Below, piece by piece: positions 1 to 64,000 of a stretch of DNA of 64,000 nt. The notes below the pieces were generated by a model. That model did not search any database, had not been told where the DNA came from, and worked only from the letters and a program-made list of their open reading frames with translations. Made by a program: the position numbers and the translations under genes. The stretch is from Cytidiella melzeri. Lineage: Eukaryota > Basidiomycota > Agaricomycetes > Polyporales > Irpicaceae. How positions within the stretch are numbered: position 1 is the stretch's first letter; the number at the start of each line of letters is the position of its first letter. The stretch is from NCBI GenBank assembly GCA_022592445.1, contig JABYQR010000144.1:1-64000 (forward strand), given 5' to 3'.

Positions 1-764
1 ATACGAAGAGTAGTAGAGCAAGACCAAATTCCGACGCACCTAGCACCATTCCATACGCATCAGGGCAGGAACCTCGTGTGATCGTTCCATCCACAGCAGT
101 CGTCGACGGACAGGTTCCGTCTGCGTACATGGCATCGAAGATCTATAGCAATCATTTGCCAAACATAGCAGCGAAAAATTGTAGACGAGACGTACAGCAT
201 TCGCTGTGCTCAACGTGGCAAAACTGGTGCCAACAACTGTAATCAACCCCGTGCCAAGGTAGTAGTTCTTGTAAAGATGAATCCTGGACATCTGGACAAG
301 GCTCAGAATACCTAAATTGTAAATACATATAGTCAGCTTGTGGACGCTTAGGATGAAATGTTGGGAATCAGCTTACCGCACCCAATGAGCGAGGAAGAAA
401 TCAAGTACGCGGATGTGTCAGCATCGAGATTGAGGGCACTCGCGAATATGATCGGTGGCGTGATAAGTCCAGCAAGCATCGCGAGGGCGTGCTGCAATCC
501 GCACGTAAGTGCCAGGAGAAGCGGCAGGTCTGATTCCAACGCGTAAAAAGGAGGCATAGTCTTCCTCTTCCTCTTCCCGCCAACAGCGAATGGCAGTGTG
601 GGCATGCAAAGCCATGCATAATCGTAGTCACCAAACCAGCCTTCTTTCGTCGTGAGCTTCCGTGTGAATCGACCAGCGCGAGAACGCAAAGTATGCGGGG
701 GAGGATGGACAGAAGGTTGCTCGGTTCGCCCGGGTTGTTCTTTGATGACAGAGTGCACTGACAT
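1..764 (-). CDS. Nucleobase-ascorbate (NAT) family purine/xanthine permease, N-terminal part, cut by the window edge
   Basis: Plasma-membrane H+ symporter of purines in the UapA/UapC type of the NAT family. Exon 1 runs from the ATG at 764 to 377 and carries the family's early helix with GLQHALAMLAG and ITPPIIFASALNL. A GT-AG intron (376-312) joins it in frame to an exon reading ILSLVQMSRIHLYKNYYLGT and GTSFATLSTANA. A further intron leads into IFDAMYADGTCP, and the rest lies beyond base 1. The QH pair and the SFATLSTANA segment are typical of fungal NATs, including the A-rich substrate-path helix. Start choice: the ATG at 764 opens a hydrophilic N-terminal tail of normal length. Substrate cannot be assigned because the NAT signature motif is outside the window. 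Confidence 0.85.
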
Positions 765-1304
765 GATGGAGATGAACCAACTATGCCACGCGATCTTCTT
801 CGTTGGGTGCAGCTAGCCCTAGCAGTGGTAAAGACTTCGGGCCACGTACACGTTGTTGGCGAAGAGGACCTGCGGCCGTAGTGCTCCTATAAAGAGCTGA
901 CAAGGGTCTGTTGATAAGCTCGTTATCGCCTTCGTCAGACGCTGGTCGAGGTTGTTATCTCCAACCTTCACGACAAATGAACGGGAGTAGGCAGGCCCAG
1001 AAAGTACCAGCACAGGTTTCAGTCTGTCCCCTGTGCGCGTAGGCTGGACGCTTGCTGCAGGCCTACTCTGCATGCTGACTACTGCCTCTACGCCGCCTGC
1101 CAGTGGCGGTCACTGCGATAAACCCGTCCACGTGGCACCTCCTATGCCCAGCAAGTGAGGGCCATCGTGCGCTTCCGAGGAAATTGTAGCATTGGAGCTG
1201 TAGGATAAAATAGCATGGCATACGTAACAATACAAAACAAAAGAGCCACAATACAGCGCGGGCAACGTCAGACCATTGACAAACATGAAGAAGAGTCAAC
1301 TAAC
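765..1304. other. Intergenic: permease promoter and HDAC 3' end
   Basis: About 540 bases between the permease start and the stop of the deacetylase, both on the minus strand. It must hold the permease promoter and the deacetylase 3' UTR. I see no clear TATA box and no open frame with protein-like composition. Confidence 0.5.
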
Positions 1305-3301
1305 TCAGCTCTCACCCTCCTCCTCCACCTCCATCTCGTCCTCTGGGTCCGACCCATCAGGCTCAACCCCGTGACCACCATCCTCCATCACATCTGCCAC
1401 ATTGACAGGCATAGCCAGGCCGTCCGCGCGTACCAAAACGCGCTGCAGTCGATCGTCCCACCGTGCGTCACTCTGGAAGAATAACCGTCGGATTGAAGGC
1501 GTCTTGGGTGGGGCTTGAGGGTCAGAGTTGAGCCACCCACAACCAGAGTCGTGGAATGCACTGTCCTCGCGGCTGGGTATATGATGGAGTTGGTTGTCAA
1601 CGATACTCATGCGCTGCTTGCTAGACCGAATCCGGCGAGAGGATCTATTCACACGCCTGCTGCCCGACGAATCATCGGAGTCAACTTCCAAGTCGTCGGA
1701 CTCTTCCGAGCCGTCCACCTCTAGCAACGAGTTCATGAAGCGCATATGTTCTGGAATACGTAGCTGGTCAAAATCTGCTGAGAGAAAACCTTAAGTTTTG
1801 ACTCACGAGCCAGCTTCTCATCAAGCTCATCTGTCTGCAATTGGCGAGAAGAGAAGCCCAGGTGTTCACCCAAGCTTTCCCCCGGAATATCTTGAAGACC
1901 AACAGAAGGCGCATGTCGCAACTCTGACAGATGCCTTAGCGCTGTCTCCCTGTAGGTACATCCATGATAAACACACGCAAGTCGGAGCAACAGGAGTTGG
2001 ACGTGACGCACCGAATCTTGTCTAAAGAACCATCCTTCACGTTCAGGTCCTCCATATTGTTCCTCACAACTTCGAGCCTGTACCTGGGACCAAACCATTC
2101 AAAGTACTCGTTCCACGGCATGTTCGGATCTATATCCTCCTCGATCCCAAGTGCACAAGCTGTCTCGTATGCCCATGTCCGTCCAACGTTTTTCACGGTA
2201 TATCCACCCCCGCCGAGTAACATGAGCGGTACACCGAGCTTGCGTACAAACTGGACGCAATTAGCGTGGCCATTCATGGTGATATTAAAACACCCAAGTT
2301 TGTCTCCCGCCAGTGAATCCGCGCCGCATTGGAGCACGATTGCAGATGGTTGAAACACTTCGGTGATCTTGGATATCACAGGTTCAAAAATGCTCTTGAA
2401 CGCGTCGTCTGTTATCCCGTCCTTGAGTGGTACGTTCACCGCGTAGCCCTTTCCCTTGCCTCTTCCTCTGTCCTCCTGAGTGCCTGTTCCCGGAAAATAC
2501 TCGCCGAACTTGTGGAAAGAGCAGGTCATGACCCGGTCCGTTGTGTAGAACGCTTCCTCAACGCCGTCGCCGTGGTGGCAGTCGATATCGATGTATAGAA
2601 CACGAGGGAAATATCGAAGGAGTTCTATGATTCCGAGGACGATGTCGTTGACGTAGCAGAATCCAGAGGCTTCGCGTTTCTTGGCGTGGTGCAAACCTCC
2701 AGCCCAGTTGATGGCAATGTCAGCTGCGCCAGATGTCAGACGGTGTGCAGCCTCTACAGGGCATAGTGAGATTTTGCAAGAGTTGTCCAGAACTCTCAGG
2801 CTACACACCAATAGAACCTCCCGCAGATAAACTACAGAATTCAAACAGCCCGTCAAATGCAGGATTGTCGTCGCCCACTAGGACTGTATACCGATGTGAG
2901 GTAAGACACGTATCCCCAAAAGATAGCAAGCTCACATCGTGTTCCGTGATATGTCAACTCCTCTACCGTCTCTGGTGTTACTTTTGACAAGAAGTGAACG
3001 TATTCGTCGGTATGGAAGCGGGTAATTTCCTCAGCGGTGGCGCGCCTTGCCCTCTAGGCCTATGAGCTATGCAGCAGAGAACACAAGAGCATATACTCAC
3101 AAGTACGTGCATCTTGTCCAACATACCATAGGCCGAGACTAGTTCATGGGTAATACGCATTCGCTGTGGCTTCATGGGATGTCCAAGTCCATACGTGAAT
3201 GCCCCGACGTCATCTAACATGCGCATGAGTACCGCTACAAGCAAATAGACAAGTCAAGGAAACATACGATCATAGTAGTATGCTACGCGCCGCTTTGACA
3301 T
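1305..3301 (-). CDS. hos2: Class I histone deacetylase, Hos2 type
   Basis: Zn-dependent lysine deacetylase of the RPD3/HOS2 family, expected in the nuclear Set3-type complex. Seven exons (3301-3268, 3213-3101, 3053-2936, 2883-2809, 2753-2012, 1949-1807, 1774-1305) give 564 residues in one frame. Visible landmarks are the start [20 protein letters not shown], the active-site stretch [13 protein letters not shown], the metal-binding [15 protein letters not shown], the GADSL loop and the GGGGYT loop with the catalytic Tyr. [18 protein letters not shown] and the [19 protein letters not shown] run resemble Hos2/HosA more than Rpd3. The family core ends near residue 430, and the C-terminal tail is acidic and Ser/Arg-rich. 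The last acceptor could be three bases upstream, adding one residue. Confidence 0.93.
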
Positions 3302-3401
3302 GGCCGCAAAGGTATGAAGATGAATGGGGACTGCAAGGTTGGCGGCAAGCCTGAGCGCCTGTAATAAGAGACAGGCGCTCAAAGTCATCAAATTCACGTC
3401 G

Positions 3402-3593
3402 TCAAATTCCCAATATGGTATAGTAAGTTCGCCAACCACATCTAGCGTCGTTGCGACATGATTGCATGGCTTTTCTCACGACAGCAGCCACGTCTGGATG
3501 AGTAGATGGTGCAAAGAAGAGAAAATTAACCGCTATCTCTCGGAGAGCCTCCCGCTGAGACTCGGAGCTAGTTTGATGAAGCTGTTTCATCAA
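3402..3593 (-). CDS. Possible exon of an unidentified gene upstream of the deacetylase
   Basis: An open frame reads SSESQREALREIAVNFLFF and then APSTHPDVAAVVRKAMQS. This has an amphipathic helical character unlike the shadow frames around it. It ends about 100 bases upstream of the deacetylase start on the same strand. I could not join it to further exons or recognise a family. It may be a relic, a terminal exon, or chance. Confidence 0.2.
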   Translation of the reverse strand: MMKQLHQTSSESQREALREIAVNFLFFAPSTHPDVAAVVRKAMQSCRNDARCGWRTYYTILGI

Positions 3594-6500
3594 GCCACAG
3601 CTACTCGGCGTACACCATCGCTATACACTATAAGTCTTTCCACCTCACTACTATTACTCCTCTCGAGTTGCGTCCATCAGAAGATTTGTCTCCCCTTGAA
3701 ACAGAAAAAAGTTGTCCGGAGATCCAAGAAGCAGTCTGCGAATTTTCGAAGCTTAAATCGGCAAAGTCTCTAACTACACTCAAGCAACGAACACGTCAAG
3801 GTGTCAAGCTGAAGCACATTTTTATATCTCTCCAACCGCGGGTCAGCGGATTGTCCCGCCCGCTATTCCTTCTTAAGCCGTCGGCAGCGGCTGGCATGCA
3901 GATGTCACCCGGAGCCAAAGTCACCCGTGCGCCAAACATTGACTGTCGGCGCGTGTAAAGCGGGCTGTATGGTGCAGCGACCCGTAAGCGAACGCACAGC
4001 TTTCTCCAGTTCGGATGTCAGGAAATTGACAGTTTGGGGACTGGTTGCCACCGCCCAGGAGATCCCCAGCAAAAACCGGTCTTTCATCCTTTAGTGCGCA
4101 CGCAACATTCTGTCAATGAGGTCGATGATGAACCGACGCTTCATTGCTTGCGGACAGGTTTTCATAGTAGACGCCTCTTCTTGGGTCTCAATGACGACAT
4201 GGACGTTCCAGCCTCTTTCTCGCTGAAAGTGCTAGTCGGGGCCAGTTGCCTAGTATCCAAGGACTTTCAACATTGAACGATCTCGCCCCGTCCTTCCGTA
4301 GTATGTACCTGCGTGCCGAGGAATGCATCAATACGAGCGATGTCAAGTTAACAAGTGCCATCCAATATTCGCCATCATTCCCCAGTCATGCGACTCTCAG
4401 TACAACTTGAAGGTGCCGTACATTCATTGCGCATCCAATGGATCCAATCCAGGCTCCACCGCACCAATCAATTGACTGTCATGGAGTACTCTCGAATAGA
4501 GAGCACGGGCCCTATTGCCACCACCTGTCTATGATGTGCCCTCAACAATCCTGAACCGGAGCTCGTCCATTCATGAATCATAACATACCATTATCAGCCC
4601 CAAGTCGACAATGATCGGAAGCCTGGAGTCATCACGAGCAAACGCACCTTGTTTCAACAATCAGCGTATCCTTTTCCCATATTTCCGCTTCTCAGCGGAA
4701 TCCTGTTCTTGCTTTACAAGAAAAAATAACCTGGAGCAGGGTGACTGATAATCCATTCCAAACGTCGGAGGAAAAGGTGAGTTACGTGAACAACGTAATC
4801 ACTCACCCGCAGACAGCCTGAATGATCTCGCTCGTATCCTCCCATCGATCTTGGCCACCATCGACTCATGTACAATATGAGTTGGAGATAAAGGTGGAGC
4901 GTAATTTGCCGTCAAAAAATGAGTGAAAGCTCTCGTAGCCTCACAAAGCTGCCCAACGTCAAACTCGGTGATGCCTTTCGCCTCAAAGACGCAAATTAAT
5001 ATTGGTGTGCCTTGGAGTAAAAAAAAACAGTTCGCAGTACGTGCGCCCTACGCCTCCTTCGGGAATGCCCAACATTGTGAACGTGCGAGCATGTTCCGAT
5101 AAACAAGAACCTGGACTAGAAGGTCTTTCAAGTCAGTAACATTCACCTGTTCCGCTGCATATCAACACGGGTAACAAGGGAGAAAGACTATACCTTCTAG
5201 AAACCAATGTGCTGGATTCCGCTCGAGGCACTCAACCTCGATAACTCTCTTGCGTTAGTCCCCCCACGATAGGCCCGAGACTCACAAACAATATGCATGT
5301 TTGATTCCAGAAGGCACCGTGGAGAGCACCTTGTATCCTTGCATCGACTTTTTCTGTGACAGCAACAACCTAGCTGTGCCTGGGTCCCCCTCAAAGATAG
5401 TAATACCAAGTCCGCGAATTGAATCGGCTACGCACAAGACCTAGCCCTGAGCCGAAGACACGCTGGAACAGTGTACGAGGGTCTACGCAAACCCTCGTAG
5501 CATGCGGTCCCACAATCACTTGGCGCACCACCGCAAAGAGAGCGCTACATTCAAGTAGTGAAGATATGTCAGTTAGACGACAACGTCAAGTGTGCGACGA
5601 CGTACATCGTACCATACTTGCGGTGGCTATAATCTTGGAACGCTCAAGTCAGAGCCCTTTGTTTGAGATGCAGCCGCATGGGTAGACCCAACACCAGCTC
5701 TGACGACGAACAGACCATCATCTCTTCAGGATACGCAGTATGCAAGCATCAAGGTCCCTACTGATATACCATGCGGAATATAACGTCATCTAGTTAACGT
5801 AAAGTCAGAGAGCAATAGAGCAGTGCTCCCTTTGCGCACGAATTCGGTGTCCCGAGACCCTCATTGACGGAGCAAGATACGACCTTTGCTTCTGAGTGAG
5901 ATAGTAGTACTCCCCGACGCTCGCATACACAACACCTGATGAAATGTGCCGGCGGTCCGGGATATCAAACCGATATCTGAGACATTAACACCGTATGGTC
6001 ACCATCGTCTTGTGGGTCGAACTGCGAGGTTCCCGGGATGCATCCAGCTTTCGCACAATTTGGCTCTTGGGTGTTCGGGTTTGGGCTCAAAGATCCCACA
6101 GAACGTTGCGATGAAACAGAAGAAACAAGTCGGGTTAGATTTCGTGGGTAAATCGAATGGAGCTACAGCATACCTTTGCAAGCTCAATAGCGGCTGCACC
6201 CACGGAAGAAGAGGAACACAGCCTAGTCTCAGATGTACCTTGACGCTCCGGGTGATAATCATGCATGGAAAAAATGCCCGGCTGACGACATGAGGACCAA
6301 CGCGGTGATTCATCTACGATAATGCTCAGTCAGGACCTGACATTGTGCACCGCACGCGACCTACTGCATACATCGAGGGTTCAGGTAAAACGATATGACT
6401 GTGAGAGGACGAACGTGTGCTCGGGAGTCGGTTCTACACAATATGCGGTTCCTGGGAGCCCTGAACAAGCTGTGAGGCGAGCACACTGTAGTAGAAACAT

Positions 6501-9208
6501 TTTCTGTTGTAGAAGAAAAAACCTACCCCGACGAGCTCGGGAAATAAAGAGAGTGAGCTATGAGGGCAATGGGATAAACCCAGTTCTGTCTTCCGAGTAT
6601 GTCGGATTAGGTTACTTTGCGTTGACCTTGACCGGAAAGGGTGCAGTCGGGGATTGCCGCAGAAAAGGAACATGATAGAGTAACGTCCCAGGTACCCAAA
6701 GCGATGATCTGCATTCTACATTCTTTAGTGGTCTTGAGCATTGCTTGGTGTCAGGCACCTTATTATCTGCGTGTCAGGCCAGCGGAGTTGTGTCGTTGTT
6801 GACGAACCGATACTGTCAGAGTTGAACCTTTCGAGGCATCTGAGAAGAAGTACTGGTAAGTCTTTGGCAGTGTTCAAAGAACTGGGCTGCGCACATGAAC
6901 AGGCGTCGTGTTTCGTGAGGAGGCTATCTATCTGCTTGATTGATCCCCTGGGGTAAAGCCGGGCAAGGGATCACCTCTGAGATGAGACAGTCCCTAACTG
7001 TGATGCGGTTAAATGATTGAGCACTTACCTCGGCTTGAGTACACAACAATGAAGTGATAGGACTCTTCTCTCAGGTGTGGAAGCCCGGACATCAACTCGA
7101 GTGTACTAAACCACAGGGGACCTGACATCGTCGGGGCGAAGACAAAGTTCTGCTATCGCGTGAACACTACAGAGCTGTCAATTAAATGAAAAAGGGCGTA
7201 AAACAACGTTGCTCATCTGTCGATGATAAAGCGACACGCAGAGCCAGTGCTGACAGGAAGCCTACTACACCGGGGCCTAGAAAATCAGCCGAACGAATCA
7301 GGAGCAGAGGCCAGGCATTGTACCGCAGAACGATAGTTGCTTTGACCTGCGGCGCGGGAAGCAAGACGATAGTGCGGCATTCGTACTGTATAGGATGGCA
7401 ATGGCGTCTCTGGTGAATGATGGGATGTTGGAGAAATGATATGAGATGAGCGTAATTGGTGGCTCACCGTTTTCAATCCGAGGTTGAGATGCTCCTATGT
7501 TGGCATAATAAACACTGTGTGGCATCGTGAGGCTTACGAGAGACTCTGCGGTGGACCTGCAATGTCTGCAAAGTGCAGTAAAGACTAGAGACGGTCGAGC
7601 GCGTTTTTCGACGGGAGGTTCCAGCTTGCTATGGTACGACACCGTAGTCGGCGTGCGAGAGATAAAGACAGACTCACAGCCGACAAGGGTTCTCGGTGAT
7701 CATAGCGTTGGATCGGTCTTGCCAGCAAACTTGCAGCGAACCCTTGCAAACCTTCACGGCAGCGCACGTGGCAGACCCTAAATAATGCGGCGCTTCCAAG
7801 GCGCGAGACGCAGTGTTTTAGGACGGAATGCCGTGAGTCAGACCCATGATGTGAAACTCCCACTTTAAGCTGTACCCCAACCTCCTCAAGTTCGAGTCAG
7901 GAGAGCGAATGCAGCGGCGTGTTTGAGGATGTCTTACCGCCACTACGATCACTGGTGGACTAGTCCGTACGGAGACGAGTGAATGGGTTTTCGCTCCCAC
8001 CAAGCTCCCACATACACAATACGTATCACCGATCTTTTATATGTATGTCTTTGATGTTTGACGGACCGTGGTAAGTTTGTGAAGAACATATCGCGCGTGC
8101 TTCGTTCGATTTTCTCTCTCCAGTACCAGTGTGGCTAGCTTGTTTCGAGCGACGCACTGACATTCACGTTTGGGACTGCCTTAGCAGCTGAGCCTCAGCA
8201 AATGGAGCGCGAGGTGTGGAAGATGACCGGCTACAGACAATTTTAGCCCTGCCGTAACTCTATAGACCCAATCATATATAGTACGAACCTTGTGCTTCGC
8301 TAGGGTGCGCGTCACAGCATGGGTTTTTATAGCAAAACTGTGTTCCGTTCTGCACCGCAGGGCGGCTTGGCGACCAAAAGTTCTCACCAAGCCTGCTTGG
8401 TCTCGCGTGCTTGGCCTCCGTAGAACTCGGCCAGGTCGACTGATAGTCTGGCCAGGAACGTCATAACGGTAATTCGCGGGGCGCGCTGGCATAATTGAAG
8501 CAGACTTCGGTGCGGAGGTGTAAACTTCACACAAAGGAGGGATATACATACCGATTTCTTTGCCCCTCGTCATGATCGCAATCCATCCGCCGATTCGAAA
8601 CATGGCGATCTGCATGATGGAGGGAGATTGTATTATCTGTTGGTGCGCTCAGCATCCGGAGGCGGTCGTCTTTACGTTGCCAGGCTCGGTGGTGAGCACT
8701 AGAGGCCGCGAGGGGGAGGTGCCGACAGTCCGATTGGAGACATTGCCATTGCGACAACAATGCAGTCGACGACGAGTTGCATGTGCCGGTGGTCGGAGCT
8801 AGCGTCGTGCGCGTGGCAACAGGGGTGATGAGCTCCTTTGGTTCGTCTTGCCCGTCGTCGTAAGCGGGGATCGCTTCAAGCAAGCCTAAAGAAGATTGGC
8901 CAAAAACCTAGACGGAGGTATATCTGGCGGGAGCATTTGACTCATCGCGTCGCGTATCTGAGATCAGACATACCTGGCTTGTTTTGTATGTTTATTTTGT
9001 TAAGGATGGATGTTATTTGCCACCTCTAAACTGACATGAGAAGGGAGGCACATTGGTGTCCACACCCGACAGGCGAGGCAGCGTTCGAAGTTTGGGTACC
9101 CTCTTTTTCTTTTTTCTTTTTTCTGGTTGTCGTGTTTCAGGTCCAAATTGGGACGGTAATAGGCCAAAAACGGTAGGCGACGAAATATCCGCGGAGGAAA
9201 TGGAAATT

Positions 9209-9222
9209 AATAAATATATAAG
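9209..9222 (+). promoter_or_regulatory. TATA box of the C2H2 gene
   Basis: An AT-rich run, AATAAATATATAAG, lies about 90 bases upstream of the ATG at 9307. This leaves room for a normal short 5' leader. It is the only good TATA-like element in the preceding 300 bases. Confidence 0.6.
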
Positions 9223-9306
9223 CTGGCAGCACTCCGCGACATTGCTCTCGACCCTTCTTATAACCGACCCTGCGCACATCTCTTCTGCAGTCTGTTTCTG
9301 CCCACA

Positions 9307-11486
9307 ATGTCTTCTTCACCTACTCAGACTACTACTACTTCTTCACATCGCCAAGCACATCGCTCGCCTACCGACGCTCTCCCGCCACTCTCCGCCACCC
9401 CGCGCCCCCAAGACTCGCCCTCGGCAGGCAGCTACCTCCAGAACAACAAGAAAAAATACACGTGCACGACATGCAACCGCGCATTCACCACAGGCGGCCA
9501 CCTCGCGCGACATGCAAGGGTACACACCGGCGAGCGGAACCACAAGTGTCCGTTTCCAGGCTGTGAGACCCGCTGCTCGAGGCAGGACAACCTCCAACAG
9601 CAGTGAGTATTTTCCTTCTTCTTTGCGTCGTGCATCGCGAAAACGGTATCAGGAATGGGTGCATCCCCATCGCATACACGGGAAGGCGCTTGTGGAAAGT
9701 GAAAGTTCTGTGGGCGTCTTCTTTCATTCTTGCAGTGCGTCCATGCGTCGGGGCTATTTGAACTGTCACCGTCCTCTCCGTAGTCCGTGCTCAATGGGGC
9801 CTCCAACACAACCGCAGTCGACCGTGGCAGGGCCCACTGAATGAACGGTCTTCCAGCGGTGGTGCAGTCTCGGGACCATCCGCTCTTGTCTTTTCTCACT
9901 CCTCATCGCACTAGTCTAATCAGAGTTTTTCGTTCAGTTATCGAATCCACATGTCTCCTGGCTCCCGCAGAACAACAGGTGCTGCCACCAGAGCTCATAT
10001 GACCAACCAGCTAAGAGCCGCCACTCAAGAACTTCCGGCATCCGTCCGTCGCAAGACAAAGTCTCCGCCTCTTCCTTTGATCAGCGCGAATCAAGCTGTA
10101 CCCACGCACAATCCGCATTGCATAGCTGCTTCGCCCATCGTGTCCTCTGCTAATCCCTCCATCCCACCACCTCCGGATACGCCGCCACCGCTGGAAGACG
10201 CGTATCGCCAATCGCAACCTCCCGAGAGCGCCTCTGGTTGCTCGTCGAGCTGCTCCTCTCCCGAGGCGTCTTATCCTCCCTCATACCCTTCGTCCAGCCG
10301 GTTGCACTCAGCAAACAGGATCTCGCATTCTCCCGAGGCAGCATACGCCACAACCTCGCACAACCATTTGACGCCCTCTTACGGCCAAAACATTCGCTCA
10401 TGGGAACATTCGCCAGTGGACACAGATCATCGCCCATCGACGACGGAAGCGACTGGTTACGGCTACCCTGACGCTGACACCGCGCCTTCTCCCGCCTCTA
10501 GTACTGGCGGCGGACATCCGTCTTCCCAACCGCACTCTGCCCACTCGGTCTCGCCTCAGTCGCCTTACGCCTACTCGGGTCATTATGGCATGCAGCATGG
10601 TAGCGCGTCTCAAGTTGGACTAACGGGAGCACGTACGACGGGTGAGAGCGAGAGTTCCTCATTTTTCGGCTGTACTAAGCGTCACTAACGTCGCAACTAT
10701 CGTGAAGGTACATTGACGTCCATGCGACACACCACTCCGCCTCCGCCTCTCGTGCAGTCCACTCCGTACAGCCAGAATTACTCATCCAACTCACCCAACA
10801 ACACGCACGATCCTGCCATTTCGATCGCAGGATATAGCAGCAACTCTCAGGGTCGAGGCCAAGACCCTTCGAGCGTCACTTCCTCGTCGGCAATCGCTCA
10901 TCAACCTTATCCTCATCACTATCTGACTACAACAAATACCCAGGCGGCCGTGCCAAATTCCCATCACTACACACACACGCCGCCTCATGGCACGCCTTCT
11001 CAAAGTCGTCAGAATTCGCCACCGGTCGTGCTCGCCCCGATCCAGAACGATCGGTTGGCGCCGCGGAGCACGCCCCAGAGCCTTCCCTCGCGGAACATGC
11101 CTCACGCCGGTAACGCACAACAGCAGCAGCAGCAGCAGCATCTTCAACAACCACAATCGCAACATCCCACCATTCCTGCTGCTGACCGTGTGTCGTCTTC
11201 ACACGGACCTCATCATGTAGGGCTGGCTACGACCTATTCCTCTCAGGTGCATCAACCGCAACCGCAGCAAACCCACGGCGGAGGCGGAGGCGGTCAAGCT
11301 CACCAGTATCCTTATTCAAACTACTCGACGTTGTCTGCCAACAACCAAAATCAACAGCATCAGACTACACACCATGTCAATACACATACCCATCATGACA
11401 ACTGGCGCTCCGACCACTACCACCACGGAGCTCGTCCTAATCTCTCGCACTCGCACTCGATGTCCTCTGCTGGTCTGGCTGTTTGA
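9307..11486 (+). CDS. Nrg1/Nrg2-like C2H2 zinc-finger transcription factor
   Basis: Three exons (9307-9602, 9938-10641, 10708-11486) give 592 residues in one frame. Residues about 50-110 hold two adjacent C2H2 fingers: YTCTTCNRAFTTGGHLARH, then the HTGERNH linker, CPFPGCETRCSRQDNLQQH and YRIHMSPGSRR. The GGHLARHARVHTGE and RQDN patterns are those of fungal Nrg1-type repressors, which act on carbon-, pH- and morphology-regulated promoters. The rest is low-complexity Ser/Pro/Gln/His sequence, including a poly-Gln run near 11120-11140 and a poly-Gly run near 11277-11293, as expected for a regulator. Intron 1 is long (335 bases) and splits the second finger just before its His pair. DNA targets cannot be read from the sequence. 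Confidence 0.88.
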
Positions 11487-14400
11487 AGAAGGAAGAAAGA
11501 AAGAACAAATCAAAAGAAAACGAATTATTCGCGTAACCCTTCGGCCATGGGAGATCGGCTGTTTTTGTTCTGAAGTTCTGAAGATGGGGGTCTTTGCTTA
11601 TATGCTTCGCGCTCTCAGTTCTTGTTTTTCTTTCTTTCCTTTTCGTCGTGGCTCCGCTTTTTTAACTTTTACTTCACACTCGCATTTGACTGACTGACTG
11701 AACTGACCGGACCCCCCCCCTTTTTTTTGGCATTTTCCGATGGTTCGGACTTGCTCTGCATCGCACTCTTCTTCTTACCTCGCCGTATATCTATCTCTAT
11801 CTCACAATCGTATTCCATGTCTTGTTTTCGTTTTTTTCGATTTCGATTTTACCATCCTGGGGAGCTTTTTGTTTTTTTTCTCTCTCTCTCTTTCTCTCTT
11901 TCTTTCTCTCTGTGGTTCGTATGTCGTTTCACACAACGCTCGTCTTTTACACATATCCCATCTTGCTTTGTCTTCTTCAAACTGTATCATAACATTCCAT
12001 TATAGAGCTTCCTTCTCTCTGAATTCACACATCTCCATATTTACTCCTAGTTCCGACGTTCTCCAAGTCCACGCCATCAATTGAGAATGAATTGAAAAAA
12101 AGGAAAACAAACAGACAACGTGCATGACTCACATTAACGTTTACGTAACCTCCCTACATCATCGCTCATCAAGTCCAACTGACCATTCTTCAGAAGGAGA
12201 AGAAGAAGAAGAACCGTACAGTACATATATAGCTGCGCGTGAGTACTTTGGAGTTTCTCTTCCGAGCAAGCACGGATAGCTGTGTGAACCGAGCCATCCT
12301 CGAGGCAGAATCATGATCGGGCCATCCAGTGCAAGGGCTCAGAACTCAAACATTTTTTCCAAGTAGCAGTAGCAATCTTAGAGCATCGGACAATTTACGG
12401 CAGAAGCAGAAGCAGGTACCACCCTTTCCTTGCGCGACTCAGCGTCCATCCAACCTGCTATATATATATGCGTCATGAATGGTCGAGGCCTGCTGCTAGT
12501 GTGTATGTATTGTCGACCGTGACTTCCGTGGCATGGGTCCAAACGACTGTCGTACCTATACGTGCAAAGTTGAAGAAAGAACAATGAAACCCTTTCCGGC
12601 AAATTGATGCATGCATGCTCCACGGTCGCAACGTGAGATGTGATGACAAGACTAATAACACGCTCAAAGCTTAGTAGCTGCCTGGATTCAGAACCGTACG
12701 GATGATTCTCGCCTTTCGCTTATCTTGGTCCATCGATACAGGTTACTGGTTTTCCCCGGGCCCGCAACGATGCTGGCATGATGTACAATATAGTACGTAC
12801 CGTACAGCATCGAATTTCGCCGCAGCCTACGTTGGCGCACAAAAGCTATATATACAGCTTCTTTGTCACTTTCGCACACTCATCAATTGAGGTCCCTTGT
12901 AAGGTGTGCCACCTATACATCGAATCCTAACATGACGGTGGGGGATGCGCAAGTCGATGGTTTTCGATAGTTTGTGGTATGTAGCGGACATGAAGTAATT
13001 TGCCGCAGCAGGTTGCCACAGCCGCTGTCCGCGAACGATAGGATCTCTTCCGACTTCCACATCAGCGGCGGCAAGGACAGGCTAGTACATACCATTGCAG
13101 GCGGCGTTTCCTTGCCCCAGCTGCGTATCTGTGAGATTGAAAAAGATCCCACCTGTTCTCAAGGGAATTCCATCGCAATTTATCACCACCACCACCACCA
13201 CCACCACCACCACCATGCCCCCCTGAGTTCCGGATAATCATGAGATGAACCATCGTCATCGTTTACAATTATTAATGATAACCCAACGGCCGGCGCACCT
13301 TCGCGAAGCAAGGTCATAGGGAAAGTGCACGCTGTACAATAAGTAATCTTTGCTTTTTTTGGGATCCAGAAGTTGCAATTCCTATTGGAAAAAGGCAGGC
13401 ACGCGTGCTCCTCAGTTGATCAATGGGCGATTGGGTCTTCAAAATCTCCGATATCGATGCAATGCTTCTATGTACTAAGATCGTTCTACAAATATAAAAA
13501 AAAGAAGTGAAGGCAGACGGTCTTCTCAGGGCCCGGAGTCAACCAACTCGTGAGTAACTAGTAACCGCCCAAGCTTGGTTGCTCGGGAACCCGTAAAATG
13601 CGTTTTGGTGGGAGCGAGCCGCAGCTGCAACTGTGCGCAAAGTTCCTGCAAACGCCGGGTCCCCTACAGAGTTTCCCCGCCAAAACCACGACTGTCTGGC
13701 GTGTATGTAGGCCAAATTGACATACATACGTGTTCAAAACTGAATCCCAACTGCTCTTTCCACCTCATGGTACAGTTCCAAACCCTTCCATGGGTGGGTG
13801 CTGTTTCCACAGACGCTGGTGCCTAAAAAGTAAGATTGGCTCTCTCTTCCCCAAGTTCCCTGCGCTCGTGGAAGTTGGCGATGAGAGATTCTCCCGTGAA
13901 TGAGATGAACCATCCATCCATACATTGCAATCTTCTTAGGCGCATGAAATCCGGATATGCGATTGCCGCTCTCAACCTTGGGGGGTGTGTTGCTTCGCGT
14001 TCCCCGGCGGGTGCCGCAACAAACACTGTGTTTGTCTACTACTACAACCACCGTCAAAACTTTAAATTTGGGACCCTACGGTATTGGACGTTTGACTGCG
14101 CCTGCGCTAGAAACGTAACCTATGGGCGCCGCGTGAGAGTCAGTCTACCGTCTTTCCCTTTCAACAATACGTTCGTACGCGTACGCGTATGCATCGTGTA
14201 AATGCTGAAGCGTACGTAAAACCTGGAGGGGTTTTGCGAAGATGGCACGTCTCATGAGAACTATGACCGTGGCAGCCCTATAAATTATCCTGGCAAAGAT
14301 AAGTTTTTTTCACCTAAGCACCATAACCCATACCCATACCCATACTGAACAAGGTTCCATCGCCACGCCCAACACTCACCGCACACTCTTCTCAAAAAAC

Positions 14401-15219
14401 GTGTCTGGAACAGCCAGCTTGACAAAGTGAGTGACTAGGCTGAAAGATAATCGATAAACACCCCACCCACCAGACAGAACTTCTGACACTTTTCAAGGCT
14501 TAATTCACCCATTCATAGCCCTTGACAGAGAGTACCCACGTACCATATGCTTCGGGCCTCGGGCCGTGAGTAAGCTTTATTGCAAAGGCCCACCTGACCT
14601 GCTTTTCTTGCGTTATACGGTAACGAAAAGATCTACCTGGGTCGAGTCTAGTAGACAAATGAAAACTGTGGGTGTTGCATAGAATAAAACGTAGGTTTTT
14701 ACAGATGTGATGGCTGTGGTGTGGTGTACGTGCTGCTGCTCTGCTTGTGCAGCGGGAGCACACTTTAATACTAGGCCAGAGAAAGACATGCGTGAGATGA
14801 CTTGTGTCATGAAGCAATCAACCCGTGAGGAACTCCTAGGAATCCTGTACGGAAATTGTTCTGTAATTGTACAGTAGACTGGGTATAACAAGACGATCGA
14901 CGCTTACCTCGGTTCACCTCATGTATAGCTGCTTTCAAAGTTTGTTCAAGCGCAGAGTGCGGGCTACGCGCATCTGAAATGACGATGAGACATCTGGCGA
15001 CTCTTCGTCGTTTGCGCTGTAACCCCCTCTCTCTCTCTCCGTCCGCTCGCAGACAAAAATCATTCTCGCCAATAAAAATCCAGTTGTGATTTCCCTTGTC
15101 TTTGTACAAAAGTAAATCATTTTGTCAAGCTGAAAAAGAAGGATAATAATTTATATCATCAAAGCATATAGAAGACGCAAACAAAAACTCACCATTAACA
15201 AACTCCTTTGCCACCCTCT
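11487..15219. other. Gene-poor stretch after the C2H2 gene
   Basis: The first 600 bases are probably the C2H2 3' UTR, with a T- and CT-rich tract around 11865-11912. From about 12100 to 15200 I see only short frames without recognisable motifs. A (CAC)n microsatellite lies near 13183-13215 and an ACCCAT-type short repeat near 14324-14345. No tRNA, transposon end or convincing exon was found. Confidence 0.4.
13183..13215 (+). repeat. (CAC)n microsatellite
   Basis: Eleven uninterrupted CAC triplets. They would encode poly-His or poly-Gly in short shadow frames, and no gene model supports translation. Confidence 0.9.
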
Positions 15220-16651
15220 TCATCCAGCTCCAGCACTTCTCCACCATCGTACCACTCCGTCTTCTCCCCCACTAACAAACTCACCTGCCGAACCATGCTG
15301 GGCCGGCTTAGGCCGCCACGCCACACTCCACACTTCGCCCGTATCTTGAATGGTAGACACAGAAGTGCGCGAGCCAAGGTCCCAAACGCGCATCGTTTTA
15401 TCTGAGGACCTACGAAAAACAAAAGCACATTAATCAATATTTTTTTGCACGGATCGAACGTAACAATGAACACCAAGGCGGTTTGCGTACGTACCCTGAG
15501 AGAACATATTTTCCATCTGCCGATACATCAGCACAGAGAGCCCACGACGTATGTCCAGTCAACGTGGCGACCGCGCCTGAACCTGGTTTTCCTGCTGACC
15601 CAGAAGCGTTATACCTTACGTCGTGCATAATGAGCCGCTTGTCTTCTGAAGCCGATATCAACAACTGTGTGAGCGATTGAGCGAAAAGCGGTGGGTCAGT
15701 GAGTGAATAGTGAATGTGTTAGCGTAAAAAAAGTGAGAGACACGGGCGAAAAGCGCACTTGCGAGTCGGGCGACCAGGTGAACGAGCGGACAGCCATGGC
15801 GTGGGATGTATACGTGTTGAGGAGTTTCTCAGCTGCGAGGTCGAAGATGTATATTTGGCCTGCTTCAGAGGACATTGCTACACGGGTACCGTCTGGGCTC
15901 TGAATATTGTGATAATGTTAAGTCAAATGTATGTATGTGGTGAGACAAAAGCCGGAAGGCAGGCTTACGTGTTTACAACACAGACCAAATTTTGTCCTCC
16001 CACTCGGTAACGTAGATTTTCTTGCTCCAAACGATGCAGGGTCGGCGGAGCGTATGGTGATGTTGCCTGAACCACCCGTAGCAGCAAATGTCTCTCCCGA
16101 AGGATGAAGTGACACTGACCACGCTATGAGAGTAATCAATGCTTCGTCCTTCACGCATACAAAGAGGAACAGAAGGGGGGGGGGGGGGTAAAAAAAATCA
16201 CCAGGTTCTTCATTATCCTCCTTCCCTCTCACATAACTCTCCCACCGCCCTTTGATCTCCCCATCCTCCAAATCCCACAGACATGTCAGTCCTTCTAACG
16301 TATTCCAAAGCACCTTTCCTCCTTTGGCATCGGCGCTGCTCATGCTCACTATTCCGAGTGTATGCGGGGGCTGAGAACGGGAGATTTGTCCAGAGGTGGG
16401 GGTCCATTGTTTCACGGTCCCGTCTGCGGAGGCAGAGAATACGGCGTCTTGAGGTGTCCATAGGACGGACCAGACGGAATCGGTGTGGGCTGGTGTAGTA
16501 GGAAGTAATGGTGAATTTGGGCAAAGCGGTGGATGAGACTCGAGAAAGGCGTACCTTCGGCACCGTCTATAGCATGGAGAAAAGCAAGACTCTGTGTGTG
16601 TAGAAGTATGAGCGAGACAAACGCTATAGCTCTGAGCTCTGCACTTGCCAT
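15220..16651 (-). CDS. SKI8: Ski8/Rec14-type WD40 protein (SKI complex subunit)
   Basis: WD40 propeller that scaffolds Ski2 and Ski3 for 3'-to-5' mRNA decay by the cytoplasmic exosome. The yeast protein also serves Spo11 in meiotic recombination. Six exons (16651-16555, 16489-16202, 16123-15969, 15899-15759, 15664-15495, 15409-15220) make 346 residues, the usual family size. The blade sequences include AHTDSVWSVLWTPQDAVFSA, DGTVKQW, GLTCLWDLEDGEIKGRW, SLHPSGETFAATGGSG, SPDGTRVAMSSEAGQIYIFD, ASEDKRL, SSDKTMRVWDL and a C-terminal GEDGVVRWWR. Upstream of the first blade the frame reads a hydrophobic MASAELRAIAFVSLILL, which is unusual for Ski8. The true start or a short first intron is therefore uncertain. 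The intron at 16122-16201 carries a 14-base G run on the plus strand. Confidence 0.9.
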
Positions 16652-16934
16652 TGTGGTTGACGCGATCTGTGCGACGTCTTTCGTCCGTTGACGGGTCGCG
16701 GTATTAAGCAGCGGAATAGCGGGCCGCTCATGCTGCTCTCTCATCGGTGATAGCCATCGGAGTCTGAAGCTCGAATATAAGCTTCCCAAACTACCAAACC
16801 TTAATTTCCTTCACCATCAACGATAGCGGAAGAAGACATCGCTGTACTTTGTACTCACCAAAAACAACAAAAGTACGTCCACGACGTGCAGTAGAGACGA
16901 GGAAGGACGTGCTGACGACGGGAATGGCTGCAGG
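16652..16934. promoter_or_regulatory. Divergent promoter between SKI8 and eS12
   Basis: This 283-base gap separates two head-to-head genes and must carry both promoters. No clear TATA box is visible. An untranslated eS12 leader probably begins within it. Confidence 0.5.
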
Positions 16935-17431
16935 ATGTCTGACGCTGGAGATGAAATTCAAGTCGACGCCCCCGCTGAGGTCGAGGTCTCTACCGACGCC
17001 CCCAAGGGAAAGCTTTCCGTCGAGGATGCTCTTCAGGTGCGTCACTGTCAGTCTCATGCCACTGTGGCATACAACTGAACTCCTCTCTACAGCAAGTCCT
17101 GAAGAACGCCCTCGTCCACGACGGACTTGCCCGCGGTCTCCGCGAGGCTGCCAAAGCCCTCGACAAACGCCAGGCCCACCTTTGCGTGCTCGTCGAGACT
17201 TGCACCGAAGCCGAGTACCTCAGGCTCATCGAGGCTCTCTGTGCAGAGCACAAGATCAACCTCATCAAGGTCGGAGATGCCAAAGTTCTCGGCACCTGGG
17301 CTGGATTGTGCAAGATCGACAGGGAGGGCAACCCTCGCAAGGTCGTTGGATGCTCGTGTGTAGTCGTCAAGAATTACGGTTCCGAGAGCGAGGGGCTGCA
17401 TGTGCTCCTCGACTACTTCAAAAACCGGTAA
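16935..17431 (+). CDS. RPS12: 40S ribosomal protein eS12
   Basis: Small-subunit ribosomal protein. Two exons (16935-17036, 17093-17431) give 146 residues, matching the family length of about 130-145. The N-terminus is the acidic [18 protein letters not shown]. The conserved fold follows with [59 protein letters not shown] and [17 protein letters not shown]. The ATG at 16935 fits because the acidic leader is typical and no earlier in-frame ATG extends the frame. The stop is followed by a GTGAGT-like donor and a distant TTTTAG, so the 3' UTR may also be spliced. Confidence 0.95.
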
Positions 17432-17889
17432 AGATGGTGAGTGTCTGTATTTGTAGGCAGGCTTTTCCTTGGGATGTCAAACTAGACTCCCTCTACTGAG
17501 AACTTCACGTTCTTTGCGGAAAACGTCTATCCGGAATCATTATACTATTGTCTGAAACTTGCATTGCGTTGTGCTCATCGTGACTCTATGCTGACGACTT
17601 TTCGTTTTAGGTTCTTGTCGCTGCTATTTCGTATTCGCTCTGTAGCATATCACACGCAATTCATGACACTCGTTGCTATCGAGAACATAACGTCCCGTCC
17701 TATGAGATATCGTACGACTCTAGCAATGTAAGTGCGATCCTGCAGCTCGGGGAGCATGGCATCGAACAGGCCCGGTAAGGCATGCGAAATAATTGACTGC
17801 AAAGGCGACAGCGAAAGGGCCGTGAGGATGTACAGTTGAGTGCTAACGCAGAACATGCTTATCATCAGGCGCATGCAGCTGAGAAACGC
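17432..17889. other. 3' intergenic region between eS12 and the DUF7704-like gene
   Basis: Convergent 3' ends. A donor-like GGTGAGTG at 17436-17443 and an acceptor TTTTAG near 17606-17611 would frame an intron in the eS12 3' UTR. I see no clear box C/D or H/ACA snoRNA pattern inside it. Confidence 0.35.
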
Positions 17890-18447
17890 CTACGCCTCCT
17901 TTCGCACAATGGTGCCACCCTTGGGCACCGTCAGCCTATCCTCCTTCCGTACACCCACTCCCATCAAGAAACTCATTCTCATCCCCGCACCAACGTACAC
18001 AAACCCGACGCTCCCCCATTCCATCGCGTTCCACTCCCACCACTTCAAAAACACCTCCCCGAACCCTTTCCCTTTCTGCCCCATCGCCACTGGGATCATC
18101 GTCGCCAAGTGCCCAAAATCCGCGATGAGCAGACCGACGAGAAGCGTGCGCCAGGTTCTCAAAGAGGAAGAAGAAGAAGAAGAAGAAAGGACATAGTGTT
18201 CGTTGATGGCGAAGAGGAGGTAGAGGTTTGCGAGCTGGTAGAGGGTGGCGAGGGTGGGTGTGTCGATCGTTGCGGATGCCCTGGACCCGGCGGCGGCGTA
18301 GCCAGACCCACTGGGTGAGGGTGAGAGGAGCTCGAGGTATGTCGTTGGTTTGCCGGCGGCGTAGTAGGCGCCGACGAGAGCTGAGAGGGGTTCGACGTAG
18401 AGGAAGAAGAGGCGGTAGACGAATGCGGCTTTGAAGGAGTCCGACAT
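17890..18447 (-). CDS. DUF7704-like basidiomycete membrane protein
   Basis: Single-exon frame of 185 residues. It begins MSDSFKAAFVYRLFFLYVEP and continues LSALVGAYYAAGKPTTYLEL. Hydrophobic segments fall near residues 10-30, 70-85, 100-120 and 140-160. ANLYLLFAINEHYVL, ADFGHLATMIPVA and EWGSVGFVYVGAGMR match my memory of DUF7704, a family of unknown function common in agaricomycetes. An internal Ser run is encoded by a GAA-type triplet repeat on the plus strand (about 18164-18187) and probably varies between strains. No catalytic motif is visible, so no function is proposed. Confidence 0.8.
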   Translation of the reverse strand: MSDSFKAAFVYRLFFLYVEPLSALVGAYYAAGKPTTYLELLSPSPSGSGYAAAGSRASATIDTPTLATLYQLANLYLLFAINEHYVLSSSSSSSSLRTWRTLLVGLLIADFGHLATMIPVAMGQKGKGFGEVFLKWWEWNAMEWGSVGFVYVGAGMRMSFLMGVGVRKEDRLTVPKGGTIVRKEA

Positions 18448-18928
18448 GTTGTGTGGTCAAGGTGCTGTGGTGAACTTGGAGTGGTGGTGTGAAGTCAAGC
18501 TTATTGTAGGCTAGGGTTCGCACGTCCGCTATCAACTTACTGCACGCGCTTGTCATAGTTAGAGTTGAGTTCGTTGACCATGCGCATTTGCGCTGACAGA
18601 CTACTTCGTACTTGGTACTAATGAAGTCGCAAAATTGTCCTTTTTTTGCTGCATTGAAGCACACCAATATGAGCAAAATGTAAAGAGATTGTCAACGTCT
18701 ATGTACGTTACACGTCCTGGTATCGTGCCTGACCGACGGTAAACAAGTAGTCACGGAGAATTAAACTGTGTAACATAATCATGTAATTACAACTAGCTGG
18801 GAAGGTTGATATATCTACAATGCGTACACGGGCGAATAAGAAGATATACTACATACCAATGTATAGTCAGATGGAAAGAAGATATGATATTGGGTTTAAC
18901 ATTGCAATAAATCAAGCCACCATCTTCT
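18448..18928. other. Intergenic gap
   Basis: Contains the promoter of the DUF7704-like gene and the 3' end of the next minus-strand gene. No open frame or repeat is convincing. Confidence 0.4.
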
Positions 18929-20563
18929 CTACCGGCCAGACCAAAGCATACCGTCGTTACCAATCTTATCTGGCGACCCGGGTTCACCATCAACGTCCAC
19001 ACCAGGCTCGCCGCCGATGAGCACACCATCCGCATCGAGCTGGCCAGTTTCACCAGCTGCTGGAGGTGCTCTGTCGCTTCGAAGTGGTACACCAGTTGCA
19101 GATACACCTAGAGGTATCGATATCGCCGAAGAGGGAACTTGGAAGCTTGGTATCGTCAACGTTAACCCAGGAGACCGCCGTACCGGCGATCGTGATCGTG
19201 ACCTTGACCGTGGTCGAGGTATTACAGGTTGAGTCGGCGCAGGCGAATACGGCAAAGGCGACCCTGTGAAAGAGTACCCTAGCCAAGTTGTTTCCGCAGA
19301 CTGGCCAGTACGTGAAGGACCAGCCCCCGTAGGTGTGTAAGGGGTTCTCACCTCTGGCGAGCGTCGCGGAAGTTTCGTCGCCGGAGGGAAATTGCATGTA
19401 GGAGAGGACGAGACTTGGTTGGAGAAGAAAGTGTAAACGTAGAAACTGCCTTGCGTCGGTCTCCGCATGTCAGACCTTGCTGTCGACGAACGAGATAACG
19501 ATGGGGTAGGCCGCTGCATAGCCTGCCAGTATCTTGGCCCCGACGGATGCAAAGGTCTTGTATTCCTCGGAGTCGGCTGATTGGCGGCATTCGAGAACAA
19601 GCCCTCCGACGCAGCTTGACACGGCATGTACCTCGTTCCCAATGGGTTTCCGCACACAGCGCAGCCAATGCCCTCTCGTACACAGCCGCATGCGCTCTTC
19701 ATCATTCGCGCGACGATCGTCTGTTCGAAATAGGCTTGGTCCAAACCGACGACGATGTCCGTGGCCTCTTCCTTCCCTACCCACACTCCTCGTGGTTTCT
19801 GGGGGAAGGCCCGCACGTGTACGACGGCGCCACATCCATTCGTCTTGCGGGAGGACTGGTGACTCCTGCCACTGGATGTTGCTTTCCGCTGCACGAAAGA
19901 GCACGACGAGCGCCATGGCAGCGGAGATGGCTCGAACGTCTTGCCATGCTCCTCGGAAGATACCTCTGTCCCTCCATCCCCGCCACAATACAATATAAAG
20001 CTGTCGTCCGTATCATTCGCACCCCTTCTCTGTTCCTGTTCGTTCAACGGCGGCCCTGCAGAACCCGCAGAACCACTTTCCTCCTCGTTCGCCCATCCCC
20101 AAGACTCTCCGTTGTAGCCCATGCCATCATCCTCTCCCAGCGCTCCGGAGGGGTACGGCATCAGCCAGGGTGGTGTACTAGGCCGCGTGAACGTACCCGG
20201 CCCAGGCGCAGGTCTACTTGCCTGGGCTACTGTCGACTGAGATGCAGCAGGATTGTTGCTACCTGACGGAGCAGATAATGGCGGCCGTGCCGCACTGCTC
20301 GTGGCGTTGTGGTCGAGCCTCATAGCACCTCTCCGTCGCAGCCTTGATTGCTCGCCTGTGCGGATGAGGTCGGATAGGACGATAGAGTCGTCTGCGTCTG
20401 TGAGTTGTGGGTTATTGTTGGCGGGGTTGTCGCGGGGGAGTGTGAGGGTGGATGTGGGCGACGAGGCTGGTGCTAGGGCGTACGACGAGCGACGACGTGG
20501 CTCGAGAGGTATCCGAGCGGGTGGTGGGTAATCAGAGTAGCGTCTGAGATAGTTCTGCGGCAT
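18929..20563 (-). CDS. Uncharacterised Ser/Pro/Arg-rich protein with a CxC...CxxC cluster
   Basis: One uninterrupted frame of 544 residues, although unspliced introns cannot be excluded. Both ends are low-complexity and rich in Pro, Ser and Arg, with an RSRSRSRSP-type run near residue 460. The middle, about residues 275-310, is conserved-looking: DIVVGLDQAYFEQTIVARMM followed by CGCVREGIGCAVCGNPLGTR and YMPC. The six cysteines in CGC...GCAVCGN...PC suggest a small metal-binding knuckle. Similar CGC-x5-GCAVCGNPLGT stretches occur, as I recall, in uncharacterised agaricomycete proteins. FYVYTFFSNQVSSSP near residue 380 is a second ordered-looking patch. No function is assigned. Confidence 0.65.
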   Translation of the reverse strand: MPQNYLRRYSDYPPPARIPLEPRRRSSYALAPASSPTSTLTLPRDNPANNNPQLTDADDSIVLSDLIRTGEQSRLRRRGAMRLDHNATSSAARPPLSAPSGSNNPAASQSTVAQASRPAPGPGTFTRPSTPPWLMPYPSGALGEDDGMGYNGESWGWANEEESGSAGSAGPPLNEQEQRRGANDTDDSFILYCGGDGGTEVSSEEHGKTFEPSPLPWRSSCSFVQRKATSSGRSHQSSRKTNGCGAVVHVRAFPQKPRGVWVGKEEATDIVVGLDQAYFEQTIVARMMKSACGCVREGIGCAVCGNPLGTRYMPCQAASEGLFSNAANQPTPRNTRPLHPSGPRYWQAMQRPTPSLSRSSTARSDMRRPTQGSFYVYTFFSNQVSSSPTCNFPPATKLPRRSPEVRTPYTPTGAGPSRTGQSAETTWLGYSFTGSPLPYSPAPTQPVIPRPRSRSRSRSPVRRSPGLTLTIPSFQVPSSAISIPLGVSATGVPLRSDRAPPAAGETGQLDADGVLIGGEPGVDVDGEPGSPDKIGNDGMLWSGR

Positions 20564-22050
20564 CCCCGGCTCTGTATTCGTGGATGAGGAATGTTATTCT
20601 TCGTCAAGTGTAGTAATAGGTCGTCAAAAGGCGTAAAGGTGGTCGTGGTGTTGAGTAGAGCGAGCTGGAGGTGTGTGTTGCTGAGACCGGAGGAGGCATG
20701 GGAGTCGCGAGGCGCGCTGACAAAGCAAGGATATCACCGGATTTAGATATGAGAACGATGATCCAGCCCGGTGCCGGCACTGGTGCCATCTCAGATTACC
20801 ACGACCGTCAGTTGCAACTTGGAGGTGCACAGGGCAAAGGAAAGAGAGAGCATCGAGAGGTAAGTACTGCGCAAAAAACCAGGATACTTGCAGCAAACAG
20901 CGATTGAAATGAGTTGGCGCCACAATGATCGTACCTTCCTAAAAGAGAACACGGCGTTGCCTCGCAGGACACAGTGCGGCACTCGCGACATACTACCAGC
21001 TCACCGTTCGCTTTCTCTGCATTTGGGCCCACAGTCAATCTCACTCTCCGCTTTTTGCGCCGCTTGTACTTAGAGTACTGGAAGATCCTAGTGTGGCTGA
21101 GCTTGAGGTCCCTTTGGTACGACAACCTGAGCTGCGGGAGCTACTCGTTCACTTTCCCGGTAGGGCCTGACTGCACTGAATCGCCATTCGAATTCTTAAT
21201 TCATCCCCTACAGACTAGCGAGGGACAATGTCACCAACATCGTCCGCCCCTCCAGTCGCGAGGCATGGTAAATGTGATTTTGGGTTGCCGTTGAACCAGA
21301 CAATCATGAAGCACGGAACAACATGACTATACCAATGAACAAGCCAGTCAACGGAATCAGGTAGTAAAGGTGTTAGTAGCCCGAGGACATCATAATACGT
21401 TTCCCGTTAAAAGATAAGTTGCAAGTTCATCACTGGCGTATGCGCTCTTGAGAAAGTCCATCAAGCGAGACCCGAAACAACCTCGGTTGGGGCATTCGTT
21501 GATAAATTTGCACTCACAGTGAAAGAACTGATATGCATTGTTTTGAACAATAGGAGCTTGTGCGGTTCACATTCCAGGTACGTCGCCTCGAGATGCACAC
21601 TCAGACAACGTCTGACTCGGTATTATGGACACCTCACGACCAAGCATATGTTCTCTAGGCGTGGCTATCCGACTCTAGTGACGTTTTACCTCGCGTGATG
21701 CAGTACAACATTGCCTCGAACGCACATCGCTTTTTTCATGAGACGTAGCTCAACAAGGCCGCTGAGTTTCGCATGATAGGAGAGACACCACCATCTGATA
21801 ACGTAGCCAGTACTTTGCCACAGGTCGCGGTGGCACATCACGGTTACGGCTGTGACAAACGCGAACCAAACGTCACAGATAACAACGCTCACGCTATCGT
21901 GACTCGTCTATGTATGTCTATGTCGCTCTCACTGCTACTGACGGTAAATGTCGCCACCAACTGCGGCTCACACATTCACTGCGCTATTCCAGACATCAGG
22001 GAGACGAAAACAAGGTGGCAGGAGGCAGTAGGCACATACGCTCGTGCTCC
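20564..22050. other. Gap before the duplicated accessory region
   Basis: Includes the promoter of the preceding minus-strand gene. Minus-strand frames around 20620-21130 contain a Cys-containing VVCRECRTVSCEATPC patch. I could not assemble a credible spliced protein from them. From about 21300 to 22050 nothing coding is visible. Confidence 0.3.
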
Positions 22051-22290
22051 TGTGAGATCTCTGAAACCCTGTTTCAGTCCTCTCTCTTTGCTTCCTGTCT
22101 CACGCCTCACATCTGGGTACGAGACTATCATTGGACGGTGGGAGGGATGAACTTTATCTGATGAGGGTGTCACTCCTGGCGTAGAACCCCGATCAAGCAA
22201 CATCATGTCTTTAAACACAGTTGTACGGTGCGTAAGCGAGTGTTCAGCACAGCCACCCGTGGCGCTGAGATGGTGGTGGCTCTCTCCTAC
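22050..22290 (+). repeat. 5' flank of duplicated unit A
   Basis: This sequence recurs at about 23820-24046 with many shared runs. One is the block around ACATCATGTCTTT followed by GCGAGTGTTCAGCACAGCCA. It marks the left part of a tandemly duplicated unit whose second copy is broken by transposons. The 9-mer GTGGTGGCT at 22273-22281 is the uninterrupted counterpart of the transposon target in unit B. Confidence 0.75.
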
Positions 22291-22336
22291 TGGCACGCGA
22301 AACAGGAGACCCGTTTCTTTCTCTCCCGGAAGAAAC

Positions 22337-22415
22337 GAAACAGGTTTTCTTCCCATCTCGGGATCACTTGCAGTGCAATTGTCTCAGACACACAGCACTA
22401 GGGTGTGTATATAAG
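22337..22415 (+). promoter_or_regulatory. Conserved promoter block and TATA box of paralog A
   Basis: A block starting GAAACAGG and ending TCTCGGGATCAC (about 22337-22368) is followed by TATATAAG at 22408-22415. The same arrangement precedes paralogs B, C and D at nearly constant distance from the ATG (about 205-225 bases from TATA). Downstream, GGCACTGGTTG then GTGAGT gives a shared 5'-UTR intron donor. Its acceptor precedes CCCCCCTCG. Confidence 0.7.
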
Positions 22416-22614
22416 ATGGTCAGAGTGCCAGTTTCTTTCCCTCCAGGCCGAGCCCACACTTTTCAGCGTTTTGTTATCCCTCTCTCCTCAGGCACTGGTT
22501 GGTGAGTGAAGTGTGTCAATGTCTCTACGATACACAATGGCTCACACAATTTTACAAGCCCCCCTCGCTCAACAATAACACTAACACTCTTCGCGACAAG
22601 CAAACTCAACCACC

Positions 22615-23246
22615 ATGCGTTTCAGCCACATGCTCGCTATCGCCATGGCCGTCGGCTCTACTACCGCAGTCGCCATCTCCCAAGACTCTGGGACGCCGCA
22701 CAAACTTGAGATCGCTGCTCGGTCAGGCCGCCGCGTCCGAGTCATCCCGGGGTCGATCACTCTCCGAGAGAAGCGAGACGAAGATGAAGTAGAGCAGCTC
22801 GCAGAAGGACTGGAACAGCCATCCCGCAGGTTCGTGCGAGTGTTTAGCGTGGGGTTTTTTTTTTGGCTACTTGCTTTGAACTGCATGCTGAACATGTTGT
22901 TGTGTGCTGGTGTGTAGGGAGCTGACCCATGAGAATATCGCACGTCGATACGCAGCATCTGGCGACTCCAGCAACGCAATGTCGCTCACACAGATCAGGG
23001 GCAGGGCTGAATCGAAACCTCCAAGCGATGGGGCGTTCGCACGCTTCATGCAATCTATCAGCCCCTTTGCGAAGGCGGAGCATAGTCAGTCAATTTGCTC
23101 CCTTCTTATACTTCTCATGCTGACAATGAGGAGGGCGACACGTAGAGCCCTTGGAACCCGAAGGTGACTCTAAGACCACGCCATCTCACACAGAGCATCA
23201 GAAACCAAAAACGGATCCAGAGCATCAGAAACCAAAATTGGATTGA
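22615..23246 (+). CDS. Small secreted protein, Kex2-type precursor family, paralog A
   Basis: Three exons (22615-22829, 22918-23084, 23146-23246) give 160 residues. Residues 1-20 form a signal peptide (MRFSHMLAIAMAVGSTTAVA). Exon 1 ends in a basic/acidic propeptide-like part with SGRR and LREKRDEDEVEQ. Exon 2 starts RELTHENIARRYAASGD, the family's second module. Exon 3 carries a tandem EHQKPK(T/L)D repeat and the stop. The dibasic KR/RR sites suggest processing by a Kex2-like Golgi protease. Its exons 1 and 2 resemble those of paralogs B, C and D. Exon 3 differs from C and D, and an out-of-frame copy of the usual REVAEMLKR exon lies downstream at 23354. Function unknown. Confidence 0.7.
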
Positions 23247-23353
23247 AGCATGCAAATGGCATTGGTGCAGAATCCGACAGACGGTCAGTTCCATCTCCTC
23301 CTCAGTCTGTTCCGGCTCTCATGCTGACAATTGCGGTGGTGTGGGGTACATAG

Positions 23354-23399
23354 GGAGGTAGCAGAGATGCTGAAGCGAGGCGTAGCATCTCCGTGGTGA
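23354..23399 (+). pseudogene. Orphaned REVAEMLKR exon downstream of paralog A
   Basis: After an AG acceptor the sequence encodes REVAEMLKRGVASPW and a stop, the same module as exon 3 of paralogs C and D. A preceding candidate mini-exon ends at a GTCAGT donor near 23282. In phase this pair needs a frame different from exon 3 of gene A. It is therefore either a relic or an alternative exon. Confidence 0.5.
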
Positions 23400-23819
23400 C
23401 TCCGGCGACGTGTATGAACATTTATACTTACGCCAGTAAACATCGGATATCCACTGTGGCTCATTAGATACTAGGTGTCGGAAATATAATTACAAAGGTG
23501 TCATTCGTATCATGTTTCTCGTGCCTGTGAAGCAATTATCGTGTACTTGAGCGCAGCGCACATATTCCATACAGTGTGTAGAAACAAGAAGTATACGGAT
23601 TGCGAGTGATAGACATGAACCCCTTCGAGCTGAAACTCCAACCGCTACGTGGTGAACTCCAGTCAGCCAGAATATTGACGGATGTAGTATCTCCTGTTTC
23701 GCGGCCACCAACATATCCTAGTCTCAGTTCCAGACGTCAGGCAGGGAAACGACGAGACAAAAAGACAGGAGTCAGTCACGGTAAGCACACTCTCCGGTGT
23801 TTTTTTCTGTTCTTCAAGA

Positions 23820-24046
23820 AAACTGAAACCCTGTCTCGAGCCCTCTTTGCCTCCTGCCTCCACCTTGAAGGCCTGACGACTGGGTACAAGACTATCATTG
23901 GGCGAAGGGAGGCCCAAACTTCTGTGATTAGGGTGTCAATCCTGGCATAGAACCCCAAACAAGCCACATCATGTCTTTCACCACAGCTGTACGGTGCGTA
24001 GCGAGTGTTCAGCACAGCCACCCGTGGCGCTGAGATGGTGGTGGCT
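23820..24046 (+). repeat. 5' flank of duplicated unit B, left of the transposon insertion
   Basis: Parallel to 22050-22281. It ends exactly at GTGGTGGCT (24038-24046), after which transposon-related sequence begins. Homology to unit A resumes at 29593. The two halves together reconstruct the promoter-distal flank of paralog B. Confidence 0.75.
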
Positions 24047-24206
24047 ACTTGACGTTACAGTGCTTTGCATATGAAACTGCAATCCGCGATTTTTTGCGCG
24101 TGTTTGTTCGAGCCAAAACAGGCCCGATATGGAACTAAACTGTCACACAGAGTCACAGATGCGCACTGAGCGCTACTAGCTGAACTGTCACACATCCACG
24201 ATCAGT

Positions 24207-25303
24207 GTGGCCACACCTATACCTGCGATGGCTCCCCACCTTCCACTTGATTCTCGAGAGCGCATTGTCCTCTGGCATGAAGAACATCACCTCTCTGTGG
24301 CTCAGATAGCAACACTTGTCCCTTGCTCTGAACGTACAGTCTACAACGTTCTCCGGCTACATCACGATTATGGCGAAGTTCGCAACCCTTTTGCAAACCC
24401 ACGGGGACGGAATAGAAAGATAGAGCCTTCTGACTTCGACTATTTGGTGTCTCTACTGCAAGCCAACCCAACGCTATACCTGGACGAGCTTCAAGAGCAT
24501 CTCGTAACTCATCGACATCTTGACGTCTCGGTGGCCACAATATCAAGAGCACTGCATCGTATCGCTTTATCACGCAAGTCAGTTTCTCGTGCTGCTCTAG
24601 AGAGAAACGAGGAGCTTCGAGCAACTTGGCAGGCTGCATATGGAGATTATCGAAAAGAAGATTTTGTTTGGCTAGACGAGTCCAGCGTAGACAATCAGAC
24701 TTATCATCGAGATGCAGGCTGGAGTGGACTTGGTCGAGCCTGTGTCAAGCGGGAATACTTTGCCCGTGGAAAGCGCTATTCCATTCTTCCAGCCCTGACT
24801 ACAGAAGGTTTTATTGCTCTTGATATTTTTGAGGGTTCCGTGACGAAAGAGCGATTCATAAAGTTCATACGAGAGGATGTTGTGAGTTGATATGTATCTG
24901 CCTTACAGGACATGTATCTTATGCTATACATAGGCACCTCGTTTGAATCCATATCCAGGTCGGCGCAGTGTTGTTGTCCTTGACAATTGTGCAATCCACC
25001 ACGGCGAGGAAATACGTCAGATCATTGAGGAGGAATGTGGTAAGGAGTCATTCGTCGCAATTGTCCACTTCAAATACTAATAAGTGATCACCATTGACAG
25101 GTGCAAAACTTATTTATCTCCCTCCATACTCACCAGACTTTAACCCCATTGAGCAGGCTTTTCATTCGTTGAAAGCATGGCTCCGTCGACATGAAAATGA
25201 TGTAGTCAATGAAGCTTGTCGGCCTTGGCTCATACATCAGGCAGCTCAGTCAGTCACGGCAGAGAATGCAGTAGATTGGGCAATTAATAGTGGTTATGCA
25301 TAG
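24207..25303 (+). CDS. Tc1/mariner-type DDE transposase
   Basis: Three exons (24207-24881, 24934-25039, 25101-25303) give 327 residues with no stop. The N-terminus carries a helix-turn-helix for end binding (LSVAQIATLVPCSERTVYNV). The catalytic triad is visible as FVWLDESSVDN, then VVVLDNCAIHH, then SPDFNPIEQAF. I count about 35 residues between the second Asp and the Glu, so the signature is DD35E-like rather than DD34E. YLPPYSPDFNPIE is the classic C-terminal block of the IS630/Tc1/mariner superfamily. It lies 150 bases inside the left terminal repeat, and its splice sites are good GT-AG pairs. Confidence 0.92.
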
Positions 25304-25334
25304 ATGTACAAACAAGCAGGATTGTAGAGAACAA

Positions 25335-27343
25335 CTAATTATTGATGCGCAACTGCTCCAGCGATGCACTCCACTTATCAGCAAAGGCCTGCAGTTTGAG
25401 AATCTTGCCCTCTACAGTGTTTCCCAGAATAGTAGCAAGACAAGCAGTAGGAACCTTCGACAGGATGTCCGGAGTGAAGTCCTCAGCTAAGAGAGCATCA
25501 TGGAACAAAGTAAAGTCTACTCCCTTACTCCTCGCAAAATCCTTCAAGCATGTACGGAGCTCTTCGCCAGTCTCTACTGCAGCAACTGGAGGATGAGGAG
25601 CTATATCTACTACCCTACCTGAAGCAGCTGGCTGCCCGAGTCCTCCATGTGCAGATGCAGTCATGCGCTCGATAGCCATCGCAGCAACAGGGATAAGCGT
25701 CGAGGCCATCAATGACAGTAAGTCATTTGGAGCACTGGTACCGGCATTCAACGCAGTGGCAGGGTGTGGCCCGATGCGCCCACGAGCCTTTCCTGACGGA
25801 GCATCTCGAGAGCCACCATCAAGAACCTGCGCGGGTGGCCCATTCACAGTGTACTGACGACTTGCCTATAGCATAATTAGCGTACATACAGAGTGTTTAT
25901 TAACCGGTGTACTTACTATAGCAGCAGCCCACTGCTTGAGCTTCATGTTGTTCAAGCCGAAGTGTTCGCCCGTGACGGGCATAACATAGCATAGACCAGG
26001 ACCGCCACTCTCGCCCATGTGAGTGTTGCACGTCCACCTCTGCTTGATCTGAAGAACAATCGCTCCGTGCAATTGTTCTTCAGGAGTGAACATCGAGGTC
26101 TGGGGGACCTGTGACAGATTCAGTACGTCGTGACACTTTGAGGTTTGCGAGGCTCACCTGAGTGCCATGCAGTAGCTCTGAATGACTATTAGAAGCTGCG
26201 TTGAACGACTAGTAAACCAGTCAACATACGAAGGCTACAGTCATGGAAATGACACATACCGAAGGACCATCCGGCCGATAACCATCCATGCTCGATAGAT
26301 CAAATTCTACGAGGATCTCTGTCTTACCCTGGTTCGCAAGGATTGACGTGCGCTCGACTTCCCAGTTATGGTCGGTGTCGACTTGTGTTGCCCCACTCTT
26401 GCCACCGCTGTGTCAGAATCAGTGAGTGATGCGCGAAATTCCTATAAAAACCCATACGGAGATCGAGTCCACCAAATCTTGAAGCGCGGGCCTGAAACCG
26501 GTCCAGGGGCATATGCATCTTGCAAGCTATGTACCTTCAAGCAATTGGCGATGAAGTCACGTCGTGTCGTGGTGGTGCTGAGTTGCATGTGCTCCTTCTT
26601 GTTGACAACGTCCTTAACCTCGGCCGCCTTGCTGCGGCCACTCTTCTCGACGACTTTCTTGTAGACAAATCCAACGGATACGAGATAAACGCCGACATTG
26701 CCTGAGACAAAGGTGAGTACTAGACAGGTCCCACAGAAGCAATACACACCTGCATAAGGTTGCGAGTTTTGTCCTTCAGTGTCGCGAGGAGGGTCCTGAA
26801 CCTCGGCATTCTCGCTAGATCCATCACCGGTAGTCGAGCCAGCAGCAGGCCCGGGCGAAGTTGGCAGAGACTGTCCAGTCGTCGGAGGCACCATTCGAGG
26901 CGAAGCTGGCAAACCATAGTACGGATTGTTCAGAAGAACTGGGTCGATATGCAATGGTGCTGGGCGCGCAGGGGGTACTAGCACATCTTCCATAGGCTGC
27001 GGTCCAGCTAGGGGCTCAGGCGAAGCAACCGGGGGGACACCATACTGATGACGAGTCTCGTTGATCTCTTCGCGGGAAGCATAAAACTGGTTCGCGCTTC
27101 CATCTGCTGAGGCCGTAAGTGACAATCATAACACGAATCAAACCTCTACATACCGATGTTGGCCGGATTTTCACTAGCAAGCCACCTAGCAGAAGCAGGA
27201 CGACGGTTCGGAGCAGCATGATGAGGAGCAATGTTCTCCTTCGACTGTGATCCTCGGGGAATGTAGTACGGGGCTGGTCGGTTACGTGGAGAGGAGCGAT
27301 GAGAGTTCAAAGGAGCGAGGGGAAGGTTTGGCATGGTTAGCAA
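25335..27343 (-). CDS. Second gene of the Tc1-like element, unknown protein with a SAM-like C-terminus
   Basis: A multi-exon minus-strand gene between the transposase and the right terminal repeat. Exons read in order: MPNLPLAPLNSHRSSPRNRP; an ADGSANQFYASREEINET segment joined across 27157-27111; a Pro-rich linker; VGVYLVSVGFVYKKVVEKSG; an NWEVERTSILANQGKT exon; and MFTPEEQLHGAIVLQIKQRW. Then comes AAI joined in frame across 25917-25867 to ASRQYTVNGPPAQ. The last 70 residues (TCLKDFARSKGVDFTLFHDA, LAEDFTPDILSKVP, EGKILKLQAFADKW) look like a SAM-like helical domain of a kind I have seen in uncharacterised basidiomycete proteins. Role unknown. Its position inside the element suggests a transposition accessory or cargo. 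Internal exon limits are approximate. Confidence 0.6.
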
Positions 27344-27916
27344 AACCCGAGTATAGAGAACAGAATTGTGAGGAACGAGACACTCACACTCTGCCTTTTA
27401 TCCTCCCTGTGCGGCCACTCTTGCATCGCCGTCGATCAAGTGAATTCGAGCTGGCACAAAGGACTGTGGGCCCCGATGACAGCAAGCGCAACAATCACCT
27501 GAAACCGTGTCTGCAGAGGTGCTATTCGACGTGAAGGGCACTCACCGAACAGGCGAGCACAAAGGTAGTCGGCTAACGCAGTCGTTATTTGCTCCTAGCG
27601 GACGGGCTTCAGGCACGGTTGGCAGAGTGGCACTCTACTATTGGGGTCCGTGGTGCTGGAGGGCGCAGTTTGCAGCATCTTGAGGTAAGCCTTCAGTACT
27701 CAGTGTCGAGCATAGACAGCATGAGTGCGTTGTCGCCAACGTTGAGGGCGGTGCGAACGACGATGATAAGGATAAGCCCGGAGACGATGAGCGATGTCAC
27801 GCAATCTTTGTCTGTGACTCGCTGTGACACAGAACTTTCCATATCGGGCCTTCATTTTGGCTCGAACAAATACACGCGAAAAATCGCGACTGCAGATTCA
27901 TATGCAAAGCACTGTA

Positions 27917-29581
27917 ATCTCCCACCCAATTGTCAGCACTAATGAAACTCCGCTAGGCGCGGGCTGATGGCGGCAAACCGAGAGCTCGGCGGGGGACTTG
28001 GGTGATTTGTGAGCTTCTCAACAGCTAGTCACATAGTAATCTTAGGCAATTACATGGGACAATAAATATGACTGAAGGGTACATATTTCAGTATATAAGA
28101 GGGTACATATTTTAGTATATAAGACTGTTACATAGTGTACAAAACCTTACTGATGGCATTGTGAGTCTTCCAATTCCCCCTTTCTAGTAAAGCTCTATTC
28201 ATGCATCTGTCAGGCTCTTTGTTTATTCTGTTTGTGTTTGAAAGTTACGAGTGTAGGGGATGACTAGGAGAGTCAACTAACTCTGGGAGTAAGTGTCTTG
28301 TTATTTCTCTGCTCTCTAGGAGCTGTATATATACATGTCTGTAACTAGATTACTAATGCTACAGTAATGTCATATGAGTAAGGATTGGTAAGGATTGGTA
28401 ATCCTATGAGTAATGATTGGTAATGCACAGTCCTGCTTGCTAATACTACTGAATAGAGAATGTAAGCAATGACTGAGCATCCTACATAACTGAATGGTGC
28501 TGACTGAGCCTTTAGTAAGCTCAATACATTTGGTATATGAAATATGAGTCATGCAGAAGCCTCATGGTACTTCTGCTTATTCAGTCATGGAAACTACTGG
28601 AACACAATGCCATATGGTGTAAGTATCGCATCGTGTGTGACCATAAGGATGGTGGAATCACATGCTATGTACTATCTGATCTTATCTATCTACATATCTA
28701 ATCTACATTGTCCATAGATCTGATGTCCGATAATCAGCGATACAATCTCGCTTTGACAGTTTGCACTCTGTATTTACGAAGAGTATTCAGTACCCCGCCC
28801 GCGCAATTCAAGCTCCGGATTGTACAACATATAGAGTTCTGTACTCACCGTGTGTAAATACCAGGCCTGGGCGTGGCGCAATCAACAACGTTGTCGTCAA
28901 TAGTCGCGTTGATGGTGGTTCAAGTGTAAAAGACAGGCTGTATTGTCAGCCAAGGACGAGTGAACCAGGACGCGATTGGCTTTCCAATTTGGGCGCCGAT
29001 TGTAAATGCCCCAAAATGTACGTACCCCGACGATCACTGATTGATCTCCGTTTGGATCGAACAGTGCCAGTCTTAATTCCCACATGACTTGCATGTAAGC
29101 AATGCAAACAGAAGAAAAACCTGTGCAAGTTGAGGACAACAGAAGCATAGGCTGGCAGAGGTATAAATAGAGCTTTACCAGAAAAGAGACAGGGTGGCTG
29201 TCCCAAAGGCCGTCTAAGTAACCATGATACACTATGAAACATGTGTGAGTATGTGAGCACTGCAAACAGAATAAACAAAGAGCCTGACAGAGGCATAAAT
29301 AGAGCTTTACTGGAAAAGGAGAATTGGAAGATCTACAATGCCATCTGTGAGTTTGGTACACTATGTAACAGTCTTATAAACCAAACTATGTACTCTCTTA
29401 TATACTAAAATATGTACCCTCTTAATTATATCTACTATGCTATGTAATTGCCTAAGATTACCATATGTACTAGCTATTGATGAGCTCACAAATTGCCCAA
29501 GTCCCCCGCCAAGCTCTCGGTGTGCCGCCATCAGCCCGCGCCCAGCGGAGTTTCATTAGTGCTGACAATTGGGTGGGAGAT
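27917..29581. mobile_element. Foldback-type element, 1665 bases, with about 300-base inverted repeats
   Basis: The ends are ATCTCCCACCCAATTGTCAG and its complement. The inverted similarity continues inward for about 300 bases (27917-28235 against 29270-29581). It includes the GTTACATAGTGTAC block and TTTGTTTATTCTGTTTG. TA flanks both sides (27915-27916, 29582-29583). No frame in the 1-kb centre resembles a transposase, so it is probably non-autonomous. Near-duplicates of a TAAATAGAGCTTTAC segment occur at about 29163 and 29296. Confidence 0.8.
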
Positions 29582-29657
29582 TAACGTCAAGTGTGGTGGC
29601 TCTCTCCTACTGGCACGCGAAACAAGAGACCCGTTTCTTTCTCTCCCGGAAGAAAAC

Positions 29658-29736
29658 GAAACAGGTTTTCCTCCCATCTCGGGATCACTTGCAGTGCATT
29701 TGTCTCAGGCACACGGCACTAGGGTGTGTACATAAG
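29658..29736 (+). promoter_or_regulatory. Conserved promoter block and TATA-like box of paralog B
   Basis: GAAACAGG through TCTCGGGATCAC at about 29658-29688, then TACATAAG at 29729-29736, as in the other paralogs. The composite transposon insertion ends only about 57 bases upstream of this block. Confidence 0.65.
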
Positions 29737-29891
29737 ATGTTCAGAGTGTCAGTTGCTTTCTATCCAGGCCGAGCCCACACTCTTCAGCGTTTTTTATATA
29801 TCCTTTTCTCCTCAGGCACTGGTTGGTGAGTCCGCTGTCAACCACTGGTATACGCAAATTGCTCAAGCAACTCTACCAGCCCCCCCTCGTT

Positions 29892-29892
29892 C

Positions 29893-29936
<44 letters not shown>
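29892..29936 (+). repeat. (CAA)n repeat in the 5' UTR of paralog B
   Basis: About fifteen CAA triplets immediately before the leader's last bases and the ATG at 29954. Paralog A has only a short CAACAATAACACTAACAC at this place, so the array expanded in B. Confidence 0.9.
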
Positions 29937-29937
<1 letters not shown>

Positions 29938-29953
29938 CAAAACTGGAATCACC

Positions 29954-30676
29954 ATGCGTTCAAGCTACATGCTCGCTATCGCCATGGCCGTCGGCTCTAC
30001 TGCCGCAGTCGCCATCTCCCAAGACTCTGGGACGCCGCACAAACTCGATTTCGCTGCTCGGTCAGGCCGTCGCTTCCGAGTCATGCCGGGGTCGATCACT
30101 CTCCGAGAGAAGCGACACGAAGACGAAGTCGAAGTAGAGCAGCTCGCAGATACGCCCGAACTGTCAGCCCGCAGGTTCGTGCGATTGTTGATCATTTTTT
30201 TGCACGGGAGGTTTTTCTTTTCGTTTTCGTTTTCGTTTTTGTGTTTGTTTTTGTTTTCTTGCTATTTCGGTTTGACGTTTGATTGCATGCTGAACATGTC
30301 GTTGTGTAGGGAGCTGACCTATGAGAATATCGTCGCTCGTCAAGACGTAGCGTCCGACGACCTCAGCAACACAATCTCGCTCGCACAGTCTATCCGGGGC
30401 AGGGATGAGATCCCTACCACGACCACGCCGAAAACAGGCAATTGGATCAAAAGCTTTTTGGAGTATTTCCGCCCCTTAGGGCATGTTGGTGAGCTAATTT
30501 GCTCTCACCTTTTTTTTTCTCTTTCTTTTTTCCTTTTTGACTTGGTCATGCTGACGATGAGGGGTATTGGCGACATGGTAGGGAGGCCCGCGAAGCGCGA
30601 ATTTGAAGGTGTAAAATCCGCCGACTCTGGCGACGAGGCATTTTACGAAGGAGGGCTTTCCAAAGTCCCGGCTTGA
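29954..30676 (+). CDS. Small secreted protein, Kex2-type precursor family, paralog B
   Basis: Three exons (29954-30174, 30310-30488, 30582-30676) give 164 residues. Signal peptide MRSSYMLAIAMAVGSTAAVA, then SQDSGTPHKLDFAARSGRR, an LREKRHEDEVEVEQLAD propeptide-like part, the RELTYENIVARQDVASDD module and a C-terminal exon with PAKREFEGVKSADSGDEAF. The KR and RR sites match paralog A. It is close to A in exons 1 and 2 and in intron sequence, so the pair is a recent tandem duplication. Exon 3 ends at a TGA that aligns with the stop of A. A further module copy lies downstream out of frame. Expression may be altered by the transposons in its promoter. Confidence 0.7.
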   Translation: MRSSYMLAIAMAVGSTAAVAISQDSGTPHKLDFAARSGRRFRVMPGSITLREKRHEDEVEVEQLADTPELSARRFVRLLIIFLHGRFFFSFSFSFLCLFLFSCYFGLTFDCMLNMSLCRELTYENIVARQDVASDDLSNTISLAQSIRGRDEIPTTTTPKTGNWIKSFLEYFRPLGHVGELICSHLFFSLSFFLFDLVMLTMRGIGDMVGRPAKREFEGVKSADSGDEAFYEGGLSKVPA

Positions 30677-30789
30677 TGCAGGCAGCATTTGGTGGCACAA
30701 CAAACGGCAGACGGTGAGTTTCAGTCTTCTTCCCTCAGTTTGTTTTTGGGGTTTCCATGCTGACAATCGCGGTGGTGTGGGGTATACAG

Positions 30790-30871
30790 GGAGGTAGCAG
30801 AGATGCTGAAGCGAGACGCAGCATTTTTTGACTCCATCGACGTGTATGATCACTCTTACTTACACCAGTAA
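30790..30871 (+). pseudogene. Orphaned REVAEMLKR exon downstream of paralog B
   Basis: After a TACAG acceptor it reads REVAEMLKRDAAFFDSIDV and YDHSYLHQ to a stop. It aligns with the orphan exon after paralog A and with exon 3 of C and D. A mini-exon with a GTGAGT donor at about 30713 precedes it. It could be used only with a splice that changes phase. Confidence 0.5.
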
Positions 30872-31109
30872 CCATCGGACATCCATCGCGGATTATTAGA
30901 TAGTGCGTGTAGGATATAAAGTTTCAAATGTGTCGTTCCTGCCATGGTTATCATCCCCGTTAAGCAAGGATCTTGTCTTTGACCGCAGGGCACACATGCC
31001 GTATGGTTCGTAGAAAGGAGAGTTGTCCGGCTTGCGAGTGATTTACATGAACCCCTTTGAGCCGGAGCTCGAACTTGAACTGCGCTGCGTCACTTGCCAG
31101 TGTACCTTG

Positions 31110-31200
31110 TCATTCACAACGAGAGAACGCCTGGCATTGCAAAGGGGGCGAATGCCAAAGTCCGAAGTAGCGTCCTGACGATGGACCTGATCACCTGGTG
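31110..31200 (+). pseudogene. Relic of the ricin-B-like lectin gene
   Basis: The stretch around 31149-31190 matches the start of the intact lectin gene (34111-34146). In frame it reads NAKVRSSVLTMD, against NAKARSSVLTMD in the intact copy. The flank before it (about 30890-31095) also matches 33845-34070. The similarity stops after TMD, so only the first exon's beginning survives. Confidence 0.65.
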
Positions 31201-31637
31201 ACCCCAAAAAGTGCGTATCTTTTCGTCTCCATTTTTTTCAGCCCCTCCGGATGCTGCGACTCGACTCTTGCGCAGTGAGTGAAACTTGAACATCATGCTG
31301 AGGGCCCCGACGACCGCACCATTATCCACACCTTACTTACTCTTACCCCCCGACGCCCTTCGTTGCTTGCGCGTTATGATTACGCGGTAGCATCTCGCTT
31401 TCGCAAACAATAATATATATTCTGAAAACGATCGTCAAGTCAATATAAAAACCACTGTGACTTCCTATACACCCCACACTACCGCAATCGTCAGCATGAG
31501 AGCCGGGTCAAACTAAGGAGAAGTCGAACTGTCCATGTGCCTGCTTGCTTTCTAAAGAATTGATCATACAGTGCCTTATGAGGTCAGGACGCGTCGCTGT
31601 GCGAGTCGCCGGATGCTACGTCTTGGCGCTTCAGCAT
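31201..31637. other. Gap between the lectin relic and paralog C
   Basis: Mostly structureless. The segment 31582-31637, read on the minus strand just after the stop of paralog C, encodes another degenerate module (MLKRQDVASGDSHSDAS then stop). Only a 14-base GTGAGGAGGGTTAG separates it from exon 3 of C, which looks like a collapsed intron. Confidence 0.5.
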
Positions 31638-32170
31638 CTAACCCTCCTCACCGCCTAGCGACTTGTCGATTTGATTATCAACACCAAAGAAATCCCTAAA
31701 GGCCTGCTTAATTGAGAAAGCGCCGCTGGAGTCGCCGGATGCTACGTCTTGCCGCCTCAGCATCTCTGCTACCTCCCTGTGTGCCCCACATCAGCATGAG
31801 AAAACCGCCGGGAACAGACTGCGTAAGAAAGCTGAACTCGCCTTCTGCTGGCATGATACAAATTTTCGTGAAGCAAGCTGTGGACATCGACTGCATCGAC
31901 GTCTTGACGCACAATGTTCTGATAGGTCAGCTCCCTGCACATCAGCGTGCAATACGGTCTTCAGCATTTGCAGATATCGAAAAGAGTATAAAACACTCGC
32001 ACGAACCTCCGGGCTAGTTGTCCGAGTGCTTCTGCAAGCTGCTCTAGTTCGCGGACGTGGCGGGTGGACCGAGTCACGGTATCAAATTGATGCCGAAAGC
32101 CAGAGTTTCGGGAGATGGCGACAGTAGAGCTGATAGCCAGGGCGATAGCGAATATGTAGGTGAAACGCAT
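31638..32170 (-). CDS. Small secreted protein, Kex2-type precursor family, paralog C
   Basis: Three exons (32170-32007, 31934-31842, 31776-31638) give 131 residues in frame. Signal peptide MRFTYIFAIALAISSTVA, a shortened acidic/basic part ending LEQLAEALGQLARR, module RELTYQNIVRQDVDAVDV and module REVAEMLRRQDVASGDSSGA. The C-terminal end is AFRDFFGVDNQIDKSLGGEE and one more residue. The second intron starts with GC (GGCGAGTT) instead of GT, as does the matching intron of paralog D. It lies beside a decayed copy of the beta'-COP gene, mirroring paralog D and the real gene. Secreted, function unknown. Confidence 0.7.
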
Positions 32171-32377
32171 GGTGGTTGAGTTTATGTGTGGATTGGGTGA
32201 CTGAACGAGGGGGCTGATGGAGGGGTGTAAGTGATTTGTGCGTGGTGGAGACAGTGACACCTCAAGCTTTCATTTTGACTTACCAGCCAGTGCCTGAGGA
32301 ACGAAGGACGAACAAAAAAACGCGGAAGAGTGTGGGCACGGCCTGAAGGGAAACCGACTCACAGACTCTCTGACCAT

Positions 32378-32490
32378 CTTTTATACATCATGCATCATGC
32401 ATCAGTAGCCATGACTTGCAAACACCTGGATCCTTGGGGGGCTAAAACAATTGCTCTATCCCGACATAGGAAAAGATCAAACCTGTTTCA
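32378..32490 (-). promoter_or_regulatory. Conserved promoter block and TATA box of paralog C
   Basis: On the minus strand, GAAACAGGTTTGATC leading to GTCGGGAT (about 32460-32490) and then GTATAAAAG (32378-32386). This has the same order and spacing as in A, B and D. The 5'-UTR intron donor here is GGTAAGT. Confidence 0.6.
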
Positions 32491-32799
32491 TGTCTTGCGA
32501 CAGTCGCGCAATCACCACTTTCCGCAGGTTCATGATTATGGGATGGTAAGGAATAGTCCAATCAGCCTCACCACCTTTAAACGTGGAGACTAGTACTCAC
32601 ACTGCAAACAATCCATCCGGATATCAGCCCATCGAGTTTCGAACCGTCTTGCCAGGTTGATGGACATAGGTATGGACAACAGTGGTGGCACCGATCATGA
32701 TGGATCTTGCTAAAACATGATGGATGAATGCGTGAACGTGAATGAAGAGCTAGGGACGAGCTTAGATCTCTGACATTGCCCCACAAAACACACTAGATA

Positions 32800-33800
32800 A
32801 AATTAGGTGCTGTACGTGCCAAGTAGAAACAATCGTAGGTGCTGCGGAGGTCGTAGATGCGACTGCTGTTAACCACGAGAAGTTGTCGATAATCTGAGGT
32901 TCACAAAGTCAAAAAACTTGCGGTCTAATAGCGGTAACGGTGGGTGTTGCTTGTCGACTCCCGCAACATAGCACGGTCATTCCAGCCCTCTTCGTAAAAG
33001 TCTGCCGGCGGAATCAGCTAGCGCACTCGCCCACGCTGTGACTGCCGCGGGCATTGTGATGGGTGCGTACGCGGTCCGATGCGAACATCGGCGCCCTTTC
33101 AGTCTTGATCAAGAGATGCAGCGAACGCGGTCTTGTTTCGCCCCCTTTCCTTGCTTCAAACCGGTCTGAGATCCATGGACGCAGTTGGAGCATGGAAGGC
33201 ACGCACCGGCATTTACAACTATCCCGCGCCAGGTCGAAACGCCATGCCACCAAAGCACGATCGCCAATGATTTATGGCCTCCCACCTTGTCTCAGCCTCG
33301 ACCTCTGGCACTGTAAGCGCACACTTGACATCAGCGTCCCAGTCGAACGAACTTGCAGCCGGGGTCTGTGGTGATATGCAGAGCAAGCTCATCTCATATC
33401 TTCGGTAAACATTATCAATCATCAGGCCCATCCGCAACGAAGCTCAAAAACAAACCTCTGCCTTCCAAGAAGGTGGCTACCTTGTTTCGTTGGTAGGAAT
33501 TTATTTCATTTGCAGACTCCATGTCGCCTCGAAGCACCGCGGTTTGAGACTCGACGAGACTCACATGATGATAGCGAGTAGCTGTAGATGTTTACATGTT
33601 TGGCCTGCGAGGTAAACGCGGTTGTGCGCGAGGATGTAACCAAGCTGATACAACGGTCTATCCAAATATATATTATTGTAGTTTGCGTTTTGCACTGAAA
33701 TAAATGCCACTTACTGGTCAAAAGGATCTGAACTCTCTTCTACGAGATTATGTAAACGCCTCCTCCACGCCCTCGTTGTCCGTTGGGGCACCCTGCTATG
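32800..33800 (-). pseudogene. Decayed partial copy of the beta'-COP gene (3' half)
   Basis: Several stretches match the intact gene at 41170-42490, including the region with AWRFDLARDS, the LLIKTERAP segment, the DVNIYSYSLS segment and the GGGGCACCCT region. Deletions, frameshifts and stop codons break it throughout. It starts near the last coding exon and ends around 33800, so only the C-terminal alpha-solenoid part was copied. It is adjacent to paralog C in the same orientation as the functional pair. Confidence 0.82.
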
Positions 33801-33844
33801 TTTACGACTCGGATGGGAATCAAGGAAGGATGCTGATGTTAGCA

Positions 33845-34074
33845 TTGGTGACATACGTATTCTAGTAGTACTTGCGCCAATAATCAGACCACTTATTCAA
33901 GCAACATCATGTCTTTAACTGCGCATGCAGCGCACACGTGCCGTACGGAGAGTTACTTACTCGGCTTGCGAGTGGTATGTATAAACACTTTCGAGCTAGA
34001 ACTCCAATCACGTTTCGTCCCTCGTTGCCTTTGCACGACCTTTACAGAAAGAAAAAAAAAGACCAAGGTCCAGG
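33845..34074 (+). repeat. Repeated flank before the lectin gene
   Basis: Similar to about 30890-31095 after paralog B and about 23450-23640 after paralog A. Shared runs include GGCTTGCGAGTG and the TTTCGAGCT/CCTTCGAGCT region. It links the lectin gene to the duplicated units. Confidence 0.6.
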
Positions 34075-35020
34075 ATGCCTATCATCGCAGAGGGAGTGTA
34101 CAAGATTGTAAATGCCAAGGCTCGAAGCAGCGTCTTGACAATGGACGTGTCGTTGGCCTTGGCTCCGACGTACGTCTTTGGTCACCCTTGGATAGACGGT
34201 GATTGTAGTGACCAGCAAAAGGTGTGTTTCTTGCTTGGCTGTATGCGCCTGATGGTTGAAATTAGTTGCGCAGTGGTTGATTGAGAACGCGGGAGACGAC
34301 GGGTACACGATCAAGAACGTCGGTACGCAAAAGTTTCTGTCGCTCGCTGGGAATCCGGGGGATGGTGCCGTTGTCTACGGGACTTGGATTCCTACGAGCT
34401 GGACGTTCAAGTATACAAAGATCGTGCCGTTGGCTCATCGGTTAGAGGACAGTTTACGTTCGTCCCTTTTCTCAATGCTGAGTGTTATGTACTAGGATCT
34501 TTGCGAAAGACACGTGGTTGAACATTGACTTGGACAATTGGGGGGATTCGACGCCGGGGACAGTCAGTGGTCTTTCACTCACTCATTCGATCTGTCGTCT
34601 GACGTTTGGTGCACACTTTTCAGGGACTCAAGTTGTGGGGCTGGGAGAACGACAATGATAGGCCGCATCAGTGTTGGTTTCTTGAACCGAGTGAGTTTGT
34701 GACTGTTGTTATATCTACATGCGCGCTGACTGTTACGACAAGTGGATGAAGAAAAGCCAACGACATGCGCTAGCGAATCCTCAAAGAGCGCGTTGCCGTT
34801 CGTGTCGTCTGTCAGTCGCGGTCAAACCCACAACGCCGATGAAACGGACAAGACGTTTATGCCGATGTCGGATGGAGATACGAGGGACGAGGTGACGACG
34901 CGTGGGACGTCAGAGACGGCTACGGTGACGGTCAGTGAGGACGAGGAGTACGTTGTGACTACGAGGACGAGTGAGACAAAGACGACGATCGTGACGAAGA
35001 GGGCGAAGCGGGTTGGTTAG
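34075..35020 (+). CDS. Ricin-B-type beta-trefoil lectin with a disordered tail
   Basis: Five exons (34075-34221, 34274-34440, 34496-34562, 34624-34690, 34743-35020) give 241 residues. Residues 1-145 form a carbohydrate-binding-like beta-trefoil: MPIIAEGVYKIVNAKARSSV, QQKWLIENAGDDGYTIKNVG, TQKFLSLAGNPGDGAVVYGT, AKDTWLNIDLDNWG and HQCWFLEP. The QKW and QCWFLEP ends of subdomains are typical. Residues from about 150 onward are Thr/Ser/Glu-rich, with repeated TVTVSEDEEYVVTTRTSET-like text, and should be unstructured. There is no signal peptide, so it is probably a cytoplasmic fungal lectin. Such lectins in mushrooms often act in storage or defence; the ligand cannot be told here. Confidence 0.82.
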
Positions 35021-35793
35021 TGGGTGTTGAGGACGCTCGTGTACAATGTTGCTGTCGTGGTTGAACATGTTGCGCTCGGCTGATTGGGCTCTCGTTCTTG
35101 ACAAGCCCCGGTTTGACACGCGACGCTCGGTTAGGCCCATGTGCAGGGTGAGTAGGTTTTAAACTATCATGATGAAACAGCGTTAAAGATTTACTGTTGC
35201 AGGGTTGAGGAAAGCGACAAGGTTAGTACTGAAGCTTACTCGGTCCACAGCATCTACAATCGCAGACTAACCGAGTGTAAATGACAGACTGTCGTAAGCG
35301 TTGAATATGTTACGAAGATTATCGGAGGCGAGGCAGTGGCGGAGGGTTCCTGTCGATGCATTACTCGTCCTCGTACTGCCCATTTCAACTCCCTCGTCTC
35401 GTGCCCAGCCTCGTGCATGCGCCTCGCCTCGTGCATTATTTATGATTATTTCCTGGTCACTAGGTGGTTTCGTCGAGAAGACACCTCAACGGACCAATCG
35501 GAGCCCGCGCCACACAACGCTTTTGGAACTATCACTTCCAAAAAAGGCAACAGTGCAAGATCATCCATGATCCACACTCCTCCCACTATAAATCCCACCC
35601 GACGCCCGTCCTTGGCCCCCACAAGCGCACCTTTCTTTCTCCCCACCACCACCCTCCCTCCCCCGCCCTGCGTCCCTCCCCGCGACAGCCAGCAGCGACT
35701 CGACCCACGCTCAACAAGCGACCTTTCTTGCCTCTTGACACCAACTCAACCCGCATCTTGTCACCACCAAGCGTACTCTATCAGACACCAGCG
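35021..35793. other. Lectin-P450 intergenic region
   Basis: Holds the lectin 3' end and the P450 promoter. A CTATAAATC TATA box lies near 35586-35594, about 200 bases before the P450 ATG. A C-rich leader follows. Frames reading into the P450 from 35336 and 35464 are leader read-through. Confidence 0.55.
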
Positions 35794-37879
35794 ATGCATC
35801 CCCTCTTGTCTTCTCTCTCCACTCTCCAATGTCTTGTTCTCGCGATATCCGTCTCTCTTGCATATCTCGCCGTTCTCGTCCTTTACCGCCTCTTCTTCTC
35901 CCCTCTCTCTGCCATCCCAGGCCCATGGTACGCCGCCGTCTCTGACCTTTGGATTACCAGCCATGTCGTTCGCATGCAGCAGTGCAAGACCGTTCAGGCT
36001 CTCTTTGAACAGTACGGTCCCGTCGTACGTATCGCACCGAACAAGGTCGCATTTTGCGACGCCACCACCATGAGGAGCGTCTACTGCCTTCACAAATTCG
36101 ACAAGAGTCCGTTTTACAAGGCTCTGCTCACGTACGTCTATTCATACTCTACGCGACTCTCGCACTCACTATGTCCTAACAGGAACAACAATGACCACGC
36201 GTGAGTATCGAGCACCTGACCAGAGCGCCTGTAGGCGGCTGACCACGCTTCTTTGTAGCATGACAACCCTTCCTCACGCCGAACACACCATTCGCAAGAA
36301 GAGCTACTCTCCGCACTACATCCCGTCCAACCTCGCGCTTTTCCAGCCAGAACTCCAGGATTTCTCTCTCAAGCTCACCGATGTGCGCCACTCTTCTCGA
36401 TCTGTTATTTTTTGCAGCTCACATCTTTTCCGCTCAGGTTCTCGAGCGTATCGCTGGTAAAACTTCGGTTGAGAGCCTCGACTTGTTCCGCCACTTTATG
36501 GTCGATGTCATCTCTTGCACCGTATTTGGCACCCGTAGCGGCTCTCTTGAGAACTGGGCTTCCAACGTTCGCGATCCCGTCACTGTCGCCGTGTACGATT
36601 TTCCTACGCGTGGTGTCCTCGTCAGTCTCATCTCAAACGCAGTCTGTTTTGTTATTGATCCTTTCGTCAGCGTGGCGCAGTCCCATCGTGGGCGTGGAAC
36701 CTTGTCTGCCGTATTCCTAACGAGCGAGTGCGCGAAGTTTGCAACTCGGACAACATCATGGCCGAGGTAAGCGTAACCCGTTATCCAATCGACGTCTTCT
36801 CACGCGCATACATGTACCAGTTTGTAGGAGCCCGGTTATACGAGACACGCACCAACATTCAAGCCGGCAAGGTCGGGCTTGACGGCGATGCTGACAAGAT
36901 GCCTCTCATTCAGCGCATGCTCCAATATCGTATCTTGTCTACCCATGAGGGTATGTGCGACCAAGATGTGATCTCTGAAGCGATGGGACACCTGTCAGTC
37001 CTAGTTTCTCTGACGATGCTGAACAACTTGTGCTAACAAGACGTGTGTCGTAGTATTGCTGGCGTCGACACTTCCTCCCTGTCCCTCTCCTACATGTTTT
37101 GGGAGCTAAGCCGCCGTCGCGACATCATGCAGCGCCTCCAATCCGAGCTAGATGACGCAATGTCCGACAGGAAGGTTGTCCCGGATATCAACACCCTTAT
37201 GCATCTTCCGTACCTCAATGCCTTCATCAAGGAAGGTAAGATCTATCTGTCTTGTCTTAAGCATCTTTGTGTGATCCTAATACATCTTTGAGTAGCTTTG
37301 CGCATTTACGGTGCTGCCCCATCGCTTCTCGAACGTGTCGTACCCTCCCGCAGCTGCGGTGCTGTTTCCAAGGCTGATGAGGACTTTGATATGATGGGTT
37401 ACGCGCTCCCTCCTGGTACCGTCGTGTCTACTCAAGCCTGGAGCATGCACCGCGACGCCGAAATCTTCCCCAGCCCTGAGACCTTTCTCCCGGAGAGGTG
37501 GTTGGCCGTCGATGGTTCTGACGCAGAAGATGAGAGGCTCAGTCGGTGAGTGGAAGGTCATTTATTTCGCGGGTTCAGTTGCCAACGTTCTGTTCTAGTA
37601 TGGCTCAGCAGATGATTCCCTTTGGAGTCGGCACACGTGTCTGTGGCGGCCAGAACCTTGCCCAGATGATCCTGAGGATGGTTGTCGCAGTCACTGTCAG
37701 GAACTTTAACGTGTCTGCCAAGGCCGAGGAGACGAACGAGCGCAGCATGGAAATCCGAGATGCATTCGTGAGTTCTTCGAATATTGGCTTGTCGATCTTT
37801 GATCTGACGTCGGCCAACGCAGACCATTTTCCCCGCTTCCAAGGAGTGCAAGCTCACGTTTACTCCCCGAGCTCACTAA
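35794..37879 (+). CDS. Cytochrome P450 monooxygenase
   Basis: ER-anchored haem monooxygenase. The N-terminus is a membrane anchor (CLVLAISVSLAYLAVLVLYR) with the hinge SPLSAIPGPW. The I-helix reads TIAGVDTSSLSLSYMFWELS. The K-helix ExxR is EALR, spliced at about 37235/37296. PERW follows, and the haem loop FGVGTRVCGG contains the axial Cys. About eight introns are present, including an 18-base micro-exon (36182-36199) that restores frame between KALLT and AMTTLPHAEH. All P450 hallmarks are present, so it should be functional. The stop is at 37877-37879, after ECKLTFTPRAH. I cannot name the CYP family. It lies between the secreted-precursor paralogs, which may or may not matter. Confidence 0.88.
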
Positions 37880-39002
37880 ACGCTCGCGCTGCCGCGCAAT
37901 CATACCCCGTCTTGCAAGCTCAAGGCGTCCGTTGTCCCCGCTCCTCTGTGTTCGTTGTCGACATGTTATCCAAAAGCGCTCCTTGGACCGGTCTCCGTGG
38001 TCGCCACAGCTTTCCTACTCGCTCTCCTAGTTTTCTTGGTTGATACGCCTTGTTGTCATGTTTTTGTCACGCACCGCCATGCCCTCGCGGGCGTTACAGC
38101 GGCGAACGAAACGGGGCTTTTGTCGTAAGCGTCTGTTCGTCTCTCCCCTCACCACCCCCTATTCGACGGTACTCGCCGCTGTTTGACAGAGGCTGTGGTC
38201 ACTGGTGGTGCCTCATGCACTGGGAGAGGCAGATTGCGTAATGTCGTAGATGCTTTGTTGTATGTTATTACCCGTAATAATTTTCTTGTACTGTATGTAC
38301 AAAAGTCACTCGTTTGAACATACGAATATAATATTTTTATTCTTGGATTCAAGGATGTCTGTGGCAGGGCAGTGGCGAGATTGTGTGTGGCGTGAGTGCC
38401 GTCAAGTCACGATGTCCCCTTGTTTCTGAGTGGGATGTTCCTCATCAACGCCACCAAACAATCAGTACAGAGATGGTTCCTGTCCTTGAGATCTGCTACT
38501 TGTGGCGCAGATCAGTGGCACTCGAGCAACATCTGTGGAGCTAGTAAATCTGTTCGAGAGAAAGGCTATAGCAGGCCGTTGCGAGGGTGTCTCGACGCCC
38601 AACGACTTGCAAGCTAGTGTTGTCACTCGGATCACGCAGTTGTTCACCTCTTCGGTAAGGTAAAGTATTGTTGCCAGTGGGGGGCCTCTCCAAGTAAATA
38701 AAACAAAATAAAACAGAACAGGAAAAACAGGATACAAATGTGTATGTACGTGATGTTCCTTGGTTCGAAACTTCGTCGCAGAAAGAAAGAAAGAGAGAGA
38801 AAAAAAGAAAAGAAAAGAAGTCCATATTCGTATCCGTATCCGTTGATGCTCGTTCGCTGTTGGAGGTTGTCAGCTTGGATAGAGAGAGGGAGAGGGAGGG
38901 GAAAGAGGGAGAGGGAGGGAGAGGGAGAGAGGGAGAGGACTTCTCACCGTTTCTTGCTTTTCCGTTTTTCTTGTGGTATGGATGGGACGAGAAAAAAGAT
39001 GG
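37880..39002. other. Gap between the P450 and paralog D, GA-rich
   Basis: Convergent 3' ends. Strongly purine-biased tracts of GA and GGGA type occur at about 38776-38820 and 38880-38940. A similar tract has expanded inside the last intron of paralog D (39100-39165). No credible exon is seen. Confidence 0.5.
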
Positions 39003-40506
39003 CTAGTTGTCGTCGTCTTCGTCGTTGTCTTCGTCTTGGCGCTTCTTGGGAAATCCTACAATATTCCCCACCCAAATGTCGTTCAGTCAGTCGAACGCAA
39101 GAGAAGGCAAGGCAAGGGGAGGGGAGGGAAGGGGAAGGGAGCGGAGGGAAAGGGAAAGGAAAACTCACCGCCTGGTGGGAGGTCATCTAATTTGGTAAAG
39201 CGATGGCTAAAGAGGGAGAACGCGCCGCTAGCAAGGTCGTCTTCGTTGTCGTCGTCGTCGTCGAATGCCTGATGCGCGGCTGCGGCTTCTTGACGCTTCA
39301 GCATCATCCTTGCTAGTACCTCCCTGTGTGTTATATAACCCGCACATAATCAGCAATGGAAAAACCGGAAGACAACAATTTTGGTGTCACTTGCCGTTTG
39401 TCTGCTTGCGATCCGGAATAGTAGTCGTACAGGGCTTTGTGGAGCGCGTCGTCGCCGCTGCCGCCGTCTTGGCGTTTCCGCGACACGTACACTCCTACGA
39501 TATTCCCCGCCAATAGTCAGTCGGTCATCCATGAAAAACAGCCGCGAGGGTGATTTTTTGAAGAGGGGACTCACCGCCGGATGGCACGTCATCTTTGCTG
39601 AAGGCGTGACCGCCGAAGAGGGAGAACGCGCCGCTAGCAAGGTCGTCTTCGTCGTCGTCGTCGAATGCCTGATGCGCTGCTGCGGCTTCTTGACGCTTCA
39701 GCATCTTTGCTAGTACATCCCTGTGTGTTATAACCCACAGAATCATCAGCAATGAAAAACCGGAAGACATCAAGTTTGGTGTCACTTACCGTTTGTCTGC
39801 TTGCGTTCCGGAATAGTAGTCGTGCAGGGCTTTGTGGAGCGCGTCGTCGCCGCTGCCGCCGTCTTGGCGTTTCCGCGACACGTACACTCCTACGATATTC
39901 CCCGCCAATAGTCAGTCGGTCATCCATGAAAAACAGCCGCGAGGGTAATTTTTTGAAGAGGGGACTCACCGCCGGATGGCATGTCATCTTTGTTGAAGGC
40001 GTGACCGCCAAAGAGGGAGAACGCGCCGCTAGCAAGGTCGTCTTCGTCGTCGGATGTTGCTGCCTCTTGGCGCTTCAGCATATCTGCTATCTCCCTATAT
40101 AGCCCACATTACCGCAACATTCAGCATATAAATTAGAAGAGACTGTGGTGAATAAGAACTCGCCGTCCACGAAAATGATTCCACACCGGATCGTTGGCGA
40201 CGTCACGACGCGCAATGTTCTCATGGTTCAGCTCCCTGCACATCAGCACGCAATATACAAGTTCAGTATGCATGTCAAGGGATACGGCCAAAACACCCGC
40301 ACGAACCTGCGGGCTAGGTTACCCAGTGCTTCTGCGAGCTGATCCACATCGTCACGCCTCTCTTGTAGCTGATCCTCGTGATCGAGCAACTTCGAGGGGA
40401 CGCGGCGAGCAGCAATATCAAGCTTATGTGGAAAGCCAGATCTCCGGGACATGGCGACTGTAGAGCCGACAGCCATGGCGATAGCGACTACGCAGGTGAA
40501 ACGCAT
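39003..40506 (-). CDS. Repetitive secreted Kex2-type peptide precursor, paralog D
   Basis: Eight exons (40506-40307, 40235-40164, 40094-39970, 39889-39790, 39720-39575, 39494-39395, 39323-39169, 39055-39003) total 951 bases: 316 residues and a stop. Signal peptide MRFTCVVAIAMAVGSTVA; propeptide with QERRDDVDQLAEALGNLARR; then two alternating modules. The long module recurs three times (MLKRQEAA..., acidic run, DDLASGAFSLFGGHAF, KDD, PSGG). The short one recurs twice (VYVSRKRQDGGSGDDALHKA, then YYSG, then ADKR). A final PKKRQDEDNDEDDDN closes the chain. Every module is bounded by KR followed by Q, as expected for Kex2 cleavage and release of Gln-starting peptides. Introns 2 and 6 use GC donors. 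The exons are phase-matched (2/1 and 1/2), which lets them duplicate without frame loss. Function unknown. Confidence 0.78.
39100..40095 (-). repeat. Tandem exon-intron repeat of about 395 bases
   Basis: Exon starts 39889 and 39494 are exactly 395 bases apart, and 39720 and 39323 are 397 apart. Exons and introns are nearly identical between copies; the 80-base intron differs at about one position. The duplication is therefore recent and included introns. The first long module (40094-39970) has a shorter acidic stretch, and the last (39323-39169) has diverged at its end. Confidence 0.88.
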
Positions 40507-40720
40507 GGTGAATGGGTTCGCTTTGTGAGTAGATTACAGGAAAGTGTGGAGTGGGTGATTGAAGTTTGAACAAGGGGCTGATAGAGGTGCGTGAGCGTTT
40601 TGTGCATGGGTAGAGAGAGTGGCACTTCACTCACCAACCAGTGCCTTGGAATGAAAGAATGAGAAACGATGAAGAGTGTGGGCTCGGCCTGGAGGGAAAA
40701 GCGACTGGAACTGTGACCGT

Positions 40721-40859
40721 CTTATATACATAGCCAGCCCCGTGAAAGCACATGGCATGTATTACATGCGATACAGTGGCTATGTGCTGAGAGGCTGAGA
40801 CAAACATTCTGCAGCAGGTTCCAGTGATCCCGAGACAGGAGAAAATCAAGCCTGTTTCA
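40721..40859 (-). promoter_or_regulatory. Conserved promoter block and TATA box of paralog D
   Basis: On the minus strand, GAAACAGGCTTGATTTTC leading to GTCTCGGGATCAC (about 40824-40859), then TATATAAG (40721-40728). Next come GGCACTGGTTG and a GTGAGT 5'-UTR donor near 40640. The acceptor ATCAG lies before CCCCTTGTTC. The layout matches A, B and C. Confidence 0.7.
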
Positions 40860-41197
40860 TGTTCTGGGAGAGTTAGAGAATGCTCGTCGGGTAACTTCCC
40901 GCACAGTTACCAAATTTGTGACGTTGACATGATAGTCTCATCAGCCTCACAGTCTGACAATGTGGAGACTGGCACTCACACTGCCAAAAATGCACCCGCA
41001 TCGCATCGCACGGCATTGTGAGGAAGTTTTGCAATTGCCGAGCTGAAGTATGGACATCAGTGGTGGCACAGACCGTGATAGATCTTGCTGAAACGTGATG
41101 TACGAAGAGCTGAAGACGAGACCTTGATAAATCTCTGACAATGTCCTCCGAAACACACGAAATAATATTAGGTGCTGTACGTGCAGTGTTAGAACAA

Positions 41198-44100
41198 TTA
41201 TGCGTCTACGTAGTCGTCGTCGTCGTCTTCTGTAGGTGCTGCAGAGCTCATAGATGTGACGGCTAGTGACAACGACGATTTGTTAATAACTTGAGGCACA
41301 CAAAATAAGGGAACTCACGATCTAACGGCAGAGGTGGGTGTTGCTTTTCTGCTGTCGACTCCCGCGACACAGCGTCTTTCCAGCCCTCTGCAAACAAGTC
41401 TGGAGTCTCGACAGGATCAGCAAGAGCACTCGCGATCTTACCACGCCCCTTCGCCTGTAACTCCAATTTCCACGCTGTGACTGCCGCGGGCATTTTGCTG
41501 GGTGCGTAGGTCCGAGCAAACATCGCGGCTTCCGGCGCTCTTTGAGTCTTGATCAAAAGGTCGACACACTCGGCGGGTTTGCCGATTTGCAGCAACGCAG
41601 CAAACGCGAGGTTGTTTTGCCCCTTTTCCTCTAAACAGGTGTGAGATGCCTGGGTTCAGTTGAAGCATCAAAGCACGTACCGGCCTTCGCCGCGACCTTT
41701 GCGAGACCTTGACTATCACCAATGGCAAGCAGGAGCAGCATCAGGGCATTGAGATCGTTGGCTTTTTCGTAACTATCCCGCGCCAGGTCAAAACGCCATG
41801 CAGCCAAAGCACGGTCGCCAATGGCCTTCCACTTTATCTCAGCCTCGAGCTCTGGCACTGTGCGAGCAATCTCGACAGCGGCGTCCAAGTCGTCGAGTTG
41901 TAGTGACAAGTCGAACTTGTGGTCTGGGTCTGTGGTAATTTGCAGAGCGAGCTCCTTCATATCTAGGGCACAAGTTTTATTGCAGGCACCTGCGCAGCGA
42001 AGCTCACAACTGACCTCTGCCCTCCAAGAAGGTTGCCACTTTGTTGCGTTGCTCTTTTGGGATGTTGGGAAGTATTTCATTGGCAGCCTCCATATCGCCT
42101 CGAAGCACGGCGGTTTGATACTCGACGAGACTCAATGATAGCGAATAGCTGTAGATGTTCACATCTTTGTCTGCGAGGTAAACGCGGTTGTGTGCAGGAA
42201 TGTAGCCAAGTAGATATAACGGCCTATTCATATGCAGCTGAATGTAGCTTGCGTTTGGCGGAACGAAGACACTCACTGGTCAAGAGGTGTGATGCTGTAC
42301 GACTCTGAGCCGACAAAGTAGTTGAGGCGGTTTGCTCCGTTTGTGTAGATGAAGCAGTCTCCGACCCACTTCGCAGTCTTCACACTGCGGCTATGTCAGT
42401 AAAGAACCAATTAGCTAACGCAAGGCTTACTTACCTCTCCGAAATCTCCGCCACGAGATCAAACGCCTCCTCCACGCCCTCGTCGTCAATTGGGGCACCC
42501 TCCTCTAGCTTCGCGTTGTATGCATCGCGATCAAAGCGAAGCACGTAGTAAGAGTCTTCCGCACATAACGCGACAAGTTCTCCGGTTCCTGACCAGAAGA
42601 TCTATGTGGTCGATCAGCGTGTCTTCCATGAGGACATACAGCTATATTTGTTCACGTTTTTTGCGTCAACGTCTATCCTGCGCACAATCTCACCCGACTC
42701 CCAGTCCCAGAATACTACAACGCCAGACCCCCTTGCACCAAGCAAAGGTCCTCCATGCAGGCCGTCCAGTGACCATGAGCCAGCTCCTTTCATCGGTGCG
42801 CCGCTACGCTCCTTGAAGTTCTTGAACACTCGAACCTTTGTCCGGCCTTCCAAAACCGCATACGTGTTCGAGTCTCCTGCCCACGCAAACGAGCTCCCAT
42901 TACCGAACGCCTTGTTCCGCCATGCAAGGGCAGTGTAGACAATGTACTCTCCGTCACCCACAACAGTGACGAATCGTCCGTTTGGAGAATGACTGATAGA
43001 TGTAGCAAAGATTTCTGTGGTGCCTATCTCCTTGATGGCCACCGGTATTCTGTTACCGTCAGCTACTTCCGCGTCTCCAATCGTCTGCACATTCGCTGAC
43101 AACACGGAATTGGTGCGCGTGTAGATGAGCTTGCCAGTGGGGTCCATGCTGAAAGAAGGTTCGTCGCGACCTAGCTAGTAACGGGCAGGCTGAGAAGGGA
43201 ACCTATAATCAGAGTGAACAAAACTCACTTTCACAACAATGACACCCTCGTCGTATCCTACTGCAACCTCGTTGGTGCTCTTGCGCAGAGCGACACACCA
43301 CGCTCTCTCCAGCGCGTAGCTCAGGGTGTTTTCGAGACGGTAGGTACCACTATTCCACAGCTTTACAGTGCCGTCTTCACCACCGCTAATTATGAGAGGA
43401 AGGGTAGGGTGGAACACAGCGAAAAGAACGTTGTTCGTATGGCTCTCCATGGTTTGAACGCAGCTCTTGCTCAAATAGTCCCAAATCTTGACGGTTTTGT
43501 CGTCGCTGGCTGTCACGAGATATGGCTTGTCAGCTCCGGGGTAAAACTCGACATAGTTGACACCCTTGTCGTGTGCTTCCATGGTAAAGTTGGCGGACGA
43601 TGAGCCGAGGGACCACATTTTCACCGTGCGATCCAAACACGCGGAGGCGAAGGTATTGGTATCTTTCGGGTTGACGGAGATATTCATGATATAGTGCGTG
43701 TGTCCCTCGTATGTCTGAATGGGATCATGCAAGTATCAGCACGACGGGAACCGTAATCGGGACACTAGGCGCACTTGAATACATCTCCACTGTTTGTCCC
43801 AGTCCCATGCCTTGATCGTCATATCATCACTTCCGGTCAAAACAATGCTTGCGGTAGGATGCACAGTCAAGCAGCGGATATAGTCTGGGTGGGCCTCGAA
43901 AGTGGCCACCTTTTCATGCGTATTGTAGTTGAAGACGCGTAACTGGAAATCATCGGAGCCAGCTACGAACCAATTTTTGCGAGGAATGAAGCGAACACAT
44001 CGGACGGGGACATCAGCGACTTCAAATGTCTTCACCAGGGAGCCCGTTTCGTGGTTGTAGATGTTGACCGAGCCGTTGTAGAGACCGGTGAGCAGCCACG

Positions 44101-44226
44101 GCTCCGTCGGATGGAAATCGACGCCTTTGACGCGATCCGAGCGAGTGAATAGTTTCCTCTGCAATTCAACTCAGCACAGACAGTTTGCACAGATTCCAAG
44201 CTACATACGTTGACGTCCAGGAGCAT
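41198..44226 (-). CDS. SEC27: Coatomer subunit beta' (COPI coat)
   Basis: WD40 and alpha-solenoid subunit of COPI that binds dilysine cargo tails in Golgi-to-ER traffic. A tiny first exon (MLLDVN, ending 44209) joins RKLFTRSDRVKGVDFHPTEP. Recognisable blades follow: LLTGLYNGSVNIYNHETGSL, RVFNYNTHEKVATFEAHPDY, TGSDDMTIKAWDWDKQW, FASACLDRTVKMWSL, TASDDKTVKIWDY and SGGEDGTVKLWNSGTYR. The second propeller and solenoid include KVRVFKNFKE, YLLGYIPAHNRVYLADKDVN and AWRFDLARDSYEKANDLNAL. The end is the acidic EDDDDDYVDA with the stop at 41198. About a dozen short introns. Its 3' half was duplicated to 32800-33800, where it has decayed. Confidence 0.93.
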
Positions 44227-45141
44227 TTTGTCGCTCTGTGTCCCTTGTCGTGCTTGAAGACGTCGAGCTCGGTGCTGGTGTAATTAAGAGACGTGTACCG
44301 CATACAGACGCTAGATCCTTACTCTGACCTGTTACCGTGGGAACATCTCTGGTATCGGCTCTTCCCACGGTAAGCTTTGGTAAGGATGCGAGACTCTTTT
44401 TTTTTGCTCAAGCTTCAAGTTACCTTTGTGTACGTCGACGAAGTGCGGTGGACGGTACGACATACTGTACTTCTGGTCTTCGCATCTCTTCCCAAACTAC
44501 CGTCAGCTAGCTTTGCCGACCACGGGGGCCGCTGAGATTGACTCGCCACCTGCACTGCATGTTGCGTGCTGGATGCGTTGGATATCTGGCTTCATTTCCG
44601 GCCTCCCATCGTCGTGTACTGGACGTAATCGCAACGTGTTGCGTGTTCATATCATCTACCTGCCGTTGTTTCGAAACTTTTCTAACGCGTGGCACCAGGG
44701 TCATCTACATCTACATGTCTACAGGTTTTTCATCGTGAGCATTCGTGTTTGCCACTCGGCTTAGTGTGTCGTGTGAGTTCATGTTGCAGCTGTTCGACGT
44801 ATCCGCAGATTCTCGACTCATGTGTTCAGAGCTCTCTCACATCATACATAATGCGGTTTATGTACGAATACTTTGTCAAGCGCTACACGTGTTTCACACG
44901 TTGTACGAGACGAAGCGCAACAATCGTGCCCCCAAGGCGAGCACTGTGGGATCATCATGTCGCGCAGTTCTGGCACAGGTATGTCGTCGGGAGCGTGCAT
45001 AGGTGCCTTCGTCCTCGATGCAGCCTTCAGGCAACTAGCCCCAATCTCAAGTATATATACCACTTGAGATTGGGGCCTGTCGCCTAGAATATCTCACATA
45101 CACTCTCCTTCCTCTCGCTATACTACAACTTTCTACCTACG
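44227..45141. other. Divergent intergenic region
   Basis: Holds the promoters of beta'-COP (minus) and the WW-like membrane protein (plus). Frames around 44426-45087 have no recognisable motif. A perfect hairpin with a TATA-like loop is listed separately. Confidence 0.45.
45039..45075 (+). promoter_or_regulatory. 14-base inverted repeat with a TATA-like loop
   Basis: CCCCAATCTCAAGT and its exact complement flank ATATATACC. The element lies 67-103 bases upstream of the ATG at 45142, the normal position of a TATA box for that gene. Confidence 0.7.
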
Positions 45142-48100
45142 ATGGCTTCGCCAGTGATTCCGCCTACTACCCCACCGGTTTCGCCTCCATCGAGGCCGTC
45201 GTCACCTTCACCTTCTCGGAGCGGGCTCCGTACGCTGGCACGTATGGGTACCATGCTCAGACGAAACTCTTCTGGCTTTGGCTTCGGTCGTCAGTCTCTC
45301 TCTCGATCGCAATCCAAGAGCTCTTTGCGCGGAAAGGAAGCATCCTCTGATGAAGCTACTGCTCTACCTAGCCCAGTCGCAGAATCTCCTGTTCGCGAGG
45401 CTCAGGCCAACGCAACGGAGACATCTGTCCAGGCTGAGCCTTCACCTCTTTCACAGGAAATCAAGACTGCTGCCGACGCTTCTCCAGCCCCTGTCGCTGT
45501 ACCCCCTCTCACTGCTGAGCCCGAACCCGTCGTTACGTCCACACCTCAGCAAGCCGAGGTAGCCTCAGAGCCCGCAACAGAGAAAGAGTCGGTCCCAGTC
45601 TCCGAGGTCGCGAGTGCTACTGTCGCGCCTGAGCCGGCGCCGGAGAAGCGTGTCGTCGTTGTCTCTCCTAGTGAGGAAGTTGTCGCGAGTCCAAATTACA
45701 TTTCCAACTCGATTGAAGCCACGGGTCCAACACCTCCTCCCGCCACTGAAGAGCGAGCACCCGATTACTTCGCATGGAGCGATATGCCAGAAATTGCAAA
45801 GAAGAAGCCGTCTGCGTCCTCACTGGCAGCTGACAAACCTGCACCTACCGTAGCTGCTCCTGAACCTCCAGCAGATGTATACGCATCTGCTCCTACGCAA
45901 CTACCTGTGACGGCAGCACAGGAAGCTGAACCTGTCAGCCAAGTCGTTCCTCCTCCTCAAGTCCAGCAAGCTCCTGTAGACCCTTACGCAGCTTCAGCAG
46001 CAGACTCCTTTGCCTGGAAGGATGACGCCTACGTACCCAAGGCGGTGGGGAAGCAACCATCTCGCGAACAGTTTGTCGCTTCGCCAGAACAGACCACCAT
46101 AACCCTGTCAAGACCCCCATCGCGTGAAGTCCTTGCCGCTTCTCCACGTTCGGTCGCTATTACGTTGTCCCCTAAAGCAAGCAAATCTTCGCTTGCTTCG
46201 TCATATGGGCAGGTCGCCAGCGCCTCCTCTGGTAGGAGACGTGTTTCGGTCTCTCTCGATCCCGAAGAAGGAAAGCGTGGGCGTAGTAGCTCTAGGCAAA
46301 GTATCCGGTGGGTGCATATATTGCATTATGTTGACACAGAGTACTCAACATTTGCCGCTTCTGTGATGCAGGATTCAATTCGAGGATAACTACGCCGATC
46401 CATTTGCAGACCCGCCAGTCAGCAACCAGATGGCTGTGCCCAAGCACGCTCTTTCGCCAATCTACAGCGTTAATTTCCCCGAGTAAGCCTGATAAACTTG
46501 CTTTCGCTATTTGGGTAATGACCTCTTATAGTAGTACGGAGGTGACACCGGCACCAATGACTGAAGCACCAGAGTCGGTCTTTTTCCCACAGCCTGGGAC
46601 ACAGGCTGCTTCAGAGAAAATGCCGACACCAATATCGATGCCTCTGCCCTCATTGAATGAGGTCTCCGCCTCTAGGTAAGTTCACAGCTGACAATCGTTC
46701 GTGATAACCACCTGATAGCCGCTATAGGACAATACGTGAGGTACCTTCGGCATATAGCATCGGTCAGAGCACAACTGGTCCTGTGGATCACGCGCCACGT
46801 GAGACTGAGTGAGTCCCAGATTTCCCAAAACCACAAACGATATGTGCTAAGATCACGTTCCTCGCAACAGTGAACGTCTCCCTCTTCTTCCTCGAGGAAT
46901 GCCGGTCCCAGATATCGGCGCCTCAAAGGCACCCGTCGAACCGTTGGCATTCAACGACATCGACATCACTATCCATCAGTCCAGAGGAATGCCTTGGCCA
47001 TCTATGGATCGCAGCTATAAGACTCTTGGCTGGGTCGAACACCTTCTCCCTGATAGCTCGCTTTACTACTCTCATCGCAACCTCCGAGTGGTCACCGAAG
47101 TCGATTTGCGTAACGCCAAAAAGCTCGAAGCTGTCTCGCAATACTTGGACAAGAAGCGACCAAGCGAGCCAGCTCTCCCGCCACCAGGGTGGGAACTATG
47201 GCTCCGTGATAACAGCAAGTTGGCATTCGACTTTATCCCGGTTCAGTGCTGGATTAGCCATAAAGACCGGATCTTGACTATGGACCCGCCGATGACGCCT
47301 GCTGGGGAGATTGTCGCAGGACTTTCGGATGATGACCGTGAGTGTCTTGGTTGTTCATGCGACATGCTGCTGGTCCTCATGATGTTGTTTAGGTGTCGAC
47401 GTGGAATATCGGTACTGGACCTATGTCGAGAGCCACCCTGCCCATGAGCCTCTGCCGGCCAACGCTCATGCCGAGGCATTGGATGCGCTTACTTGGTGTT
47501 ATACAGGTATGTGTAGTCAAGGGCCTGATCGGCAAGAATCACACAGTCGCGCTATGCATGATTCCCCGCCGAAACAGATGATTCGGCGCTGTCTTCCACA
47601 GTGACCTGTTCCGCTTTGGCGGGGGGTCATAAGGCGACTATAGCATGCGGAGCCGATTAGGCCATAAAGCGGAGGTCTTTCAGTGCTGATACGTTTTTTT
47701 CAGAATGTTTGCTTCCTTCGGAGCGGACTGTCCCTCCAGCATTCACTCCTCAAGAGTGTCAAGAACTCATGACCCTCTTGAAGGCAGGCAGTAATGGGTC
47801 TCCGGGCAACACCATCGTGCACAACCGTATCGTAGCACGAGTACTCTTGCGTCAAGGTCCGCGCAAATTCTGTTCCGCTCCTTCCACGTATTGACTCTTT
47901 ACCAGCTCAATGGCGTCAACACTACTTCCGCCCGGCAAAGCCTCTTCCCAATGAGTTCAGCAAAGGCCCTGTCCCTCAGTCTGCCAATCGTCGTATGACG
48001 TTCCGCCGCGCTGTTCTGGACGTCGTTATGTCGATCCTGTGCCTTGGTATACCTTACTTGTTCATGGACCGCTCAAATCGCCATCGTGTAGATGAAGAAA

Positions 48101-48681
48101 GCGGGTTGCGTAGCCAAGGGCCGTTCCTCATCATCAGCAGTTGTGCGTGTCTAGTGGTACGTCGTACAACATGTTGCCGCGTTTTGCCTTGAAGTCTCAC
48201 CAGTTGCTACCAGGCTGCGGTGATTCTAAGCGCATCAGTCACGTTGTTGACCCTACCAGGTCTCGACGATCTCGCACGACTGGCTGGGATGATTGCCATC
48301 CTCTTCTCCGCGTCTAGCATGGTCTCATCAGTCGTCGCGCTGTTCAAGTTCAAAGCAGATATGGAGCGTACGGTGGTCTATGTTGGCGGTGAGGGCCTCA
48401 TGATTCTCTCGGTAAGCGCCGCTCTTCTTCATCGTCTGCATCATGCTAATACGTCGGAGCAGAAACGCAGCATAGTGATGTCCCTCCCCGTTGTGTTCCT
48501 AGCTTGGGCGATCGCTGCGTTCGTCACGGGTATCACGTTCTATTCCTTCCGCGGAGTCACTCTTACTAGCAAGGCTATCGTAACACAACCGTTCGTGGAT
48601 TACACGCACTGGGTTGTGGTAGGCGGGCTTGGAGCACTGGCGGGTATCTTACTTGTTACGGTCTTCGCAGCGAGGAGGTAG
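45142..48681 (+). CDS. Large Pro/Ser-rich protein with a WW-like region and C-terminal membrane helices
   Basis: A spliced gene of about nine exons. The first 400 residues are disordered and Pro/Ser/Ala-rich, with repeats such as DYFAWSDMPEIAKK / DSFAWKDDAYVPK and PSREQFVASPEQTTITLSRP / PSREVLAASPRSVAITLSPK. The ordered part contains GWVEHLLPDSSLYYSHRNLR and LPPPGWELWLRDNSK, which look like WW-type folds, and then WTYVESHPAHEPLP. The C-terminus has at least four membrane segments (AAVILSASVTLLTLPGL, GMIAILFSASSMVSSVVALF, SLPVVFLAWAIAAFVTG, WVVVGGLGALAGILLVTVFA). Likely an endomembrane or plasma-membrane protein with a cytosolic interaction domain. I do not recognise a named family. One intron contains a MITE. 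Confidence 0.72.
47521..47663. mobile_element. MITE copy 1, inside an intron
   Basis: Starts GGGCCTGATCGGC and ends GCCGATTAGGCC. Internal matches to the element at 62902-63062 include CCCCGCC, CCACAG and TTGGCGGGGG. It lies in an intron of the WW-like gene (donor GTATGT near 47507, acceptor TTTTTTTCAG at 47703), so the gene tolerates it. Target repeats are no longer clear. Confidence 0.7.
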
Positions 48682-48929
48682 TCGCGTGTATGATTTGGAC
48701 CTGCGCAATTGTGTCATGATCTTCCTTCGCATCGACGTGCTGTATCGACTATGCTGCATATGTATTCTATGTCGCTCGTTGTATTTTATTGATATGACTT
48801 TCTCGAATCGAGTTCCTGATCAAACTTGAGCGCTTCCACGCAAACGTGGCCATGGGGCGTTTAACTGTTCCCTCCCTCGCTTCAGTTACGACCACCAGCC
48901 ACCGTCGGAACACAGACTCACTGGCCACT

Positions 48930-50524
48930 ATGGCGAAGACACAGGACAGTTTTATGTTCACTGTTGGGAAACTAGGTGCGCGACACAGTCCCTCTCGCGA
49001 TTTTCCCACACTTACGTCCATGTAGATGCTGGCATGGCTGTAGGCTTCCGCGTTATTATTTTGACGCGTTCTTGGTGTTGACGAGTACAGAGATAGATCC
49101 TGCTCGGCGAACGGGCACATCTCATCGAATTCCCATCGCTCCTTCTGCCACCTGGTGCCACGACGGGGTCCATAGTCAATATATCCGTACAGCAGAACCA
49201 CACCGAAGAGAAGAAACGCGACACAGAGTTTTGGAACTTGCAGAATGATATTCTCGCGACGTATGGGACTAGGACTCCAGAGAATCCCAAACTTGAAGTG
49301 CGTACTTGTATACTGTTGTGGAACGAATGGCACATCTTCAATGTTGATTCCAGCTTCGTAATGTCACACAAACGTCCGTTACGTTGGAATGGCCCGCGCT
49401 ACAGCTCGCCACGGCCAAACTCCGCTCTCTGGATATCTATCGCAACCGCCAACGGCTTGCCGCCATTCCATCACCATCCACCAACACTTCGACCAAACTC
49501 TCTGGTCTGCAGCTGGATACTGAATACACCTTCCAGCTGATCCTCCGTACGACTTCTGGGACATTCCCCTCCAATGTGCTTCATGTTCGTACACATACGA
49601 TGACAGATACCTCCGGGATCTGTGTGTGTTTCGGTACAGTCCAAGATCCTTTGTTACTGGAGAATGCGAAGACGGCACTGAGGGATATGGGTGCGAAGTG
49701 GAGTGACAAGATACAAATCGACACTACCCATTTTGTATGTACAACTCCTGCGACGACACCCGCTGGCGCGGATGTTACGGGGAGCCTTGCAAATGCCCCA
49801 GGTGTCGAATACCAAAAGGCTTTGCAAATGAGCATTCCGGTAGTTCAGCCGACATGGGTCCTTGCTTGCCACTCAGAAAGAAAGTCAGTGCTCAGCCTCG
49901 TCAATAATATATAAGAGAATTCATGAGACTCACTTTTGCTCTCCTAGGATGATGCCTATACACCCTTACTACCTCGGAGCATCCCCTGTCCCTGCACACA
50001 GCGCGTCATACGGACGACCGCAATCCATGTCTCAAGCAAGCATCTCTTCCTCAGCAACCCGCACCTCGTCTCCAAACACACCAAGATCTGCAAACCGTCA
50101 ATCCATGCCTCCCCCCTTCCGCTCGGCAGGCTCCCCTACAGTTGCAACTCAAACGCAAAGTCCGCCTCGCACGTTCGAGGCAACGCCAGAAGAACCACAC
50201 GAAGAACACGAGGACGAATCTATCAAAGCTAAACACACGCGTACGGGCACAATGTCCAAGGACTTCCGCTTCCCTCCTCCCGCACAAGAGGCACCGCCTC
50301 CTCTTCCTGAAATACCTGTGTCGAGGAGTGACAGGCCTGCGTCGCCGCGTGGGCCCGCGTACCACGCGTCGTCGGACACAGAGGAAGTCTCGTTGACTCC
50401 TCTTCCGGTTATTCCCTCCACTGTGGAAGTACCACCGCCGCCTCCTATTGAGAAAGAGCGTAGTCCTGCTGCTGCAGATATGGATGAGGACGTTGGCGAG
50501 ACAGAGGAGATCTCGTTGAACTAG
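48930..50524 (+). CDS. CHS5: Chs5-like exomer component (FN3-BRCT)
   Basis: Scaffold of the exomer, which sorts chitin synthases and other cargo from the trans-Golgi to the cell surface. Five exons (48930-48975, 49026-49039, 49097-49297, 49354-49883, 49948-50524) give 455 residues. The N-terminal Chs5 domain reads FTVGKLDAGMAILLGERAHL and IEFPSLLLPPGATTGSI. The FN3 domain includes NVTQTSVTLEWPALQLATAK and LQLDTEYTFQLILRTTSGTF. The BRCT follows with MTDTSGICVCFGTV, IQIDTTHFVCTTP and VVQPTWVLAC. The tail is Pro/Ser/Glu-rich. Exon 2 is only 14 bases but restores the conserved LDAGMA motif. The ATG at 48930 was preferred over 48954 because MAKTQDSF precedes the domain in frame. Confidence 0.92.
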
Positions 50525-50878
50525 TTACATAGTCTAATAGATGTATACCCATGCCGATCCCGCAAGCTGGAATATCATCCTTCTTGAGCTTTGCATTCTA
50601 GATCTGGTCACAAAATTATATGCCACCGGTGTCACACTGTTGTATATAGTTTTGTGTTGTATAAATGCACACCTAGCGTTATATTACAGGATTATACATA
50701 GAGACACATAGATAACGAAACAACAGGAGACAACAACGTACTTGTTCTACAGCGAACTGGTTGGATAGCAGAGCATTTGCGAGATGGTGACGATGAATGT
50801 ACAGGAGCCGTGTGTTTGTACTGTGCAGTGCTACGTGACGCAATTATAACAGAAGAAACAGCCGTAGAACGTGATTCA
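50525..50878. other. 3' gap between CHS5 and the next gene
   Basis: Convergent 3' ends. A minus-strand frame continues here in an alternative phase of the neighbouring gene and looks like a shadow. Nothing else is seen. Confidence 0.4.
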
Positions 50879-52002
50879 TTAAGGTGAAGGTGTCCTACGA
50901 CCGACGCTTTCCCAGGCTGACAAGTCGTCGCTCCCAATGTCTGAGATCTCGAAAGCATCCTCAAAATTGAGAGCAGGGCTGAACATACCAGAGCGGAGAG
51001 ATGGAGAAAGAACAGCAAAGTCACTCTCAGAGGCCGCAAATAAGGGCGAATCTGGGGACATGCGTGGACTCGCAAAATTTGGCGACAGGGGGTGCTGGAT
51101 ATCTGAGAACGGAGAAGTCGCAAGAGAGTACGGCTGATCAGCCGCCGCAACCAAGGGGGATACGCCGTGAGAACGTGGAGGGGAAACAGCGTCGTAAGTT
51201 GTGCTGCGTCCACCGTCTGAGAACGCAGATGTGCCTCGAAAATTGGATCTCGAGCTACGAGGACCGATGACAGCTGGCGTAAACGAGCTTTGCGTGGAGT
51301 CAGAACTAGCAGTAGGACTACCAAATCCAGAGGGCAGCTGAGCCGGTGAAGTTGACTGAGACTGAAGAGCGGATTGTAGAGTGTCTGCGCGAACGGGTAT
51401 TCTCGGTAAGGGGCTGTATATCGTCGGCGGCGTAGAAAGGTCCCTAAACTCTGTAGCGACTGGCGAAGACGGGGAAGTCGTGCTTGGAGTACGGGTTGAG
51501 GGAGATATGGGATCATACGGAACAAACACGTTTGACTGCATAGCAGACCTCTAATCAGCGGACCAAAAAGCCACCTTTGAATGGATGGCCACGAACCTCG
51601 TCCAAGACATAGCTTGCTGTGTTAGTGCGACGTCTCAAGGTCGCATTCTCTTGGGAGCTCTGCCATTCTGCGGTCTCTCTCGCAACAAGATTCTGCATTT
51701 CGGTGGAGACGCCGCCCGAGCTACCGTCCCCGTCCTCGTCCCCGTCCGGGGAGGCATCCGAACGAGCTTTCTCGCGAGCTGGTACCAACACCGGGTGTCT
51801 CCGTCGAGTTTCTCGCCATGCGCTCAATCTAGGAGCGATGTGGGGATCATAAACGAACTGACGGGACATGCCCCTCAGCATTCGTGCCCCAAGAACAAGC
51901 TGATAAGAGAGGTGGCCTCACCTCCTTGATAACTATGACAGCGACGGCAGTTCCGAATACAGCAGCCACGATGGAGGCAGCAGCTGCCAGTGGACCGGGC
52001 AT
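50879..52002 (-). CDS. Unknown protein with an N-terminal membrane anchor and a long Ser/Pro tail
   Basis: The ATG at 52002 opens MPGPLAAAASIVAAVFGTAV and then AVIVIKE, a single hydrophobic anchor. The next exon reads LVLGARMLRGMSRQFVYDPH and IAPRLSAWRETRRRHPVLVP, probably the conserved core. It continues with EMQNLVARETAEWQSSQENA to YVLDE. A good GT-AG intron (51592-51535) joins SNVFVPYDPISPSTRTPS and a disordered Ser/Pro-rich C-terminus ending AWESVGRRTPSP. The intron between anchor and core is unusually short (22 bases as GTGAGG...CAG, or 36 from an earlier GTTATC donor), so that join is uncertain. Family not recognised. Confidence 0.55.
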
Positions 52003-52314
52003 GGCGATGGTGGTGGTCGGACAACAACTGTCTTGGGACAGCTCTGTGTGGCCGGGCTTTCCTGAGTCCAGCCGAGAGACGCGTGCCGAGGCGGAAGCAA
52101 ATTCGCACCCCCACCAGTTTCAGCGCACACTCAAATTTACTCTACACGAGTCAAAATGTAATCTTATAGTCCCAAAGAGCGTTCATTACAGAGCTATATA
52201 TATCTATGCAAGGGGATGCGAGAAAGTCCAGTTATGCAGTGCGTATGAGATACGTAAAGTCCAACATGTCCGAGAGCAAAGTCCAAGGAGCGACAAAATG
52301 CGGATAACCAGAAT

Positions 52315-55300
52315 TTATGACTCGGAGAGAATCTTATCAATAGAGTCATTGAGAAATTTTCTGCGAGACGACAAATCAGCTTTAGGGAACTTGGCCTGAA
52401 TTGCTTCACGAGCAGTCCTAAGGAAAGTGGTTCAGTACCCCGATTAGAGTGAACCGAGAATTGAATACTCACTTCTTCGTCACAGTCATCAGGTCCTGAG
52501 TACTAAGATGATTGCGAAGAGCGGTGAACAGATCGTCGTCGCTGGGATTAGGATCGTTGCTAGGTCCAGCAAAGAGGTTCACAGAAGTTGCCATCGAGAA
52601 TGTCGACATGGGTCTTTGCTGGTCTTGAAGACCGGGCGCCATCGGAGGGGCAAATCCGGCCTGTGAACCGGTGGTGTCGCCGCCGAACATGTTGAGGTTA
52701 GTCATGACTGTGTTGCGCGGAGCCATGGGGGGCATCGTCGGAGGCATCATCCCATACATGCTGCCAGTACCTTGGTAAGGGATAGGTCCAGGCATTGGCA
52801 CATGTCCTCCATAATCTGAGCCAGCGATAGTACCAGGACCTCCGCCAAAGGGCATGAACGGTAATTGTGGAACAGCGTATTGTGAGAGCGTCGGTTGAAC
52901 ACCTTGGCGCGAGTGAATGCTGCCCGCCGGGCGCGAATGTGCACTTGATTCATTCTTACTGAAGGGATTGCCATCGCGATAGTAATCTCCTCCGGACTGC
53001 GAAGGATGGAAGCTAGCTGGAGACTCGGCTCGAGAACCAGGTGCCCGCGAGCGCGAGCGCGACCGTGGTTTGCTCTCATAGCCTGTTTCTTCCGACTGAC
53101 GAGACCCTGTTTCCCACGCTTCAGCCTCATACTCTGCAAAATCATGGCATTAGCTCATCGTGCTGAACATGCATCCAATACACTCACCGCTAAACTTTTT
53201 GAGAGGTATCATTGAATCATCAAACTTCTCGTCGTCATTCATCAAGACCTTCTTGTTGTTGCCTTCGCCAATCACAAGACGCGTGTTACCCCAACTGAAG
53301 TCGTCCATGCACCAGAAGGAATACATGGGTAGGAGGAAACTATACACCGGGTAGCTAGAAGATAGAGATGAGGCAGCGCCTCAAGCCACAGCAGAGGACT
53401 ACTTACGAGAGGATATAGACCACCATCCAGCCAACTAGCATGAACTCTCGCTTGATGATGAATATGAGCGCCTGTCAAACGGTCAGCGTGATAACGTGGG
53501 GCTTTATGAAACTCAATCACCTGTAGACCATACACAGCTGCAATCATGACAAGGGAGATGATTGGCACTGGGGCTTTACCAGTAGCGACAATGATAATGA
53601 GGTAGACAAGCTGCGAGAAGAATAAGCCTCAATTACGTTAGAGCAATCTTACGACCTACGTAGACCACAGTGGAAGGAAGAATCTTGGAGGGAAAGGATT
53701 GAGAACGCGAGATAGCTAACCAGATGGGCAAAATGTTACTCACCAGAGTACCAAGAAGGTCAATGAAAACAAAGAATCGCATGGAGAAACAACAAAATCC
53801 GAATAGCTCTGGAAGGAAGACCAGCTCGCACAAGTTATGGATTGTGGAGTTGATCCAGCGACGACGTTGCGAGAACAGTACTCTCCAAGACTCCGGTGCA
53901 ATCGTATGTGCCAGTGCATCGGGGTTGAACTTTGTCCGGAAAGTCGGGAAATGCTTAAGCATGAGGGTCGTAAGGTAACGATCTTCACCAAGAGAAAGCA
54001 AATTCTTCTTGTGCAGCGTATCGACGTTCGGCTCTGCGTATTCCTCGATGATACGGTTTGAGATGATGATCGGACGCCCCTTGTCCGCCGTACGGATACG
54101 ATACATGGAGAAACACCCAGGAAGACAGGTGACTGAACCGAAAAGACTCTCGAATGCTTTCGAAAGATGATGCGAGATGTAATACTCATAAACCTGGCAC
54201 GTATTATGAGTTTATGGGATCAGCAGAGGACAGCAGACATACCTGAATCATTGTCCACCAAGAACCCTCCTCATTGTCAAGCTTTGTTTCGCCACAGATG
54301 CCGATGATGCTCGAATCGTCCGCAGCTGAAGCAACAAGACGATTGAGGGAATCCGGAGTAACAGTCTACATCCACTGTCAGGCCCCTTCGGCTCCCCAAA
54401 GAATCACGACGACTTACTGTGTCTGCATCCACAGTGAAGATATACTCATAGAAGGCCGGATCGATCCCAATAACGTTTCTCATCTGGTGGTAAATTTCGA
54501 GCTCCAGCGGACACATCGGCGAGTCAAAGTGTACGCGGTTGAGATATTGCATCACAAGAATCTGACTATCACGCTTGCCACGGTTTCCCGGCTTCGTGCG
54601 TTCCGTCGGTTTGCCAACCTTGACGACGACAATATACGGCACGACATGACCCTCGAATTCGTATAAGCCGGAGTACACCTTGCCGTAGTTGAGCTGCTTT
54701 GAGCCTTCGCCGATGGATTTGAACAGAAGGGGTTCTGGGTCCAGCTTAGGATCTATGCCCAGAATGTCGAGCACAATCCTTGGAGTGGTCCGGTCGTTCC
54801 CAGTGCCAATGATGTTACCATCACAGATCAGGAACATCAGCTTACGCTTATCATCGTAGTTGAGCGCGGACAGAGAGTCGATGGTTCGGCGCAGGGACTC
54901 CTCTCCTTCCGTGTAGCACGGTACCTGGCATATCACGAACTTGTCCAGCATCTCCGGATTCCTTTTCGGGGACAGCTGCAGAGCGGCCAAGACTGTTGAA
55001 AAGATTAAAGTGCGAAGATCATGATTGATGTGGTATGCTTACATTTCAGGCCAATCGAGGCCATGAGCACGATGGAGACGGCAAGAAGGAGGAAGTTCTG
55101 CACCTGACAGCGAGCGGTTTTACGGAAATCCGGCTCGCCTATGTAGAATGCGTTATTCAAGCAGACAGTGTGCTCTTGTCTTGTAGCTTCATCCATTGCA
55201 CTCAGCACCGCCTCCATAGGTTTGGTGATATCTTGACCGATGCGCTGGGAGAACAAATCTGAGACACTCTTGTTCAAGAACGCGTATTGGTCTCCGAGGT

Positions 55301-58300
55301 TCAAGCCGTTGGTATAGAAATAATCTGTCAAGTCGTAAACAGCCCCGTTCCATATAGCGACGTTGCTAGAGGTGTGTGAGCAGGACGACAGACTTTGATG
55401 AGTGTAATAAAACATACCGAGGGGAGTCTGCACTATTCGCCATATTCCAGATAGAGCTTTTGTCATATACAAGCGGACCCTTGTAAAACTGCTTCATGGT
55501 TGGAAGGAAATTGGCAGTGTACCAGTTGGCATTGTCGAGTGCGGTCTCCTGCGCTGGCTGCAACTGACCTGATATGTGCATTGCCTGGGAGAGTGGCGTG
55601 GAGCTCAGGTTTGACAGTCGAAGGGCGATGCTGCCATCGTTAACTAACCCGGGGCAGGCAAGGAGCAATGGAGGAGGGAAATAACCGGTCAGGTCCTGGC
55701 CAGCGAGCACAGGTAGGACATCGGCACCATTACTGGCGAGACCGGGAATATCGCTATGTTGTCCATGAATGAAGTTGGATACGTCGTAAACCTTGCCTTG
55801 GACGGCCACCCAGTAATCATTGTCGCCAGTGTGCTCGCCGACCTCAGTGACAGACCAGGCCTTGTCAAAGTTGGGGCAGAGCAGTCGTCCAAACTCAACG
55901 ATGTAAAAGATGACAATACCATTCCCGAGGAGTATGAGCCAGAAGATTGTGAATTTTTCCCGCCACGCCAGACGGATGTCAGGTCGCTTCATGCGGCCAA
56001 CAGAAGAAAGAATAGCCGTTGGAATGTACCACGTCGTCGCCCACACAATCCACAGCCAGATACGACGCGTCCGACTCGTTGGAACTTCTTCCACGGCGTT
56101 TGGTGCCTCTTTGACTACGATACCCTCTCCTTCTTTCGATGGGTCGTGGAAAGGATCGCCTTTCTTGTCCCACTCAGAGCCCCAGCCGGTTTCGCTGTAT
56201 GGAGGTGCGTCGTTGACATTCGACGTCGATCCGTTGACGTATGGAGAAGTTGCATTGGGGGTTTTGAATGAGTCGCCCTGCGCAGTCTGGCGCGTCAACA
56301 GCAAGTTGTCTTCGCTACCACCATAATAGCCACCGCCCACATGAGATGACTGATTGTCACGATGGGTATACTCAGTAGCGTCGTCAGGCATCGCGCTTTC
56401 GTCATCTTCAACTCCGTTCATAAGCTTCTTAGCCTCCTTCTCCGCTGAGCGAATCACATCCTCCACCATCTTCCAAGCGATATAGCCGAGCCAAATCATG
56501 CGATGTCCCACCGCATAGTCAATGCCCTCTTTCCATCCATTCGCCTGTGCGCACTGGCGTATGCGCTCGAGTTCGGAGCCTTGCATAGAAGGAACATAGC
56601 GCGCGCAGAAATCCTCATGAGGCATGTCCACGACGAACTCTGTCTTCCTGCGAACAATCAGATCCGGTAGAAGAAGAGACCGAATTTGCGCTTTGACTCG
56701 GCGCTTGTCGAACGAGTTGGGTGAGCCAGAGTCGTTGGGACGGATACAGGACACTGTCCAGCAGCGAGTGCGGTCCAAATTGCAGAGGATTTCTGAAAGA
56801 GTGTAATTGATCTGAGTGGTCACAGGATAAACCTTGGTTGGGTCAAGCCGAGGATGCTCCTCAGCAGCTGACGGAATACTGCCATTTGGCGACGCAATGG
56901 GGGTTGGTTGGCGAAGAGGACGTGAGGAGACCTGAGACTGGACAATGATGCCTTCGTCTTTGGAATGCCGCTCAGTGGCGAGGCTGGGCCCAGACATGAG
57001 CTTGGCGATGAATGGATCAGAGGAATTGCGGAGAAGGGTGACAAATGCGGAATCAAGGAGGTCCACATCTTTCTCCACGAAATCCTTGACATCGTATGTG
57101 CAAGAGCCAGCAAAGTGATTAACACCGAAGGTGTGGCTCTCTGAAGAGCCGGACGAGGAAGACGTGTGTACGAAGGAACTGTGTGTGCCAAATCTCGCGA
57201 TGAGCTCCTGTAGAAGGTTGTCGTCCTTGTTTTCACCACCCTTGCCAGACTTTGCTGCGGAAGATGCCTTGTTCATCACGCCCAACATGCCCGCAGGTTT
57301 CCGGTGCGCTCGTTCGCTGAGCTGAGCGCCCCGAAGGAGCTCTATACAGGCGTAATTATCCATCGTAGTGGTATCGGATAATTTGACACCGTCGCCGGAC
57401 ATTTGACCGTTGTATCCGATGGCATCTTCGAATGCGTTACGAACGAAATACGAGTGAAGAACCTCGTCGGAGAAATTAATGCAAAATTCATCGAAGCCGT
57501 TCTGGCCATATGCAGACACGAGAGGTGTCATACCCCCGAGCGTCATGGACGTAGTCCCGCCTGGTCCACGTGTCTGGAACCCTGGCTGGTCGAGGAAGAC
57601 GATTTGAGTGGAGGGAAGTGCGTCTTGTGAACTCGGCGCAATCCTATGATTAGCAGTCTCCACAACGAAAGCGAACAAGATGGCATAGAGATCGCGTGCA
57701 AGAGAGTCGCGCTGTGTACCACTTTGCGTGGCGTTCAACATGACTGTGTAGAGTTCCTTGCGGACATAGCTCGTTTTGTTTGTTAAAGTCTCGGCCAACT
57801 CCTCCGGTGCGACTCCGAGAAGTTGGGCGACTTGATCTAGGACCAGCGTGTTGGAGACGTATGCTGAAACGTCACGAGCATCGCCCTCGCCAAACTGAAG
57901 GTTGCCAAGAAGAAGTATGGCAACCAGCAGGCCAAAGATCGCCGAAACGTGCTTAGCTTTGAACCCAAGGGTCTTCATAGAGGCTCGCAGCTCGTCCATG
58001 GCGACTGAGTCGTCACTAAAAGGGCCTGACGGTAGTCGGTAGCATCCAGAAGAAGCGAGGAGGGCATAGTCTGACGGATCCTCGAGGTTGTAACGGTCTC
58101 TTTCCTCCGCAGTTGCTCCTGCTAGGAGCTGGTAAAACACGTGGTACGTTCTTTCCTCGTGCGATAGCCTGTTCAAGCGTGACTTCTCCAAGCCGAACGT
58201 CAACACCTTTCCACCAGAAACCCTTCCCTTGTCGTTGAAGTGAAGCTCAAGGTACCGTCCATGTCGTGAGGCATTGGGGTTCATGAGGGTTTTAGCATTA

Positions 58301-58862
58301 CCAAATGAATCGAGGAGGGGAAAGAGTGAGCGTATGCATTCCGCTGTTCTAGCTTCCTTCTTCGAATGTGAAGAAAGCTTCAGAATTTGGTTAAGAAGGA
58401 GTGAGGAGCTGGAGGTTTTCCCAGAGCCCGTAATACCTCTACAAACAGCGTAAGACAAGTTCTCCTGCGTTCAGGTCGCAACACACACCTGAATATAACA
58501 GATTGAGACTCATTCCGCCTTCGCATTATCAGATACATCCTCGCCGCGAGATCATAAATGTGAGGAGGCAGCGGGGGTGGCGCTCCAGGGAGAGGAAGAC
58601 TGGTGTCCTTGTATGATCGTTCTTCGTACTCCTGGGCACTCAGATCGTTTACATTGGCAAGGGTCTTGTAAGGATTAACGACTACGTAGTCGGAGGCACC
58701 GATTCTAGAGTATGCAAGATCTTGGCGGAAGCGTGTTTGTAGAACAGAGAGAATAGTGTCGTCGGAAGGATGGACTGTCGCGGATGTGGATGAGGTAGCA
58801 AGATCGACTAAATTTCCCGACTGTGCAGCCTGAGCCAGCGAGCTTGGGGAAACGGCTGCCAT
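52315..58862 (-). CDS. mcs1: Class V chitin synthase with N-terminal myosin motor (Mcs1/CsmA type)
   Basis: Integral membrane chitin synthase that polymerises UDP-GlcNAc at sites of polarised growth. Exon 1 starts [20 protein letters not shown]. The motor domain includes [13 protein letters not shown], the P-loop [11 protein letters not shown] and [15 protein letters not shown]. It degenerates toward the actin-binding side, as in the class. A cytochrome-b5-like part follows ([20 protein letters not shown]). The GT2 catalytic part carries [27 protein letters not shown], a [11 protein letters not shown] segment and QRRRW (QxxRW). Several membrane spans come next. The C-terminal DEK-C-like domain ends [20 protein letters not shown], and the stop is at 52315. 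More than ten introns; expected product roughly 1,900 residues. Fungi need this enzyme for hyphal tip wall integrity. Confidence 0.93.
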
Positions 58863-59224
58863 AGCGGCAGAAAGAAAGCGTGTTCGTCGCTCAACACAGT
58901 GAACGGAGGTAGTGACCAGGTGAGAGAATGCGGAAGGGGGTAACCGCAGACAGGCACTGCTTTGCCGAGTAACAAACAGGTAACAGCTGTGTTTGTTACC
59001 AAGTAAGTAATGCCGTCAAGCCGATAGACATTCGTTACTATGCGTACTTACGCCACGTACCTTACGACACCTGAATTGATGCCTTCGGGGCGAACTACCT
59101 CGAAGCAGCCATGTAATTATGTATAATCATCATCCTTCATGTCTCGCACGCCTGCTCTCTCTACTAGCGACCATTCACGTGGACCAGCAACAAATACTGC
59201 ATGCTCGAGGACCGTGCAGCGACC
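58863..59224. promoter_or_regulatory. Divergent promoter of the chitin synthase and CDK8 genes
   Basis: 362 bases between head-to-head genes. No strong TATA box; AT-rich sequence near 59113-59127 is the best candidate. An in-frame ATG at 59201 could extend the kinase by eight residues. Confidence 0.45.
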
Positions 59225-60903
59225 ATGCCTCTGTCTCAGGATCCTATGCGATATTATCGAGCCAAACGAGATAATGCACGCCCTCGAGTTGCCGACAAAT
59301 ACTCTATTCTGGGCTTCATCTCCTCTGGCACTTATGGACGTGTATACAAAGCTCAGAGCAAAGGGCCGGATGGCAGGATACATGCTATCAAGAAGTTCAA
59401 GCCTGACAAAGAGGGCGACGTGGTCACCTACACAGGGATTAGTCAAAGTGCTATTCGTGAAATAGCAGTGAGTGTCGTCTTGCGCAGACGTTGTGCTCAG
59501 CACATGTGCACATCTCGAGGATTATCGCATTATACTTTGAAGCAGCAGCTGACGCGTATTCAGTTGAACAGAGAGATCTCACACGAGAATGTCGTAGCTC
59601 TGAAAGAGGTTATCCTCGAGGACAAATCAATTTACATGGTTTTCGAGTACGCCGAACACGACTTTCTTGTACGAGCCTACTCTTCCAGCATTCCGTTCAG
59701 TTAGTTGACCTCATGTACAGCAAGTCATTCACCACCATTCACAGACCCTCCGCGTTCCTATCTCGCCCCCAGTGCTCAAGTCGCTGACATTCCAGTTACT
59801 CAACGGTCTGCTCTACTTGCATGAGGCGCATATCATACATCGAGACCTGAAACCTGCGAATATCCTTATTACCTCAGCGGGAGTGGTCAAAATTGGCGAC
59901 TTGGGACTTGCACGACTCACTTACCAACCGCTACAACCCCTCTTCCTTGGAGACAAAGTCGTAGTGACCATATGGTACCGGGCACCTGAACTACTGCTCG
60001 GAGCTAAGCACTACAACAAATCGGTGGACATATGGGCCGTTGGTTGCGTGATCGCAGAGCTTGCGAGCTTAAGGCCGATCTTCAAGGGAGAAGAGGCTAA
60101 GCTCGATTCCAAGAAGAACGTACCTTTCCAAAGGGATCAAATGCTCAAGATATCTGAGGTCCTTGGAACTCCTGACGGTACGTCTTCTTTTCAACTTTCC
60201 ACAACTGGTCACGCGACATGAGTCGCGAGGAGACGGTGTCCTCACTTCGGATCAGCTATGCACCACATCGAATCCTTTACCTCACAGCTGTGCGCATATT
60301 CACTGAGGATTGTCAGAACGAGACTGGCCAGGGCTGAAAGACATGCCTGAGTACCAAAATATGAAACGGCTGGACCAGTAAGCCAGTCCCTTACCGTCGT
60401 CGTCCTCGTTGAAGCATTCATAAAAACGCTCGCCGCAGGTACCCCAACCGTCTCCACGACTGGTGTACTCCGCGACTAAAGACTCAAACAGGCTTTGACT
60501 TTCTCAAGCAAACATTCGCGTACGATCCTGACAAGCGTCTCACAGCTGGCACCGCATTACAACACAAGTGGTTCCAAGAGGAACCACTACCAACTGCAAA
60601 GTCAGTCGATCAGAACGGTGCATGTTCCCACACAAGGACATTATAACTGATGCCATATACCCCAGTGCATTCCAGTCTCTTTCAACCCAACACACTCCAC
60701 CGCACAGACGCATCACACAAGACGATGCGCCGTCTATGATGCCCTTGCCGGCCACGAATACGCACGCTCAAGCGGCAGCGCAGGTACAGGCACAGGCACA
60801 GGCACAGCTGTCACAGCTTAGCCAGTCTCAATCAGCGAAGGGCAGTGCTGGGAGCTTTGGCAGCAACGGGGGCGGTCAACGCAAAAAGTCACGCTTAGCG
60901 TGA
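59225..60903 (+). CDS. SSN3: CDK8-type Mediator kinase (Ssn3/Srb10)
   Basis: Catalytic subunit of the Mediator kinase module, which phosphorylates the polymerase II tail and transcription factors with cyclin C. It begins [20 protein letters not shown]. Visible motifs are the glycine loop [12 protein letters not shown], catalytic Lys in AIKKFK, C-helix [11 protein letters not shown] (the SMSACRE counterpart), [18 protein letters not shown] and [20 protein letters not shown]. The insert [20 protein letters not shown], which is characteristic of CDK8, is present. The activation segment lacks the usual phosphorylatable T-loop Thr, as in the family. The C-terminus is Gln/Ala-rich and ends [11 protein letters not shown]. 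About five introns. The alternative start at 59201 adds MLEDRAAT. Confidence 0.93.
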
Positions 60904-61041
60904 TATCCCGCCATCGAAACGCTTAACTTAGTTCGGGTGGACAGAGATGATGTATTATTTGCTTGTACAGTATTCTATCACGTTAGCTACTTGGGAGAAA
61001 ACAAAATCTAGATTATTCTCTTTCATTCAGCATGGAATGTC

Positions 61042-62308
61042 TTACAACCGGCTCCGCACGTCGATCTTCCCAGGTGAATGCGGCCCCGGTAAAGACTGTA
61101 CGTCGGGGACCTTGTCAATGTCAATCCCCTCCTTCTTCTGCGCCTCTCTCAACGCCTCGTTGTGTTTCATGGCGTACGCGAGACGTTGTTCGTGAGACCA
61201 CTGGTCGGGAGCAAACAGCTCGTAGTCTGGATTTCGACCGTACCCAACCATGGCGACGTATATCAGAATTGCCGCTGTCAATCCGTATACTGGCTTTGTA
61301 CCGCCGGCTTCCCGACCTGTGAGAAACCGATGCATTCGGTATGAACCTGAAAGACCGATCCATTCTTTGATATCGGTGTGGGTGTGGTAGTCGAATTCTA
61401 CCATCGCTGGGTCTGGCGACGTCGTCTCCGTTTTCAAGAGTGAAGCGAGGGGATGGGAGAATAGGAGCGCCACTTCTGCTTCGTTCAGAATTGGCTGTTG
61501 TTGTAGAGGTAGGTTAGTGAGTATTTGAGTTGGATGATAGGAAGACAGCGAGCGCCTTTCGTGAGACTTACTCGGATAGTGTTATCGAGCACGAGGACTA
61601 CTACACTACGAGAATGTCAATGCGGTATACCCGGTGTAACAAATCAACGTACGGTGTCACTATGAGGTTGCTTCCGGCAAGAAATGGCTCGAGGATGCAG
61701 AGCAGCGGGACTTTCCGCTTGTCAAGTGGTAGACCAATCTGGAGGCACTGAGTCAATGTACCAGCATCAAATCCGTGTAGAACTAACCTCTTCATATGCT
61801 TCGCGTCTCTAAGGAAGTGTACTGTGAATATGCACCCATGGATATGTTATGGATCGTACCGCTGTGTATTCGATACTACGGTCCTTGGGCTCACGCTTTC
61901 CACCCGGTAACGACGTGTCACCAGCGTAGCTCCTCAAGTTTGAAGAGCGCCTGCTACCATCAGACCATAATATTCTATTACAGTACTGACAGCAGGCTAC
62001 TCACTGGCTGAGCAGGACGTACAAATCCCCCATTCGCCCTACGAACAACGCGACGAGAACGGCAGCTTGCCTCGACTTTGGAAATTTCATTTTAGGTTTT
62101 GAAGGAGAGTATTGCACGAGGTTGTGCAAGCATCTACGTCGGCCACGGTCAATCGTATGGTTTCGTGCGTTCCGTACATGATAGCAGGTGCAACTTACTG
62201 TCGCGATTCTGGCTTCAGCTGAGGAGGCAGGGGAGCTTTGTCTAATCGTATCCGTGGCCTGTGGAAATCTAGCAGTTTGCCCTGTCTTTTACCCGTATTT
62301 GAAGGCAT
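61042..62308 (-). CDS. PCD1: Nudix CoA diphosphatase, PCD1/NUDT7 type
   Basis: Hydrolyses CoA and CoA esters to 4'-phosphopantetheine and 3',5'-ADP; the yeast enzyme is peroxisomal. Exons begin 62308-62199, 62133-62005, 61953-61860 and continue. The joins give QCLHNLVQYSPSKPKMKFPK, AAVLVALFVGRMGDLYVLLS, HRRSSNLRSYAGDTSLPGGK, REPKDRSIEYTARREAYEEI and GLPLDKRKVPLLCILEPFLA. The Nudix box (GGKREPKD...ARREAYEEIGL) has its Glu residues, and SYAGDTSLPGGK is the CoA-specific signature region. Then come VALLFSHPLASLL and HRFLTGREAGGTKPVYGLTA. The C-terminus is the hydrophilic PGPHSPGKIDVRSRL, without an obvious SKL-type peroxisomal signal. The start at 62308 is the ATG nearest the conserved part. Confidence 0.9.
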
Positions 62309-62901
62309 GTTGTAGGTTGTATGCCATTCGCTTTCAAAGTGCTTCTGCGCAGCGCGGTGTGGTAGAACGAAGCAAACACCAGTGAGTAAGCTGTGATTCA
62401 ATGTGATGGTGTTGAGGAATCGGCTAATGGAACCGGCCCGACCGATCTAGACAGATGCTACCAACCGAAAAAAGTATACTGATGTATGTCGTACATACCA
62501 GCGCGCATTTATACAGCAAGTTTTTGGGCATGCAATCTTCACCGCCAAAGTCCCAGAATGTGAACAAGCCTGAACAGGTCTATCATACTTCAAAGCTTCA
62601 CTGTCAACCTTTTATGTGGTGGGACTCGACAAGGCGAGATTATTCAGCGTGTTATAGACAAATCGGGCACTCATACCTTCAAGCAGGACGTTGACATGGA
62701 TGGTATTCCCCAATCGCCGCCCCATAATATCGTACCACAGACAATGTTTTTTTGCGGTGACATGGTAAGTGGGTAAGTTGCCGTATACACAACGTGCGCG
62801 CTGTAACTAATGAAAGCGTACATGCAGACGTCCGACGTAGCGAGAAGCTGAGGAGTGGACTCTTGTGTATGTTGCTATTTGTGTGATCGTCCGTGCTTTT
62901 A

Positions 62902-63062
62902 GGGCCTGATCGGCTGCGCATTATGTAGTCGCATTATGGAATAATCCCCCGCCAAATAAAATAATACAGCGCTTAATTCGACTTATTTCCACAGCGACTT
63001 ATTTCCTTATTGGCGGGGGATTATTTATAAGTCGACTACATAATGCGGCGCCGATCAGGCCC
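62902..63062. mobile_element. MITE copy 2, PIF/Harbinger-like
   Basis: 161 bases. Terminal inverted repeats GGGCCTGATCGGC / GCCGATCAGGCCC extend imperfectly through GCATTATGTAGTCG. TTA flanks both ends, the 3-base target duplication typical of PIF/Harbinger elements. No coding capacity. It is better preserved than the related copy at 47521. Confidence 0.85.
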
Positions 63063-63262
63063 TTAATACATCGAGAGTCGAGTCCTAGCTAGTAGTAGAA
63101 CTCAAGCTGAGGGAGAAAGAGCGTCGGGGTCCTGGTAGTAACGGTTTGATTTGCGCTTAGGACCCCGGGTACCTATTTGCGACCTGGGTCTGCATGATCC
63201 ACGGCGATCATCGATCATCATCATATGTATCTCTGCTGAAACGACACACACTGGTCGAGTTT

Positions 63263-63667
63263 TCACAGAACACTTGCATAGCAGCGCACATCTTGGTACG
63301 AAGACATGAGGCCCGACAAGCAAGATAAACGTACTTGTGCCAGGCTGATCATGTTCTCGTCGAATTCTGGAAGGCTGGAAGCCGACAACCGTCGGACACT
63401 CGCAGGTGAGCAGCAAAACTGCGATTTAGCACACAGCTCATCGCCATCGGTGTTGAACGTGCGACTTGTCATAAGCGCCGCAAAATGCGCTGCAATTTCA
63501 AAACCCGCCACTGAAACTCCGTCGTTCAAACAAACCTCAAGATATACATCAAAACTGCCTCGCTTCCTGAAAGCGCTTAGTTCGCACTGATTGTGGCTAT
63601 GAAAGTCTGCTGGATTACTTACCTGCCGACCAGGCATGGCTGGCACTGCTCCGCCAACAACCGCCAA
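63263..63667 (-). CDS. Weakly supported open frame
   Basis: 134 codons starting MAVVGGAVPAMPGRQVSNPA, with RGSFDVYLEVCLNDGVSVAG and SSLPEFDENMISLAQV. The composition is plausible but no domain is recognised, and it is head-to-head with the next gene at 63707. It could be a real small gene or chance. Confidence 0.2.
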   Translation of the reverse strand: MAVVGGAVPAMPGRQVSNPADFHSHNQCELSAFRKRGSFDVYLEVCLNDGVSVAGFEIAAHFAALMTSRTFNTDGDELCAKSQFCCSPASVRRLSASSLPEFDENMISLAQVRLSCLSGLMSSYQDVRCYASVL

Positions 63668-63706
63668 CCGCCATCATGTCTTTCGTCGTAACCTCCACAG
63701 CTTGTT

Positions 63707-64000
63707 ATGCACCTCTACCCCGTCTCCTACTCACCAGGGATCCTAACTCTGAGCTTTTTCATTCTTCTCGTCAACTTGCTTCCATGGCACGTCCAACCAC
63801 TCACCCCAGCTGTCCTTCTCTACGCGTTCCAAGACTCACCTCTCCCCTTGCTTCTCTCTCCGTTTCTCGTCCCATCATCCTGGGGCGCGTCGTTAGCGAG
63901 GATACTGCAACTCGGTTGGCTCGCAACACAACCTCCGTCCCCCAGGCTCTCTCTCCGATACTTTGTTCAACTTTACCCCGTCCTCGTCGCGGCGCGTGCA
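63707..64000 (+). CDS. Multi-pass membrane protein, N-terminal part, cut by the window edge
   Basis: An open frame from the ATG at 63707 runs to the last base: MHLYPVSYSPGILTLSFFIL, LVNLLPWHVQPLTPAVLLYA, SPLPLLLSPFLVPSSWGASL and SLRYFVQLYPVLVAARA. At least two strongly hydrophobic segments are present, and the composition is protein-like. A competing frame from 63676 is also open but is Ser/Arg/Pro-rich and looks like its shadow. Family not identifiable from this fragment. Confidence 0.5.
   Translation, partial: MHLYPVSYSPGILTLSFFILLVNLLPWHVQPLTPAVLLYAFQDSPLPLLLSPFLVPSSWGASLARILQLGWLATQPPSPRLSLRYFVQLYPVLVAARA

Follow-up and report, generated by a model that had tools for sequence, protein, structure and literature searches.

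We propose that the gene K1 of Cytidiella melzeri, as read from its sequence, probably encodes a Kex2-processed repeat precursor of the KEP type, from which several copies of two acidic peptides are predicted to be released. K1 is located on the minus strand of the 64,000-nucleotide stretch analysed here (the window), from the ATG at 40506 to the end of the stop codon at 39003, so the interval 39003-40506 of the original prediction, for which no strand had been named, runs exactly from stop to start. The clean 316-residue frame from eight exons that had been claimed there was recovered: the exons, of 200, 72, 125, 100, 146, 100, 155 and 53 nt, join into 951 nt, that is 316 codons and a stop, with no internal stop codon. 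The intron phases are, in order, 2, 2, 1, 2, 1, 2 and 1; five of the seven introns are GT-AG and two, introns 2 and 6, are GC-AG. The parts of the gene needed below are the following.

40307..40506 (-): exon 1, with the ATG, a hydrophobic N-terminus (a signal peptide predicted from hydropathy) and a propeptide with RR sites.
40164..40235 (-): exon 2, propeptide, 24 codons, phase 2 on both sides.
40095..40163 (-): intron 2, GC-AG (GCGAGT..ATATAG), with a GCGAGT donor identical to that of intron 2 in the paralogue K2.
39970..40094 (-): exon 3, the spacer EIADMLKR and most of the first A core.
39790..39889 (-): exon 4, the end of the first A core (VYVSR-KR) and the first B core, QDGGSGDDALHKALHDYYSGTQAD-KR.
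39575..39720 (-): exon 5, the spacer DVLAKMLKR and most of the second A core.
39395..39494 (-): exon 6, the end of the second A core and the second B core, QDGGSGDDALHKALYDYYSGSQAD-KR.
39324..39394 (-): intron 6, GC-AG (GCAAGT..ACACAG), the matching intron 4 having a GT donor.
39169..39323 (-): exon 7, the spacer EVLARMMLKR and most of the third A core.
39003..39055 (-): exon 8, a degenerate third B exon, KKR-QDEDNDEDDDN-stop.

One deposited model was found for K1 (P0001, BC835DRAFT_1521700, Cytidiella melzeri, 292 aa), in which the intron 6 junction is used and exon 2 is omitted. The deposited K2 model, P0003, agrees exactly with our splicing of K2 and keeps the homologous exon 2 together with its GC donor. 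Since exon 2 has phase 2 on both sides and the K1 frame holds with or without it, splicing may leave this exon out of some transcripts, or the annotation may have overlooked it.

Following the leader, the protein is organised as A-B-A-B-A-b, with A in exons 3, 5 and 7 and B in exons 4 and 6, and each A core finishes in the first codons of the following exon. The two alternating module types, three long and two short, that had been described before are thus borne out, and a degenerate third B is added to them. An alignment of exon 8, extended by the end of its intron, to the exon 4 region scores 25, above the maximum of 15 among 1000 shuffles, which argues for a shortened third B. The predicted fragments comprise A cores of 39, 45 and 45 residues with a calculated pI of about 4, two B cores of 24 residues, the spacers DVLAKML and EVLARMML, and an acidic tail; tyrosines are found in the VYVSR motif of A and the DYYSG motif of B. 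Within the 316 residues there are 13 KR or RR sites, five RR up to residue 76 and eight KR from residue 98. At six of these KR sites (residues 98, 139, 174, 221, 257 and 304) the next residue is Q, and KRQ marks every core start, the short tail included. The original prediction had placed KR followed by Q at every module boundary, and this stands for the core starts but not for the KR sites closing the B cores (165 and 247), after which D or E stands at the head of the spacer DVLAKMLKR or EVLARMMLKR. In 20,000 shuffles of the protein the mean number of KRQ was 0.055 with a maximum of 2 (6 observed), and that of KR was 1.35 with a maximum of 7 (8 observed).

The structure of P0001, predicted from this one sequence, has a mean pLDDT of 51.3 and a pTM of 0.20, with none of the 292 residues reaching 90. 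Helices were predicted in the B cores and the spacers following them (10-residue block means of 54-82) and in part of the propeptide, and pLDDT is below 50 across the A cores. The model shows no confident folded domain, which fits a precursor better than a folded protein and is a weak sign of disorder. The single match to a solved structure (E 0.54) was dismissed.

K1 is likely to have expanded by the copying of a two-exon cassette, in which the A exon runs from phase 2 to phase 1 and the B exon from phase 1 to phase 2, so that an A+B pair could be added without breaking the frame. A DNA repeat of 299 nt, 97% identical and spaced by 395 nt, is found at K1. Comparing cassettes 1 and 2, the A-B intron is identical at 79/80 positions, the B exon at 98/100, the A exon at 113/125 with 21 further gap columns, and the B-A intron at 59/69. 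Because introns and B exons are near-identical between cassettes, the duplication appears to be recent and the array young. The gap totals between the A exons are 21, 30 and 9 columns, all of them multiples of three. The two cassettes differ with dN 0.061 and dS 0.107 (dN/dS 0.56, 74 codons), and the second and third A with dN 0.076 and dS 0.270 (dN/dS 0.28, 47 codons).

A genome search with exon 1 of K1 at E up to 10 gave at least three relatives (five candidates were scored), all of them within the window. They are listed with a gene fragment adjoining one of them.

31638..32170 (-): K2, exons 32170-32007, 31934-31842 and 31776-31638, with one core, QDVASGDSSGAFSIKQAFRDFFGVDNQIDKSLGGEEG; deposited as P0003, 131 aa.
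29954..30676 (+): K3, whose conserved leader precedes a different core and, after it, a EFEGVKSADSGDEAF.. fragment bounded by KR; deposited as P0002.
22615..23246 (+): K4, exon 1 at 22615-22829 and exon 2 from 22918, the end placed by eye from the deposited protein P0004.
33217..33797 (-): a broken partial coatomer-alpha-like copy beside K2, matching 41771-42287 at 75% and 42438-42504 at 80% identity.

The N-terminus of the deposited K3 protein differs from the conserved leader ATG at 29954, possibly through a model error. No repeated cores were seen in K2, K3 or K4; the second KR-bounded fragment of K3 is unlike its core, and K2 has a second MLKRQDVASGDS stretch just beyond its stop. Since remnants of the MLKR module (REVAEMLKR / MLKRQ) lie beyond the deposited ends of K2 (31593-31655), K3 (30788-30823) and K4 (23352-23390), these genes may once have been longer or may have decayed. 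The surroundings of K2 repeat those of K1 (31897-33797 and 40198-42504), the coatomer-alpha piece included. A coatomer-alpha-like gene flanks K1, with COPA/B domains in 41631-44170, and in the copy beside K2 the protein match shifts frame inside a stretch that is open beside K1. Because this broken piece adjoins K2, it is likely that a segmental duplication made K2 and that the K2 block is the derived copy. A direct duplication (22273-23642 and 29593-31074, about 76% identical) carries K4 and K3. The locus would have been duplicated as a block, perhaps with the help of mobile DNA, leading to paralogues which share the leader and carry different cores. Neither these paralogues, nor the degenerate third B, nor the GC-AG introns were part of the original prediction.

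Other features of the window are a DDE transposase fragment with a helix-turn-helix (Pfam HTH_32 and DDE_3) at 24180-24890, between K4 and K3; inverted copies at 27915-28234 and 29263-29583, 88.5% identical; a chitin synthase with a myosin motor at 53633-59015 (-) (Chitin_synth_2, Cyt-b5 and Myosin_head); and a self-inverse repeat of about 170 nt at 62898-63066, which shares 75% identity with its own reverse complement and matches 47520-47663 more weakly.

The comparison of the paralogues suggests that the leaders are constrained and that the cores drift at about the rate of introns, since in both pairs the leader exon has changed less than the introns and the contrast between cores and introns is not significant. 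Between K3 and K4 the identities are 194/215 in exon 1, 56/78 in intron 1, 81/123 in the core, 264/317 upstream and 281/364 in the 3' flank; between K1 and K2 they are 119/164 in exon 1, 42/72 in exon 2, 64/125 in exon 3, 44/71 and 37/63 in the introns (81/134 together) and 177/261 upstream, the core segments having been cut at approximate ends with possibly a few intron bases inside. In a set of nine uncorrected tests, the leader exon exceeded the introns with p = 0.00014 for K3-K4 and p = 0.035 for K1-K2, the core did not differ significantly from the introns (p = 0.44 for K3-K4 and p = 0.17 for exon 3 of K1-K2), the K3-K4 core was less conserved than the 3' flank (p = 0.017), and K1-K2 exon 1 was not above its upstream region (p = 0.33). 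The K3-K4 leader has dN 0.097 and dS 0.113 and the core 0.48 and 0.54; the corresponding K1-K2 values are 0.36 and 0.50 for the leader, and 0.53 and 1.49 for the core on 28 codons. The six dN/dS ratios, none of them above 1, give no support for diversifying selection on the cores, and the codon statistics gave no sign of strong selection. A common origin of the A and B cores was likewise not supported (A1 against B1, 567/1000 shuffles as high; 36 core pairs tested), nor was kinship of the K2 core with those of K1 (26/1000 shuffles as high for B1, 82/1000 for B2 taken as first sequence, and 81/1000 for A1). The core starts of K2, K3 and K4 are alike, with 0/1000 shuffles as high for K2-K3, K2-K4 and K3-K4.

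A bolder proposal, which we regard as unlikely, is that K1 works through exon cassettes to produce mixtures of peptides. The same-phase (2) flanks would let A+B pairs duplicate, vanish or be spliced out in frame, the number of cassettes and alternative splicing would fix the ratio of two unrelated peptides, the model without exon 2 being one isoform, and a fast-turning family of four genes would test new cores behind a conserved leader within one species.

The original prediction had recognised no described family for these modules and had suggested a search of basidiomycete proteomes. Among the candidates scored, our protein searches gave relatives in C. melzeri alone. Some 5.8 billion proteins were searched, with E up to 10 allowed, using K1 alone, a four-row profile (whose K4 row ran beyond the donor used in P0004) and a five-row profile of the deposited proteins, and 1, 3 and 3 proteins were returned, respectively. 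These are four distinct proteins, all from C. melzeri, with about 8000 best word-sharing candidates scored in each search. No Pfam or NCBIfam family reached the cut-off for the four proteins K1-K4, and the A+B module, searched genome-wide, matched the exons of K1 and nothing else. The family is so far known from one species. In the literature search Cytidiella melzeri was named in no paper, and no paper on Kex2 secreted peptides in Polyporales was found, nor any for the combination with Ece1; a search worded for exons gave nothing on exon-per-peptide KEPs among the matches listed.

In the processing that we envisage, the K1 protein would enter the secretory pathway through its hydrophobic N-terminus and would be cut after each KR by kexin in the Golgi, with the release of three copies of the acidic peptide A and two copies of the shorter peptide B. 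A Kex1-type carboxypeptidase would then trim KR from the C-termini, and a glutaminyl cyclase would close the N-terminal Gln to pyroglutamate; the capped B product would be pyroGlu-DGGSGDDALHKALHDYYSGTQAD together with its Y/S variant. Genes for a kexin, a DPPIV-type peptidase and a glutaminyl cyclase were searched exon by exon, and at least one of each was seen. The kexin-like gene, on contig C112, has a P-domain of 64.1 bits and a catalytic domain whose top PDB matches are three Kexin entries (E 7.3e-73 to 8.6e-73). An exon on contig C235 has 35 PDB matches, 29 of which are named glutaminyl cyclase or cyclotransferase (or -like), the best with E 4.8e-15; the plant/bacterial-type enzyme (Glu_cyclase_2) had no match in the genome search. 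A DPPIV-type peptidase domain is located on contig C191. With these three activities encoded in the genome, K1 most likely yields linear peptides capped by pyroglutamate. By analogy, these would most likely work outside the cell, as linear peptides that act on neighbours such as partner hyphae, competitors or other wood microbes.

Two other fates of Kex2-cut peptides have to be weighed against linear, pyroglutamate-ended products. Were K1 a dikaritin-type RiPP precursor, its Tyr-containing cores (VYVSR in A, DYYSG in B) would be cyclised by UstYa-family oxidases and other tailoring enzymes. A repeat precursor with Kex2 sites is common to dikaritins and K1 (PMC7329392). The genome does contain UstYa-like exons, with at least eight scored matches on six contigs; none of these eight UstYa (DUF3328) matches from the exon-wise search, a lower bound, falls on the K1 contig (C51) and so none near the gene, and VYVSR is missing from the end of the third A core. 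The 3' exon of a cytochrome P450 is found at 37534-38043 (+), convergent with K1 and about 1 kb from its 3' end, but P450 genes are numerous in wood-decay fungi and such a lone neighbour says little. This exon was the one suggestive tailoring candidate when Pfam was run on 46 ORFs outside K1-K4, drawn from the 144 stop-to-stop ORFs of at least 110 aa in the window, with nothing else and no UstYa among them; matches to Herpes_glycop_H, Cmr2_N and DUF5039 were below cut-off and were taken as chance. As no UstYa match lies on the K1 contig, a cyclic dikaritin is less likely than a linear product, and we hold it to be highly improbable. Alternatively, the products could resemble those of Rep1, that is surface-active repellent or fibril-forming peptides coating aerial hyphae. 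Kex2 cutting of Rep1 yields several similar water-repellent peptides (PMC7329392), which make amyloid-like fibrils (PMC9769878). The A core of K1 has one acidic and one Phe/Gly-rich half, and the B core, taken as a helix, is amphipathic, with moments of 0.39 and 0.50 for two lengths and 3.0% and 0.9% of shuffles as high, respectively (seven peptides tested). Against this, no helical moment is seen in the hydrophobic stretch of A (0.11, a value reached by 56% of shuffles), the A cores are acidic, and relatives in one species only are not what would be expected of a general hyphal coat, so we judge a Rep1-like function improbable. Because the Kex2 step is common to the KEP, dikaritin and Rep1-like readings, the probabilities which we attach to them overlap.

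The remaining alternatives dispense with the peptides. K1 could be a secreted acidic protein that acts whole, with its KR sites uncut in vivo, and its content of Asp and Glu (64 of 316 residues) is in line with this. Such a role would leave unexplained why KR is kept across all copies and KRQ stands at all six core starts, and it sits poorly with the prediction from one sequence, where no confident folded domain was seen; we give it very little credence. K1 could also be a duplicate array that is decaying or has no function, with a frame that survives solely through the recency of its duplications. A K3-K4 dN/dS near 1, the confinement of the relatives to one species, the broken coatomer fragment in the K2 block and the module remnants beyond the ends of K2-K4 are consistent with decay. 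It appears improbable for K1 itself, since all seven introns keep the frame across eight exons, the A exons differ by gaps in multiples of three, its own copies show dN/dS values of 0.56 and 0.28, the leader exons surpass the introns in conservation in both pairs, and deposited models exist for all four genes K1-K4. The Kex2-processed repeat precursor put forward in the original prediction is thus upheld as the best reading, with the testable features of a KEP found in K1 and a kexin gene present in the genome.

If this is correct, K1 stands for a further peptide family, found so far in one species, and preserves the traces of a growing Kex2 precursor, in which near-identical introns mark recent cassette duplications; the paralogues K2-K4 display a leader that is kept and cores that are replaced. 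The precursor would couple two different peptides at a fixed ratio, a testable case among KEPs, and would supply defined peptides to be sought in a fungus of the polypore order.

KEPs were defined by Le Marquer 2019 (PMC6339444), surveyed by Umemura 2020 (PMC7329392) and studied by Vogt 2022 (PMC9769878), and K1 fits this class. Cutting after KR and RR would give at least four fragments, as the class demands, and at least three similar predicted fragments of 8-100 aa between Kex2 sites make up at least 15% of the protein. For secretion, which the class assesses with SignalP and TMHMM, hydropathy alone shows in K1 the N-terminal hydrophobic segment expected of a signal peptide, the six highest 12-residue windows starting at residues 2-7. 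KEPs, like K1, have several similar KR-bounded fragments, sometimes of more than one repeat type, and often have no homologue elsewhere; two or three repeat types are described in 79 of 1193 (PMC6339444). K1 is the less surprising because multi-repeat-type and homologue-less KEPs are already common. In Coprinopsis cinerea, which has a putative glutaminyl cyclase, many of the confirmed Q-starting KEP peptides are pyroglutamated, and six kep knockouts are described as having no visible phenotype (PMC9769878).

Among single systems, the basidiomycete precursor 497993 resembles K1 as predicted in giving different Q-starting peptides from one precursor, found pyroglutamated in that case, and by its description it is set apart by at least 13 homologues in other agaricomycetes (PMC9769878), whereas none was found for the K1 family outside C. 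melzeri. Rep1 of Ustilago maydis is, like K1 as predicted, one Kex2-cut repeat protein giving several related peptides; as judged from the K1 sequence, the acidic A core, with no helical hydrophobic moment, would set K1 apart from it. Dikaritin precursors (ustiloxin, asperipin-2a) share with K1 the signal peptide, which in K1 is predicted from hydropathy, the Kex2 repeats and sometimes more than one repeat type (asperipin-2a), and differ from K1 in that its contig has no UstYa match and its cores have 24-45 residues, which is long for a dikaritin. The STE13 signature (XA/XP) of alpha-type pheromone precursors is absent after all eight KR sites of K1, where QE or QD follows six times and DV or EV twice; one of the five RR sites in the leader is followed by VP. 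A word search through the main texts of PMC6339444, PMC7329392 and PMC9769878, the three papers on KEPs, gave no occurrence of exon and a single one of intron, in a cloning method, and Polyporales is absent from the main texts of the first two. It is in its exons that K1 departs from the KEPs described there: a single exon carries most of each core, and duplication takes place by cassettes of two exons.
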